A DNA stretch of 64,000 nucleotides from Ligula intestinalis. Its lineage: Eukaryota > Platyhelminthes > Cestoda > Diphyllobothriidea > Diphyllobothriidae. Below are positions 1-64,000 of the stretch, piece by piece. Position numbers and translations under genes: made by a program. Under the pieces are notes generated by a model. That model was not told where the DNA came from, made no database searches, and worked only from the letters and a program-made list of their open reading frames with translations. The DNA lies in assembly GCA_036362985.1 (NCBI GenBank), contig JAYGXS010000001.1, forward strand, positions 37,332,484 through 37,396,483, written 5' to 3'. Every line of letters starts with the position of its first letter. Within the stretch, counting starts at the first letter, position 1.

Positions 1-1030
1 GGAGATAATCATAATTCTCCTTTTGATGAGATGGATAATCTCTTAGGAAGCATCTGATTCCGATTTTGGCTCCTAACAATCCGTTTGGCTGTCCCCGATC
101 GGACGTTACAGCATATAGGGCATCTCACACAGAACTTGGTCAAAACGATGACCTTGAAGAAATGTCAAATTCAAACGGCTACATGGGTTAGAATGAGTTA
201 TGGTTTGATTCTGCTATAAAACATATCTGCGCCATATATAAGTATAGTTCCCATAGTTCAGTTCGTGTGTAACTGAAGACAAAATGCATTCATTTTTTTA
301 AAGAGGATGTAATTATCGTGCCTCACAGACATCTAAAGAGGTGGCAGGGGAAACATAAAACGGATTCAAAAAGAAAAGGCATAGATAGCGAGGAAAAAGG
401 TGAAAATATAAGCCTGCGATGAAATATTATGAGGACAAGTGGAAAACGATGAGTGGTAACGGACTGTGGCGTATGCCAAAGTCTGCATTCGGCACTGGGT
501 GATAGATTGTTGATCCAGGTCGTCTTTATAAACTCCGTAATTCTATATGATGTGGTGTCGCAAATGCAACATTCGAAGAAGTTTGGAAATTGATAAAAAG
601 GGCATTTTCCTCAAGCCATCCGAAGTTTGGTCGTATAGGCATTATAAATCAGATCGCAAATACCCTGCCAGTTAACACACGCCCAAAAATGGGCGGGTAT
701 GACGACGAGGTTGACGATGGGGCCCCGGATACACCCACATCCCCCGGGGATGCGAATGTATCCTGATGGTTATGGCGTTTGTATTATTCTGCAACCTGAA
801 ATTTCCGGAATGCTCTAGACGGACCTAAAAGGCAATCTAACTCATTTTTTGACCTTCTTGAACTTATAGTTTTTGAACATATAGCTACCGAAAAGCTGGT
901 TTCTGGCCACTTTGTCTGGTCTGAAATGTACAAGGACCTGAAAACCTGAACATGGGCGTGTCTCGATTGTCAATGGAGTAGGGTACAATAGCAAAAAAGC
1001 TTCCATTAGCGCATTATTTAAATCAACAGC
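1..1030. other. Unassigned AT-rich DNA
   Basis: No reading frame, RNA gene or repeat that I can recognise. It precedes the integrase relic and could be a decayed 5' part of the same element, but nothing in any frame shows this. Confidence 0.4.
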
Positions 1031-1500
1031 AAAGTTTATTCACGTCATCATGGATATTATAGGCCCTGCCTTAGTCAGACTGCTGTTTTTATCTCATCGC
1101 CTGTATGGATCTTTTAACTTGATGACGGAAAGCTTTTTTTTGCACGATGGTACTGCTCCAGTGGTACTCAAGGCTTTCATCATTCGTTGGATTACCGATT
1201 TTTAGCGTCCCCTTACTATCACAAATGATCATGGTGTCCAATTTGAATCTTGCCACTTTTAGTCTCTTTTCCCCTTTTAAGGCAATATGCGCATCCGAAT
1301 GACAGACCCTCATCCGACTCTCAATAAGATTGTTGAGTGGTTTCACCACCAGCTTATGACATACCTACTGGTCGCGAACGGCCCGGAGGATTGGCGGAAC
1401 CATCTCCCTCGGGTCCTGTTTGGTACCCACTACATTATGAGATGCAAGTGCTCGCTCAGCCGAAACACGTGAGCTCGCAACATATGCCCCATTGAGTCGC
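1031..1500 (+). pseudogene. Ty3/gypsy-type integrase core, decayed
   Basis: From about 1,036 one frame reads as the start of a retrotransposon integrase catalytic core: a HVIMDIIGP-like block carries the first catalytic Asp, and ITNDHGVQFES near 1,220-1,255 carries the second. After in-frame stops and a frame change, the frame from 1,287 shows NKIVEWFHHQL, which holds the expected catalytic Glu, then a DWRNHLPRVLFG block typical of Ty3/gypsy integrases. The enzyme would insert element cDNA into host DNA, but the stops and frameshift make this a dead relic. No LTR or gag/protease was found beside it. The CR1-like element begins about 100 bp downstream, so it may have been cut by that insertion. 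Confidence 0.8.
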
Positions 1501-1602
1501 AAGCAGAAAGTAGTTGTAAAAGGGGCCCCAGAGTCGGAGTCGTCAATTGCACAAGAACGAATTGACCATGACGTGGGTCTTATGAGAGTTTAAGCCAAAC
1601 CG

Positions 1603-1950
1603 TTGCTAAAACCAAGCGAGTCTTTCCGCATTCTTATGGCATTTCGAATAGGAAAGGTTCCAACAGCTCCAGAATCAATTTCTCAGCCACGACCTCTTAA
1701 AGTTATTGGAGAAACTGAAGCACAGGCGAAACTCTTGCTGGAGCGCAACCAATCCTTACTAAGTCTGCATTCGCAAGTTTTTTTTCAGCCGGATTACGAG
1801 TTGAAAGAGCGGAGAAAAATGAGACAGCTAATAATAGAGCTGGAAAAACGGAGAACCAATGGCGAAACAAATCTCAAAATAAGAGAGGGACAAATAGTTC
1901 AAGTCAAAAGGACATCTCTCTGGTCGAAGCCGGTACCAGTGACGGCCTAG
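1603..1950 (+). pseudogene. CR1-like leader protein segment
   Basis: A 115-codon open frame with RPLKVIGETEAQAKLLLERN, then VFFQPDYELKERRKMRQLII and ELEKRRTNGETNLKIREGQIV. This charged helical segment precedes the endonuclease in flatworm CR1-like polyproteins; its role is probably nucleic-acid binding (inference). A stop at 1,948-1,950 separates it from the endonuclease that starts about 40 bases later. Confidence 0.6.
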
Positions 1951-1988
1951 CTGTCCCGCCACCAAAACCTAAGGCATGCTCTCTTAAA

Positions 1989-2783
1989 TTGGTCGTTTTA
2001 AATGCCAGATCACTGCTTAATAAAATGCCTCTGCTCCAGACTCTGGTTTTCGTCAACCGCCCAGACATTGTTATGGTAACTGAGACATGGGCAGCGGCCT
2101 GTTTAGCTGACTCCGAACTCTCTGTTCAAGGCTATGCATGCGTTTGGAACGATCGAAACAATGGCCATGTCGGAGGAAGCTGCATCTTTATTAAGCAGCC
2201 ACTTGCATTTCTCCCGTTGGACTATCCACAATTCACGGCGGTGGAGGAGAGCTGCTGGCTACGAGTTGTTCTAAAAAAATACTTCTTACTTGTTGGCTGT
2301 GTTTTCGCCCACCTAATGCCAATATGAACTACGATCTTTGTCTCTCGCAGGCATTTCATGCAGCAGCTGACTTGAATCTTCAGTATTGCTTGATTGCAGG
2401 TGATGTTAACCTTCTTGACGTGTAATGGTTTCCACCATTTTTGTCCTTCAAAGTTCGAGAACTTACTTGAGGCAGTAGATATCGGCATGTGGGATCAGGT
2501 AAACGATGTTCCGACTCGAGGGGGAAACATAATCGACCTAATTTTTTGTAGAGGATGCGAACCACTTTCAGTGTCATCGTTAGACGTACTTGGGAGTTCA
2601 GACCATCTCACAGTTTTTAGTGAAGTAGAACTGGAGGTGGATCAAACCTTTTCCCAAAAGTATAGTTTTTATCATGACTTCCGATCAGCAAACACGGCGA
2701 ACCTACTGGCACATCTAAACGCTCTCGACTGGTCTGAATTTTTCCAATGTTACGATGTAAATGTTTGTACCGATGCACTGTAA
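1989..2783 (+). pseudogene. APE-like endonuclease domain of CR1-like copy A
   Basis: The 1,989 frame has LNARSLLNK, PDIVMVTETW (metal-binding Glu), GYACVWNDR and VGGSCIFI, the N-terminal half of an apurinic-type endonuclease that nicks target DNA for target-primed reverse transcription. A frameshift near 2,320 moves the frame to a LIAGDVNLLDV block. A further break leads to the 2,394 frame, which ends with GGNIIDLIF and LGSSDHLTVF, the C-terminal catalytic SDH motif. At least two frame changes make it non-functional. Confidence 0.8.
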
Positions 2784-3121
2784 AATGTGCTGGATCCACT
2801 CATCCTCCACTTTGTCCCCCGTAAGAAAGTAATACATGTCAAGGAAGAAGTGCACCTTCCTCTGTCTTTCCGTCGTATGCTGCGTAAACTCTCTCGTCGT
2901 TTGCATCGGCAGAACGACACTTCCGTTCTGCCCTTGATCATACTGATCTTTGAGCAGGCTAAGAAGCTCTCAGAAGAAAAGCACATAGCCGATGAGGCCC
3001 ACTTTGCTGAAAATCCTTACGTAATTTTGCGAAACTCTTTTCGCGTACAGTAAAAGCGCACAGGAAAACGCAACACCCCATACTTCAAGAAGCCTTAGGA
3101 AACCCCATAGCTAACGCTAAG

Positions 3122-4361
3122 TTGACCGCCGATAGCGTTAATGCGTTCCTATCAAAAACGTTCAGTGAAAGCTCGTTCGCTGCACCTCCGACTATCCGGG
3201 CTTGGACGGGTGCCGTCCTCGAAAGCATAAGTTGTACCCTCTGGGACGTGACTGTAGCCATTCGTCGTCATCGTCAATCTTATAGTCCAGGGCCAGATGG
3301 CGTCCCAGTTAGCCTTCAAAATGCTGAAGCGAATGATATTGTTCCGTTTTTACTTTGGTAGGTATTTAATCTTGCTCTTGAGAGCAAAACTTTTCCTTCG
3401 TTGTGGAAGGAATCGCACATAATGCCTATTCGCAAGCATGGCCGATCGACGTCATTCGACAACTTTAGGCCAATAAATACACTTACTACAGCCTTGAAGA
3501 TCTTGGAGACCTTGATCAAAAAAAGATGATGTGTCACTTGACAGAGAACAACCTGCTCAATACAGCTCAAAATGACTTTCTCGAGAAACGATCTTGTGAC
3601 AACTGCCAGCTCTCTTTCTTTAATTATGTGCTGCAATCTAGAGACAGCGGTTTTGCCATTTATACCGTCTATTTTGATTTTACTAAGGCCTTTGATAGGG
3701 TCGATCATAACCTCCTCCTTCTGAAACTGGCCTCCTTCGGCATAGGTAGCAGGCCTCTGAAATTAATATCTTCCTATTTGAATGCTCGCACACAACGAGT
3801 AAAAATGTCAAATGTTATCTCCAGCCCCACCCATGTGAGGAGTGGAGTTATGCATGGTAGTGTACTGGGTCCGCTCCTATTTTGCCTGTTTGTCAACGAT
3901 GTTTCAGATTGTTTTCAGAATGGCAGACCCTTCATGTACGCTGATGATTTAAAAGTCACTTATCGATATAGACCAGCAGACGCAACATCGTGCTCAAGCT
4001 GATAAAAAAGGATATTCAGGCCTTCACCCAGTGGTGCTGCACATGGTGTCTCACCCTTTCATGGCACAAATGTTCCGTTATGGTTGTTGGCGACGATCGT
4101 CAACCGGAATTAAGCATTGATGGCCACGAACTAAATATCCCAGGAGTTATCAAGGATTTGGGCATATCCTACTCTAATAGTCTCAATTTGTCAGAGCACT
4201 GTGCCCTGATAGTCTCGAAAGCACTCCGAACCACCGGATTTATCCTTAGAAATTTTAAGACTACAAATGTTAGAACTAGCCTTTATAATATGTACGTGAG
4301 ACCTAGTCTTGAATACTGCTCGCCCCTATTCAGTCTTCTGCGCACTAGTGAACGGAAATAA
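3122..4361 (+). pseudogene. Reverse transcriptase of CR1-like copy A
   Basis: Fingers: SPGPDGVPVS, then PSLWKESHIMPIRK and NFRPINT across a frame break near 3,360. Palm in the 3,526-4,002 frame: YFDFTKAFDRVDH (motif A), SGVMHGSVLGPLLF (motif B, normally QG) and FMYADDLKVT (motif C, catalytic YADD intact). The thumb continues in the 3,990-4,361 frame with IKDLGISYS and YNMYVRPSLEYCSPLF. The enzyme would copy element RNA into DNA, but frame breaks at about 3,360, 3,520 and 3,995 disable it. Confidence 0.85.
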
Positions 4362-4473
4362 ATAGAATCGGTGCAGCACTTCTTCACTAAAATTTTTTTA
4401 CTACAGAACACCGTAACTTAGCCTACCAACAAAGGTGCAAACTTATAAAGCTGGATCCCTATAGCTTCGTCGA

Positions 4474-4716
4474 TTGCAGAAGGGTCTATTTTTACTGTTT
4501 AAACTTTTGAATGGTCAAACCTTTAATCCTCTCAGTACAATAAGGCAGCTTGAGCGCTCTCGACGCGCTAGTCATTTGGACGTATTTTTATTTCTTCATA
4601 TGGTACGTACAGTTAAGTACCGGCAATTCTTTTCAGTAAGCGCCATATCAATCTTAAATAAGCTGCCCAAAAGTATTAAAACCCAGCAAAGCTACCTTAT
4701 GTTTGAAGAGCTATAA
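4474..4716 (+). pseudogene. C-terminal tail of CR1-like copy A ORF2
   Basis: An 80-codon frame with LLFKLLNGQTFNPLS, RRASHLD and FFSVSAISILNKLPKSIKTQ, the standard carboxy end of this class of ORF2 just before the 3' UTR. It ends in a stop at 4,714-4,716. Confidence 0.6.
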
Positions 4717-5260
4717 CTAGTTTTTTACATTCAGGACAACTTTCAAGAATTTTTGATATTGACTCGGTGGAATCTCTCTTTCACTCTGATGGCGTTCGTG
4801 GACTTTGAACCCCGCCAGGCTTCATGCTGAAGATAATTGCTGCTGAAGCAGCAGCCCGCAGTCTGCTTACCCTTCAGCCGATAGCGCGTAACTTTTGCCG
4901 ACAACCATTGAAGGAAGACTGAGAACACTGTGTTCTTGTGCCAACCCTCTCCGTCTGGAACTAGTGTTTTTAAACGCTATGAAACATTCCTCCTGCTGAT
5001 GAGTCAACTCAGCTTACAACTGTACATTTATTCCGTTTGTATCATACCTTTGAAGGCAGGTTTTTTTCACTTGAAACAAACTCCCTATCTCGTCCAGTAT
5101 TGACAAAACACAAAACCTGAAACAAAACCAATACTGGCTGCAACATAAGGAGTTTGTTTTAGGTTTTTTCCGGTCTTCGAGGTTTTGGAAGGCACCCAAA
5201 GGTGCATAACCAACTCTTTACAATTGCCTGGAAACTGGCATAATAAACATATTATTATCC

Positions 5261-6885
5261 AGCCGTACCTTCACTGTTTTGCTGCTGTCTGACTACCCAG
5301 AACTCGCGAGACGGTCGCAAGCGTAGACTTGCTAAAATTAGCCGTGACTGCCATTACTCCGGATGAGAGCCGGTGTTCGTTACCACACGCCCCTTACCCA
5401 TCTAACCTCTACTTCTCTGGCCTATATAACTTCTTTTCAGTCGTGTCCACAGCTTTTAACATTGATTTATTTGACAACGTCAAAGACGCGAGCCGCAGGA
5501 CACTCTTACTCCTTTCATGTGTCTCTGGAAATATCATTCACAATGAACGTTATGTTTACATTCCAAATTGCTTCGTTACTCACGCATTTAAGAAGTGGAC
5601 ATTTCGGTGTAACTATATGTCGACTTCGGCCTGACCGGGAATACCGTAGCAATTGACCCCCACGACTTTCATCACCACCGCTTCATCATACTACGCATGC
5701 CCACTGTGCATCCTTTTGTTTCGATTGAAGTTTGTACAATTAAATCTGTTTTTGCGAGCATTTCATCTGCGAACCTTCATATTATCGACCGATGAGTACT
5801 CACGTATCTGTCTCCAATTTCTTCAGCTGAACCTGACACTCTGGTACATTGGTAGAAGTTAGCTCCGACGACAATGAGAAGTGCCATTTCCCCTAGTTCA
5901 TCTTTCAGTGTGAACACTTTTAACACCCTACCGTTCACCACCAACGCTCCCATAACCACCAACGTGGACTTGGTGTTTATCTTTCCGTACTGTGATTACA
6001 CCTTAACAATGCGCATTGGCCTAGTCGGTCATTGGCAAATCCATCGCGGTTGGGCTTGTGAACCAGCATTATAAACATCAATATATACGCATGATAGGCT
6101 GTGATCAGTGCCACGGCGCTGAACCATCTTGCCTTCGACTGCGAAGCCTTGCGCGCCAACTTTATTCCCTGGTCCGTCTAATGGTCGAGTCACAGCTGCG
6201 AAGGATAGACGAGAATTAATTTACACCGTTTCCTGATTGGCTGCAGGCAACAGAGGACATGTTCCGGGTCCCTGTAATCCCGCGCGCACAGGCCACAAAA
6301 TAACTATTGTTCAAAGAAGACGGCGAGCAACACCTGCTCTTGTTTGGCTCTCTCTCACAATAAACACTGTCCAGCCTTACCAGGCTTCCCTGACTTCTGA
6401 TCTGGGGAACTTTTTGTTGTCAAATTTGCCACCTTTTAGCACGCTTGCAGCACCCACCTCCACTGTCCATACCACCAGCGCATTTACAGTCACTGCATGG
6501 GGCTATTCGATCACATGCGCCTTCATGGCTTTCTGCACTCAAACACCGTAATCCAAATCCTATCATCATTATTACCACCGGCAGCAACAGCATGCACAAA
6601 TCCGCTCAACACAACCTACAACAGGCACAGAATAGGTATTTGTTAGTGAGTTTAAAATGTGTTCATATGTGTCAGCTGGTGTCTTACCAGGTCGTGTACG
6701 ACACACTCAAACAGACAGTTTGGCTTCTAGAGCCACCTCTGTCAATCCCAGTCGACTGCCTTGGACAGTAGATTCGTGCAAGTAAGAGAGAAAAGAGGCG
6801 AGGTCGATTTTGAAGACTTCGTCAAGACGACAATTCATCACATTTCGTCCCTGTACACAACTCTATGTACATTTAAACTCTTAGA
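5261..6885. other. Unassigned region
   Basis: Several overlapping open frames of 60-104 codons occur on the + strand, but none has recognisable motifs, splice signals in phase, or homology that I can name. I see no gene here. Confidence 0.4.
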
Positions 6886-6887
6886 CA

Positions 6888-7300
6888 AAAATCATTACCG
6901 ACAAAGAGAACGGAGACTGGCATGACCATTTATGGTCTAATAGCCGTCATTAGCTAACCATGCCCAACCCAAAGTTGTGCCCTACTGCAGGTTCGAACCC
7001 GCAGCCTTATTAGTTAGAAGTCCAACGCTCAAACCACCGACCCATCGGCTCGTTGTCTTGCCGGTTAGAACGTTGGACGTCTAACCAACAAAGTCGCGGG
7101 TTCGAAGTTGGCGTTCGATATAGCTAGGTGATGACGGCTAATACATAGGTCAGAAATGGCCATTCAAATCTCCCTTTTCCCTGTCGGTAATGTATTTCTG
7201 CCTATATTATGCTAGCCGTTAAACGTCTGCTGGTGGGCTGGAGAGCAAGTCCCAAGGCACAATACAACGGAACGAGTGAGATCCATAGAGATCGGTGAGC
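6888..7300. repeat. tRNA-headed SINE-like repeats, head-to-head pair
   Basis: Two copies of the hammerhead-bearing repeat family meet at their tRNA-like heads. The minus copy (about 7,050 back to 6,890) has a GCGGGTTCGAACC B-box-like element, then a degenerate ribozyme block ending in GCCAGTCTCC. The plus copy (about 7,055-7,300) has GCGGGTTCGAA near 7,096, then GATGACGGCTAATA, CAGAAATGGCCATT and the CCCAAGGCA-type tail. Both ribozyme cores are mutated (CTAATGA and GTGATGA for CTGACGA). Confidence 0.7.
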
Positions 7301-8835
7301 GCCAATGCACCATTATTTAACCTGAATATGCACAAAAATGAGTGACTTAGAAGGCTGTCAGCATACGAGATAACCTGGTTATTACAAGAGGAAAAGTAAC
7401 TCTTCAATAACTCACCTTAATGTAACCTTTATAACACACTCAGTCAGATGGGATCTTTTATGTCCCCAATTTGTATGTGTAGAATGGAAGACAGGAAGGA
7501 TTAGAGAGAACAGTTTACTGTTACAGTCTCTCTGTGTACAGCAGCTTATCCGCGTGTACCTCAACTTCTCAGCCTGCGCACTCTCATGTGTGTGGGGGTT
7601 TCTTTGTCATCCTGACCCCAGGACGGCAAGAGTGTTAATCATGTTATAGACCTTCCTAACAGGATTCAAGCCCTTTGTTGTAGTTTTTGTGAACACCTAG
7701 TCCATTTTGTGTGAACTAGGCGTGTGTGGCACCTAAAGGCGGGCTGTTTAACCTCTTCAGCCAGTGCGTCTGGGCTAGCCTCCATACTTTTGGTTCAAGT
7801 GGATGAAGAAGGTGCGTGTGCGGGATTCTGCACAAGACTAATTCATGCTTAAGTCTTCGGCCTACTTCCACCTCGTTATGGGGCAATCGACTGAAATAAT
7901 TTTTGCAACCATTTTTGTTCCGCTGTCTGTTCCTTTTCGTTTTGTCCCAGTTGGTGGCCAGTGCAATTGCTATCGCCTATGAGTCTATCTACTATACTTA
8001 TGTAAGTATACTACTCGCGATGAATGAGTAACCATGTTTATGTACTATTTACCACAACTGACGGCTGCTTCTTTTTCGCTTGCAATCACGTGAACGACCA
8101 CTGTTTGAAGTATTATACTGTATCGATGAATTTTTCAGTCAATATGTCACCAATAGGTAGTCTAAAGGCATTTGCCTATCTTTCTCTCAATAAAACTAAA
8201 ATGAACTGAACTAAATAGAACTGCCATGTGGGCTGCCTAGCCTTACCAGATAATACGATAAAGCCTATGTCAGATCGTTTTGACCTTGTCCTATCATTGA
8301 ATGAAGAAGAGGAGAGTGCGGTAAATGTGCGAGCAAGTGACCAATGTTGCGCTCACTGCCACTCAATCAAGTGGGAACGTAGTGGAAACTTTCGCGTTAG
8401 AACATTAAAAAAGACCAGAAGATGCGGCTGTTAGGCATACCGACGCTTGAAAGAACTACACCAAAGAAAGCAGGAAGATTTGACAATTTTATTCAATGAG
8501 GATGAAGTTATCTAGTGCTGAACTTCCGTTTTGGGGCAGCTGCCGACAAAGTACTTGGACTCATTACTTCTTTTGCTGAACCATGCTTTCTAGCGTGCTT
8601 TTGCAAACGCGACTCACTTATTTTCTATTACACAAAGGCCGCCAGCCTGCGTCTCTTGAGGTCAGTCTCCACATTCAACATCGATTCGGCTGGATTACTT
8701 TCTGAAACAAATCGTAAATAGGGCTCTTTTAACGTCCATGAAGTTGTACTTTCAGTTCTCCTGCAATAACTCAATCTCTAGATCTCTAGATTTCTCCTTT
8801 CAACGTGCCCCAGCAATTCTTGTTTAAGTCTTCTT
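7301..8835. other. Unassigned region
   Basis: No convincing gene, RNA or repeat was recognised. Short open frames near 8,024, 8,228 and 8,515 lack family motifs. The last part may belong to the truncated CR1-like copy that is recognisable from about 8,840. Confidence 0.35.
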
Positions 8836-8839
8836 TGTT

Positions 8840-9303
8840 ATAGTCGTCAGTTCTTTTGGAAAATTTTGCTGTTATGTGGAATAAGCTACCGAGGAAAATC
8901 AAAATCCTGCAAACCCCTCATTTGTTTTTGAGGATCCTTACTAGTTTTCCAGATTAAGATGTTCTTTCACGAATTTTGGGTAATAAGTCAACGCATTCTG
9001 TCTTCTTGTATGATGGAGTTCGCGGCCCCTGAGTCCCGTGTCAGGCTTTATCGTGGGGGCAACCCGCAACCGGCAAATTCTTCAGACGGCAGCGAGCGAC
9101 CATGAAAAGGAAGAGAGACTGGGAGTGCACAATTTACTGGTGCCAACCCTTCTGTGGACTGCATTTTTTATCCTGAAAAACCCCACTTACTGACAAAAAC
9201 TTGTAACAATACCAAATTTCGGGATTTTTTTCGTTGCTAGCTTGACCACCATTGTATGATTCGTTGGACATTGCCTGCAACCTGGCAATAAATACAATCA
9301 TTT
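8840..9303 (+). mobile_element. CR1-like non-LTR element copy B, 5'-truncated
   Basis: A frame near 8,850-8,950 reads ENFAVMWNKLPRKIKILQTP, matching the NKLPKSI tail of copy A at 4,650-4,716. Downstream, both copies share 3' UTR blocks: a GATGG(A/C)GTTCG(C/T)GG stretch, GTGCCAACCCT and a final TGCCTGCAACCTGGCAATAAA. Only the last part of ORF2 and the 3' UTR remain, the usual outcome of incomplete target-primed reverse transcription. The left edge is uncertain and could lie up to 300 bases upstream. Confidence 0.7.
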
Positions 9304-9720
9304 ATTGTTAAATTGTTCAGGAGATTAACAGTGGGGAAAAAATACTGCGACGAGAATTGCATGAAAGATACCAGCAACGAAAAACCCAATACATATGATT
9401 ATTTATTTATTCATTATAATTTGGCTAGTTTCGGCCTGGTGGTTGACCACCTGGTCTGGACTTTGGCCCTCACTCGCAAAGTGCTGGTTTTGTGTTGCCA
9501 ACAACACGGTGTGCGCCCATTCCTGATTCAACAACGAGGCTTACTGGAACCTACTTTCTGTTTCTCATAGATGCTGCACTTCGTCAGTTTAATTAATTAA
9601 AGCTCCGCCATTACACGTGAACTTTTTGAAAAGTTTCCTTTTCAGAAGAGTAGTTGGCGAGTATACCTAGGCTTTCGATAAATTCTCATTGCGCCATGAC
9701 ATGTATATGGGAAGAGGACT
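9304..9720. other. Unassigned region
   Basis: Nothing recognised between the CR1-like 3' end and the foldback at 9,725. One 85-codon open frame has no identifiable motif. Confidence 0.35.
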
Positions 9721-9724
9721 ATAG

Positions 9725-10341
9725 GTTAAAGGTAAATATGCGGGTTATTACTTTGGTCATTACAGGCAAATTAGTCATGGGAATAGGAGAAGGGGTTAAT
9801 AATATGCGGCTGGTTTACGCGGAAATGAGGGTTTGTTGAAGCCTATTGGGGGAGGGGGGGGTGGAAGGGAGAGAGAAAGCGTGAGAAAATACAGGCGATT
9901 ATGTGGCCGTTGGCCATGCTAAGCTGGGAACTTGCAGGAGGTTCTTTTGCGCGCAAAAAATTGGCTTCCTCAACCGGATAGCGGTTGCTTCTGCTGTTGC
10001 TAGCAAATGCTGACCCAAAGACTGGATAGTTTAAGTAGGCGTTATGCATCCCCTTGAAGGCTTTGTTGGGGTCCACACGATGTCCGGAGTCAACTTTGTT
10101 GGCGAGAATTGCGCTGATGACGTTCCTGACTTCAACTTTGCTCAGCCATGCTGGGAGGTGTTCCCGTATTCTTTTGGATAATCGCCGACTCGTGCAACCG
10201 ATATAACCGGCTTCCGAATACAACAAACCCTCATTTCGGCGTAAACTAGCCACATAATATTAACCACCAATTCCCTCTCCTATTCCCATGACTAATTTGC
10301 CTGTAATGACAAGCATAATTGCCGGCATATTTACCTTCTAC
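9725..10341. repeat. Inverted repeat flanking a PLE endonuclease fragment
   Basis: The left arm (9,725-9,838) and right arm (10,221-10,341) are inverted copies of about 115 bases. They share a 35-base exact core that begins GTCATTACAGGCAAATTAG; the rest differs by scattered substitutions and small indels. The region between the arms encodes the GIY-YIG-like fragment on the minus strand, and that reading frame runs into the right arm. Confidence 0.85.
9880..10253 (-). pseudogene. PLE GIY-YIG endonuclease fragment
   Basis: The minus-strand frame reads SEAGYIGCTSRRLSKRIREH followed by LPAWLSK, then SAILANKVDSGHRVDPNKAFK. This matches the flatworm PLE endonuclease pattern (YIGRT.RRL..RI.EH.P.W, then AI..H...SGH.VD...AFK). 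GIY-YIG domains cut target DNA for PLE insertion. The frame is open but has no reverse transcriptase and is enclosed by the inverted repeat, so it is an orphan fragment. The lineage resembles the fragment at 46.8 kb. Confidence 0.75.
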
Positions 10342-10344
10342 CTT

Positions 10345-11390
10345 CTACCCCTTCCTATATAAATGTAATGGCCCGATTAGAAGTTATTGAAAGCCTACGT
10401 ATGCTCGCCAAGTACCATACTGAATTCTCTGATGGGAATTTTCGCAACTTTAAAATAGTTCGCTTTTATCAATTTTGACTCCATGTTTTTCCATAAAAGT
10501 GTAAGAAAAATAAGCACATGATTTCAACAATACCTAGTTAATATCCCAGAGCACTTTTCATCGGTAATTATTTGAAAAATAACCTTTATGACGAGGTTGA
10601 CAGTAGACGGAAAGGGGCTAGATTGATGGAGAAAGCACTATATTCCTCTGACCTTTTTGAATTCACGCTAACCAACCATCAGAAGCTGTGACGAATAAGG
10701 TCAGTGGCTGTACAAGTACGGTAGTTACTGCGAAACTTCAAACTTATCAAGATTAGTATCCCCTGTATTCATGCCAGGTTACTGCGCACGACACAGTAGT
10801 TCAGTCGATCACGCGCATCAGTCATTTATTGCCGTAATTTCGTTCCCAGCGTGGTTGATAGTGTTGGCAGCGTTGCTCATTGACACTGCAACTGGCAGGG
10901 GTTTTCGCTCAAACCCTTCTCGCGTGGCCAAGTACTTTGCCTATATCGAGATTTGGCATTACCTAGCAAGTGTGGAGATAAATGTGTCTGCTGGGACTCC
11001 TTGGGCTGGGGAAGCATAACTTGAACAACTCACAACCCATGCGATCGGCAGCCCTTGCGAGCATCCGAAGTTATGGCCAGTTTGTGTCGAGTCAGCCGTG
11101 ACTTGACAGCTGGTATAATTCGTGCGGTGAGACACGTGAACAGGAACCTCCCTCCCCCAATTGTGCATGTGACCGTGAGCAAAGTTACAGGAAGGGCAAA
11201 GATGATCGAATCATACCTAAGCCTGCCTATAACCTTAAACGTCCCCTTAGCCATAAACTTAAGTCAAAACCCAAATCTTGAACAAAACTCGATCTTAATC
11301 CTAATCTCACAGCGACCAGTTTATGCGGACCAGTTGTCTAGAGGCATGTTCGTCCCAGGAAAACCCAAAGCCGAACCAACTTCTACGGTA
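10345..11390. other. Unassigned region with a weak CCTTAA-like stretch
   Basis: No gene was recognised. Around 11,215-11,312 the sequence becomes rich in CTTAA/CCTAA-like words, weakly like the degenerate telomere-type tracts elsewhere. The 155-codon + strand open frame ending at 11,522 looks PLE-like only in its last part. Confidence 0.35.
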
Positions 11391-11845
11391 TGGTATACAC
11401 TGTCATATATCAAAGAAGTGTCAGGAGCGACCGAGCGCATTTCGGTGAAACTAGTTTTGGGAATTATACACCGGCCCAAACCTGCCATGCGCAGCAGGGT
11501 GCGAAAATCAGGGAACGATTAAATCATAAAAAGCAGCCGGGTGTGGTGTATCACATTCCTTGCCTAAACTTTCCTTGAAACTACACAAGACAGACTGGAC
11601 GCATTCTGGGAGCACGCATACGCAAACATAAGCTGCTTGTGAGATGGGCTGCCGCATTATCACGAGTGGCTGCCTAACTCTACAAAACCGATCGCAAGTT
11701 TAGCTTCGCAGCTCTGAAGATAATCGCAGACACCAGAGGCAAGACAAGTCAGGCATTAATTGAAACCTGGGCCCCAATGCGTAATTAGTGAATCACCGGC
11801 CGGCCGGCCGACAAAACCCTGCGCCGTCATCTGCAAACTGCCGTT
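11390..11845 (+). pseudogene. PLE endonuclease fragment, plus strand
   Basis: Across two frames the translation gives a linker with ATERISVKLVLGIIHRP, then HKKQPGVVYHIPCLNFP and YTRQTGRILGARIRKHKLLV, then FAALKIIADTRGK and LIETWAPM. These align with the endonuclease of the 30-32 kb PLE (ATERIAAELGVGIAHRP, SGVIYQVPC, CYYTGQTGR, ELLEAWVSG). Stops and a frameshift disrupt it. It was probably part of a PLE whose reverse transcriptase is lost. Confidence 0.75.
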
Positions 11846-12004
11846 ACTGGTGTTTTATTGGCTCAGACACTCTATAAATGTTGCCTTTTTGTTACCAATT
11901 TTGTTTCTGAAGATCAATTTCAGAAAGAGTTCGAAAGCTTTGATGAGTAAAAAGTGATTACGGCGAGCAAACAGACTTTGTCTCAGCTATTGCTCTGAAA
12001 TGAA

Positions 12005-12205
12005 AGGAAGGCATCCGAAATAGGGAGGGGATTCCTATCAGCGTGTCTTGTCATTCCTCCGCAGTGCTTTTGTGCTCGGCCATTTGCGTCTTCAGTAACC
12101 TCCCGATTTCTCGACATAGGTAATTTGTCCAGTAAACGACCTCAGACGTATCCTGCCGTGACAGCGGGCCTTTCGGGCTTCATTACTTTGCACAGAATGG
12201 CTACC
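12005..12205 (-). pseudogene. PLE endonuclease fragment, minus strand
   Basis: The minus-strand translation contains PLSRQDTSEVVYWTNYLCRE and IGRLLKTQMAEHKSTAEE, matching the LSRQEMAGVVYRIW and NYVGETGR region of the PLE at 62.5 kb. It is a relic of about 200 bases with stops. A hammerhead-like PLE terminus lies about 770 bases away at 12,973-13,016 on the same strand and could be the same insertion. Confidence 0.65.
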
Positions 12206-12970
12206 TACAACTCCACAAAGTGAGCGGCTTCTTCAACTTTCTTGACGTAAGAGAGTGCTCGTCAAAACGAGCACTGGGTATTGTCCTATTTCTTTTGACA
12301 TGAATTGGCTGCGTGGATAGCTAATCACACAGAGGCTCCAATAAAGTCACTGCACTTTGGTCTTCCAGCTTTTTGCTTAACTACAGTGTTCCAGAAGTCG
12401 AGTTTGGTGGATGTACGCTTTCGATTATTCACCATAAAGCACTTACAACTATGGAAAGGAGAAAAGTTAAACGAAATCTTAAACATCCAATAAACAGTAA
12501 GTAAAGGGAGTGGATTTGGGGTGTTCAGGGATAAAAGGGGTGGAGTCTAGTCTTGCCAGGAGTTGAGGGAGAGGGAGAGGGGAAGGTGTCCGCCAATTAG
12601 TTCATGTTTCTGTACATGTCTGATGATGAATCGTGTAAAGCGCACGCTCGCTAAAATTGACTTCTCGTGTGATTACATAGGTATCATCACTGAACTGAAG
12701 CGTGACAATGAAGTAGCCTCCCCTGCACGCCCGGCATGAGGTCACGTGACTACAAGAGTTGACTTACCTTTTTGGGACAGTCACATGTTCCGCGCCAACT
12801 CCTGGTTTTCGCCGCCAGCCAGCGTGTGCAAACACACAACAACGTCTGTCGACCTACTCCTTTCCGGCGTAACCCACTAACACACGGAGTTGCCAATACA
12901 AGCAAATATGCGAGTCCCAGGAAGTAATTGAGAAGTAGAAGACAACTCGATCGCTGGGAAACTATTTTTA
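12206..12970. other. Unassigned region between PLE pieces
   Basis: No coding motif was seen. If the endonuclease relic (12.0-12.2 kb) and the ribozyme-like terminus (13.0 kb) are one minus-strand element, this is its degraded interior. Confidence 0.3.
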
Positions 12971-12972
12971 TT

Positions 12973-13016
12973 TGCCTGACGTTTCAAAATCCGTCGCGGA
13001 TTCATCTTCAGAGACA
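12973..13016 (-). ncRNA. Hammerhead ribozyme-like motif in a PLE-type terminus
   Basis: Read on the minus strand: UGUCU (stem I), CUGAAGA core, an 8-nt/8-nt stem II around loop CGA (with a U-U mismatch and a G-U wobble at its base), GAAA, then ACGU and C, then AGGCA, which pairs with UGUCU (one G-U). Stem III would be the palindrome ACGU, which favours a dimeric fold as in other short-stem-III hammerheads. The predicted cleavage follows the GUC. Downstream, AAATAAAAATAG and CCCAGCGATCGA match the tail of the 62-kb PLE. Confidence 0.65.
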
Positions 13017-13029
13017 CACGAAGTCGCGG

Positions 13030-14015
13030 CTGCGCCCACGCCATTGCGTAACCTCTCCCGGGCTGACCAATCACATGCAGAGCTGGGATGGCTGATGCAA
13101 GAAATCACTTCAGACACAGCCCTTTGGCCTATGGACGTGTGCTAGTCTGACAGTCAAATATCCTCCTACCTCTTCTCTATACCTTCTGTACAGAATAAAC
13201 TGTTCCTACTTTGCTGGCCTTTCCAAGACTTTTCTTCTCCTAACGAACTGGGCCTGGAAGATCGTAGTGCCATAGGGTTTATTCTCTTAACCTTAACCCG
13301 CCTCGATAACAGTTTCTCAATTCGCCGATACGGAGCAAGTTAACCTTCATTTTTATGGATGACAGGTTGTTTGCCTTTGCGCAAATTTGGTATTTTTCCG
13401 AATGCTTCTCGTTTCAGACCATAACAACCGTTATGATAGAGAAAGACATGTTGAAAGGCCAACTACTCGATTTTCTCTCTTCTACCGTAAATTGTACGGC
13501 CGGGAAGATGGCGCTAGGTATTCTTTGGATGTCAATACCTGATTCCGCTCGAGAACGTTGAAATTATAATTCAACTGCCGAGCCCAGAACTTTGTTTGTA
13601 TGGTGCTGGAAGACCAGTGGCCCGAACTGCTTTAAACCCACCGCAACTATGAGTATAGCGGTCGGTGGACCAATCGATATGACCTTCATATGCTTACTGA
13701 TTGTTCCCGAATGATTGAATGAATGATTGTTCTCAACTACAAAATACGTTTCGAAACAGAAATTGAGAAGTTGGGGTAGTTGCGTGCGTTCGAGGAGATT
13801 CAAAGTTTCAGTCACATTTACTTCGTAGGGAGTAAGTCACAAGATGACGTAGATCCGCCGGATGTCTGGATGAATGTGATAGCAATAGACACCACGGCTT
13901 CGTTTGACAGGAAATGTACCCCTTCATATCCCTTAAAGAATTGATTTGGTGATCTGACTGGAGTGGCAGTTCAATGGCTCAATGTTCTGTTGGGTGCATG
14001 CAGCAAGCAGCCACA
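13030..14015. other. Unassigned region
   Basis: No gene or repeat was recognised apart from short open frames without motifs. Confidence 0.35.
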
Positions 14016-14225
14016 CTTACATCAGGCTATCGATCGGCTTAAACGAGGCGAAAACACACAGGCAATCAATAATCCAAAATTTAAACTGCATTCAGCAGCT
14101 GAGTCAATGCCAATCATCTCGGTAGCCAAGCCAAAACAGAAGCTGATTGGCTCGATGGACCTAGCTTACAATCGTTTGTTGACCTAAATATGTTGTACCC
14201 TTTACCCTAAAAGACTTGTGTGGAC
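14016..14225 (+). repeat. Dispersed repeat family B, copy 1
   Basis: Shares ordered blocks with copies at 41.2, 53.5 and 58.0 kb: GGCTATCGATCGGC near the start, CAATCAATAAT, a CTGATTGGCTCGATGGAC block, and a TTGTTGACCTAAATATGTTGTACC block. It has no coding content. The recurring downstream blocks in other copies (ACACTC, TCACATG(C/A)GGCGT) suggest an LTR or a non-autonomous element; the class is undecided. Confidence 0.6.
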
Positions 14226-15190
14226 TTGCTTAAAGGGCTTGTCTGAATAAATGCACTCTCGCTCTGGCCGACTGGTCTTTTCTGTCTCTCTCGTATGGAC
14301 TCTTTGGTTCGGCGTTCGTGTTAATTAGAGGTACCAGGAGCGGGTCTTAACACGTTCTTTTCAGCTAATTGTACTCCCACTTACACTCATTCCAAATGGA
14401 TGCACAAAAGACTTACTTTAGTTCGGCAGCGCGCAAAAGCACTCGACTTTCAAACTCCTCTTCGATCTCCGTCGGAAAACTATTTCAGCTGGCTGACTTA
14501 GGGTTGTCTCTTGATAGTGTTTCACGATGCACTTATAGCCCGTCGTACTCGATGCTCCATTTTCCGCACATAAGACTTGAAGTGAGATCTAACGAAATGT
14601 AAGGTAGCCTACAAAAGGGAAGTATATAAAAAAGATCCGAAATTTTCCAAATACTCTTTTAAAAACCTTTATATACACGGGAAAATTAAGAGAACTACGC
14701 GGACCTCTCCAATCTCTTGCCTAGTTGCAATATCGGTCAGAAACAAAGTTGGAAAAGTCTGATTTTATTTACTGTGCATCTACCTGTTGGCGCCGATTGG
14801 TTGGTCGATGCGTGCGTTATGATGGAGAGGGGAGGGCTGACAGACTTAGGAACCTCTTAACAACATCTTTCCCAAAACCTAGTTCAAAAAAGCAGCGAAG
14901 CCTGCTCTACAGTATCCACTCCTTGATTTTCACGTCATGTGCAAAAGTGGTGATGGTGAATATAGTGCCATGAAATGCGCTATAATAACCTACATTCGCA
15001 GTTACCCATGCAATCTCCCAATGGTACACAGCCATGACTGTCTTAGAGTACTCTTCAAAGGGCAAAAAGTACTGTACGGACCAATACAGGAATTCTGATA
15101 TCCGCGAGACTGAATACGAAGTAAAGACAAGCCAGAAAACTTCATCAGCCATTTTCTCCATACGCCAAGCAGAGGACTAAGAGGTGAGAG
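14226..15190. other. Unassigned region
   Basis: No supported feature was seen; short open frames on both strands lack motifs. Confidence 0.35.
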
Positions 15191-15194
15191 TCAA

Positions 15195-15535
15195 CGACAA
15201 ATTTGAAGATTGCGTTGCCGGCAAACACAGGGGATTCTGGGATAGGCATTTCTAGCTTATTATCCGTCGTCAGCTGGTCATAACCAGCCCCAAGTGGTGC
15301 ACCACACGAGGCTTGAACTGACGACTTTTAACTGGCTGACAACGGCTAATAAACCATAGATGACCATTCCAGTCTCTCTTATCTTGGCCGGCAATATTAT
15401 CTGCCTGTAATATTAGCTGATATAACTGCTGTCAGTGCCCGAGAAGTGAGACCAACAGCAGAGCAAAACAAGTAAGTTCCGTTAGCCGTCAGTGAACGTT
15501 CATCAACGAGTGTCTATCGCAAGGGGTTAAGTGAG
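15195..15535. repeat. tRNA-headed SINE-like repeats, head-to-head pair
   Basis: The minus copy (about 15,325 back to 15,205) carries CUGACGA, a GAUAAUAAGC stem region, GAAA and CCCAGA. The plus copy (about 15,326-15,535) carries ACTGG, CTGACAA, CGGCTAATAAACC, then CATTCCAGT, followed by the CTGTCAGTGCCCGAGAAGTG and CCGTTAGCCGTCAGTG tail. The plus copy has a mutated core (CUGACAA) and has lost GAAA; the minus core is intact but its stems are poor. Both join at the tRNA-derived part, giving a foldback. Confidence 0.75.
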
Positions 15536-15645
15536 TTGAACCCAGCAACTGCGATCTTCAGACTATGGTTACTTAGTGCATAAGAGAAGTCCGTAAAGGC
15601 CAAAGTATTAGGAAAGGTTTATTGCGTACACAAGGAAAGGGGAAT
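15515..15645 (+). repeat. Fragment of the 39.5/40.6-kb LTR family
   Basis: The stretch GTTGAACCCAGCAACTGCG then ATCTTCAGACTATGGTTACTT and GAGAAGTC parallels the first 90 bases of the LTRs at 39,500 and 40,564. It is even closer to the minus-strand fragment at 55.7 kb. It overlaps the end of the SINE-like tail. Confidence 0.55.
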
Positions 15646-15649
15646 AGAT

Positions 15650-17982
15650 GGAGGAAGTCCGATTTGGGAGAACATGTCCGCTGAGGAGATTGACTGGTTC
15701 CCAAGAGACTGTTTTAGAGCACTCGGGGCAGTAGACAGAGAGAGAGTGCATTCATTAGCAAGGTCGGTTTGGAGATTTTGGACAAAGAAGCAGCTTGCGT
15801 CGAGAACGCGTGCAAGCTTGCTATTCGTCGCTTGGTCCAAACCACGTAGATGCGGGAACCGTGATTGGCTGATCGAGACGTCGAGAAACCGCATCGCTGA
15901 GCCTTTGAGAAAATGCACTTCGACGCGAGCTAGTCGGCCGGGCACGACCCACTACATGTCAAAGTAGAAGACATGATTCCTGAAATAGGAGGTTGATTGA
16001 CCTGACATTGCACATGCTCACTCGAATAAATCATCAGAGGCATTTGCAAGAAATGGCAGAGGCACAAGGGCGCAGCACTTATCGAGCGCAGTTGCCATGC
16101 AACCGAATGCCTACATAATTAACAACGTAGCAACTGCGTCCTATAGGTACCGTGTTCATTGTGCCCCATTACCCTTATCTGTGGCTGTATGTGACGATAC
16201 GTTCAAGTGCGAATCCGAACAACTCGGTAAAAAAACTTATTGTTCCAGTGATCACACCTTCTTCCTCCGAACTACTTCCTGGACGTCGCTTGGTCGCTTC
16301 TTTTGTACAATAATTGCCCTGTTGGCATTTTGTACAGTGTATAAACAATTCCTCGGAGGCGTAGCCGCGTACAGCCGCAGAACTAGACGTGGGTATCTCA
16401 CATAACCTGGAGACTGTGGAACGTAAAAGAGTCGTGCGGATGAGGATCCGACTGGGCGCAGGTAAGCAATCTGCTGTACTTAATGAGATTCTATGTCACC
16501 ACTGTTCGTGTCATTATACGGGCCGGATTATGTAACACCTCAGTTAATGGGTACATGAACGCAAATGCTAGTCTGGAGAGGTGATCTTCTGGATCAAGTC
16601 ACTGTCTGTGTCTTGAGGGTAGATCACGACCTCGACCCCGCCGGTACCGAGATGGCGAGATCTGCCGCGAGGTGGGTCTATCGTAGTATTTTAAGCTGTT
16701 AAGGGCGATCTTCAGGCCCGACTCCGAAGGTGGATAGAACGAGTGGGATATCAGGTGAGAGGATTAGTGTATTCCGTAATGAGGAGAGGGTAAGAGGAAG
16801 CTAGCAGTCCTTAATGGCAAAGTTATCTTCTTCCATAAGAATCATTGGTTACACTTTCGATCTAATATTCCAAATTAAAAAAAACATTATTCTACCGTTT
16901 GCAGTTTAAGTTGTCAGTTGATATTCATTTCCAGACGTCCAGCGCCCCCAGCGAGTTCATGTGTGAGTCAGCCTCGGGAAGATAATTGGCCAGACCTACA
17001 GGTGCGCACGAGCCAGCACCCGCGAGAGGTCAAAGGTTGAGCGTTGCACTTAGATTTGGGTCAGGTAAGATCTGCAGCAGCAAATCCGTAACCCGACTTA
17101 TTCATTTTCCTATTGCTTATCATGGGCTACGCGCACACGGCCGTATGCCATGGCTCAGGTTCGCTCCAAATGTGTACATGCTTGATACGTACTGGCCGCA
17201 CATTGTTTCTACCGTCTCTGATAACCCCGCAGGTTTTGACAACATAGGCAAATCCGGTGGCTAGTTCGACGGTCACATAATAATCTTCCTTTTCTTTGCA
17301 TCAGTAATTGCTTCCGCTCCAGTGGCATTCATGCTAATTCAAATTATTCTGCGCAGATCGTTCCAACGTAGTTTTTAGTTAAGGAGCTTATTAATTCAAC
17401 CGAAGGACTTAAAAAGGTGAAGGCAGAGGCCATCTGACCACTCTACTGACTTAATAGTTGTGAAGGATTTTTCCCTTTCTCTCTCTCTCTCGATTGAATT
17501 TTAAAGTGATAATACCCAAAAATTTCGCAATATGTTGTGGCGGCTATGTGTTCTAGCTAAATGATTGCAATGTTAGCATGGTCCATTTTCACGACTTTCG
17601 GGGCAGTTAAACTAGGAGCGATAACACGAATTGATTAGGTAAAAAGGTGGTGACCTGACTAAGGTGACTTCCCATGAGGACAGAAGAAATTTTACTGTAA
17701 GCTAGTAAGCTGCTTTTCCCCTGCCTCAGGCGTAAGCTCCTCAAGCTGCAACATTCGCCTCAGAGTCTGCATGCCGAGCTTTTCATTGGCCTGAGTCTGC
17801 CCTCTTGGACGCGTCTGATTGGTCACCACCTTCTTTGAACAAACTGTCGCCTCACTGGTCTGGCCGGCTGCAGTCACGGCCGCAATAACTGCCTTCTGCC
17901 GCGCTGACGTTAAAACCGGTGCTAGCGCTTTATTTTCCCACCCTTAACTCTCTTTCTGGACTGCATTATCATCCACACGAAA
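15650..17982. other. Unassigned region upstream of the transporter gene
   Basis: No exon, RNA gene or repeat is confidently recognised. The last few hundred bases should contain the 5' UTR and promoter of the transporter, but I cannot place a TATA box or transcription start. Confidence 0.35.
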
Positions 17983-18118
17983 ATGACGAGCCTGGTGAAG
18001 GCGCGGATACGAGACCTTTGGAGGGCAATGAGGAGAACAAAAGGTCTTACGATGGACCACTTGGAGACACCGCTCAATAGGTGTTTGACCGTCTTTGACC
18101 TCACTCTTTTGGGTCTAG
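17983..18118 (+). CDS. CAT exon 1 (start codon)
   Basis: Encodes residues 1-45 plus the first base of Gly46. The cytoplasmic N-terminus is basic (KARIRDLWRAMRRTK), followed by LNRCLTVFDLTLLGLG, the conserved lead-in to TM1. The start at 17,983 is chosen because it gives a CAT-length N-terminus; a second in-frame ATG at residue 24 is possible. Donor GTGAGA. Confidence 0.88.
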
Positions 18119-21100
18119 GTGAGATTTTCTGCCGTTTTTCTGTCTTCAAAGTAGATCCATTTTGAGACATATCCATAGTTTGGTTTAGGAATTTGAGTTC
18201 TCTGTTAAACATAAGTGCATCCTTAAAGGGCTCAAGTACAGATAAGTCATCGAACTGCCCTGTAGAACGTAAATTAAGGCAAATATTTTAAAATGAAAAT
18301 CAACTGACAAGTAAAAAAAAGAAAATGGTAGAATAATATTTTTTTTTACATTGGGAATATTAGATCTAAAATTCAACTACTGATTTTTCAGGAGGAAGAT
18401 AACTTTGTTATTAAGGGCAACTTATGAGAAGAGGCAAAAAGTAATTGAAAATGAAAGAGAAAATTTTAAATGGCATAGTCCGAAACTGAACTGGATAATT
18501 TTTCCAATACAGGCATGCAATATGTGCATATAAAATATAAAGGAGTACTCATATGGTCCTATAAATAAGACAGGAGTAAAAGAACTGCCCGCAATACAGG
18601 GTGCTTTATGCCAAATTACAGATAAATTAGAATTAGGTTTAATGTTATCGTTAGAATGCTAGTTAAGGTTAGGGTTTGTGTTAACTGTAGAATTAAGGTT
18701 AAGGCTAGGGCTAGGAATCAAAGTTGGACTGCGGTTTAGGTCTATGTTTGGACTAGTGTTCAGGTGAGGCTATAGGAATCTAAGCCGTCAGTGTGCTCAG
18801 AGCACTAAAATTATCACGCCTAGTCCCGAAAAGGAAGAGAAGGGGTAAGACCAGTAGGAGTTGTTTACTGTATAGAAAAACTCAGTGGTGGTCTGAAGCC
18901 CCTACACGCGGCAGGCCCAGGCTCTGCGCGCACGTCTGTCTGCTAGCGTGCTATGGTCGTGAACGTATAAACGTCATGCGATAGTAAGTCACTAGCCGCT
19001 TAATCATTTGCTTGGCCAATAGCAGCCTATGGCACCTGTGATTGGCTGTCCGAGAAGCAGATAGAGGAGCGCACTGACGGCTTAGACTTCTAAAAATTGA
19101 TGACTCGTGATTCGAACACGCAACCTTCTGACTCCAAGGCCACGAGAATACTTGCCCTTTCTGGAATTATGCACAGAGCCACCCTTATAACATGTGTGGG
19201 GGGTTTACATTCCGGTTTTCTGTTCAGGAAGCCCTATAAGCAATCCTAACCTATAACGTTTGTGTTAGAATATAAAGTAAATGTCACCTAATATAAATAG
19301 TGTTTGCCGGCGTTCGGCTTCTATTTTTGTCCAATTTTTGAACATTGTCCATTTCAGGTAATATGGCCGGCTCCGGTGTATATGTGCTCACGGGTACGGT
19401 GATTCGCGATAAAGCTGGCCCCGCCACCTTTCTTTCTTACCTGATTGCCGGCATTACGGCCTTTCTCAACGCCCTCTGCTACGCTGAGTTGGGATCGAGA
19501 ATCCCAAAGGTATGTCCTTCCTAAACTCCTCTTTTGATTTTATTCCCCTGAAGACTGGATGTATTTGCGTTCAGTCAGCTGTGTGCCGTAAACAAGAAAC
19601 CTGTGGTCCCTCCGTAAAAACTAAGAATTTGTTTATTTTTCATTAGGTAATTATATTATAAAGAGAGCCTACAGCTAGAATAATCGTATACATGCAAGGC
19701 CTAGATTTATGTATTGGACAGGCTCGTTACTTATTAAGTGTAAAGATCAAAATATGATAGAAGTTTAAGAAAACTAGTTCAATAAATTCTCATATGGTAT
19801 TGGGGCCAGGTAGAAAGCCTGTGACCAATAAGGAAGATAAGTAAGGTTCATCTCTTCATGCAAATGGGATGGGAAGAATATTGAGGATAATTAGAAGCAA
19901 TGCATACCAATTTGCTCAAGTGATGATGGCTAGTGCGCATACAGATAGGATTAAGAAGAGCTGTTTCAAGGGGAAGGACCTGCAGAATTACATAAAAATA
20001 AAGTACATTTGGCCATAGCAAATCCAGGACCCTTGTAAAGTTCCTCTGTCGTCCTATGACTGGTTTACCTTACCGGATTATATCCACTTCCACTTCTTCC
20101 AGTAGGCGATGCCCCAGTGTTTTAGGTTAGTTCGGTGGGACCTTGAAAATTACCAAGAAAGCTTCTATGGGCTCACATATTGTCCGGAATCAAAAATGCG
20201 TGCAAGGATGGCATTGCTAACTTTCGTACTCTCTTCTTTCGTCACAGATGCCAGAAGACAATACTGTAGTCTTTTTGGTAGGCACCGAATCCCACTCCAC
20301 TGGAGCAAACAGAGGTGTACATGCACATGGATTTGGCCTGAGCAGATAATCCATCCTTACCTCGTGTAAAATAGGATGGGTTGTAAATGCTACCTGATTC
20401 ATGCTGCTGAGGAATTTCATCACATAGCTGGGTCAAGGCACCTTTTCAGGAGGTCATTTGTCGGGGTTCGCTTGAAATGGGACTTTGAGGAACAAAAGTG
20501 AATAAGTTTTCTTTCCTGCCGTCAGCACGGTAAATTTGCTGGTCCTGACTCTAGCTGAAACCAAGGGATAGTAATATGGATATCGCGCGACGGTTATCCT
20601 CGACTTTACTCCCCAGTACTCACAATATGGATGGCAGGTGCTACGACCGTCAGATATGACTCACTAGTTGGCCCGTTCAAGTCACTTTCTTCAGCACCAT
20701 ACGCTCCGCTCCCCGGACGCAAAAGACGATAACTACCACGTGTCCTGGGGAATGGGTGCAGCATAAGTGTCTAGCACGTGAAGCAGTTCATTCGAAGCAA
20801 AATTGTGCAGCATCTACCGCACTTTTCTCATCTGCCTTGTCCCAATGTCAAGATGGCGGAAGAGGGAGCAGGCGCATTGACTTGCGGAGCTCGAGAGCTC
20901 GTCTATGCGAGTCACACACGACATGTGCAATAGGCTACCGTGAGGACGACTCGAAATTTCCACGGATGAAAATACCGAGAAGGCCGCATAACGAAGCAGC
21001 CATTGTAGTCCAAGGATCAGTCGTGATTAGGGCGTTAGACTCTGATCAAAAAGGTCGCGGGTTTGAGGTTTGAGTGCTGCACCACTTGAGTCCGGGCACG

Positions 21101-24100
21101 ACTAGCTGACGACGGCTAATAAGCCAGAAATGGCCAGTTTAGTCTCCCTTGACTTTTTCGGCCTTAATATCTGCCCGTACTGCTAGCTGCTACAGCTGCT
21201 GTCAGGACGCGAGAAATTAGGCCCAAGGCAAAGACGCAGTGGAAGAAGTGGGTTCCGTTATCAGTCGGCGAACCTTCACTAACGAGCGGCAAACTACGCC
21301 ACTGAATAGCGACCATGCAGCGGAGCACGGATCCATTCACCTCCGGCCACACAAACTTCTGACTGACAATCAAACCAGGGAGTAAGATTTTTATATGCCA
21401 ACCAGCCCCGTTTAATGAATATAACTATCTTACGACCAGATACTACGTTCGTGCCTGTTGACAAATTTGCCTATCTGACAGTAAAATATGAAGACTGCTA
21501 AGAGGACCCTGTTTTCCTTCCGCTTACCCCATTTAGTTTCATTTTGCTTAACAGTTCTTCAGTCACGAGTGCAAACACGCCATTCCTTTTATGTAAAGTA
21601 TATCTTTGCACAACAATCATACTTCTATATGCCAGACTGAGGTGTGAGGTCCTCTTTTGAACTTTCGTTTTTAACTAGCATGCTTTTTCTTTCACTTCAC
21701 CCCCTTGAAACTGGATTCCCGTTTCCTTCAGGCCGGTTCCGCTTACGCCTACACCTACATTGCTAGTGGAGAGTTTATGGCCTTCGTGATTGGCTGGTCC
21801 GTTCTCCTGGAATACGTTTTGTCCGTGGCTAGCGTAGCCCGAGGCTGGAGCGGTACCATTGATGCCATGTCACAGTCCAAAATTAGCAACGGAACGATTT
21901 CAGTCTTCGGCAGGTAAATTCGGTGAATGGCAGCTATCCTTGGCTGGATTTAGTCCCCCATCCAACATTTTATGCCGTTTTCCAAAAAAGCTCGCTGGAC
22001 ACGGAAGAATATATGGCCTCTTTATTAGGAAACTAAAATCGCTTTTATGAACGTTCACCTGACCGCTAACGGAGCTTGTCTGTCCCGATCTGACAGCTGT
22101 AACAGCTCGTAGTCGAGGCCCAAGGCAGAGCGGGACAGACGAGATCCGTTAGCGGTCAGGTGAATGTTCATCAACGAGTGCCAATACCCCCTGACCTAAA
22201 CCGGGGAGACAACAAGCGTTTAGCTCAATTTTCAGGGTGTTTGACTCTTATCAAAAAGGTCTAGACTTCAAGGCCCGGGGGGTGCACCACTTGGGGTTGG
22301 ATATGACGGGCCGACGACGGATAATAAGGCAGAAATGGCCATTCCAAACTAGAATCTTTCGAATAGAAACACTCCACCCGAATAATAAAGGTGATCCTGC
22401 ACATAAGTTCGGGAATGGTAAATATTTCTCTATCCGAACCCTGACATTAGCCCTAGCGTAGCCCTAAACTGCAGCTGGAATCTTCATCCTAATCATACCT
22501 GAAGCCCTTATCCTGCGGCTACTACTAACCCTGACCTTGAGCCTAAACCTAGCGCTAACTTACCTTAACTCCCATCTTTAACCTAACCTCAAACCTTACC
22601 TTAACTCATACATTAATCCTATTTTACCGGCATTTGGCGTATTGTGGGCCGGTCTAGGTTTTATGTCCGGTTTAGGAGGCCATACAAGTCATCTTTACCA
22701 GAATATGTTTCCAGGCGTTTAAGAAATGCATAAAATAATACCAGTTATCAACCATAACGCATAGATTTCGTTTACGTGTTGAGGGTTTTAAAACTGTTTG
22801 TTTTTTCAGTCTTTTGACATTCTTCATTGATCTGCGATTTTTAATTAGGAGAACAGTTCGAATCAATATTTGGCAAACTGACAATCATATTGATAATAAT
22901 TTTGGGGAGGGGAGATTGGGATTAGTAAATAATATCTACTTAACAAACTCTCTCTCTTTGATCCTTTTCCCCTGAAACAGATTTCCGGGCAACAACGAAT
23001 TTCTCGGCCAGTACCCTGACTTCCTCGGAGCTGCTACTGTCATTGTATTGGGACTCGTGCTGAGCTGTGGTGCAAAGCTGTCCGTTCGTGTCAACTCCGT
23101 GGTCACCATTCTGAATCTGAGTGTCATTCTCGTCGCCACCACCATTATGTTCGCCCTACCGAATCCCGAGACGAGCGGGATTGCGCCCAGTTCACATGGC
23201 GGATTTCTGCCCTACGGATTTGGTGGAATGATCGCCGGAGCGGGCACCTGTTTCTACGCCTTCATCGGATTCGACGCGATCACAGTCAGTGGGGAGGAAG
23301 CGGTGGATCCCCAGCATTCCCTCCCAATTGCCACGGGAGTTTCAGTGTCTCTGATCACCATCATCTTCGTCCTAGCTACATCTAGCCTGAGCCTCTTCGT
23401 ACCCTGGTGGACTGTGGATCGACAGGCTGCCTTCACAGGGGCCATGCGTGCTCGAAATGTGCAGTGGGCCACTTACGTGACGGGAATCGGCTCCCTGCTG
23501 GGCATTGGAGCCAGTTTGTTCACCAGCCTCTACGCCATGCCGAGGATAGTCTACGCAATGGCCGCGGATGGTCTCCTTCCAGATTGGTTGGGATACGTTC
23601 TGCCCTCGACTCGGGTAATCCATCCTTTTGGCAGCTCTTACAGATGATCACTATTTTTTAGCATGAAATCTACTAGCATAGGTGCGTTTTAGACCTTGTG
23701 GAAAATATGTAATTTTTATGAAAGATTATGCGTTTTGACATGACAGACCAATCATCCGTCCTTCTCCTTTGGAACGATAATCTGCCTAAAGAGTCACCTT
23801 CTAGCTAAATACTAACGGTCGCTGTTAGACAATTTTGCTGTAGTAACCGGGTTGAAAGTGGGACTCTTTCATCTCGTGCTTTCCTGTACGACAGAGCAGG
23901 GTTATGCCAGGCGGCTGATGAATCTTTGATCGTGAGCAATATTCTCCATGTCACAATGCCGCCATGTTCCATGGCATTTTCGTTGTTCCTCGATTGGTCA
24001 GATCTGCAGTCAGTTAAGTCAGTGGTACTGCTGGGCACGTTCCACGACTGCTTCCTTTATACAGCAAGTGAGCTATCACATGAAAGACCCCGCAATGTAC

Positions 24101-27100
24101 AAAATATTGCTAAACTCTCACAATCCAGCATAAACGAATAAACCAAGACTTCTAAGAAGTAATGAACGACTTTAGGCCAATTGAAACATCGGAGGACTAT
24201 TTGGTTGGTTAGAAATACTGTTTGGTTTTGTAAAAATAAGCTTGCTTGCTTGCTTACACCTTGCTTTATCTGAGTTACGTGGGAGAATGAATTTTCAATT
24301 GCAGCAGGTTTCATTCGGTAAAAATCTAGAGTTTCGACTTCTCCCTTACCATGGGGAAAACACGTGTGGAGGATAAAACTTCGTTCGGGACCACTATCAG
24401 CCAATGAGACCGCTGGAGCATACGATGACTGGAGTTTCCGTCTGAATGTGTAAACACTTGGGCTGATGGAATTGTTTACAAACGTATTCTGAATGCTTAA
24501 AGTCATTTTTAGGAATAAACTTTAAAAAAATTAAAGGTGCAGCATTGTAGTTGACCGCAATTTATCATTTCAAGTCCCTCAATCACATTTCATAAGTCAG
24601 CTTACATACTGTAGTGCCCAGCGTCTGTTTTCGGTCAGGAGTACTTGTAGGGTCCTCACAGATAGGACCTTGGAATAGGAATGCCAACCGTCTGCAAGAC
24701 AGGCGATCTTCGTTAACTTGCAGGAAAGGCAAATAATCCGGTAGTGCAACTCGAGCCTTATCTCTAACCTAAACTTTGATCGCAATCCCTATCTAAACTC
24801 TAAGCCTTCCCGTGGGCATAAAGCTAACTCAACTGTTAACCCTTACCCTTTCCAAAAAATGTCACCCTTATTTCCCTACAATTTAGCTCAAGGCTACATT
24901 CCCATTTTCTGCCGCCCTACCGTGTTTTCTTCTCAACTAGCTTTCGATGGAACTGATCCCATCATGCAGCATCCGTGGACCCGCAGCTTAGGTAGACCTA
25001 TTTTTCTGGGGTTTACGTCCGCTCGGATCCACTTGTATAGACATCGTGGTAACCAAGGGTACACAGTACGAAGTAGTCCGGCCGCATAATAGAAGATAGA
25101 ACGTATCCAACGTTTTAAAACTAGGAGATAAGATGAGGCGTGGACGACCGGATTGTTATGGATAATTTAATTAAATGCAGAAGGAGTAGAATGTAGGTTA
25201 TCGGTAAGTGACTACAAGACGAGTGCAGTCCAGCCATGAGTGGGCCGGGGCCCAGCATCGAATTCCGGCGAGTGTAGTCACCGGGTTCGGGTGTCTGCAA
25301 CCGAACATAAGGTGGCCGGCTCCGGGAGTGTCTGAGCGTAAGCAGTCACCACACATTAAGGTCCTTTGTAGACTGGCCTTAGGGAGTGGTTGGCCAATAA
25401 GGCCAGACGCGTCAATGACCTTGATCGGAGGTGGACACGAGAGCCAGACATGCGGGTCATGCTCCAGATGAGTGCGAGCAAAGCATGGTTTAGAATATGA
25501 GGTCGCCACAGTATAATTAAGTCAATCTCTAGCCAGAAACGGTTGTCAATAAGGCAAGGCAAAGGAAGGGCTATGTAAAGACTGAGCGACTCAGAGCAAC
25601 CATTCTGGGCATGGGAGCTTGGACGAAGTTATTATTCTGCCTACACTTATAGCATATTCTGCAAATTGATTTATATATAAACGGATGTATGAGTTTTTTA
25701 AGAGCAGTTTATCCGTGATCACCTTGCTCTAAGCAAATGCAACCACAAGACCGTTACACTTCAATCCCTCGATTTGGAAACTAGTCCAAAAAAGTGCTGA
25801 CGCATACGGAGAGGCTCCTAACACAAACTTGGCAAAATTGAATTCTGTAATTTCGTGCAACTTCAGAAGTTGAATTTAGCCGTATACCCCTCCACCACGC
25901 TACAAGAGGAAACGAAGAATGGAGATAGGTTGAGACATGAAAACTTTCTTTATCAACATTGCAGTTACCAGCACCAAGATGGACAGCTACAAATAATTAA
26001 AAATGTTGGGTCGGTTGTTTTACGAAGAGTGTGAAAACTTGCATCTGTAGAATCATTATTTGCTGACTATGCTGCATACCACTTAACGACGCGTCTGCCA
26101 ATGGGCTCATCGTATTTTTCCAAAACCTCGTTAATGTTTTATGTCCGTTAATCGGATTCGCTTATACACAATACAAACTGACTTGGTTGATTTGTAAAAG
26201 CTTAACTGAAAGGAAGACAGTTTCTCGGACTAAAATACGGCCAAACCATGCTTTAAGACCTGACTTTGCCACCTGTTCATGGCCCCTGTGAAACGTCAGC
26301 CAACAGAAAAGCTCTTTCTATCTTATCCGATGCTGATTGGCCAGATCATTTGGGCTGTCCAATGTCGTGCTTTTAGGCAGTCAGATTCTGCGATCGATAC
26401 GCGCGCAAGCAGAAATGGAAAAGCCGGCAACATCCCCTGCTTACTGCGAAAGTTTCACCCGCGTTCCCATGAGAAGGCCTGAGATAAATCTGGCGTTTAC
26501 ATGGGGTTTTCCAGCAGCTTAGCAACAGCGAAAGGATGAAGGATGCAGGGATAACATGTAGGCCGCAATTCCAAAAGCACTTAGATGAAGACTTCTTAAT
26601 TTCCTGTCAAGGTCGTATGCTCTCTGGCAAAAATAATAAAAATTACAGGAGCAGCGCGTGCTCAGTGTCTTCTTTGTTACCGAGAGGATTTGTGCGTTCA
26701 ATATCATCGGGGCCATTTTGGGTTAAGCGTAATCCTTCCTATTAAACTAATAGATCTGTTTTTCATGGGGCGAGAAGTTTCAGCAAAACAGATTATCCTT
26801 AAGTTAAACTCGTTCGAGGGATTTATATAACTGACAAAAAAAATTCAGTATCAAAACTATGAAATTATGAAGGACGGTGTATGTAGTTGGGATGTTAATG
26901 TTAGTTATTTCGGGCATTTGCCTAGAACTAAAGTATATGCACTAGCACAGGAAATTTGAATCAAAATTCTAAACAGTCTTTAAGGTTAGAAAATAGTACT
27001 TACTTAAGGTTGCAATATTAAGCATCGCGTAACGAAATGCCTAGATATACAAGTCATGTCAGGATGCTGGCTTTCCAAAGCGCTTCCCTTCGGCCGCGTA

Positions 27101-30100
27101 CAAAGACTACGCTCAACAAAATAACGTTTCACGTAATATTATGTTTTGACATTAATTTTTGTTTTCCTTAGTATGTTTTATATAAAACATGCACTAAAAT
27201 ATTAATTATTGCACTCAATTGGTAGAAAATTACATCTTCTGCTGAGTTTTTTAATTATAAAAAGGGCCGTTTTCGGGTCTGCAAAAATTTCAACGTATGA
27301 GGATTTTAAGACTGAAATGTCCATTCAAAGACCATCTGATGGTGTGGCAATGTTACCTATAACGTCTACATCATGGACCAATCCGCTGCGAAATTTTATA
27401 AGGCCTACATGCCATCTTCTTAGTAATATTACACAAATGTATTATTTATCTTACACGGAAGACGTAAAGCCTGCAGTTTCAAAACCTTGAGTGCACGTGT
27501 AACAGTTATATGGGAACTGAAAAGCTTTTTAAAAGCTAACAATACCCCTTTTAGAGTTGTGGCTTGAGAAAGACGTACGCTGCTACCAAATGCGCACAAA
27601 AATGCTATTTAGATGTATGTTTTTTGGATAAAATATATTTAAAGTTATACAAGTAACGAGAATTAGTGGAAGAATGCATGCATCTCAACGAGGTACTTTT
27701 GTCATAGTGTAGGTTTTGCAGGCAAAGATAAAGAATTTAGCTCAAAGGCCATAACCGGGATATCGTGCTGCCTGCGTAGGTTCCTATATACCGGCATCAG
27801 ATCGATACGTTGATTGACTGGGTTCTTGTCTGAGGTGTATACTTCAATCAATTATCTTCTTGTTTTTCTTCTGACGTGGGTAATTATATTGGTACATGTG
27901 AATTTACACGCATGATTTCACTCATTCGTACCTTAAAAATTTGTCGCTATTTTGTATTTTAATCGCCGATTACTGCAACAGTGGATACAAAGACGTTGTT
28001 GGCTATATTCTGGCATTCAATATGTTTGCAGGAGTTTCCTTGGTAGTGGCAGAACAAAACTCCACATTTTTAGGTTTGTCGACAGCGATTCAAGCTCGAT
28101 TCGAGATCGATTCGAGCACGATTAGGGTTAACGGTTAGGATTAGGGCTATGGTTAGGGTCAGAGGTTAGGGATAGGGTAAGGATTACGGTAAGGGTGAAG
28201 GTTAGGGGTTAGGGTAAGGGTTAGGGTCAGGATAAGGGTTAAGGTTTGGATAACTTTTAGGGTTAGTGTTAGGTTTAGGGTTAAGGTAAGGGTGAGTGTT
28301 AGGAGTTAAGGTTAGGTTTAGGTTAAGGGTTAGTGTTAGGTTCAGTTTGGGATAGTGATATCTTATATAAATATCCGGAAGTTTCTGCTTGATATTACAA
28401 AAAGCCTTCAAAAAATCCATTTTCACTGGGTTTTAGGCAAAAGGATGTTTTCGGAAAGAAACTCCACATTTCCAAGTTTGTCGGCAGCGATTCGTGCTCG
28501 ATTTGTTTTTAACGCCTTTTTTCGATTTACGCGCCCAACGCCGTCGGCCTATAGCCACCGTATTAAATTATTTCAACAAAATTTTACGCCTTTTATTGCT
28601 TATTTTCACAAAATAATTTTTTCTTAAATAATTTTTATTTAACTTAAGAAAACCCCTTCTCACATTTACCGTATGAAAACAATTAATGGCTTGTTGTATC
28701 CAAGACCACTACCAAGGAAACTCCTGCCATTGTTGTTGGAAGCTCAGTCATTGGTTCCTCTATCCCAGGTTATCTCAAGTCTTAGGACGATGCAATGGGC
28801 CAACAGGCCAGTTTTGCGTGTTCCTGGAAAGATATTTTCCGTTTAATCTAAGTTTCCAATAGGAAATGGGATAAATTGATTTTACAATGGGCTTTTCTTC
28901 AAACCTAGACCATAATCTCAGTGCACAAATAGGAAAGAGACGATGACAAGAACAGCGTAGTGTCCGGCGTACATAAATTCGGGTATTATTTGCGAATTTT
29001 ACGTCAATGCCGAGGTATGACAAAACATGCAGCATCGGCCCTTTAGTACGACACAATATTTTCGACAAAATTGATTTGTAGGGCCCCTCAAAATATCTAT
29101 CCCCTCCGCTCAATTGCTGAACGTATTTTGTGGTAAAAAATTTAATTTTTGGCTAGTTAGCGTAAATTAATATGTAATTGTGGTAGAAATGATCGAAAAA
29201 TATTAAAATAAATAATATTTTGTTTGTTCGACTATGCTAAAATGGAGTAAAATTCTATCAACATAAACTTATGTTGCGCAGGATACGAATGCTAATCGAG
29301 GGAAATTCGACCTTATGAAGGCGGAATTTGAAGAAAATGGAATTCGTCCTCCTACTGGTGGCATTGAAGGAAAAAAATTGAAAGTCAGGCTACCGAACAT
29401 TTAAAGGCAGTTTTTTATTATCAGTGGACGGAATTTTTGAGACCTCTAAAATCAATCTTGCCATATTTTCTAACGGAGTACAAAAAGAAGGGACGAAATA
29501 TTGATTAAAAAGATAAAATAACGAGCAGAAACATACGACTGTGAGCACTTGGCCTTTAATTAAATCCAGTCTCTGATAGGATGAATCCTTCCGTATTTTT
29601 TTCGTTTAAGTATAAAAACAGATCTTAATGCCTACAGAACGCAAAGATAAGTGGGCAATGAGCTCTATCTACCGTCGTGACCGATGTAAGTCAGAAAGGC
29701 GTTTGGATTTCACTAATGTTCGCCAAATAAGCGAACTACGACAGTACCCACGGGCGTCTGCGAGGGCTATTAACAACGAAGCCGCAGACACTTATGGTCA
29801 GAAATGTTTCTGCATTCGCAACGTTGGCCAGCCGAGAAACAGCAGCTACAGCTTCATTGAACCGCATATTTCCTACTCTGCGACTTCTTATGGAAGAGCA
29901 TTTTTAAGGTGGTGGAAAACTGCAAGTTCGAAAACGCAGAAACTTTCAAAGCCGCAAGGGTATGATTGCATTTGAAAACACTGTATGGTGACATTGAATA
30001 CTGTTAGTAAACATTTGGGTAATTGTAACAGACTTACACACTTGGGAAAATACTCTTTCATAGCCTTCGAAGTTAAACGTTACTGTAAAGAAGAGAAAGA

Positions 30101-33100
30101 CGCGATCTCTGGCACAATAGTTGCATTCTGAGCTTTCGGCTCCACATGAGAAGCCAGCGTCAGAGTCAATGAAAACAGCAAACGTCAGCTACGCATAAAT
30201 GGGGTTGGTAAGCGAAGGGGGGGGAGGCAGTGACAATTATTGATTTGTCTCTGTCCATGCTACGTCCATTCTCATGCTATATTATCGTGTTCCCGACGCG
30301 CGCCCCTGGAGTAGCCGCGTGTAACCTTGAGGTGGTGGTCTGTATGCTTGTAGAGGAGCTGGGCCCTGGTTTCTGGTCACGGGCACGGAGGGCAAAATAA
30401 CAGGGTGGTATATCCACATGCCTGTTTATGGAGTTGTGACCTGACACCCAGGCCTCCAGCAGTTCGCGTTCCGGCCTATTACTGGCTCATGCCATTATCC
30501 GTGTATTCGAGAAGTCGAATTCATGGCCCTCCTTCAGAGTGTGGGAAGCGATCTGGGACTGTGGGTCGCCTTTCCGTACTGTCCGTTTGTGCTCCTTTAT
30601 TCGCGGGCTAAGTCATCGCCCGGTCTGCCCTGTATAATAGCAAGAACATTCACGACATGGCACCTGATAAATGACGCCGGACTGCTCACCAACATCCAAG
30701 GGGTCTTTGGTTTGCATGATTCGTGTACGCATAGTAGCTATCGGGCGATGAGCAATACCCACACCGAGCTCTGCGGCGATGCGCTCGGTTGCTTCTGACA
30801 CGTTTTAAATGTATGGTAGAGGGTGCCAGAGCGTTGGTGGTCCCCTTTCGTTTGTTCTCCGAGGGCGCGTTCAGAGGCAGCGGTTGATGAAGCTGTTCGG
30901 GAATCCATTCCTGGCCAGTTGGTCCCGAAGATGTCGTAACTCTCACACTCGTCCTTCCGGCTTACTGCAGTGCGCCTTCACCGTCTGAAATGGGGTTTGA
31001 ATACAGCCACGTTTATGCGTTATTGGGTGGTTGCTATGGGAGCTGAGCACCTGGGTTGTGTTAATCGACTTTCTATAAACCGTGGTGCTGAGGTCCCCGT
31101 TGAGTCGGCGCGTGACGAGGACATCGAGGAACGGTAGTTGTCTGGCACTCTCTTCCTCCTTTGTGAATTGGATGTCAGGGAAGATACTATTAAACAGGTT
31201 TTGGAAGTCTGCTAGCCTGTGATGTTCGATTATAACGAAAGTGTCGTCCACGTATCGGTGCCAGAATGCAGGCTCAAATTGGTCGAAGGCGGCTTTTTCC
31301 AGCTCCTGTAAGACCAGTTCTGCGATGAGACTGGAAATAGGGGATCCCATCGGCGTCCCTTTGGTCTGTTCGTATGTTTGACCATTAAATGTGAAAAAAT
31401 TCCTTTGGCAGAAGACGAAGAGTTGCATGAGATGGTCAATTTTTAGGGGACCTCTCGATTCATCATATTTCTCTTCGAGTCGTTTGCGTAGGACGTCACG
31501 TGCCAGGTCCGGAGGGATAGATATGAATAGTGAAACCACATCAAAAGATACCATGGTTTGATCCGGTTGAACCGTTCTACTCCGGATAGCGCCTAGAAAT
31601 TGGGAGGCCGAATTGATTGAGGTTGTCGAACCCTCTCGGAGAAAGTTTAGTTTCCGTGACACCCATTTAGCTAGGTTGTAAGTAGGGCTGCCTTTTAATG
31701 CCACGATTGGCCGGAGTGGAACGTTGGGCTTGTGGATTTTGGGCAATCCGTAAAATCGAGCCAGTGCCGTGTCAGTTAGTTTGGTTTGTCACCATTCGTC
31801 TTGTGATATCACGCTGCTGCGTCGGAGCCGGCTCAGGAGACTAGTGAGCTGCCTGATCAGCGATTTAGCCTGGGAGAAATGCGTGGGTTTGTCGGCTTGT
31901 TGGTCGTCGAGGAGAGCTTGAGCTTTTGCGTTGTAATCGCTACGGTCCATCACGACCATTGCTCTTCCCTTGTCGGCCGAAAGCACTATTATGTCCTTGT
32001 TCATTTTTAACCTCTTAATCGCCTCTTCTTCCACTGGTGACATTTTATTAGTGGGCCTATTCGTCATTTATAGGGAGGTGACTTTCTGGCATACTGTATG
32101 TTTCGCCTCGTCGGTTGCATCGGTCCGTACGAGCATGGCTTCCAGTGCCGCGATAACTTCGGCTGGCTTAGCATCTGCCGTATTAAAGTTGTTTTTCTGG
32201 CTCAGTACGCTTAGTTCTATTTCTGTCAACTGTCTAGTTACTCTTTCTTTGGAACGCTTTGCTAAAGAAACATGCATATACAAGATCCGGCTTTGATCCT
32301 TTTCGTATATATTCCTCATAAACAGTACTTAATGCTACACATGGAGACGATAAAATGCCACCATATTTCGAAGATGTTGTGCACTCAAAATTCTTAATGT
32401 CCCCTTTTTTGCAGGTACCAGTAGTGGCTATGGCACTCTTTGGTGGAATGGCGGCCGTGTTGACCTTCCTCTGCGATATCCATACGTTGGCAGAATTTCT
32501 GAGCATTGGAACCCTGATCGCCTATACTATTGTCTGCATGAACGTGTGCATCCTTCGTTACTGTCATAAGGATACTGCCCCTACGAGTGAAACTTCAGCA
32601 TTGGCCACCCAAATGGAGGTGAGAAATTTGTTTACTACAAACAGAACTTGGTAAAAATTTAATAAGCCGGTTTAACCAGACTTCGGTCAGAAGCCAGAAC
32701 ATGTTTAATCTCACTTTTTTGTAGTACCGGTGACAAATTTTAATCCGCATTCCTTGCAACGCGGCCCACACTCTTGAAATTAGCTGAGAACAGTGAAGAA
32801 TCGACTATCCTTTCCAGTGAATAACAAATGGAACATTTATTACCGGCAGAGACAAGGGAGACTGGAATGGTCATTTCTGGCTCATTGGCCGTCGTCAGCC
32901 AGTCATACTCAGCCCCAAGTGGCTTTCCATCCGAGCCTCGAACTCGCGGCGTCTTTGATCAGAGTCAAACGCCCTAAACATTGAGCCACGAGCTTGTTGT
33001 CCCGATGGTTTAGGTCAGAGGATATTGACGCCCATTTATGAACGTCCACTTGACCGCTGACGAAACTCATCTGTCCCGCTCTGCCTTGGGCGGAATATTC

Positions 33101-36100
33101 CAGCTGTGGCCACCTCGCTATCGTTTGAGGGTCCTTCAATTATTCAGTTTTTGCAGGAATCTACGCGCCTAGACAGTGGGGCGTAACGCAACCATCATGA
33201 AGGTACTGAAGCCACCAGCGGCAGTTCAACCAGCAACATAGCTATCGGCTCGTTGACACGCACCACAGCGATCCGCATTTGGATATGTGTGGGCAGAAAG
33301 TAGGACTGAATTGCGATAGATACAATATCCTGCGTAGGTTTCCATAACTCAATACCGTTTACTGAAACAATGCTCCCTCTCGAGTCTGGTCCGCTCATAG
33401 GCCCGTGATGGATGCGACGGACCAGCACGGGTGCCAGCTCAGGGTATAACATATTTCATTGCGAATGCCGTCCCTCCCTGAGGGAAGAAAGATGGCATTA
33501 CACCCATGTGCAGGCTCACGCCACGTCAGCTATGTGCGCCCAATTCCGCCTCTGGTTTTGTTGACTCTGTCTTCACTGTCTCTGTGCCCATCCTGCTGTG
33601 GAGCACACGGTGAAACATCATCGGAATCGACGGTAAGACTGTCGTAAACCACCGAAACCCAAAGGCGCACTTTAACTGCAAGCCACCATGACTCCGTTAC
33701 CGCATCGCCAGCCATTGCAGATTGGATTAGCTGTTTGATTCTACACACGTGAGAGTGCCGCAAATGACGGCTTAAACTGGGGTTATTGCAGTTTGATTAT
33801 CGTTCTACGGTGGAACGAGAACGTTGATCCGTTATAACGAATAGTACCTCGGCAGTGTCATTACCCATTCTGTCCTTTTGAATAAACGAGAGTGTGGTCC
33901 GAGCTTATGACCGGTTGCTGGCGTGTTTAGCCACGACCGTAAGCGTGGTGTGGGCCTCCGTCAGCAAGTGTCGCAGACGTACACAGCGGTACTTAGCACT
34001 TATTATTCCATCTTACCTCCATATTGCACGCATTTTTTATAACGCAACTTAATTCCGTGTGTGATGTTACCTGTATTTAATATTTCAATTTCCGCATTAC
34101 CGTAATGTTCGATATACTCAGCACTTATGGCGTCACAAGCTCCGATCACTCCAAATACTCTTTGTGTTATCAAGATTCACTCACGAGCTCTCGCTATCAA
34201 GGCGGAGACTAATTCAGACATGACTGTAGAAGCTAGTAAGAAGCGTGCGAAGCGAGTAAACTGGTGCCTCTACTTTTTACTGAATATTTAGTCTCTTTCT
34301 CTTAGGGCCAACGTGGCTGCATGCCTTCTTTTACTTCCAGCATCATGTTTACTGGATGCTTTCGACATGCATGTAATGTAGGTGGTGCAATTTTTGGCAA
34401 AAACTGATTTTTAGGGTCCATCTAGATATTTATCACCCTTTACCCAACTGTTTAACATTTTTTGTGGTCAAACGTTTAATTCTTGGCTAGTGAGCTTAAA
34501 TTCATATGTAATTGTGGCGTAAGTGATCTAAAATTGAATTATATAAGATTATGTTTGTTTTAAAATGCTAAAATAGAATAAAATTCGACCAACATGAACT
34601 TCTGCTGCGCATGTTACGAATGCCAATCAAGGGAAATTCGACACAATGTAGGTGGAATTTAACGAAAATGGTAATGTGTCCTTCTATTGGTGGAATTTAC
34701 TGAAAAATTAAGAGTTGGGATACTGAACATTCAAAAGTAGTTTTTTTTTTAAATTATAAGTTGACGGGATTTTTGCGGCCCCTAAAATCATTCGTGCCCA
34801 ATTTTTTCACTCGTCCTCAAACCTTTAATAAAGCACGGGGTCCGGATAACCAGGGCTCTTCTGTTACGTAAGTGCGTACGTCAGTGACACCACCGACAGC
34901 TCCTTCACTTTCGCCGACTGCTTCAGTGTCTGTCCGACCAAAGTAACGTTAAACAGATCTAGAAGTCCTAACAGAACAAAAGAGGCTACCATTGTGCAAA
35001 TTCTAAGAGATCATAAAACACACAATCACCCTCGCATACTGTACTTATTTTCCAGAAAAAGCTGGATGTGCCTACAGAGACGATCAGTGAAGCAAACAGC
35101 GCCGAATTTAGCGCCTGGCCGCAGTCAACCGGCACACTCAAGTACGCCTTTCAGAACATTCCCATGCTGCGTGACTGGGTGCCCGGCCGTGCACCGATCG
35201 TCGCTCTCATCGTCTACGTCTTCTGCGCCCTCGGGTTGGCTGCGTTCGCCCTGGTTGGTACGGAGAAACTGATTCAAGTTAGATGGTGGGCCGTCCTCCT
35301 CACCCTCATCCTACTCCTGATTGCAATATTCTCTATCCTGATCATGCTCCTGCATATTCAGAACAAGAGCTTCGATACATTCAAGGTGATTCTGCCAATG
35401 CAAGCCATCCCAAACCAGTTTGCTGTACACGTTATCCGCCCACTCTACGCTGCACCCACCCCCGCATCAGACAACTGATTGGCTCGGACAGTGACCTGAT
35501 GCTGGAGGTGGGGGGCAGAGTGAGGTCGAGGATTCAGCGCAATTTCCTTACTATAAATAATTTGACGTATTTGAAGCTATCACGGTGCACTAAGGGCCGT
35601 GGATTGGAAGGTTACTAACTGATAAACGCCAAACAACTCGATTTTATGAACAGTTATGATGCTAGCTGTTTATTGGCTCATTTTCTATACTCTGATATTT
35701 ATAACGACCCGGGGAACCGGTGTATGAACTGTGTGTTGTTTGATTACTAATGTGCATATAAAGCCAAAGCGAAGTCGATCTTTGGAAGAATGGAATAGTT
35801 TTCTGAAGTCTATTTTTTGTTCAACTCCATAGAATTCAGCTAAAAAACCGTTGTCGGATAGAAGTAGGTGAATGCATAAAATCGATTTTCATTACTGCTA
35901 TGCATCTTCATATATCTATTTTAGGTTCCGTTCGTGCCACTTGTACCGTGTTTGTGCATCTTCTTGAATATGTGTCTCATTGTAAAGCTTTCTCCTTTAA
36001 CTTGGGTCCGCTTCTTCGTTTGGCTTCTTATTGGTAAGTGAGAGCTAAATGTTCGATTTCACTTTTGAAAACTTTACAAAAATTGTCAATGCTACCAGCT

Positions 36101-37386
36101 ACTTATAATTTATATAGTCCCGGAGTGTGTAAAATCCCAAGCAGGCCTTAAATACATACCTTGTTGGCGGTATGAAACGGATTATAAACAGAATATAATG
36201 GTACTGAAAGTTAGACTACTGTTAATTTGTACGACGTGTGACTCAGAGAATTTCTTGTAGACTGTCTGAACTACCCTAATATTTGGAAACACATACAATT
36301 TATTCCGCTTCCTATTTCTGCTTAGGCCATACTATCACTATTTTCCGTTTATTTTTAAATATATTACCTGGCTGTTAAATTCTGTTCATTTACGGTAGTA
36401 TTATTTTCTTATAGTTGCTTCCTCAGTAAGTCCTTTTCGGTAGATTTAAATTAATAGGCTACTTTATAAAGCAGCTTTTCGTTCATCCGAAGAACGCAAA
36501 ATATTCGTAATTTTTCTTATCTGCCTGGTTGATCAAATAGTACGCTTACGGACGCCAAAAACGGATGCATATTCCACAGAGCTGTAATACTTCCATTTAA
36601 CTTGCTGAAGCTTTCGTCGATTGGTCAAGTAAAGTGTGGAATACAGGGTGTCCCAAAAAAATTTATACACATTGTAAGTAATTGTAAACTTGGTGTATAC
36701 TATAATTTTATTATTATAAAAACGTAAAATATTTACAAGTATCATTTCATTGTTTTTTTTCACTGAATTTTGAGTCTATTTTAAATAATGGAGAAACAGA
36801 AAGCCACTGAACCTGAATGCGCCCAAATACTAAGGGGATTGTTTCATGGTGTGTGCGATTGCATTGCTTCGCGTTATTAGCAGTGTCTGGATCAAAAGAA
36901 ACGTCAGCTTGAGAACGTGCAGTGAAAAACAATCAAATGATACTTGTAAACCTCTTTACATGTTTGAAGTGATAAAATAATAATAAACACCAAGTTTACA
37001 ATTATTTAAAGTGTGTATACATTTTCTTGGGACACCCTGTATATCTGGCAACAATGTTGCATATCTGTCGAGTAAATTCGGTTTTAGGAAATTCAACCGC
37101 ATATTCTCTCATGGTACCGCATTTGGTGTTGGGGAATCTTTTAAATTGCTGACAGCCTCTCTTCCAAAAGCGTTCCATTAATCTACATTTTCGTTTACGA
37201 CAGGGGTCTTAACTGAATTACGTAAACTGTGTTTTTACAGGTTTGCTGATCTACTTCACTTATGGATGGTGGCATAGCAGGGAAGCAACTGGTTCTGGTG
37301 AATCTGATCTTCTTTTGACCTACAAGAAAATCACTAATGAGAGCACGGATGGAGAACAGTCAACCTCAATTCCACCAGCGAACTAG
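17983..37386 (+). CDS. Cationic amino acid transporter (SLC7A/CAT family), 8 exons
   Basis: A complete spliced gene giving 630 residues, close to the 620-660 of animal CATs. These plasma-membrane carriers move arginine, lysine and ornithine without sodium. Joined exons: 17,983-18,118; 19,358-19,509; 21,732-21,913; 22,981-23,614; 32,415-32,618; 35,056-35,385; 35,925-36,033; 37,241-37,386. Every junction has GT/AG and the phases match. Signatures: LNRCLTVFDLTLLGLG before TM1, GSGVYVLTG in TM1 (residues 50-58), CYAELGSRIPK with the conserved Glu at 89, YAFIGFDAITVSGEEA, YAMPRIVYAMAADGLLP, and the CAT-type end WVRFFVWLLIGLLIYFTYGWW then HS. About 14 membrane helices are visible. Arginine uptake matters to parasites (inference). 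A glycoprotein-linked LAT is less likely because the CAT C-terminal module is present. Confidence 0.93.
18640..18770 (+). repeat. Degenerate TTAGGG-like tract (transporter intron 1)
   Basis: Repeated GTTAAGGTTAGGG, GGTTAAGGCTAGGGCTAGG and GGTTTAGG words, degenerate on the G-rich strand. It resembles interstitial telomere-like sequence but lacks perfect arrays. Confidence 0.55.
19080..19160 (-). repeat. tRNA-like relic (B-box)
   Basis: The minus strand carries GCGTGTTCGAATCACGAG with a preceding GGAGTCAGAAGG, like the anticodon-to-T-arm half of a tRNA. The rest does not fold into a cloverleaf, so it is probably a SINE or tRNA pseudogene. Confidence 0.35.
19358..19509 (+). CDS. CAT exon 2 (TM1-TM2)
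   Basis: Residues 46-96. Acceptor TTTCAG, donor GTATGT. Contains GNMAGSGVYVLTG, the glycine-rich unwound TM1 of APC-superfamily carriers, which contacts the amino-acid backbone. Also contains TM2 and CYAELGSRIPK, whose Glu89 matches the transport-critical Glu of CAT-1 (family knowledge). Confidence 0.92.
19510..21005 (+). other. Transporter intron 2, 5' part
   Basis: Intronic sequence. Small open frames near 20,109-20,436 on both strands have no motif. I see no repeat or RNA gene in this part. Confidence 0.5.
21006..21335 (+). repeat. tRNA-headed SINE-like repeat, plus copy
   Basis: One near-complete unit in transporter intron 2. The tRNA-like head has GGGCGTTAGACTCTGATCAAA and GTCGCGGGTTTGAGG (B-box-like). 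Next come a CACCACTTGAGTCCGGGCACG linker, the hammerhead block (21,101-21,147), and a tail with AGCTGCTGTCAGGACGCGAG, GGCCCAAGGCA and TTCCGTTATCAGTCGG. The head resembles tRNA-Lys by its GACTCT region (tentative). Confidence 0.75.
21101..21147 (+). ncRNA. Hammerhead ribozyme-like motif in SINE-like repeat
   Basis: GACUAG (stem I), CUGACGA core (21,106-21,112), GGCU/AGCC stem II closed by AAUA, GAAA (21,127-21,130), UGGCCA, then UUUAGUC, which re-pairs with GACUAG. Compared with the 32.9-kb copy, one stem I G-C pair is replaced by A-U, a compensatory change. Defects: a C-A mismatch at the base of stem II, and G in place of the U before the cleavage site. Confidence 0.55.
21732..21913 (+). CDS. 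CAT exon 3 (TM3-TM4)
   Basis: Residues 97-156 plus two bases of Arg157. Acceptor CTTCAG, donor GTAAAT. Encodes AGSAYAYTYIASGEFMAFVI and GWSVLLEYVLSVASVARGWS, matching the highly conserved TM3-TM4 of CATs (GSAYLYSYV..GE..AF..GW). An extracellular loop follows with NGT (residues 148-150), a possible N-glycosylation site. Confidence 0.93.
22048..22350 (+). repeat. SINE-like repeat with palindromic tail
   Basis: Begins with a hairpin: TGAACGTTCACCTGACCGC at 22,049 is repeated inverted as GCGGTCAGGTGAATGTTCA at 22,151-22,169, with GTCTGTCCCG / CGGGACAGAC inside. It then runs through a tRNA-like head (GGGTGTTTGACTCTTATCAAA, 22,233-22,254) into a ribozyme block with CCGACGA, GAUAAUAAGGC and GAAAUGGCCAUUCC. 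Family similarity stops within a few bases of the predicted hammerhead cleavage site (about 22,348). Confidence 0.75.
22430..22625 (-). repeat. Degenerate telomere-like tract (CCCTAA strand)
   Basis: CCCTAGCG, CCCTAAACTG, CCTAATCATACC, AACCCTGACC, CCTAAACCTAG and ACCTTAACTC recur irregularly, so the G-rich strand is the minus strand. Located in transporter intron 3. Confidence 0.55.
22981..23614 (+). CDS. CAT exon 4 (TM5-TM9)
   Basis: The largest exon: the last base of Arg157 through residue 368. Acceptor GAAACAG, donor GTAATC. Encodes FLGAATVIVLGLVLSC, VVTILNLSVILVATTIMF, GGMIAGAGTCFYAFIGFDAI with TVSGEEA (TM7 region, a strong CAT signature), VSLITIIFVLATSSLSLFVP and SLFTSLYAMPRIVYAMAADG. 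Codons are GC-richer than the flanking introns. Confidence 0.94.
23615..28020 (+). other. Transporter intron 4, 5' half
   Basis: Part of an 8.8-kb intron. It contains a CCCTAA-like tract at about 24,755-24,855. Otherwise there are only short open frames (e.g. 24,057-24,506 minus; 25,198-25,562) with no recognisable domain. Confidence 0.45.
24755..24855 (-). repeat. Short degenerate telomere-like tract
   Basis: CTCTAACCTAAAC, ATCTAAACTCTAAGCC, AACTGTTAACCC and TTACCC words. Weaker than the tract at 28.1 kb. Confidence 0.4.
28028..28727. repeat. 22-bp perfect inverted repeat bounding a telomere-like tract
   Basis: GCAGGAGTTTCCTTGGTAG plus TGG at 28,028-28,049 is exactly inverted at 28,706-28,727. 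Inside lie the TTAGGG-like tract and two direct repeats flanking it: AACTCCACATTTTTAGG plus TTTGTCGACAGCGATTC (28,060s) and AACTCCACATTTCCAAG plus TTTGTCGGCAGCGATTC (28,460s). This looks like a non-autonomous mobile unit of about 700 bp. Confidence 0.6.
28118..28350 (+). repeat. Interstitial TTAGGG-like tract
   Basis: The clearest telomere-like stretch: dozens of GGTTAG/TTAGGG variants over about 230 bp, such as ATTAGGGTTAACGGTTAGG, GGGTTAGGGTAAGGG and GGTTAGTGTTAGG. Perfect TTAGGG hexamers occur but never as a long uninterrupted array, so it is old or of non-telomeric origin. Confidence 0.75.
29060..29475 (+). repeat. AT-rich dispersed repeat, copy 1
   Basis: Aligns over about 400 bp with 34,395-34,805. 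Shared blocks include TTGGCTAGT, ATATGTAATTGTGG, ATGCTAAAAT(G/A)GA, AATC(A/G)AGGGAAATTCGAC and CTAAAATCA. No coding capacity. Probably a non-autonomous DNA element; neither terminal repeats nor a target duplication was resolved. Confidence 0.65.
29476..30120. other. Unassigned intronic stretch
   Basis: A 115-codon + strand open frame at 29,628-29,975 has basic composition and no recognised domain. No splice context supports it as an exon of the transporter. Confidence 0.35.
30126..30168 (-). ncRNA. Degenerate hammerhead-like motif downstream of the PLE
   Basis: On the minus strand: CUGACGC (core CUGANGA with A9 changed to C), U, GGCUUC/GGAGCC stem II around UCAUGU, GAAA, GCUC. It lies about 170 bases 3' of the PLE coding remains, where PLE terminal repeats are known to carry hammerheads. 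The A9 change would be expected to abolish cleavage. Confidence 0.5.
30370..30946 (-). pseudogene. PLE linker and GIY-YIG endonuclease
   Basis: The linker ends ATERIAAELGVGIAHRPIAT. The endonuclease has SGVIYQVPCRECSCYYTGQT plus GR (GIY-YIG core), then a stop, PRIKEHKRTVRKGD, IASHTLKEGHEFDF, a second stop, and ELLEAWVSGHNSINRHVDI with the catalytic Glu. The domain makes the target-site cut for PLE insertion. Two stops plus the upstream frame change inactivate it. Confidence 0.85.
30943..31788 (-). pseudogene. PLE reverse transcriptase, long open frame
   Basis: From FYGLPKIHKPNVPLRPIV the frame is open for about 270 codons. Motifs: MVSFDVVSLFISIP (motif A), TKGTPMGSPISSLIAELVLQ (motif B) and WHRYVDDTFVIIEH (motif C, catalytic DD intact), then QLPFLDVLVTRR (motif D/E region). 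PLE reverse transcriptases are related to telomerase. The catalytic core is intact, but the ORF is cut off upstream by a stop at 31,789-31,791 and downstream by a frameshift. Confidence 0.88.
32415..32618 (+). CDS. CAT exon 5 (TM10-TM11)
   Basis: Residues 369-436, phase 0 at both ends. Acceptor TTTTTTGCAG, donor GTGAGA. Encodes VPVVAMALFGGMAAVLTFLC, HTLAEFLSIGTLIAYTIVCM and NVCILRY, matching the CAT block with LSIGTLLAY and VLRY. The end (KDTAPTSETSALATQME) is the variable intracellular loop. Confidence 0.93.
32830..33105 (-). repeat. tRNA-headed SINE-like repeat, minus copy
   Basis: The best-preserved copy. On the minus strand: tail (CAAGGCAGAGCGGGACAGA, then CAGCGGTCAAGTGGACGTTC), a spacer (CTGACCTAAACCATCGGGAC), a tRNA-like head (GTGGCTCAATGTTTAGGGCG A-box-like; GCGAGTTCGAGGCTCGG B-box-like), a CACTTGGGGCTGAGTATGAC linker, and the hammerhead block (32,904-32,860). 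The tail-before-head order differs from the 21-kb copy, so the family behaves like a tandem or circular unit. Confidence 0.8.
32860..32904 (-). ncRNA. Hammerhead ribozyme-like motif, best copy
   Basis: On the minus strand: GACUGG (stem I), CUGACGA (invariant CUGANGA core), stem II GGC/GCC around CAAUGA with a C-A mismatch at its base, GAAA, then AUGACCAUU, in which U before the final U fits the U16.1-H17 cleavage position, then CCAGUC, a perfect six-base-pair partner of GACUGG. Stem III in the family consensus is the palindrome AUGGCCAU. The order matches type I hammerheads such as schistosome Sm-alpha (family knowledge). Confidence 0.7.
33106..34390 (+). other. Transporter intron 5, middle
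   Basis: No gene seen. Open frames at 33,195-33,763 (both strands) lack motifs. Confidence 0.4.
34395..34805 (+). repeat. AT-rich dispersed repeat, copy 2
   Basis: Second copy of the 29.06-kb repeat, same orientation, in transporter intron 5. Diverged by many substitutions and small indels, so the copies are old. Confidence 0.65.
35056..35385 (+). CDS. CAT exon 6 (TM12-TM13)
   Basis: Residues 437-546, phase 0. Acceptor TTTTCCAG, donor GTGATT. A soluble segment (KKLDVPTETISEANSAEF to RDWVPGR) precedes IVALIVYVFCALGLAAFALV and WWAVLLTLILLLIAIFSILI with MLLHIQNK. The loop is less conserved than the rest, as expected for CATs. The donor is non-canonical beyond GT, and an unspliced frame continues to 35,478. 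Confidence 0.88.
35925..36033 (+). CDS. CAT exon 7
   Basis: Residues 547-582 plus the first base of Gly583. Acceptor ATTTTAG, donor GTAAGT. Encodes VPFVPLVPCLCIFLNMCLIV and WVRFFVWLLIG, matching the VPF.P.LP..SI..N..LM and W.RF..W..IG blocks near the end of all CATs. It is short enough to be missed by length-based ORF calling. Confidence 0.92.
36644..37039. mobile_element. Foldback MITE with TA target duplication
   Basis: Begins CAGGGTGTCCCAAAAAAAT and ends with the inverse (ATTTTCTTGGGACACCCTG), each flanked by TA. The inverted similarity continues inward (GTAAACTTGGTGT / ACACCAAGTTTAC, and CAAGTATCATTTCATTG / CAATCAAATGATACTTG), so almost the whole 396 bp folds back. TA duplication and CAGGGTGTCCCAA ends are typical of Tc1/mariner-type elements. 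No transposase remains. Confidence 0.85.
37241..37386 (+). CDS. CAT exon 8 (stop codon)
   Basis: Completes Gly583 and encodes residues 584-630, then TAG at 37,384-37,386. Acceptor TTTTTACAG. GLLIYFTYGWWHSRE finishes the last helix with the CAT signature IYF.YG..HS. A polar cytoplasmic tail of about 35 residues follows. No clear AATAAA was assigned downstream. Confidence 0.93.
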
Positions 37387-39495
37387 GCTATCACGCCATT
37401 GTTGGAGCTGACCTTGAAGTTTTGCAGGAGTTTCTGTCTTTTGCGCGTCACGTTCATAGATGTCCGTCTTTCGACTCGTTTCAAAGGCTGTTGTTATCGT
37501 TTAACTTGTCTTTTCAAGCACATTTCAAGGAACGCCGTTCTATTGCCTTTTATTCTGCTATTTAAATGATCTTATGTCCATCCGTTACGTCTTCTGTCTT
37601 TCAGCAAATTCCATCTTCTTTGCAAATCAACTATTATCACAGTGAAAATTGTTTGTTCTGTTATTCGCTGGCGCGATCAGTTTTCGTAAAAGAGATTTTC
37701 ATCTTACCACTATTTGTCTTCCAAAGTGTTGCGTTTAAAACATAAGAAACTCCTTCTTACTCCCTGTATATCTTATATTCCAAGCATTTGAGAAGAAAAA
37801 CCATCATGACAAAAATAACCGCGGGCTACTGATGGAGAGCCTTATGAATATGAATTTATTCTAAAAGTAAGCAAGTGTAATTCACTGTTTTTTTGAACAC
37901 GGGCATTCGTTACCTACTTTACGACGTCCCGTCCTCTCATTTTCGGTCTATAGCAATAACATGATATGCCTACATTGAGCTCATTGCTATTTCACGTTTG
38001 CGCAAATGATTTGCAATAGATAATTGCCAGCAACCGATCAAGCAACGCGACCACATCCCTATCCAATAAGATCTGGTTTCATGCGTGCACCAATGGGGCA
38101 GGGTGAATCCGCAGAACGAGTGGAAACGCCAGTGTATCAAAAGAAAGTCAAGAATCAGCCTTTTTAGTACATTCACTCGTAACTTTAAGAAAAAGAAATA
38201 AGACTGATTGAATTGGCTAATGGCGTAAAAACGCTTAAGTTTCCTAGTCAAGCCCCACAAAATAATGTCTAAACGCTGTTTTCTTATTCAGAGTCCATGC
38301 CATGTCTCCACCAAAAAACAATCTTAATGTCCTATTGTGTGTTTATTCAGCAGTATCCCGAAAATCACACGGGAGTCATAAAGGCTAGGGCTAGGCAAAA
38401 CCTTTTCTGTTGTATTCCTGGCCCAGAAGAAAAACAGAAAAGGTTCTAATATGCCAAGCTACAACGAATTCGGAAGCAGGACGTCTGTGCATTAACATTC
38501 AAGATCATCGACCGAATAACTTTTAAGCCTTATATTCGTTACCACAAAGTTCTCTCAGCCCCACTGAATGTCCTGTTGAACAGTTACTTAAAATTGAAAA
38601 CGATGCTTAATGGAAAGCAGGGGAAGGGAAATGCAATGGGTGCCAAATATAAACGCGCTACTTTTGCGTTGTCCTTAGAAGTGTTCAAATGCATTTACTC
38701 AAAATGCACTTTGGTGAGATCCACGATCTCACGACGTCGCCGAAGCTTCACTTGAAAGCCGGTGTCGTGGAAACGCGGAGGTTTAATTGTCCTTTAACGG
38801 ATTTGACTTTGTGACTTGTGATGTAATAAGAAACTTCAAGGGTATCTGTTCGGCCATTGTTACCCCTGCCAACACATGACCCCATCGTGAGAGCGTGCCC
38901 CAGAATGGGAAAAGGGGATATATCCCTGGCAACCTTTAATTAAGGCTAATTATTATTGTAGAGGCAATATTATGCATAAATGTGCATACTCCAGCGATCA
39001 AAGAAGAAAACGTTAACATAAATCTTCAATATTTACTGGATAAAAGTGATCTTTAAGCTAATTTGAGAAATTGCAAGTGCGCGCAAATGAGGAAGCAAGC
39101 TGAATGCGCTCAATTTGATTGGTTAATTTATTTGACGTCAATCTGGCGTACTGCAGTTAGCCTGTAGGCGCCATTTTGTCCTGACGCACACCGTTGTTCA
39201 CACGCATAAGGCGGTTCTCTTCGCCGCGACTGTATTTCTGGTAAACTTGCAGACCCCTTACTGTTTTTTTCTAGAATATAGAAGACTACATCTATGAGAA
39301 CGATAAGAAGACAAGCTAAGCGTGATTATCTTGTATTTATACTCAAATTACCTTCAAATGTCGGACATCGTTGATATTCTGGTACGTAAAACCAAGCCAT
39401 GTTGATTTTTTTCACGAATGTCTTTAAATTTGTGTGTCTTATGTCTTATTTGTAGTTACTTTTGAAGGAACTAACTATACTAGAGAGTATATCGC
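37387..39495. other. 3' flank of transporter / intergenic
   Basis: Should include the transporter 3' UTR. AT-rich with no recognised gene or repeat. A 96-codon minus frame at 37,970-38,260 has no motif. Confidence 0.4.
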
Positions 39496-39499
39496 AAAA

Positions 39500-39922
39500 T
39501 GATTTAAGGCTAAGCCGGTTGAACCCTAACTACTGCGATCTTCCAAGCTCGATTACTTGGAAGAAGATAGAAGTCGTAGAAGCCAATGTAGAAGGAGATT
39601 CTATTATGTACAGAATAAATAGGAGAAGACATAACAGAAGGGTTGAGTCGGCCTGGCGTTGAGTTCAACCGTGAGAGCCACGTGGGAGAGCAGCGGCTTG
39701 CGTCCATCGCGTCCGCCGCGCACCTAAGCGAAAGGCCGAGTGAGTTGCGCCTTGCCTGCCGGGCTGTGGTAGCGTAATCAAATATCTGTCGCCAATTAGA
39801 CGAGGCGGGATTATCGATTGCCTATAAGTGTAGGCGCCAGCGGGATAGATGAATAATCACGGGTGTAAGCTCTGGCAGGGCGAAGGCAGAGTCCGTGGCA
39901 GGATCCTACGGTCCCCCCGGCA
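39500..39922 (+). repeat. Left LTR of the short LTR element
   Basis: 423 bp. Compared with the right LTR it has many substitutions and lacks a small block near GATAATACGTGGG, so insertion was not recent. Confidence 0.7.
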
Positions 39923-40026
39923 AGACCGAAGGCGGCGGTAATGGACGCCGAAGGCAGGACTGAAGCCAATGGTAGAAAAAGGCAAGGAAAACGAAACGAA
40001 GAGCGATAAGTAAGAGATACAGAAGT

Positions 40027-40474
40027 GTGTACGTACCAACGGTAGAGTTTGAAGAGTTGGTGTTACTGGCTTATGGGAGCCAGGTTGATGGGACGGTTGT
40101 GACTCGTATGAGGTTCCGTGCTGTCATGCGTGAGTCGTGTAGGAGATTGGGTATCTCGACTACGTGTGAGAGGGCCATGTTGGCTGCGTTGAACCTCAAC
40201 GGCAAATCCATGTGCCGTGTCAGTGTTGGTTGCGTTGAGTTGAGTTGAGGGAGGAGGGATACCGTTGGCAGTAGAAGAAGAATCAGAAATTGGAAAAAAA
40301 GTGAGTATATGGACACTCAAAGCGGGAACAGCTCTTCGGGATGGGGAAGGAACCGAAGCCTGGGTCAACGGGCTGTCAGCAAGTGAGCATCTCCATCTTG
40401 CTTCGCGACAGGGTGTCGGTGCTGAAGTTCTCCATTTGGCGGTCACAGGGATGACACAGGAAAAAATCAGTTGA
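40027..40474 (+). pseudogene. Internal open frames of LTR element, gag-like at most
   Basis: Two adjacent frames of 73 and 69 codons separated by a stop. The second contains VSIWTLKAGTALRDGEGTEA and WVNGLSASEHLHLAS, loosely like a gag-type helical protein. I do not recognise the family; the function is unassigned. Confidence 0.35.
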
Positions 40475-40563
40475 AACTAAGGGAGGTTGGATGTTGATTG
40501 AGCGCAGCCAGATCTGAAGTTGAGAGTTCAGATCACGTCGGGGTCACCATTAGCGCAAGGAGT

Positions 40564-41003
40564 TGTTAGGGCTATGAAGGTTTTACCCTTACTACTGCGA
40601 TCCTCCAGGCCCAGTTACTTAGACGAAGAGAGAAGTCTTGGAAAGCCAGGGAGTATGAACAGTATATTGTTTACAGAATGAGTTGAAGAATAGTTCATAT
40701 AAAGGTTGACTCGGTCTGACGTGGTGTTCGACGATGAGGATTGGGAGGGAGAGCGGGAGAGCGCCACAGCCTCACGTCCGGCGCGCACCCGGGCGAAAGT
40801 CCAAGTGAGTTGCGCCTTGCCTGCCGAGCTATGGAAGCGTAATCAAACATATGTTGCCAATTAGACGAGGCGGAACTATCGATTGCCTATAAATGTAGGC
40901 GCCAGCGGGTCGATAATACGTGGGGTAGATGAATAATAACGGGTGTAAGCTCTGGTAGGGCGAAGGCAGAGTCCGTGGCAGGGTCCTACAGTACCCCCCG
41001 GCA
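40564..41003 (+). repeat. Right LTR of the short LTR element
   Basis: 440 bp, beginning TGTTAGGGCTATGAAGG and ending CCCCCCGGCA like the left LTR. A purine-rich GCAAGGAG stretch just before it could be a polypurine tract. Confidence 0.7.
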
Positions 41004-41204
41004 GCGTGTTAAAGCTGCATTTAAGACGCTACGATTGTAGAGATTGTCGAAGTAATGGAACGAATGACAGAAGTCCAATTTCATCGCTTTCTGGTAAAAT
41101 GTGCGCGACAATTAATGACAAGTGAAGTTCCGTGAAGCCGCATATTGATAGAATTAACTATTAGGGCGGCCTTACAAAAGCCTTCGCAAGCAGTAGTTTG
41201 CAAA

Positions 41205-41625
41205 CCATAACCGCGTCAACAATAGGCTATCGATCGGCCTATGTGCGAGCTAACACTTCGAGCTAGACAATCAATCGATCATTTGAATTTCTAGCTACAT
41301 TTACTCACTGAGCCAAGGGCCAATGGGACAAGCCACTACCTCAGGAGAAAATCTTATTGGCTCAAGGGACGTCGTTGACATACGTTTGTTTCCCTAAATT
41401 TGTTGTACACAGAACACTCAGAGACTTCCACTTTCCGCACACTTCCTGTTGTGTTTTCTCTTTTGGGGCTCACATGCGGCGTAATTAGACGGCAAATATT
41501 CTGGCATGGGCCTCCGTTACGACAATTTGGTGACACATTACGCGATAATATCTCGGCCTTGGCTTCCGTTATAACATTAACCAGTGTCAAGTTCTGTGCT
41601 GTGGATACGACAGGTAATTTCATTT
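41205..41625 (+). repeat. Dispersed repeat family B, copy 2
   Basis: GGCTATCGATCGGCCTATG, CAATCAATCGAT, TTATTGGCTCAAGGGAC, TTGTTGTACACAGAACACTC and CACATGCGGCGTAATTAGACG blocks in the same order as the 53.5 and 58.0-kb copies. The CCGTTACGACA..TTGGTGAC block downstream resembles an LTR-to-primer-site junction (inference). Confidence 0.6.
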
Positions 41626-41873
41626 GTCTTTTAACTAGCCTTCTTTGCATTTTCTCCATATCCGTAGCATCATTATTCTTTTAAGTCACTTGCATTCGTA
41701 ATTTACCTTTGTTTCCCAATAACATTCTGGATGAACCCTCGAGTTGCTTTTCTTAGTCGATTTTGAAGTAATTTCTGCTTCAAATAACTCGTCGAATTGA
41801 ATCGTGTATCTTTCTGTCAGATTTTACAAACCGTACCAGTTTACCTCTAAGCAAACAATTCCTTCTTTTCCAG

Positions 41874-42230
41874 AAACCATCTGCATATGGTGAAAGCGAT
41901 GCTTCGTACACTTACGTTAGAAGAGCCGGGCAACCGCATCACAGGGCAAATGTGACTACGGAAGTAGTGTTAGTGCCCATCTTTAGGTATTTTTCTATAT
42001 GTACTTGAACAAAAAATTCTGAACATATCTTATCTCTATATAAATAAAACTAGAGTGACGCCTTTCAATAGTGATTTGTTCAAACTCCTTTATCACCTGT
42101 TTACTTTACTAACCAACAGATTTCTATTATTGTAGGAACCAGCTGTGGAAAGAAAAAGTGATGATTCCCACGAACTGTGCCATTGGAGGACGAAAAATAC
42201 TATTTACTGTACACATTTTTCTCATTTATT
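41874..42230 (+). other. Possible unplaced exons
   Basis: A TTCTTTTCCAG acceptor at 41,873 opens a frame (KPSAYGESDASYTYVRRAGQ..) to a GTAGTG donor at 41,964. An acceptor at 42,134-42,135 opens an in-phase frame starting EPAVERKSDDSHEL. Both are polar and charged like real protein. They lie 4.5 kb after the transporter stop, belong to no gene that I can identify, and could be chance. Confidence 0.2.
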
Positions 42231-42279
42231 TTTTCTATCAGTAAATTACTCACCACCCTCAATAACCGCATTTTGTTCG

Positions 42280-43985
42280 TCCTGCCTGGTTGACGAGACA
42301 CCATAACAGGCAACTGAAGAAGAAGTATAGGAAATGGAAGTTATTCAGGAAAACTGGGTCACCAGTACACGTCGAGGAATTCCGACGCCAAAGAAATGCA
42401 GTAAAAAAATCAATGCGCCAGGCCAGGAAAAACTATGAAACAAGAATCCTCCAACAGGCGGAAGAAAAGCCCAAAATTATATTCCGCTATGTAAACAGTA
42501 GATTAAAAACAAGGATCCTGTCGCATTACTTAAGAATGATGATGGCGGAGAAGTCGTTGAGAATGACGAGAAAGCCGAGTACTGTAGCCAGTTCTTTGCC
42601 TCGGTATTCACTAGGAAAACCGAGCTTCATTTTGATAATGCCAACAGTGCTGTTGTAAACGCCGGTCCAGCACTTCATTCTCTACTATCTCCAACATCTG
42701 TAGTAGAGAGGGAGCTGCAGAGCCTCAAAGAAGCAAAGTCATCCGGTATAGACAATATACCACCCAAGTTCTTGAAAGAATTAACAAGCGAACTCTCAGA
42801 ACCCCTAGCACATATCTTTCGTTCTTCATTTGAACTAGGAAAACTGCCATCTGAATGGAAAACGGCAAATATTTACCCGATATACAAGGGTGGAGCCCGA
42901 ACGAAGGTCAACAATTACCGGCCCGTCAGCTTAACTTGCATTTGCTGTAAGGTGATGGAAACGATAGTTAAGAAGACAAAAATGAAGTACTTGGAGGAGA
43001 ACAACCTACTGTCAGGGCTCCAACACGGCTTTAGAAAGAACCATTCTTGCCTTTCCAGCCTTTTACTTTCCACTGAGCAGTGGACTCGCGCACTAGATGA
43101 AAATGGTAAGGTTGACGTCATCTATACGGACTTCAAGAAGGCATTCGACAGCGTCCCACATAAGCGTCTAATGTATAAATTGTCAGAAATTGGCATAAGA
43201 GGAAACCTGCTGGCATCGATCACAGATTTTCTCACAGGGCGATCGCAAACTGTGTGCATCGGAGACTCAAAATCAAACCCTACATCTGTTCTGAGTGGCG
43301 TCCCCCAAGACCCTGTCTTAGGGACACTGCTCTTCCTTATCTATATCAACGACTGTGTTAACGACCTGGGTTGCAGCCCTATCATGTTTGCCGACGACGT
43401 CAAACTCTGGAGAGCCATCAGGTCTGACGCCGATAGGAAAGCGCTTCAAGAGAGTCTCAATCGACTTAGCTGCTGATCTGCTCATTGGCTTTTAAACTTC
43501 AACGTTATTAAGTGTGTGGTTTTAAGACTCTATGCTAGAAGGACTGATGAGGAGAACGATTCCTTCGAATACCTCCTCGATGGGCACCCGCTTTCAAATT
43601 TGAACGAACAGAAGGATCTCGGTGTTTGAATAAATTCCTCACTTAAACCATCTACTCAGTGTGTTAAGGCAGCTAAACGCGCGACACAGGTGCTGTTTGC
43701 GATTAGGCGGGGATTCGTCAACATTGACAAGGAAGATGTGGTCCTCTCAGATACTGTTGACATTTATAAAACACAAACTTGATTCTCATTTGCTAAGAAA
43801 CTCTGGCAGATGTAATGAACAAAGTGTCAGTAGCAGCACCTTGCTACTGGCTCACACTTATCGCTGATGTTAAGCCTACATTTGTACATTTGTTTTATGT
43901 TCTATTGTTACGGTGGACCTATTACGCGATTTTAGTTATGAATAGGGAGCTCAAGGGCGACAGCCTTCTTCCCTTAATAAAGTGA
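42280..43985 (+). mobile_element. Non-LTR retrotransposon, 5'-truncated (CR1/Jockey-type RT)
   Basis: Starts inside the ORF upstream of the reverse transcriptase with a basic linker (KKYRKWKLFRKTGSPVHVEE..RQARKNYETRIL), continues through the polymerase (42,772-43,476) and thumb, and ends with an FIKHKLDSHLL tail (about 43,765-43,800) and a CCCTTAATAAAGTGAC 3' end. The endonuclease is missing. Frameshifts occur near 42,550-42,760, a stop at 43,474, and an apparent deletion near 43,765. It lies between the two host genes. Confidence 0.85.
42772..43476 (+). pseudogene. Reverse transcriptase of the 42-kb non-LTR element
   Basis: A 234-codon open frame: LPSEWKTANIYPIYKGG and NNYRPVSLT (fingers), QHGFRKNHSCLSSLL, VDVIYTDFKKAFDSVPH (motif A), SGVPQDPVLGTLLFLIYIND (motif B) and PIMFADDVKLWRAI (motif C, catalytic FADD intact). 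The invariant QG of motif B is QD here, a likely inactivating change. The frame stops at 43,474-43,476. Confidence 0.88.
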
Positions 43986-44781
43986 CTTAAGCAACGATCC
44001 TTATGCGATTTTCCTGATTACGGAAGGCATTTTTTACAGTCTAATTTTGTAAGCAGTCATACCAACAATCCCCCTATCAATCGAAATCGGCTGGACAAAC
44101 CTCGTTGCAATTGTCACCATGTTTTCTTCTTATTTCTTCCTACGAATAGACCATTTCGGTATTGACACTCGTTGATAAACGTTCACTGACCGCTAAACAG
44201 CAAAGGGAGTTAAAAGAAAACACCACAGTGGCAAGTATTTTAACTCAAACCACTGCAATAAATATTGCTATTCTTACTATTTTACCAATTTGGCAGTACT
44301 TTCATGCAAGTGTGTTTCTTTTTTCGCTTTGAATAGTATTTGTATTATTTGGCATGGAAACCGCATTTTTCGGCCGAATGTCGGTGGTATTGGTTAATGA
44401 ACGGATAATTTCCATCAGTTTCTCTCAGTTTCCCCACTGTTTTCTGATTGGCTCAAGAGACATGCCTGACTTTTGCGTCTTTTGAGCCTTTCTGCGTGTT
44501 GTCGCTATTGTGCGTATGATTTTTAACCGTTCCTTTTGTTGCATATTTTTATAACTGACTATTAAACACTCAAACTCTGGTTTCCACCTTTTTCGTTATA
44601 GTGTCTCGTGTTGTTTCCTGTTCAAATTTTTATCCTTAAAATTAAAAATTTCATTTATAGAAAACTTCATACTTGATCAATTACTTGGTTAAGGACGGTT
44701 GCCCATTTTTTTCGAAAGAATTGCAACTTGATTTTTTCAAGCGGCATTTTTGAATTCGACTGCGCCCAGTTGATACCGGAG
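43986..44781. other. Region upstream of endosulfine; contains one SINE fragment
   Basis: Includes a 44-base minus-strand fragment of the SINE-like tail (44,157-44,200; CACTCGTTGATAAACGTTCACTGACCGCTAA region). The rest should hold the endosulfine 5' UTR and promoter; no core promoter element was assigned. Confidence 0.45.
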
Positions 44782-44817
44782 ATGGAAAGTTGTACTCCGT
44801 TCTCCCAACCTGAAGAA
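44782..44817 (+). CDS. Endosulfine exon 1 (12 codons)
   Basis: ATG at 44,782, encoding [12 protein letters not shown], then donor GTAGGT. The following intron is only 33 bases (44,818-44,850), matching the tiny 5' introns known in flatworm genes. Chosen because it is in phase with exon 2 and supplies a start at the expected distance. Not proven; the true first exon could be elsewhere. Confidence 0.6.
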
Positions 44818-47800
44818 GTAGGTTGACTTTGAGTACTTGTAATTATCTAGAAAACTGCCGAACAAATTGAAGAAGAGAAGCTCCGTTCAAAGTACCCAAA
44901 CCTTATGAAAGGACCATGCCTTTTACAAAAGAGGCTCAATAAAAATGTGCGTGCCAACTGTTTATTTTGCATGTTTGAGTTTCATACATATTGCATTGAT
45001 CTTGACTTTAATTATTCAAGGCTCTCATTCTGCGCTGTTTTTGTGGGTTTTCCTGGCGTTTCAAAACCATACCCCCTCTGCTATTTCCTGTGGAAGTGTA
45101 GCAGAAGTATCTGTCAGTAGGCCATCATATATCCCTTAAACCGTTATTAGCAATTCTTTCAGGTTGCAACTAACTCTGCTTTAACGTTACCATTATCCTT
45201 TTTATGCATTCATTACTTATTTTGTCGCTACGTCCCTCTAGTTTTTGAAATTTGCCGTTTCGTGTCTTTTATGGCAACTTTCTCCCATGATTTGTATCAT
45301 TGGCCTAAAATAGTCCCTTCATTGTTACACTAGAATATCTCATAAGCGTATAGTTACTGCCACTTTTTAGATTTCTTATATCATTGCATTTTTCGGCTGG
45401 TAGCTTCAAGCGCGTTTGTGCAAACCGCAGACGCATGCTAATGAACGTATAGGCAAGCGCCCTAACTACGAGTTTCTTTACATGATATAAAAAATTTGCC
45501 AATTACCATTCGCTTTCAAGTACGTTCTCCTGTTTTTGCCTTTCCGCTACCTACGTGCGCAGTGCCAGAAAGTTACATAAAGAAAACAGAATTGGTAACC
45601 ACTCTTATCTGAATATGTCCCCGACCTTTCTTGCAGAATGTCCTAACGTATTATTTTGAACCATGTTAAAGTCGGTACCGAATGCTCGGTCTTCTGAAAA
45701 CTTGACTTCTAAACTCTTGATGCGTGACAGTCGAGGTATGTGGATCGCTAAATTGTCCTGACACTTATGATGCGCAAGTTGATGGAATATATCTAGCAGT
45801 TGTTGATGATTCTAATCGATGAGAATCATGAACTTGCGCATGACCAATCTGGGTTAAGTTCAAAACATAATGCTAAGAGGTGATTGCCTGAACTTTAACG
45901 ATTCGTATCTGTTCTCAAAAGAGACCGATGTAGCATGCGACGCTTATATCACTGGACTTTTTCAAGCCCTCTAATGTTATCTGATCAGAAGCTTAGTCCC
46001 TGGACATACCTGAGCATGACAAATCTACTTTATTCCCTTCTACAGGACATGAAGCATCAAGCAGTCTTTAGATGGGGAGCCCCAAAGTATTGACAATCTC
46101 CTTTGATATGACATTAAGGACAGAAATCCCTTATTCCAGTTTCGTCATTGACCGTGTGAAGAATTCCTGACATGGGCTCAAAAAAAATTTTATGTGACGT
46201 TGGTGATAGAATTTTTTGTCTTACCGTAAAAATTGTGAAGCTAGCATTTTACACAGATGCAAGAAACCAATTAGTAATCATTTATGACCAAAGTGGGCCT
46301 GGTGTTATGCAACAACCCTATCCCAACATTGTGTAGTTATGTAAGAACGTTAGTTGAAATTTGTCAATCTTAGTGCTATATTAGAAAAGGGCCTGAAGTA
46401 TCATGTTAACTAGAGACGATGGTTCCACAGTTCTTCTTGACACCTAGGTCAACACAGCTTGGCCAGATGTAGTGTTTCGCTGCAGCTCGGATGTCATAGG
46501 TATATGGAAGAACGGTGGAGGAGCCGAAGGTCCTTCAAGAGCATGTTGGACTTTCATTTGCAGGTTATCTTCAAGCATCTCTTCCTTTTATGAAGGTCCC
46601 AGCACGTTGACGAAAACATTTCCTTCACATAATTCCCCTAACGTGATGCTGCTAACTCCCGAAAGGAAATAGTTATCTACTGAACATGAAACGGAAGAAA
46701 AGTTCGATGTCACAGATAGGCTCTGGTCCACTTTTTTGCTCCTTTTTCCAACGAAAATAGGTCCAGAAATCTCTTCAGCGTCAGCGGTTGTTGGCTGCCA
46801 GTAAAGTTAATCAGTTGCGTGCGGTTGAATCGGCCATGTTCAGCCATGATAACTGCAACACCTTCGCGATGTTCCTTTGGACGCACAGGATCGTTTTGCA
46901 TAATTTGATGGCAGCCGCCTCTGTCGTAGCCAACAGACGGTGTCCAGTGATTTTTGAAGAGCCTGAAAGGACCTTGTATATCATTTGAAAAACCCTTCTG
47001 GCATGTACGCGATTATCTGAGTTTACCCTATGCACCTCGATGAAGCTGTTGGTGCTCTTCATTTGGCCCTTTCCTAACCATGCTGAAAGACATCCTTGTA
47101 CGCTTGTAAACAAACGCGGGCTCCTGCGACCCATATTCTTTGCGCCACAAGAGCAGGTGAGGGGCTTAATGTAGAGAGATGTGCTTTGGGCTGGCCGTTT
47201 GTCCCTGCTCAATCCGTATATGAGGGGAGTAGCCAAGTACGTCGGCTGTTTCGTACTGCTTAACTTAAAAGGTAACTTAATACGATTTTTGATACAAAGG
47301 GTGAAAAGAATCTGCTCGACCGATAGCATTGAAGATTGTAGAAAGCATTTTTGAATCCCCTGACGCTAACCAGATTGCTGGCCCCAATTTTGTCCGCTCC
47401 GATACCGAAAACCGCCCGATTTTTCACCAACTGGCATATCTTACTTATTTACACAAGGATATAAATGCAAAGGTCTTAAGAAAATTTATCAACAGCGGAC
47501 GTATGCTCCCCTATTTATCATTTGAAATCTTCAATGACAATCCTTTAAATGTTAAGTTTAAACTTGCATTGTAGTCTTTTGGCTGGCCTTCTGTCCTTCG
47601 AAGTTTGCGGTTACTGGCGCTTAAGTCATCATACACTTTCGCATTGGACAGAGTTGTTTTCGATTCCTCTTAAGGCAGGACTGTCTTTGGAGGTCCCATT
47701 AGCCTTTTGACATGTAAATTAACCTGCTTTTACCTTTTTAGTAGCTCGATTTTCTCTTCTTTTCGTTAAATACCGCCAATATAAGGTTGGATTTCCATCA

Positions 47801-48714
47801 ATAGGCATCAGTTGTCTGAGCAAGAGGAGTTTATGTTGATGCAGTTGATTCTATTGGGTACATCGAAACAAATATACGTTTTGAGAAGGGGAATTTTTGA
47901 ACACTGGAATAATCATTTTATTGGCCTGAGCTTTCGGGCTCCTGCAGGAGCCCATCATCAGAGTAAGGAAAAGCAGCAACAAATGAGGTGGCTAGTCCTG
48001 GCGTGTGCACAGAACAGCCAAAATTTGAACGGGCATAAAATCAAGAATTGTGGGCTTTTGCCGTTGACTAACCACCTCATTTGTTGCTGCTTTTCCCTAC
48101 TCTGATGATGGGCTCCTGCAGGAGCCCGAAAGCTCAGGCTAATAAAATGATTATTCCAGTGTTCGAAAATTCTTCTGCTCAAAATATTCACGTTCCTGGA
48201 ATGCGAACATTCGCCTCAATTCGTGAAATATACGTTGCTTTAATTCAGTTTTTTTTGTTCACTTCCAACACACTTAGATGTTTTATATTCCTGACCAAGA
48301 ATTACATGTGTGAGCACAAATTGCGCACGAAAGTCAGCCGGAGGAAATATATTTGAATGGTCGTACAAGACAGTTTTGCCCCCTTAACTTCCATCTTCTG
48401 AGCCCCTTGTTTCCGTTTTGCCGTTTCAGATAAAGTACTTCGATTCTGGCGATTATAATATGGCCAAGGCCAAGTTACCCTCAAAGGATTTAGGCAATTG
48501 TGCCAACCCCGCAACAGGTGCTGCGGAAGTATGTGTGGCTCCCCCGGAGGTCTCCACTGGTGACACCATCCCGACTCCGGACAACGTGCCCGCGGTACGT
48601 AAGAAAGCGATGCAGGCCATGTGTACTGCTGAGCACGCCGGTCCAGTCCGCCTGCCTCCCGGTTCGCCCACCAAGCCCGCGGCCGAGTCCGCCCTCTTCA
48701 GCGGCAGTCACTAA
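44782..48714 (+). CDS. Alpha-endosulfine/ARPP19-family PP2A-B55 inhibitor, 3 exons
   Basis: Exons 44,782-44,817; 44,851-44,946; 48,430-48,714 give 138 residues with phase 0 junctions. ENSA/ARPP19 proteins, when phosphorylated by Greatwall/MASTL, bind and inhibit PP2A-B55 to allow mitotic or meiotic entry. Family signatures: a helical [12 protein letters not shown] segment, LLQKRLNK, the core [14 protein letters not shown] (Greatwall site Ser50) and [12 protein letters not shown]. The C-terminal PKA site of most animals (RKSS/RKTS) is RKKAM here. The C-terminus is longer and Pro/Ala-rich compared with vertebrates. Total length is close to the usual 110-135. Confidence 0.9.
44851..44946 (+). 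CDS. Endosulfine exon 2
   Basis: Residues 13-44: [20 protein letters not shown], then [12 protein letters not shown]. This matches the AKLKAKYP....G..FL.KRLQK helix that precedes the FDSGDY core. Acceptor TTATCTAG, donor GTGCGT. 96 bases, phase 0 at both ends. Confidence 0.87.
44947..46805 (+). other. Endosulfine intron 2, 5' half
   Basis: AT-rich intronic DNA. No gene, RNA or recognised repeat was seen before the PLE endonuclease fragment. Confidence 0.45.
46811..47155 (-). pseudogene. PLE GIY-YIG endonuclease fragment in endosulfine intron 2
   Basis: The minus frame from 47,155 reads [20 protein letters not shown] and [19 protein letters not shown], then [18 protein letters not shown] and [14 protein letters not shown]. 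It fits the flatworm PLE pattern (CGAKYIGRT.RRL..R..EH.P.WL, SDHRVD...AF..IYKV, AEA..IK). YIG is changed to NMG and the loop is altered, so it is inactive although the frame is open for 172 codons. Confidence 0.65.
47925..47964 (-). ncRNA. Hammerhead-like motif, left arm
   Basis: Minus strand: CUGAUGA (47,961-47,955), U, perfect seven-pair stem II GGGCUCC/GGAGCCC with UGCA loop, GAAA (47,935-47,932), GCUC, AGGCC. Stem III would be the palindrome AGCU. Stem I is poorly paired (about two pairs). Confidence 0.5.
48100..48140 (+). ncRNA. Hammerhead-like motif, right arm
   Basis: Plus strand: CUGAUGA at 48,102-48,108, U, GGGCUCC (48,110-48,116), UGCA, GGAGCCC (48,121-48,127), GAAA (48,128-48,131), GCUC, AGGCU. 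Same architecture as the left arm. The extra U at the base of stem II recurs in the 30.1-kb copy. Confidence 0.5.
48430..48714 (+). CDS. Endosulfine exon 3 (core motif and stop)
   Basis: Residues 45-138. Acceptor [28 protein letters not shown] carries the invariant FDSGDY motif with Greatwall target Ser50. [20 protein letters not shown] is the second conserved block, without the usual PKA serine. The tail [24 protein letters not shown] has no counterpart that I recognise. TAA at 48,712-48,714. Confidence 0.93.
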
Positions 48715-49960
48715 CACACACCTGTGATTCACAGTCGTTCCATAATCTGCCTTTTGAACCCCCTGCCCCCCCCCCCCCCCTACTGACTACCAACTTATAA
48801 AGAGACTAATAATAATGTATAAGATTTATTCTGGGCGAAGAGAAAACAACCTATAGTTTTGTTTCTGTGCGTCCTTGCGGTGGCCAGTTTGCTGCCATTG
48901 TTGCTACAATCCGCCCTATCGACTTTTCTGTGCTTGCCTAAGCTACTGTTTGCACTGTCTGTCCTAGCTGCCCTTTCCGTCCATATTCTGCTGCCACTTG
49001 TTTGTGTATATGCGTTCTATTAGTCTACTTTCGGATCCCATTTATAGCAAACTGCTGTTTTGTGGTGATTTGGGTGTTCTTTTTTAATTCTTAATGCTAT
49101 ATTTTTCTACCCATGAGTCTTCATGAAAGCGAGCTGCTCTCGCAGTCTGGTTAGTTTTTGCCAGACAACTGAAGAGTTTCAACGTCCTTGTCACCAACTT
49201 TCGTCTTTTTCGTCGTTAACCTCAGGAGCTCAGTCTTACTGCGCTCGACATGAAACCGCTATCTACATCGGAAAACGTCCAAGAGGGGTTCAACTCAAAA
49301 CCTGACTCCACTCAGTCCGTCAGGACATGGAAGTGATTCTTGGGCCTTAGGTCTCCGGCGCTTGAGAAGAGACTGCGTAGAGCTCTCGAGATGCGCCGCC
49401 GCCAATCATCACGCCTGGAAAGATACTGTCCGTGACATCATCGAGGCCGGCTAGATCAGGCATTATCACAGCCACAACAAGGTAGTAAGTACATGAACAG
49501 TCCGGTTCTATAGATCTTCAGGGGTCTAGCTTAGATATTAGATTGATGTAGTCATCGGAAAGAGAAGGTTCTGTTTGAGCACATTTCCTTATATCGTAAT
49601 GGGGCTAGTAAAAGCGGAAGTTTCTATCTGAAAGCACACAGATAATGCTGGGGGACCCACTGGTGAACCGAACCCCTCCCAGCTGTGCTACGCAGCGGTA
49701 GAATATCGGCGAAAAACTTACCTGGGTTTTTAGTCATAACCCGTGCTGCCAGTTCTATTACTAACTAACTGTTGGCATTTTAGTTAATATGACGTGGTAA
49801 TCCCGCGGTGGCTGATGGACTTCGACCAAAATATTTGCATCAGCTCTCTGTTTGCGTCTGTAGACTATTGAATATAGTAATCAACTCCACGTTCGAAATT
49901 AATTTCGGATACAATTTAAAAAAAAACTAGTGGGAAGAAGTAGATGTGATCCCTATGACA
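48715..49960. other. Endosulfine 3' flank with poly-C run
   Basis: A run of 15 C lies at 48,766-48,780, shortly after the stop, presumably in the 3' UTR. ACTAATAATAATGTATAAG near 48,806 might serve for polyadenylation, but no AATAAA was assigned. The rest is unassigned. Confidence 0.45.
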
Positions 49961-50005
49961 GAAATTTTATTCGGCTGACGTTTCATCTTCGACTAGTGAC
50001 TTGCT
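49960..50005 (-). repeat. PLE-terminus-like fragment, ribozyme stem II lost
   Basis: Minus strand: GTCGAAGATGAAACGTCAGCC then GAATAAAATTTC, matching the 13.0-kb motif on both sides of stem II, which is absent here. Only about 45 bases are alignable. Confidence 0.4.
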
Positions 50006-53000
50006 TAGCTACTTCGACTTGAATATCTCTTTTGGTTCGACTGTCGCACGCGACAATGTCCCATGTGTAGCTCACAGCGTGGTGAACGCAGGGTGGTGAG
50101 GATCTGCTTATGAGTGTCCTAATACGAAGCATTTCTTTCTGTTTGTAGTCAGCCATCACTCGGTTTCCAGCCTAGCAAAACACTTGTTCGTCCAGACACG
50201 AGTGACTGTTCTGCACCTTACGGCTGTTCCGACCGCCTCTATATGCCTTGAGACTGCTGTAATGAGAATGGACTCTTGACAGGCAAGAATGTTCATGACA
50301 GCGAACGAGACTGGATTTTTTAGGCTGCATAGTCGATGTATGTAGATTTTTTGTCTTCTCCTGGCACAGGTTTCAGTTTATCGATTACTTGAGAGCGTAG
50401 CACTTCTGGCGAATACCCTGACGTTGCCTCGACTACCGAATTCGTATATTTTACGGATTGCGCCGTAGTTCCGACGCATGATAATACAGCTCCTCCTTAA
50501 ATTTGACCTGAGACAGTGGTCGGAATTTTAATTTACAAACGTATGCAGGCAGGTCAAGGTTACCTTCCCAGTTAAACCACAATGGAGGCTTCTAAAGAGT
50601 TATTTCAATAAAACCCGTCATTTCGGTATGTTTACTCAAAAGCGGTGCAGTAGGCTTTGTTTTCAACTAAGGGGAAACTAACCATGACGGATGTTGCTGT
50701 GCAGCTGTCTATGCATGAGAACATTCGACTGAAAAAAAGGGTTGAAAATCCATGTCGGCAAAAAGAGGTTGTCGGTGATTAATCATCAGCCCTCTACAGA
50801 TACTGAGAATGTGCGAGGTTGACAAGGTTAATAAGTGTTTAGGCACTCATTGTTCTCACGCCAACCGCATGGCAAGGTCGTCGTGTTGTGGTCCTCAGGA
50901 CTGAGGGCGGCATTATTGAGTGCAATTAGTGTTTATACTTCGAGTGCGGGGAGTGAACGTCATAGTGTAGTACGCGGAGTGAACCAGCATCGTCATCGAT
51001 AAGGGCTTGGGTCGGCGTGTGAGAAAAGTTCGCCGAAATGAGATAATAGCCGTATACAGCTTTTTAGGTGTGAATCGGCTCGGAAACAGACGTTGCCGCT
51101 GAGAAAAATTCCGATGAGATTCAAACGGGTATGCGGCACACGTGAGCTGGAGGCGCCATGTCACGCCATTCTGTGCATCTGACGCTAGCTTCAGTAACCT
51201 TGGCACTAATTCAAGGTGAAGGAGAATGAGAGCGAGTCTGCAAACAAAGTTTCTCAATAGAAGTACGCTTGTAAATCAACACTGCTCCCCGTGGAAATGA
51301 AAAGTCTCCTGTGGTGCCAACTGGATGGTTGGTTGGCGCCGAAATACTCGTCATCAATCTCAGACCTACCACCCGCATTGCCGTCATTAAACGTTTGGAG
51401 GCGATGGAAAACGGTTTGTGCTGGTCTACTGCAGCATCAGGTGGTGTAGGATATTGGAATGGAGTTGAGGAACTGGAATGGTCAACAGAGGTGCGGGTAG
51501 ATTCACATCCTGACCAGGGGGTCAGATGTGCACACAGCGCAGGTGAATAAAAATTCTTAATTGTCTCCCCATCTGGCATTATACGTCAGTGCCATCCATT
51601 TGAGATTTGTCTGCTTCGAATACCCACTGCAGCGATTTCTAATTGAGTCAGGGTATGTTACGTAACTCCGCCTCACAATCAGTAATTCTAGGACTAATAT
51701 GGGAATAGTAGTTATAGGGGTTTTGCAGGTGGAGCATCACGGCGAGAAGGCATTAAATGCACGCATGAAAAGGAGATATAATTCCGCTGTAATTCTTGTC
51801 ATTCACGTATATATAGTAACAGGATCGAGCGCGTTTATTGAAAAATTAAAAAAGCAATTTTCAATGCATAAAACCTCTTCGAACTAACCACCACCGTTAA
51901 GTTTGCGACAGTTCAAGAACAAATAGATCGAACCTTATGCGAACTGCAATGATCCCGTCAAAGATCGCACCTTGCGATCATAGTCCATGCGGCCGCTTAA
52001 CGTTCTCCTTCGTCTCGACCATTGTGGCGGGTATGTCCGTTTTCGCCACCTTATTGGTGGACTTTGCAATCAGCAAGGGAGTATCTGGCCTCATCTTCCA
52101 TACTTCGGTGATGATCTCCGTGAACTCTACGATCACTCCCCCGTTTCGACCTAGTTTACTGTCCTCCCATGGGTGACGGGTTTTTCTCCTAAAAAAATCC
52201 AAAGAGTTTCTTTGACTGTCTGCTCTTTTTATCTTTGTTTCACCTCATTGACTCGTTTCATTCAGCATCGCCAGTAAGCTGAGAAACAATTTTTTAATAT
52301 CACGACATGCATGTAAACAAATAGGGAGTTCAAAGTTACACACATACATTTCTCTCAAATAAAATGAACTAGACTCAGCAAACAATAGTAAGGAAAAACA
52401 GCAAGTCAAAAATAATTCAACTTTGAAAATGGACTGTGACCTGACGTGATGCACACGACGGCCCGAGAAACTATGGAAATAAACTTTAATGAACAAGGAA
52501 CGAGTCAAATAAATTAAGTACGGACGCATATTTGTATCACTACAACAAATAAACTAATGAATATAACGTAAAAAGTGGACAAAATAAAAAAATATATGTT
52601 AAGGTTGTGGAAGATAATGAAATATATTTATGACTAGGGAAGCAGTAGTTGTGCTTTTTCCTTTCAAAATATAGACCAACGGCTCCAGGGCGCAAAAAAT
52701 TCAGACAACTGAAGTTTGACTCTCTGACGAAAGCATAAAAAAATAAGGGCAGTTATAAACTCGGAGAAGGTGGTGGAATACTGTCAGTGGACTGCTGCCT
52801 AGTGTAGTTAAAAACCATTGTGGACGACTGATGCGACAAAGCGCATTGAGGCTGAACACGTCCTCCGGTGTGGCCGATGAAGACGAAGGAAAAAGGGATC
52901 GAGTTACAAGAGCATAATGAAAATATGCTGGCTTTTATAAGAGGCATCAGAGGAAGAACATGCAAAGAGGAAATAACAGTACGTGTATGGGAATAAGCAG

Positions 53001-53490
53001 TGGTTGTACTCCGAGCATTGCAATCATCAGACCGAATTCCGGGTTCTTGTTAGAAGGCGGAAGTCACCAGAATGAGGATGCATTGTGCACAGAACCCTGA
53101 ACTGCTGCCTCCGACAGTAGTGGCCACTGGCAGCCCCAGGGCTCATTTTGACTGCGTCCAGTCGTGCCCGTGGGTGTCTGGTATGATGTGATGTGACGGC
53201 TGCTTTTACATGATTGTGAAGCTGCGATTGCTGTGTTGCATTGCCCGAGGGGGTGTCGCGTATAGACGTCTCTGTTACATTGGTCGAGCGGTGGCGTGTT
53301 CAAGTGGCCCTGTGGCATTTGTGACTATCTGGGCGCGCGCGCGTATGTGCGCGATGATGTAGGCCAAGGGTCTTCAGGTCAGCGAGTCGGAACCAGCCGC
53401 CTGCGAAGAAGCCTTATGTTGAGGCAGCGTGTTGTAATGGTAGGGCTTACCCTAATCGAATCAGCTGGCGATAAAGCTGATATAAACGCG
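50006..53490. other. Unassigned region
   Basis: No gene recognised. Open frames near 51,211-51,579, 51,937-52,202 and 53,064-53,571 have no domain and overlap on opposite strands. A short GC repeat (GCGCGCGCG) is at about 53,332. Confidence 0.4.
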
Positions 53491-53494
53491 CAAG

Positions 53495-53893
53495 CAGCGA
53501 GCCGCGCCCGCGGCAGATTATCGATCGGCCTACACGCGGCGAACGCAGATTGGCAGTCAATCAATCAATAATTTAACATTTAAGCTGCAGCCAGCCGCTA
53601 AGTCACGAACCAATCGTGTCACTACTCGCTCCAGAGCAGTATCTGATTGGTCCGATAGACATGGCTTTACATGCGTTTGTAACCCAAAATATGTACTTTG
53701 TACACAAAGGGACTTATACTTGTGCCCTGTTCTTGTGCTCTTCCTTCGAGGCTCACACAAGACGTAATAATGGTAGCAAACGCGTGTAAAGCTACATCGG
53801 ACCGACCAAATACTGCTCTGGAGAGAGTAGTGACATGATTGGTATCTGACTTAGCGGCTGGCTGCAGCTTAAATGTTAAATTATTGATAAATT
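53495..53893. repeat. Family B copy with large inverted repeat next to assembly gap
   Basis: The plus copy starts ATTATCGATCGGCCTACAC (about 53,518). Its segment 53,566-53,690 is repeated inverted at 53,768-53,893: shared blocks AACATTTAAGCTGCAGCCAGC, CGCTAAGTCA, GTCACTACTC and CCAGAGCAGTAT. The loop is about 77 bases. The right arm ends exactly where the run of N begins. Confidence 0.8.
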
Positions 53894-53903
53894 NNNNNNN
53901 NNN
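53894..53903. other. Assembly gap (10 N)
   Basis: Ten ambiguous bases directly after the inverted repeat. The true gap size is unknown. Confidence 0.99.
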
Positions 53904-54084
53904 TCGGGACGTGCATCGGGGGCTCACATAGACGACGTTCAATATTGTCTGTGGTCTGGCCCGAACATTGTTAGCCTAAAGCGAGCGTAAGAAATATTCC
54001 CGTTGCATACTGCGGAAGCATATCTGATGCAACTACTTCCTGGATAGAGGACATCAATGACTGTTTCCTAGAAGCAATTTAAGG

Positions 54085-54480
54085 ATCATTTAAAAATAAA
54101 TATTTAGTTGACCCAATTGTGAAAAAACTCGCGGCGTTCGGCTGTTATCGAAACCGCATAGGAGGGGAGGCCTTCTACACAAGCCAACGCTCTACCTACT
54201 TAAGCTACGAATGCCACGCTTCACACCGTGACTTTAAGCGCGCTTGGATCGATATCACCCGCCCAACTTTGCCGTATTTATGGAATCCACTAATACGGAA
54301 CAGCAAGTTGACTGCCCAAGCAGGATTTTCTAAGCGTGGCATTTGTAGCTCAAGTGGGTAGAGCGTTGGCTTGCGTAGAAGGCCTCCCCTCCTATGCGGG
54401 TTCGAATCCTGCCGAATGCTGTGAGTTTTTTTTTACAACTGGGTTAACTTTAACTTAATCTGCCAAACTTCCTAAGTAAA
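54085..54480. repeat. Inverted pair of tRNA-like SINE copies
   Basis: The plus copy (about 54,343-54,480) has a tRNA-like body: acceptor GGCATTT pairs with GAATGCT, D-arm GTAGCTCAAGTGGGTAGAGC, T-arm GCGGGTTCGAATCCTGC, but the anticodon arm does not fold cleanly. The minus copy (about 54,225-54,085) repeats it inverted, including the (A/T)-rich tail with TACAA(C/T)TGGGT. Likely tRNA-derived SINEs rather than functional tRNA genes. Confidence 0.7.
54343..54420 (+). tRNA. tRNA-like sequence (probable pseudogene/SINE head)
   Basis: Seven-pair acceptor (two G-T wobbles), good D and T arms, intact A and B boxes, but no convincing five-pair anticodon stem. Isotype is therefore not assigned. Confidence 0.35.
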
Positions 54481-54539
54481 TATTTGTACATAATGTGAAC
54501 TGAATTTAACTCTAATTATTCAATTGATCTAATTTTGAA

Positions 54540-54650
54540 AGATTCGGCGGCCTTGGTGGGGTTCGAACTAACGTCTGCAAGGGAAGGCTTCCGTACAGCC
54601 AACGCTCTTTTTAACTGAGGTATCGTGGCCCCACAGGGCGCTGTGAATTT
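54540..54650 (-). repeat. Another tRNA-like SINE copy
   Basis: Minus strand: GGGGCCACGATACCTCAGTT then AAAAAGAGCGTTGGCTGTACGG, AAGCCTTCCC and TTAGTTCGAACCCCA. Parallels the 54.3-kb copy in the GAGCGTTGGCT(T/G) and AAG(G)CCT(C/T)CCC blocks, with a diverged acceptor. Confidence 0.5.
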
Positions 54651-55530
54651 AATCACACTATGTTCGACCAACCGGCTTAGCCTACCGAAACATGGGGGAT
54701 CCACCAATTTTGATACAATAAGCTGGCTGCCCAAGCAAGATTTCATAAACAATCAATCTAGAATCCACCAGATGACTATCATTTATACAGTGGATCCTCG
54801 GGTGGAGAGTAGCTCCATCTTCGAGCATTTCAGGTAACAAGCGAGACACTCACAAACATGTGTTTCGATTCACGAGCTTCTATTTAGTTAACAAGCTATC
54901 AGGGCATGTGTATCTGTTTACGCCGTTGAGTCTTGCTCCCAGGGCATGTGTGCCCGGTCGCCAGCAGCAACTCAATGAACCGATGCCGTTTTACTGGCTA
55001 CATTTCGCAAGACAGGCGTTTCGCATAACGAGATCGATGCTGAAGCGGATTAAACTCGTTAACCGAAGTTGCACTGTAAACAGAACTGCGCAAAAGTGTT
55101 TTCAAAGACCTAAGCAGGTCAAGGTGTACGCATAGCCGAGTAGGCCAAACACTTGTACTCTAACCTAGGCCATTTAAACTAAACAATGCCCACGATCATT
55201 ACAGCACCCGTTGTATATTGAGTACCGGAATGGCAAGCGGTCATGCTAGTCTTTTCGGAGAATTACCTAAATCAAGGCGCGCGTGTTTATACAACAGAAA
55301 CCGCCTGGAGATGCAAATGAGGCCGAACGCTTGTACTCTTGTGGTGACTCACTCCAAATAGGCAAGCATGTCCGAAGTCTCGCTGCCGCTAACGAGTACT
55401 TCTGCACTTAGGCGACCTCGGCAACAGCTAATCAGGTCCCTCAAAGGCTGGCCTCTCTTAGTTGCGAATAGGACGCATGCACGCCTTGGTCGATGCAGTC
55501 TTTCTAGCCAATAACCTTAAAGGCAACCAG
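54651..55530. other. Unassigned region
   Basis: Only motif-less open frames, including 54,860-55,135. No supported feature. Confidence 0.35.
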
Positions 55531-55534
55531 CCAA

Positions 55535-55765
55535 TGCCCGTTCTCGTTGCTGCTGCTGCTGAAAACCGCACTTGGATTGCGGCTGGCTCTCCTGCTGGTC
55601 GTGAGCTATCCCGAGTCAATCTTCTCTCATCTGTTCCCCTCTCCCTTTAACGACTTCTCTTCTGCACTTAGTAGCCATGGTCTGAAGATCGCAGTAGCTG
55701 AGTTTGACTCACTTTATCCCCTGCGATACTCTAACTGACGCAACGTAAACTACACGCTGCCTATG
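55535..55765 (-). repeat. Fragment of the 39.5/40.6-kb LTR family, minus strand
   Basis: Minus strand: GAGTCAAACTCAGCTACTGCG then ATCTTCAGACCATGGCTACT and GAGAAGTCGTTAAAGG. Very close to the fragment at 15.5 kb and related to the start of the LTRs at 39.5 and 40.6 kb. Confidence 0.5.
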
Positions 55766-56490
55766 ATCCTTACAGCATGTGTTGTATGTCGCTGCCTGAG
55801 GATGATAACGAACAGAGCATACAAAAGTTTGAAGTTTCACAGAATGTTTGGCATAACAGCAAGTGTTATAACCTTGGGTGTGCCTGCGTCGACACTGCTT
55901 ATATCCCCCAGTTACGTGTTAGGAAGAGAAGGCAGAGCAGGATATCAGATAATAGTTTACTGTCACTATTTCTGCTTGTACATAAGCTCTGTCTACTGCG
56001 TGTCCGGCAACATGGTCTTCTGTGTCCGTCAGCAGCATGTGTTCTATTGTCATTCTCGACGAACAGAGTCCTGTGTCTTCAGCAGCAGTAATCTTGGGTC
56101 GTCGGTAGCGCATCTCGACAACAGTGTGCGCCTTCTATTTGCGGCGTCGTATTTAAGGACCAACAGCCTTTGTTCCATATCGACCCCTCTGCATGCAGCC
56201 ATCATGGGATGTCTGCAGGAAGACACGCCGCGCCCTCATTGACACGCGCACGTGCATGCGTCATTTCGTGGCCCTTGTCATGCGTGACCTCGAAACCTGG
56301 CCAGTGGCTTTCTTTGCATCCTCGGGTGTCGGCCCTTGAAGGTCGCTCTCTTTGCCAGCTCTGCATGAACCGGTGGCCGGTTCTATTCCTTTGTTCTCGT
56401 GCCCCCAGGACGGCCCGAGTTATTACTCGCGTGCTTGGCCGTCCTAAGCAAGGATCATAGTTCAGTTTAAATGATAAAAGTAAAGTACAC
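55766..56490. other. Unassigned region
   Basis: A 159-codon open frame (55,763-56,242) overlaps a second frame on the same strand. Composition and lack of motifs suggest chance, so no gene is called. Confidence 0.35.
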
Positions 56491-56499
56491 TACATCAAT

Positions 56500-58560
56500 C
56501 AACGTTTGGGAAGGAAGGTTGGGGGAAGTTAACGAAAATCACTTGGAGATTAAAATTTAGTGACCAATGACCTGGGTAATTGGATGTTGACCACATGGTC
56601 AAGCTGCTTGCATAGGTCGGGTTTCTCCCGCCGTATGTAGGCAGCTTCCAGATAGCGCAGGGCTCGATTTGTTTGGGCCAGAGCAAGTACTCGAAACACT
56701 GTTTTGACGTCGACAGAATGACCGCTGTCTGGTATATGTTTGGTAAAAGAAGACCGTGGTACACTGTCTTCTTACTTGAAAAGCCAGTTGGGCAAGTGCT
56801 CAGCGACCCTGACTGCCAGTTGCCTTTGCGTACGCCCAATTTACTTGCATCCGCAAGTACATGTGAATTCGTGCACACAGTTTGAGGTTGCATGCAACGG
56901 CAAGGCGTCCTTTGCCCGTTTTATTGGAATGTTTTTAGAAGGACTTAAGAATAGTTTTGCTGCGTTTTAGGCCCTTTCTGTAGTACAGCGTAACCGTCGC
57001 GTGATTGTATTTGAAATGTCATCACCCTTAAAGGCTAAGGATACCATGACGGGCTTTTTTGGAATTGACTGTTCCGTCAATTTTGCCTGTAGAAAATTGC
57101 TGTACTTCTGAATAAAGCATGCAGGGTAACCACAGCTAAGTGGGGCTCTTTTGATGCGGGAAAATTCTGCAGGTAGGATCTCACTAAAGCAAATATTTCT
57201 TGCTCGTTGAAAGAGAGTATGTACCAGGTTTCGCTTCCAGAGAATTGGCACAAAACTCTCGAAATGTAGGTACTGTGTTTACACGTATTTATGTAGAAAA
57301 CCGAGCGCCCTATGGGACCATATCCTCTCTAAACACGAGGACGTCTAGGAAGGATAGCTCGTTAAGCTGCTCGATAAAATGAAGAGTGTCCTTTGTAGTG
57401 TAAGTAAAGAACCGTTCACGAATTGGCTTTATTTCCTTTACGAGCCATTGTGTTAATTATTGTTGATGTGAATTGGACATAGAGAGGATTGGTCGCAGAT
57501 GTATGTCCCTTTTGTGTGTTTTGGGAATCCCGTATAGTCTAGGGATATGCGTACCCCTGAGTTTTAGGGATAACGCAATTGAAGTGTCAATTAGGTTTTC
57601 ATCTAGCAATTGATTATTAATTTTCCAGGCAGTTTTCTATTGTCTTGGTTTCCTCTTTACCTGACGTCTGTTAGGGTGGAGCTTAACTCAAAACACACGC
57701 CGCCCTAACGACGCGAGACCACCGGTCCACCCACGCAGAGTGCATGTAAGGACGCGCACATGGCGGCGGCGCAGGACTCCAATACAAGTCAGACAACCAC
57801 CTGTCCACCCACACAGGCAAAGCATCTTCTGACAGCGCGGCCAGCGAAGGACTCTCACGCAAGACAACCAGGCGGTCCGCACACATGCCCACAGTGCATT
57901 GTTTGACGCACCTGCGCTCAATTCTTGCCAAGTGGTAGACTAACACGCCAACTCTCATGACTCACACAGCTTATAAAGTCATGTCTTTCTTGTGACTACT
58001 ATCCAATTGGTCCAACCTTGTACATACGCATTCGCTTGCTTTAAATTATGCTGTACTAGGTTTCTGGAAGACTTCTACCTTAGTCCACTTCTTGTCGTGT
58101 TCTCTCCCTCTCTATCTCTGGGAGCTCACATGAGGCGTTAGTTAGACGGCGAATATTGCAGCTTTGGCAACCGTTACAACAACGTCTCTCGACGAAATTT
58201 GCTCTGATCGATTAAAAGGAATTCAATTTTTTCCCACATAGTCTCTCTGGTTAAAGATGACCACTCCATGGCCTTTGTCGGGCTTAGAAACGGTCCTTTT
58301 TTCCCTATGTTTCAGTGCAGATAAAGTAGCCACGTTTTCTTTAGTCAGAGGCATCAGTTGTGTTACAGGAGCTTTGTGGTACTGATGTGTATTATCGAAA
58401 AATTTTGCTTTCACCCAGCTGACATCACCGGTGGATCGGGGTAATAGGTCTGCTAGCTGCGGATTTATTCCTTAAAATTGCGCCTCAATTTCAACTAGCT
58501 TTATTCTCCTGTTTGGGATGCAAAAGTCTAGTCCTGATGATAAACTTACTTACTTGTACT
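56500..58560 (-). mobile_element. Penelope-like element, internally deleted and interrupted
   Basis: Minus-strand order: an N-terminal segment with KRTVSKPDKGHGVVIFNQRD plus YVGK (58,414-58,223), then an interruption by a family B repeat (58,205-57,670), then IPRLYGIPKTHKRDIHLRPI (fingers), HFIEQLNELSFLDVLVF, and the GIY-YIG endonuclease (56,900-56,590) with CGCK*IGRTQRQLAVRVAEH and SGHSVDVKTVFRV. HFIEQL joins directly to LSFLDVLVF, so reverse transcriptase motifs A-C are deleted. Clearly non-functional. Confidence 0.8.
57670..58205 (+). repeat. Family B repeat and flanking DNA inserted in a PLE
   Basis: The right part (57,960-58,205) shares CCAATTGGTCC, GAAGACTTCTACCTT, TCACATGAGGCGTTAGTTAG and ACGGCGAATATTGCA blocks with the other family B copies. 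It separates two parts of one PLE. The left part (57,670-57,950) is GC-rich without coding motifs. Confidence 0.55.
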
Positions 58561-58634
58561 TGTAACGGCATTCACCTCGGGCGGGTTGAGCCGGCATCAG
58601 TTTTGACGTTGACTGCATCATGAATCACAACTGT

Positions 58635-59897
58635 TCAGGCGCGTCGATCTTGCGCCTGTTCACACGAGAGTGCCATCCAGTCACGGTTCCACCGACGTAG
58701 GCCGTAGACGCATGGGCCAGAAATGGACGACAGATCCTGCTTGACCGTTGCTGTCCAAGTTTTTAGCTGCCCGCCGCGACGTTTGTGCCAGGTGGGAGGA
58801 GGCGTCGCCACAAGCAGGTCACGAATCAGCTCACCATCATCACGCCGGGACGCATGCCCGAACCACCGAAGTCGTCTCTGAAGCAGGAGTGGAGGGAGAG
58901 CATCCAGGTGACAACGTCGGCGGAAATCGGAGCAGCGAATTCGGTCGACGCGACGGTGACGAAGGATGCGGCGTATGCAGTCATTGTCAAACACCTCAAG
59001 GCGCCTCATGTCCTCAACACGCATAAGCCATGTCTCTCCGCCATAGAGCAGGATAGATCGAACCACTGCTTGGTAAACACGGGACTTTGTGCGTAATGAT
59101 ATTTCCCTTCTATTCCATAGAGGAGTGCACAGACGGTAGAAGGCAGATCGGGCACGTTTGCCGCCTGATACAACCTCGTCGACACCTTGACCCGTTTCCG
59201 TGACCAAAGAGCGCAAGTATCTAAACGACTCGACCACTTCGAGAGGAGCACCGTCGAGAGCAATAGGAGTGACAGACGTGGGGGGCACACAGGAGAGCAT
59301 GACTTGGGTCTTAGTGGCGTTTAGGCGTAATCCGATGGATCGGGCACGCTTATTGACCTTGGCCAACGCCTGCTGAACTGCAGTACAGTTTTCGCCAAAG
59401 AGGACGACGTCACCAGCATACGCCAAGTCAGTCACCCATTTCGAGCGATCAAACTGCACTCCCGGGAAGTCATCCAGTGCTTTGGTCATGATCCAGTCCA
59501 CCGCATAGTTGAACAGGGTTGGTGAAAGGGCACAGCCTTGGCGGACGCCCATCCTGACGCTAAAGGCTTCCGTGTCGCCGTTCTGCGTCCTCACCCGTGT
59601 GGAAGTGTCAAGATAGTATGCCTGCATGAGAGTGAGAAGCTTAGGTGGTAGGCCGTCCGTCCTCATTATGTTCCACAGCGAACTGCGATGAACAGAGTCA
59701 AATGCGGCAGCAAAGTCAATGAAGCATAGAACAGTGGGTTGTTGGTGACCCCATCTCAGTTCCAGCACACGGCAGAGATTGAAGATCTGGTCGGTGCAGC
59801 TACGAACTGGTCGAAATCCACTCCGGTTTGGGTGGGTGCGCTGGCCTCTCACAGTTAGGAAACGTTTGAGAAGAAGAGACGTGAATGTTGTCGCCAC
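58635..59897 (-). pseudogene. Reverse transcriptase and C-terminus of RTE-like element
   Basis: A 420-codon frame: SGFRPVRSCTDQIFNLCRVL, VLCFIDFAAAFDSVHRSSLW (motif A), GVRQGCALSPTLFNYAVDWI (motif B), TDLAYAGDVVLFGEN (motif C), FRYLRSLV, then ILLYGGETW and the LRWFGHASRRDD and WTATVKQDL carboxy end typical of this class. Motif C reads YAGD where YADD is needed: the first catalytic Asp is Gly, so this copy cannot polymerise even though the frame is long. Confidence 0.9.
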
Positions 59898-59936
59898 TAC
59901 ACCGATAAGGCTTATGCCTCTGTAATTGCTGCACGT

Positions 59937-60215
59937 TCATCTGTCTCCTTCTGCAAACAAAGGGAGGATCACTGCTTTTCTCCAGTCAGATGGCACAACT
60001 TCGCTGTCCCATATCTTGGCAAATATTTGTTGAAGCCTGGGCCCAATAACCTCGGGTGCAAATTTGAAGAGCTCCGGCGGGAGGTCATCCTCACCAGGTG
60101 CCTTGTTGTTGCGTAGCCTCAAGAGAATTGAGACAACTTCCTCTACACTGGGTGGTTCTGTGTTGCACTCATACAGATGGTGAGGATCGTCCGCATTGGG
60201 CGACAGGTCAGGCAT
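59937..60215 (-). pseudogene. N-terminal part of the RTE-like reverse transcriptase
   Basis: SVEEVVSILLRLRNNKAPGE and DDLPPELFKFAPEV, then VVPSDWRKAVILPLFAEGDR, the usual fingers region. A stop at 59,937-59,939 precedes CSNYRGISLIGV in the same frame, which leads into the main 420-codon frame. Confidence 0.85.
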
Positions 60216-60669
60216 CAGAGGGGGATCATGGTTAAGGTGGTCACAGAAATGCTTGCGCCATCTCTCTAACCGGTCATCGATCTTAGTGATGACAGCACCG
60301 TTGCGATCCAGTAAAGTCTCGGTGGTGTTCCCCGAACCTCTGCTGGCCTGCTTTAAGAGTCGGTAGAGCTTGTGGGTATCACCTCTGGTAGCTGCTCGCT
60401 CCGTATCCGGGGCAAAGTCGCTCCAGTAGGCGTTCCTATCGGCTCGGATGGCCGCAGCTCTCTGTAAGTGGGGGAGCCAGTGAGTCTGGCTCGGCCGGCC
60501 TCCTCAGCTAACTCAAGCGTGAGTCTAGTGATCCAGTCGCGATGTTGCCGCCGGGTTTTACCCAGATGGGTGTATGCCAGCTCTGACATCGCGGCCTTCA
60601 GGGACTGCCACGCGGGCTCTGGGTCCACTCGGGCGTCAGGGTACAGGCCGTCGAAACGGTTCTGTAGTG

Positions 60670-61525
60670 CTTAATTGAAAACGTCGCCAGCAGAGGACTT
60701 CAGCTTTGCGACATCGATCCGCTGTGGTTGAGAGGGTCTGTGAATAGCTCTCAAATGCAAGCGAAGGGTGGCCCGCTGTAGGACGTGGTCAGATGCATGA
60801 GCGTTTCCTGTATCAGCACCGCGGTAGGCTCGACAATCCATGACGGAGCTGGCCCAGCGTGCTCGGACAAGGATGTGATCTATTTGGGCCTGGGTATGCC
60901 CGTCATTTGAGTACCAAGTGACAAGGTGGTGGCGCGGATGATCAAAACGGGTGCTTGTCACAACTAGGCGGTTCGACGATGTGAAGTTGACAAGGCGCTC
61001 ACCGTTGGCACATTACGCTCCGACAGCAGATTTGCCTACCACATGACGGGTTCCAGCGTCACACACACTTTGTCGGGCGTTCCAATCACCGGCAATGACG
61101 AGAAGATCGCTTCTTGCGATGTGGTCAACTGTTCGCTGGAGGTCACCGTAGAAGTCCTCTTTTACGCTGTCATCAGCAGTCAGAGTAGGCGCATGTACCG
61201 AGATGATGAAAACGTTGACTGGGGCAATTTTCAAACGGACTCCAGCGATCCGCGGTGAGACAGCCTCCCACTTTAGCAGACTCGAGCGAAATTCATCGGT
61301 CAAAGCTATAGCGACACCATACAGTCCAGAGTTGTCGGAGACACCACTGTGGTAAAGATGGTACGCAGAGTCAGCATCTGGTACTTGTAGCAGTTTGTGG
61401 CCAGTGCCAGGTAGGCGAACCTCAGAGAGACACGCTACACCAACACGTGATTCACAAAGGGATTTGGCTGTTAAAATTTGGGCGCCGTCATGCCGCAGAG
61501 TTTGAACATTCCAGCCTGCAATTTG
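60670..61525 (-). pseudogene. APE-like endonuclease of RTE-like element
   Basis: AGWNVQTLRHDGAQ, GVACLSEVRLPG (catalytic Glu), YHSGVSDNSGLYGVAIAL, FIISVHAPT, DLLVIAGDWNARQSV, then after a stop near 61,013 LVTWYSNDGHTQAQIDHILV and SDHVLQ (final catalytic His). All expected motifs are present; a single stop splits them. Confidence 0.85.
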
Positions 61526-61700
61526 CTATCCGGCATCAGCTCGCAGATTTAACACCCGTCCCGCGATGCCAAGAGGATGGGGCACGTCAGTTCCCGCAGA
61601 CGCCGTAGCAGAGATCGTATGTTGCGTATAGTTGTGATTCATGAAAGTGTAGAAAGTCAAGAAAGTCAATTCCTTGTTTCGTGGAGTAAAGGGGATTGGC

Positions 61701-61960
61701 GCTAGGTCCCCGGTCTTGCTCCCCTACCAGAGCCCCGTTAGCCAAGCAAAAGCAAGTTTCCGGCGCGCATTACCGTGGAGGCGGGGTTGGATTTTACGCA
61801 TGATAAAGCCTCTGATTAGAGCTTAGAAAGTGTAATTTCGGATAAATTGGAATAAGTTCATCTATGCTCAGGGGTATTTTTCGTGAGTAGATGTCTTGCA
61901 TGATGTCTTCCTTTATTTAAAGTGCTAGGGCTATCATAAGAAGACGAAGCGATCACTGGA
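61701..61960. other. Spacer between RTE-like element and PLE
   Basis: Possible 5' UTR of the RTE-like element and 3' tail of the PLE. No further feature. Confidence 0.4.
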
Positions 61961-61974
61961 ACCAGCGTTTTATT

Positions 61975-62016
61975 TTCCTGTTGTTTCGCATTCCGTCGTG
62001 AATTCCTAATCATAGG
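61975..62016 (-). ncRNA. Degenerate hammerhead-like PLE terminus
   Basis: Minus strand: CUAUGAUUAGGAAUUC, ACGACGGAAUGC, GAAAC, AACAGG, then AAAAUAAAACG and CCAGUGAUCG. It aligns base for base with the 13.0-kb motif, but the CUGANGA core and the GUC cleavage triplet are lost. It lies just 3' of the PLE below. Confidence 0.5.
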
Positions 62017-62029
62017 TAATCAGAGAAAA

Positions 62030-64000
62030 GTCTGAGATATTCGCAGATAAGGGTGATGCATGCACAGATTACACGTATTTATAGTTGGTAGCGGTCATCT
62101 GCGTGCGTACTATAATTGTCAGGTCCTGTAGCCACCGCTTGAGGTCTTAATTGGTGCGGCGATGGCTCATTAATTGCCACAGTGTTCGTGTCCGCGTTGG
62201 ATGCGGGCCTGATAATTGCGCGACAATTATGTCCGCTGTCATCAGCGTTGTTGCTGCACCCAGTCCTTCCCACGCGACTGATTCTGCTGCTCAGGAAATC
62301 TCTCAGTACACTGTATGGGAACGCTTGTTGATGGACTGGGGGCCTGAGAACCATGAGTCGAGCAGCTCGCGGCTCACACAGTTGTTACCTCTGTTGAGGA
62401 TTTCTGCATCATCAAACTTAAAAATATGGCTGGGTCCCGTCGAGTGAGCTGCAACTTTGGAGTTGGCGTCTTTCTTCCTCACCACCACTGCATGCTCGGA
62501 CATTCACGTCCCGAGTTATCTCCCGGTTTCTCCGACGTAGTTGCTTTGTCCACAACTGCACCAGATCCGGTAAACGACTCCAGCCATTTCCTGCCTTGAC
62601 AGTTGGTCTTTCGGCCTCATGACCCGGTGTCTAATGGATGCTTCTGGCCCGTGCGCGACTCCAAATCCAAGGGGAGGATTAGTGAAGAGTACACGGAAGT
62701 TTGCTGCCGGGAAGGCAATCGTGACTGCTGTCCTCAAGCGTCGTCTTACCAGTTCACTTGCTGGTTCTCCTATAAAAGGCAGTCTTATGAATAGATCTTT
62801 CTTTTCCGCCGTTGCAACTGCGGACTTTGTGACACGCTCCTTGATGTTCCGAAGGATGAAACTTTCTGGATAACCATTTTCATGGAGTGTGTTTTGTAGC
62901 TGCTGCAATTCTACTTCCACTATTTCAGGAGAGCAGATACGGCGTATTCTGGCTGCCATTCCCTGGACTGAGTTACGCTTGACGTTAAGGGGTACGAAGC
63001 TGTGGCAATTAATTTGCTGCCTTGTCCAGGCTTTCGTTCTAAATATTCGGCTTTTTATTGAGCTATCCTCTTGTCTGTGTAAGAGGACTTCACGGAAAGC
63101 GAGTTCGTTGTTTTCCTCTGTTTCCGCTGTAAATGTTAGCGCTGCGTGGGCCGTATTGAATTTTTGGACTAGACCATCGATATCAGTGGTCTTATTTGTC
63201 AGGCAAATTATATCATCCACATATCGACCATAGATCTTCAGGTAATCGATAGTGTCTTTGAGCCTTGTTTCCTCGAGCTGGCCAATGAAGACATTTGCGA
63301 GGAATGGTCCAAGTGGTGAGCCCAGTGCCACTCCGTCTATTTGCCTGTATAGCCGGCCATAACATACAAACTGTACGTTTTGTGTACAGCACGTCAGTAT
63401 TTCTTTCAGCATCTCCACTGTCATCCCTATCTGCTTGTTTGTTTCCCGTATGCAGTCGCATAGGTACTCCATGGTTTCGAGTACCGGTACGTTGGTGAAC
63501 AGTGAAGATACATCTAGTGACAGCATCGTCGTTTCGTTAATGCTCGTAGCCTTGATAGCCTTGACGAATTCTAACGTGTTTTTAAGGCTTTTAAGGTACA
63601 GGCGGCTCTGAAGTGACTTTAACTTTTCGACAAGTTATTTTGCCACGGCGTGGTACGGTGACTTTCTCATGTCCAAGATAGGACGAAGTGGCGCGCCTTG
63701 TTTATGAATTTTCGGGAGGCCATACATTCTTGGGATTGTAGTACCAACCGGCCTTAGTCCCTCGAGCTCCTTGTTCGATAAAAGTTCTTCTTTGTGGAGC
63801 TCTTTAAGTAAATTTGTTATTTTTTCTTCAACGGCCTTCTCCGGTCCTTGTCTTTATCGGATTTTGAGAATTTTGTCCGATCCAATAATATTTCTTCCAG
63901 TTTCGCTACATAATCATTCTAGTCCATCAGCACAATTCTCGAACCCTTGTCTGGTCTTGTAAGCAATATATTTTCCTTTTGGCGAAGCTTTTGAGACTAT
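62030..64000 (-). mobile_element. Penelope-like element, cut by the window edge
   Basis: Minus strand from the right edge: KTRQGF.N..DG and KILKIR-type N-terminal relics with a frameshift near 63,850, then LPKIHKQGAPLRPIL, the long reverse transcriptase and endonuclease frame (63,526-62,516) and the endonuclease end (62,503-62,303). Only two stops separate the last two parts. It is the least decayed PLE here. The lineage differs from the 30-32 kb PLE. Confidence 0.88.
62303..63526 (-). pseudogene. PLE reverse transcriptase-GIY-YIG frame
   Basis: A 336-codon open frame: MLSLDVSSLFTNVPV (motif A), IDGVALGSPLGPFLANVFIG (motif B), IYGRYVDDIICLTN (motif C, catalytic DD intact), ELAFREVLLHRQ, a connector, then VVYRIWCSCGQSNYVGETGR of the GIY-YIG endonuclease. 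After stops at 62,513-62,518 and 62,504-62,506 the end continues MSEHAVVVRKKDANSKVAAH and RELLDSWFSGPQSINK with the catalytic Glu. The polymerase looks intact in this segment; N-terminal breaks near 63,640-63,900 make the whole element defective. Confidence 0.88.

Follow-up and report, generated by a model that had tools for sequence, protein, structure and literature searches.

A tRNA-headed hammerhead repeat family of the tapeworm Ligula intestinalis with an insertion pattern resembling that of Penelope-like elements

The hammerhead-like motif and its repeat family

A hammerhead-like motif lies on the minus strand of the window (the whole 64,000-nt stretch of Ligula intestinalis DNA analyzed here), inside a copy of a repeat that we refer to as family B (Table 1). 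In minus-strand order it consists of GACTGG (32904–32899), CTGACGA (32898–32892), a stem II hairpin, GAAA, the near-palindromic TGACCAT forming a short stem III, a T, and CCAGTC (32865–32860), with GACUGG/CCAGUC as stem I; the predicted cut falls between 32866|32865. Re-reading of the sequence showed that the original prediction had placed this motif exactly, both in the order of its elements and in its coordinates. A BLAST search with the full unit revealed nine family B pieces in the window and recovered the related copies that had been named at 6.9–7.3, 15.2–15.5, 21.1, 22.3, and 32.9 kb. The window also holds the remains of Penelope-like elements and fragments of their hammerhead regions.

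Table 1. Features of the window. Unit positions refer to the family B unit; E1 and E2 (E1p and E2p in Penelope-type fragments) are the 3′ end sites described in the text.
Feature	Position	Strand	Basis and details
Hammerhead-like motif	32860..32904	-	Sequence read; model R1 25.7 bits, E 1e-4
tRNA-like head	32939..32995	-	Rfam tRNA, 18 bits
Single family B copy	32838..33090	-	Unit mapping; length 253 nt against a unit of ~303 nt, 89% to consensus; 3′ end 32838 = unit 164, inside the E1 window
Family B copy ending at E2	21024..21292	+	R1 27 bits, E 4e-5; end at unit 280; core 21106–21130
Head-to-head family B pair	22044..22346	.	Minus arm 22044–22092, ends at unit 270 (E2); plus arm 22093–22346, unit 139 (unclassified)
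Head-to-head family B pair	15207..15517	.	Minus arm 15207–15325, ends at unit 170 (E1); plus arm 15331–15517, unit 281 (E2)
Head-to-head family B pair	6882..7301	.	Pieces 6882–7066 and 7031–7301; minus arm ends at unit 175 (E1), plus arm at unit 262, barely outside the E2 window
Small family B piece	44160–44196		BLAST with full unit
Penelope-like element	62519..63634	-	RVT_1; reverse transcriptase and start of a GIY-YIG-like motif (GVVYRIWCSCGQSNYVGETGR, by eye)
Penelope-kind hammerhead-region fragment, downstream of ORF 62519–63634	61939..62015	-	Mapping; ends at E1p (TCTTCT)
Second Penelope-like ORF remains	30616..31788	-	Reverse transcriptase 30946–31788; GIY-YIG-like motif by eye at 30616–30804
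Penelope-type hammerhead-region fragment, downstream of ORF 30616–31788	30103..30181	-	Similarity stops short of E1p
Head-to-head Penelope-type hammerhead pair	47879..48230	.	Cores 47932–47961 (minus) and 48102–48131 (plus); right boundary inferred from the E2p position
Genome query, a Penelope-type hammerhead fragment	12880..13030	-	48 matches from 3547 first-look candidates, of which 40 were scored

The family B unit is about 303 nt long and runs from a tRNA-like head through the hammerhead to a tail. It was derived from 39 fetched loci, some of them overlapping or duplicate; in the first genome search, 40 out of 5092 candidates had been scored, and the matches listed numbered 46. Because the copies start and stop at varied places and some exceed one unit, we drew the unit as a circle. 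Pieces longer than one unit numbered 32 in family B and 15 in family A, a sister family. The longest mapped piece measured 744 nt (66% identity), and long tandem arrays are therefore absent inside the fetched flanks. The two consensus units have GC contents of 55.1% and 52.2%. The linear consensus of family B folds far more stably than its shuffles (z = -6.07; none of 100 shuffles was as stable).

The tRNA-like character of the head, claimed at the outset, was borne out by the Rfam tRNA model, which has a cut-off of 29: the genome copy L016 scored above it (30.7 bits) and the window copy below it (Table 1), and the model listed matches at E ≤ 5 in 5 of 16 loci. By eye, the anticodon loop of the head reads CTG (Gln). 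ARAGORN with default settings returned zero tRNAs for both the family B consensus and the family A unit. At least three families, A, B, and C, share the hammerhead core. Family A has a 368-nt unit, with stems I and III unlike those of family B, and family C combines a different tRNA-like head with the stems of family B, except for CCGGUC.

The hammerhead core and the base of stem II

The core pattern CTGANGANGGCTAATAAGCCNGAAA occurred 2986 times in the 644-Mb genome, against 0 for its reversed control, a count that exceeds chance and that covers exact cores with one stem II sequence, shared by several repeat families. The family B consensus contains the features of a type I hammerhead, namely CUGANGA, GAAA, a position for the U-H cut, and a correct arrangement of its three helices. 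In 44 chosen family B copies, the two parts of stem I, stem II, and stem III were 82–98% paired; covariation within these copies did not go beyond shuffles, and the pairs decay as would be expected of dead copies. A reading of the two consensuses showed four stem I and stem III pairs that differ between families A and B on both sides with pairing kept.

Next to this, the covariance models gave divided results. The Rfam hammerhead models, the search proposed in the original prediction, yielded no match to the window family, whether applied to the window, to small stretches of it, or to genome loci including nine of family B/C. Hammerhead_HH9 (RF02275) aligned to 5 of the 7 family A loci given to it (20.6–25.4 bits, E 0.04–1.4), below its gathering score of 52, and shares its core and the order of its helices with family A; it left the window family unmatched. 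The covariance model R1, built from 19 chosen family A copies, matched four window copies, those at 21.1 and 32.9 kb (Table 1) and both copies at 15.2–15.4 kb (E 0.005 and 0.058), and left the copies at 22.3 and 6.9–7.3 kb unmatched; R1 is not independent of the core, since the sister family had been collected by the core pattern. A covariance score no better than random had been named beforehand as the outcome that would speak against a hammerhead, and this was what the Rfam models returned but not what the sister-family model returned.

Known hammerheads strongly prefer G-C at the base of stem II. Among the 2986 exact cores, this position was C·A in 1131 and A·C in 1193 (2324 together); C·A is the family B consensus and A·C that of family A. 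A Watson-Crick pair was present in 16 of the 100 first-listed cores (U-A 10, C-G 3, A-U 2, G-C 1). The C·A mismatch makes cleavage activity uncertain: C·A or A·C at this position may mean a slow or dead ribozyme, and for self-cleavage of the consensus RNA we put the chances at about even. CpG decay was considered as the origin of C·A and dropped, because neighboring core CpGs are retained and the sister family carries A·C. The minimum-energy fold of a lone 55-nt core was not the hammerhead, and for two cores a double hammerhead was predicted through the AUGGCCAU palindrome (-45.5 versus 2 × -16.8 kcal/mol).

These observations make it well supported that family B is a tRNA-headed hammerhead short interspersed element (SINE) family of the Smα design, as had been proposed, although the proposal missed the conserved C·A. 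The Smα-like element of Schistosoma mansoni is described as derived from tRNA-Gln (PMC2770079), to which the CTG anticodon loop read by eye in family B would correspond. Family B shares with Smα/Sjα, as these are presented in that paper, a tRNA-derived head, a type I hammerhead, and a very high copy number. It differs from them in its tapeworm host, its head-to-head two-site insertions, and the C·A at the base of stem II, the comparison being one of design and not of sequence.

Two preferred 3′ ends and head-to-head pairs

Ends were mapped by script on copies that were either best matches or were taken from a single chromosome, within its first 22 Mb. The 3′ ends of family B clustered at two sites, E1 (unit 160–184) and E2 (unit 266–285): 97 of 142 pieces ended within these windows, which were chosen on the data themselves and cover 14.9% of the unit. 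The 45 pieces ending elsewhere included 16 family-C-like rows, without which the count was 97 of 126. In family A, 64 of 71 pieces ended within windows covering 11.4% of the unit, and the ends peaked sharply at 177 and 301. The 5′ ends of both families were spread out, with a weak excess at E1/E2 in family B (26/126, p = 0.05, without the family-C-like rows; 26/142, p = 0.15, with all rows). The hammerhead stands directly upstream of E1, which lies roughly 40–55 nt past GAAA (39–49 nt for the commonest positions in family B, 39–52 nt in family A, and 45–60 nt in Penelope fragments). Many pieces ran across both E1 and E2.

Head-to-head pairs were found 35 times in family B and 21 times in family A. 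Seventeen of these 56 pairs had at least one arm beyond the windows and were left unclassified. Among the classifiable pairs, 23 of family B combined an E1 arm with an E2 arm, against 2 in which both arms ended at the same site, and the corresponding numbers in family A were 12 and 2 (pooled, 35 of 39 mixed, p = 2e-7). Because the family B windows had been noticed on the first sample, the family B loci fetched afterwards provide the cleaner test, and their 15 pairs comprised 10 mixed pairs and 1 same-site pair. The arms overlapped at the inner junction in 20 of 35 family B pairs, a count made without a chance control; in L018 the overlap was 5 nt and microhomology-like. The arms of mixed pairs seemed at first to sum to no less than about one circle (none of 26 fell under 290; permutation P = 0.01), but this bound did not recur among the 13 core-based pairs (P = 0.25) and is not claimed. 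Neither the two preferred 3′ ends nor the inverted pairs had figured in the original prediction.

Family A inserts at (TA)n, with an AT fraction of 0.88 in the first 5 nt against a background of 0.53, and family B targets are mildly AT-rich (about 0.6 against 0.55). No simple-repeat tail was seen at the family B junctions inspected. Of 70 insertions, 9 were flanked by target duplications 7 bp or longer, against 2.4% by chance, with that at L038 probably artefactual; duplication is thus confined to a minority of inserts. The two preferred 3′ ends together with the inverted pairs point to Penelope-like elements (PLEs) as the mobilizing machinery.

No 5′ end fell within 3 nt of the predicted cut in either family (0/142 in family B with 3.3 expected, 0/71 in family A with 1.4 expected), so that run-off from a cut monomer is not seen, at these small numbers. 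This bears on the possibility that family B is a classical self-cleaving satellite or retrozyme, whose tandem transcripts would be cut, circularized, and reverse transcribed, with cleavage essential and the ends secondary. Such a route agrees with the design of published metazoan retrozymes (as described in PMC7229834), with copies that exceed one unit, with the very stable fold, and with the double hammerhead predicted for the dimer, but the consensus carries a mismatch at the stem II base, the cut site lacks 5′ ends, and the fetched flanks contain no long tandem arrays, their longest piece being 744 nt; we consider it improbable as the main account. It is compatible with mobilization by Penelope-like elements, and the two are not mutually exclusive.

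Penelope-like elements and the mobilization of family B

In related tapeworm genomes, Penelope elements are given as about 10% and SINEs as about 1% of the sequence (PMC8166898). Among the best 120 of 680 matches to the Penelope-like ORF at 62519–63634, the best named relatives were those of Sparganum/Spirometra (64% along the full ORF and as much as 73% along three quarters of its length); flukes reached about 34–45%, and single matches in two other tapeworms 45% and 53%. Taken by itself, this single mobile-element protein points to a tapeworm host, probably a diphyllobothriidean, rather than a schistosome. The Pfam GIY-YIG model matched neither Penelope-like fragment of the window and scored below its cut-off in two relatives, P0095 (E 4e-4, 1.4 bits under) and P0001 (E 0.02). 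Judged by the motif seen by eye and by these relatives, a GIY-YIG reverse transcriptase (RT) appears to be present in the same genome. The RT at 42502–43476 was rejected as a Penelope source: it is LINE-like, with proteins of LINE-1 and R2 among its matches in the PDB.

The Penelope fragments show the same pattern of ends as the retrozyme-like families. A manual count of 44 informative rows, from the window and from loci fetched for the retrozymes, gave 16 ends at E1p, 19 at E2p, and 9 elsewhere (35 of 44 at the two sites), where rows aligned to the second query were placed via their distance from GAAA. Selection by score favored the longer arm among the 40 main Penelope matches and left the partner arms free; all 7 neighboring head-to-head pairs listed by the genome search with the fragment at 12880–13030 were mixed, and six of them were re-mapped. 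Direct repeats of 10–12 nt were visible by eye at the borders of the Penelope inserts L140–L142. No close sequence match was seen between the Penelope ends and the family B ends.

Twin priming with microhomology is a trait of L1. Family B might be a SINE of the usual kind that depends on a LINE (RTE/CR1/L1-like) for its movement; its head-to-head copies would then stem from classic twin priming at internal sites chosen at random, and the hammerhead would be an incidental passenger. A LINE-like RT does lie in the window, and related tapeworms are described as rich in LINEs (PMC8166898). We nevertheless hold this to be distinctly improbable. The outer ends of the inverted pairs are mostly E1 plus E2, 35 against 4, and random second priming therefore does not fit; the family B junctions inspected lack a simple-repeat tail, and Penelope fragments share the end pattern. 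Very improbable, finally, is that E1 and E2 come from RNA processing or termination, or that the inverted pairs arise by self-priming as proposed for rotifer Penelopes: two RNA ends could give two discrete 3′ ends, some 5′ ends do fall at E1/E2 (26/126 or 26/142, as above), and self-priming on an antisense template is the explanation preferred in the account of PMC3846280, but a TTTT run is absent from both consensus units, many pieces traverse both sites, the mixed pairing of ends within one insertion goes unexplained, and Penelope RT starts internally in vitro (as reported in PMC11167929).

Mobilization by Penelope-like elements agrees in part with what is described for two kinds of element. 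Metazoan non-LTR retrozymes are presented as non-coding units of 150–450 nt with a type I hammerhead and a GC content below 50%, for which Cervera and de la Peña regard PLEs as a strong candidate mover, and platyhelminths, unnamed, are cited among the hosts of retrozyme repeats (PMC7229834). Family B resembles them in its 303-nt non-coding unit, type I hammerhead, over-unit copies, and strong self-pairing, and departs from them in its tRNA head, its GC content above 50%, and its mostly short permuted or inverted copies in place of long tandems. For PLEs themselves, Frangieh et al. 2024 report that a lizard Penelope protein cleaves the two strands of its target and extends both, with a preference for AT-rich DNA, and that its RT uses two internal start sites, which bound the genomic tail (PMC11167929). 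Unlike the E1/E2 pairing here, start-site use does not differ between the strands in that study. The main start is placed there 111–118 nt into the ORF, about 85–92 nt past the hammerhead cut, against 31–41 nt here. PLE copies are further described as having pseudo-LTRs in inverted orientation, one of which may bear a 31-bp tail, and 8–10 bp duplications, with some families showing direct repeats only and some inserts lacking a duplication; pseudo-LTRs mobilize unrelated DNA in trans, and head-to-head repeats are explained there by self-priming (PMC3846280).

The copies of families A and B have this Penelope insertion format, with inverted head-to-head arms and an extra tail on one of them. 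They also share short duplications, AT-rich or (TA)n targets, and a hammerhead upstream of the RT starts with the hammerhead PLEs of these accounts (PMC11167929, PMC3846280). They differ from them in being non-autonomous, without an ORF, and in the stretch between the two sites, which is ~102–124 nt in families A and B against about 30–47 nt in the published elements.

We therefore favor, as the probable reading, that family B is an Smα-like metazoan retrozyme mobilized in trans by Penelope-like elements from two RNA start sites. A tRNA-like pol III promoter would drive transcription, and the RNA, predicted to be tightly folded, would serve as a circular or multimeric template, a form suggested because copies exceed one unit length. 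A Penelope-like RT with a GIY-YIG endonuclease would cut both target strands, and cDNA would be primed at two internal sites of the RNA, E1 and then, about 100 nt further, E2. In paired inserts, one strand would be extended from E1 and the other from E2, and the two cDNAs would join head to head, probably via microhomology; single-arm inserts would be the many insertions in which one arm was retained.

A further idea concerns the hammerhead itself, whose role in PLEs is unsettled: in retrozymes and Penelope elements alike, it could serve mainly as part of the signal on which a two-headed complex of Penelope RT docks. It would then help to place the RT start some 40–55 nt downstream, at E1; E2 on the same RNA would prime the other strand, so that a paired insertion would be two cDNAs from one RNA; and catalysis would be optional, which would explain why successful families are dominated by A·C and C·A, both expected to weaken cleavage. 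In the lizard system, hammerhead cleavage is reported as dispensable for insertion in vitro, and insertion also occurs with RNA that starts at +20 and so lacks the hammerhead's 5′ portion; the hammerhead fold is therefore not required by the lizard protein (PMC11167929). Because of this last result, we lowered our estimate for the docking role from doubtful to unlikely.

In the portions of the open-access PMC literature covered by our search, we met no report of two-site pairing in retrozymes or of a tapeworm hammerhead SINE. Family B extends the tRNA-headed hammerhead SINEs from flukes to a tapeworm, and families A and B are natural examples of hammerheads in which A·C or C·A takes the place of the expected Watson-Crick pair. 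With its non-coding hammerhead cores in the thousands, and with copies whose two preferred ends follow a pairing rule also seen in Penelope fragments, this genome provides a footprint test for retrozymes moved by Penelope-like elements.

Arm lengths of family B inverted pairs

In 26 mixed pairs of family B (head-to-head inverted insertions with one arm ending at site E1 and the other at E2), the summed arm lengths were all at least 295 nt, the unit being 303 nt. This bound gave P 0.01 for the whole set, whereas it was not significant in the core-based subset (P 0.25).

Penelope-type fragments and other features

Stem II of the Penelope-type motif in the window is a perfect 7-bp helix, which a single unpaired U separates from CUGAUGA. 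At another locus of the genome (L015), two Penelope-type fragments lie head to head, with a hairpin where their inner ends join. The tRNA-Tyr gene in the window probably contains an intron.

Coordinates of features in the window and in loci (L-numbers) from the same genome
Feature	Location	Details
Amino-acid permease exon	window 22976-23647	AA_permease_2
Reverse transcriptase fragment	window 42502-43476	LINE-like
Penelope-type hammerhead motif	window 47879-48230	head-to-head pair
tRNA-Tyr gene	window 54339-54420	anticodon GTA
Reverse transcriptase fragment, additional	window 58638-59936	
Long hairpin, nearly perfect	L015:739-845	miRNA-model match, 40.6 bits
Family A hammerhead repeat	L050-L074, L099, L108, L110, L111, L119-L139	368-nt unit
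Family C hammerhead repeat	L055, L060, L066, L067, L107, L109, L111, L114, L117	
Family A hammerhead continuing into family C tail	L111, about 914-1021	

Families A and C

Family A is a second hammerhead repeat, in which no tRNA head stands out clearly and for which (TA)n is the insertion target; among sampled copies it is less diverged than family B (median identity 96% versus 85%). Family C combines a hammerhead like that of family B with a different tRNA-like head, and its end, GATCCACTTCTTC, is similar by eye to GATCGAGTCTTCTTCT, the Penelope end at E1p, one of two preferred 3' end sites of the Penelope-type fragments. The A/C junction in L111 looks as if it came from template switching between family A and family C RNAs.
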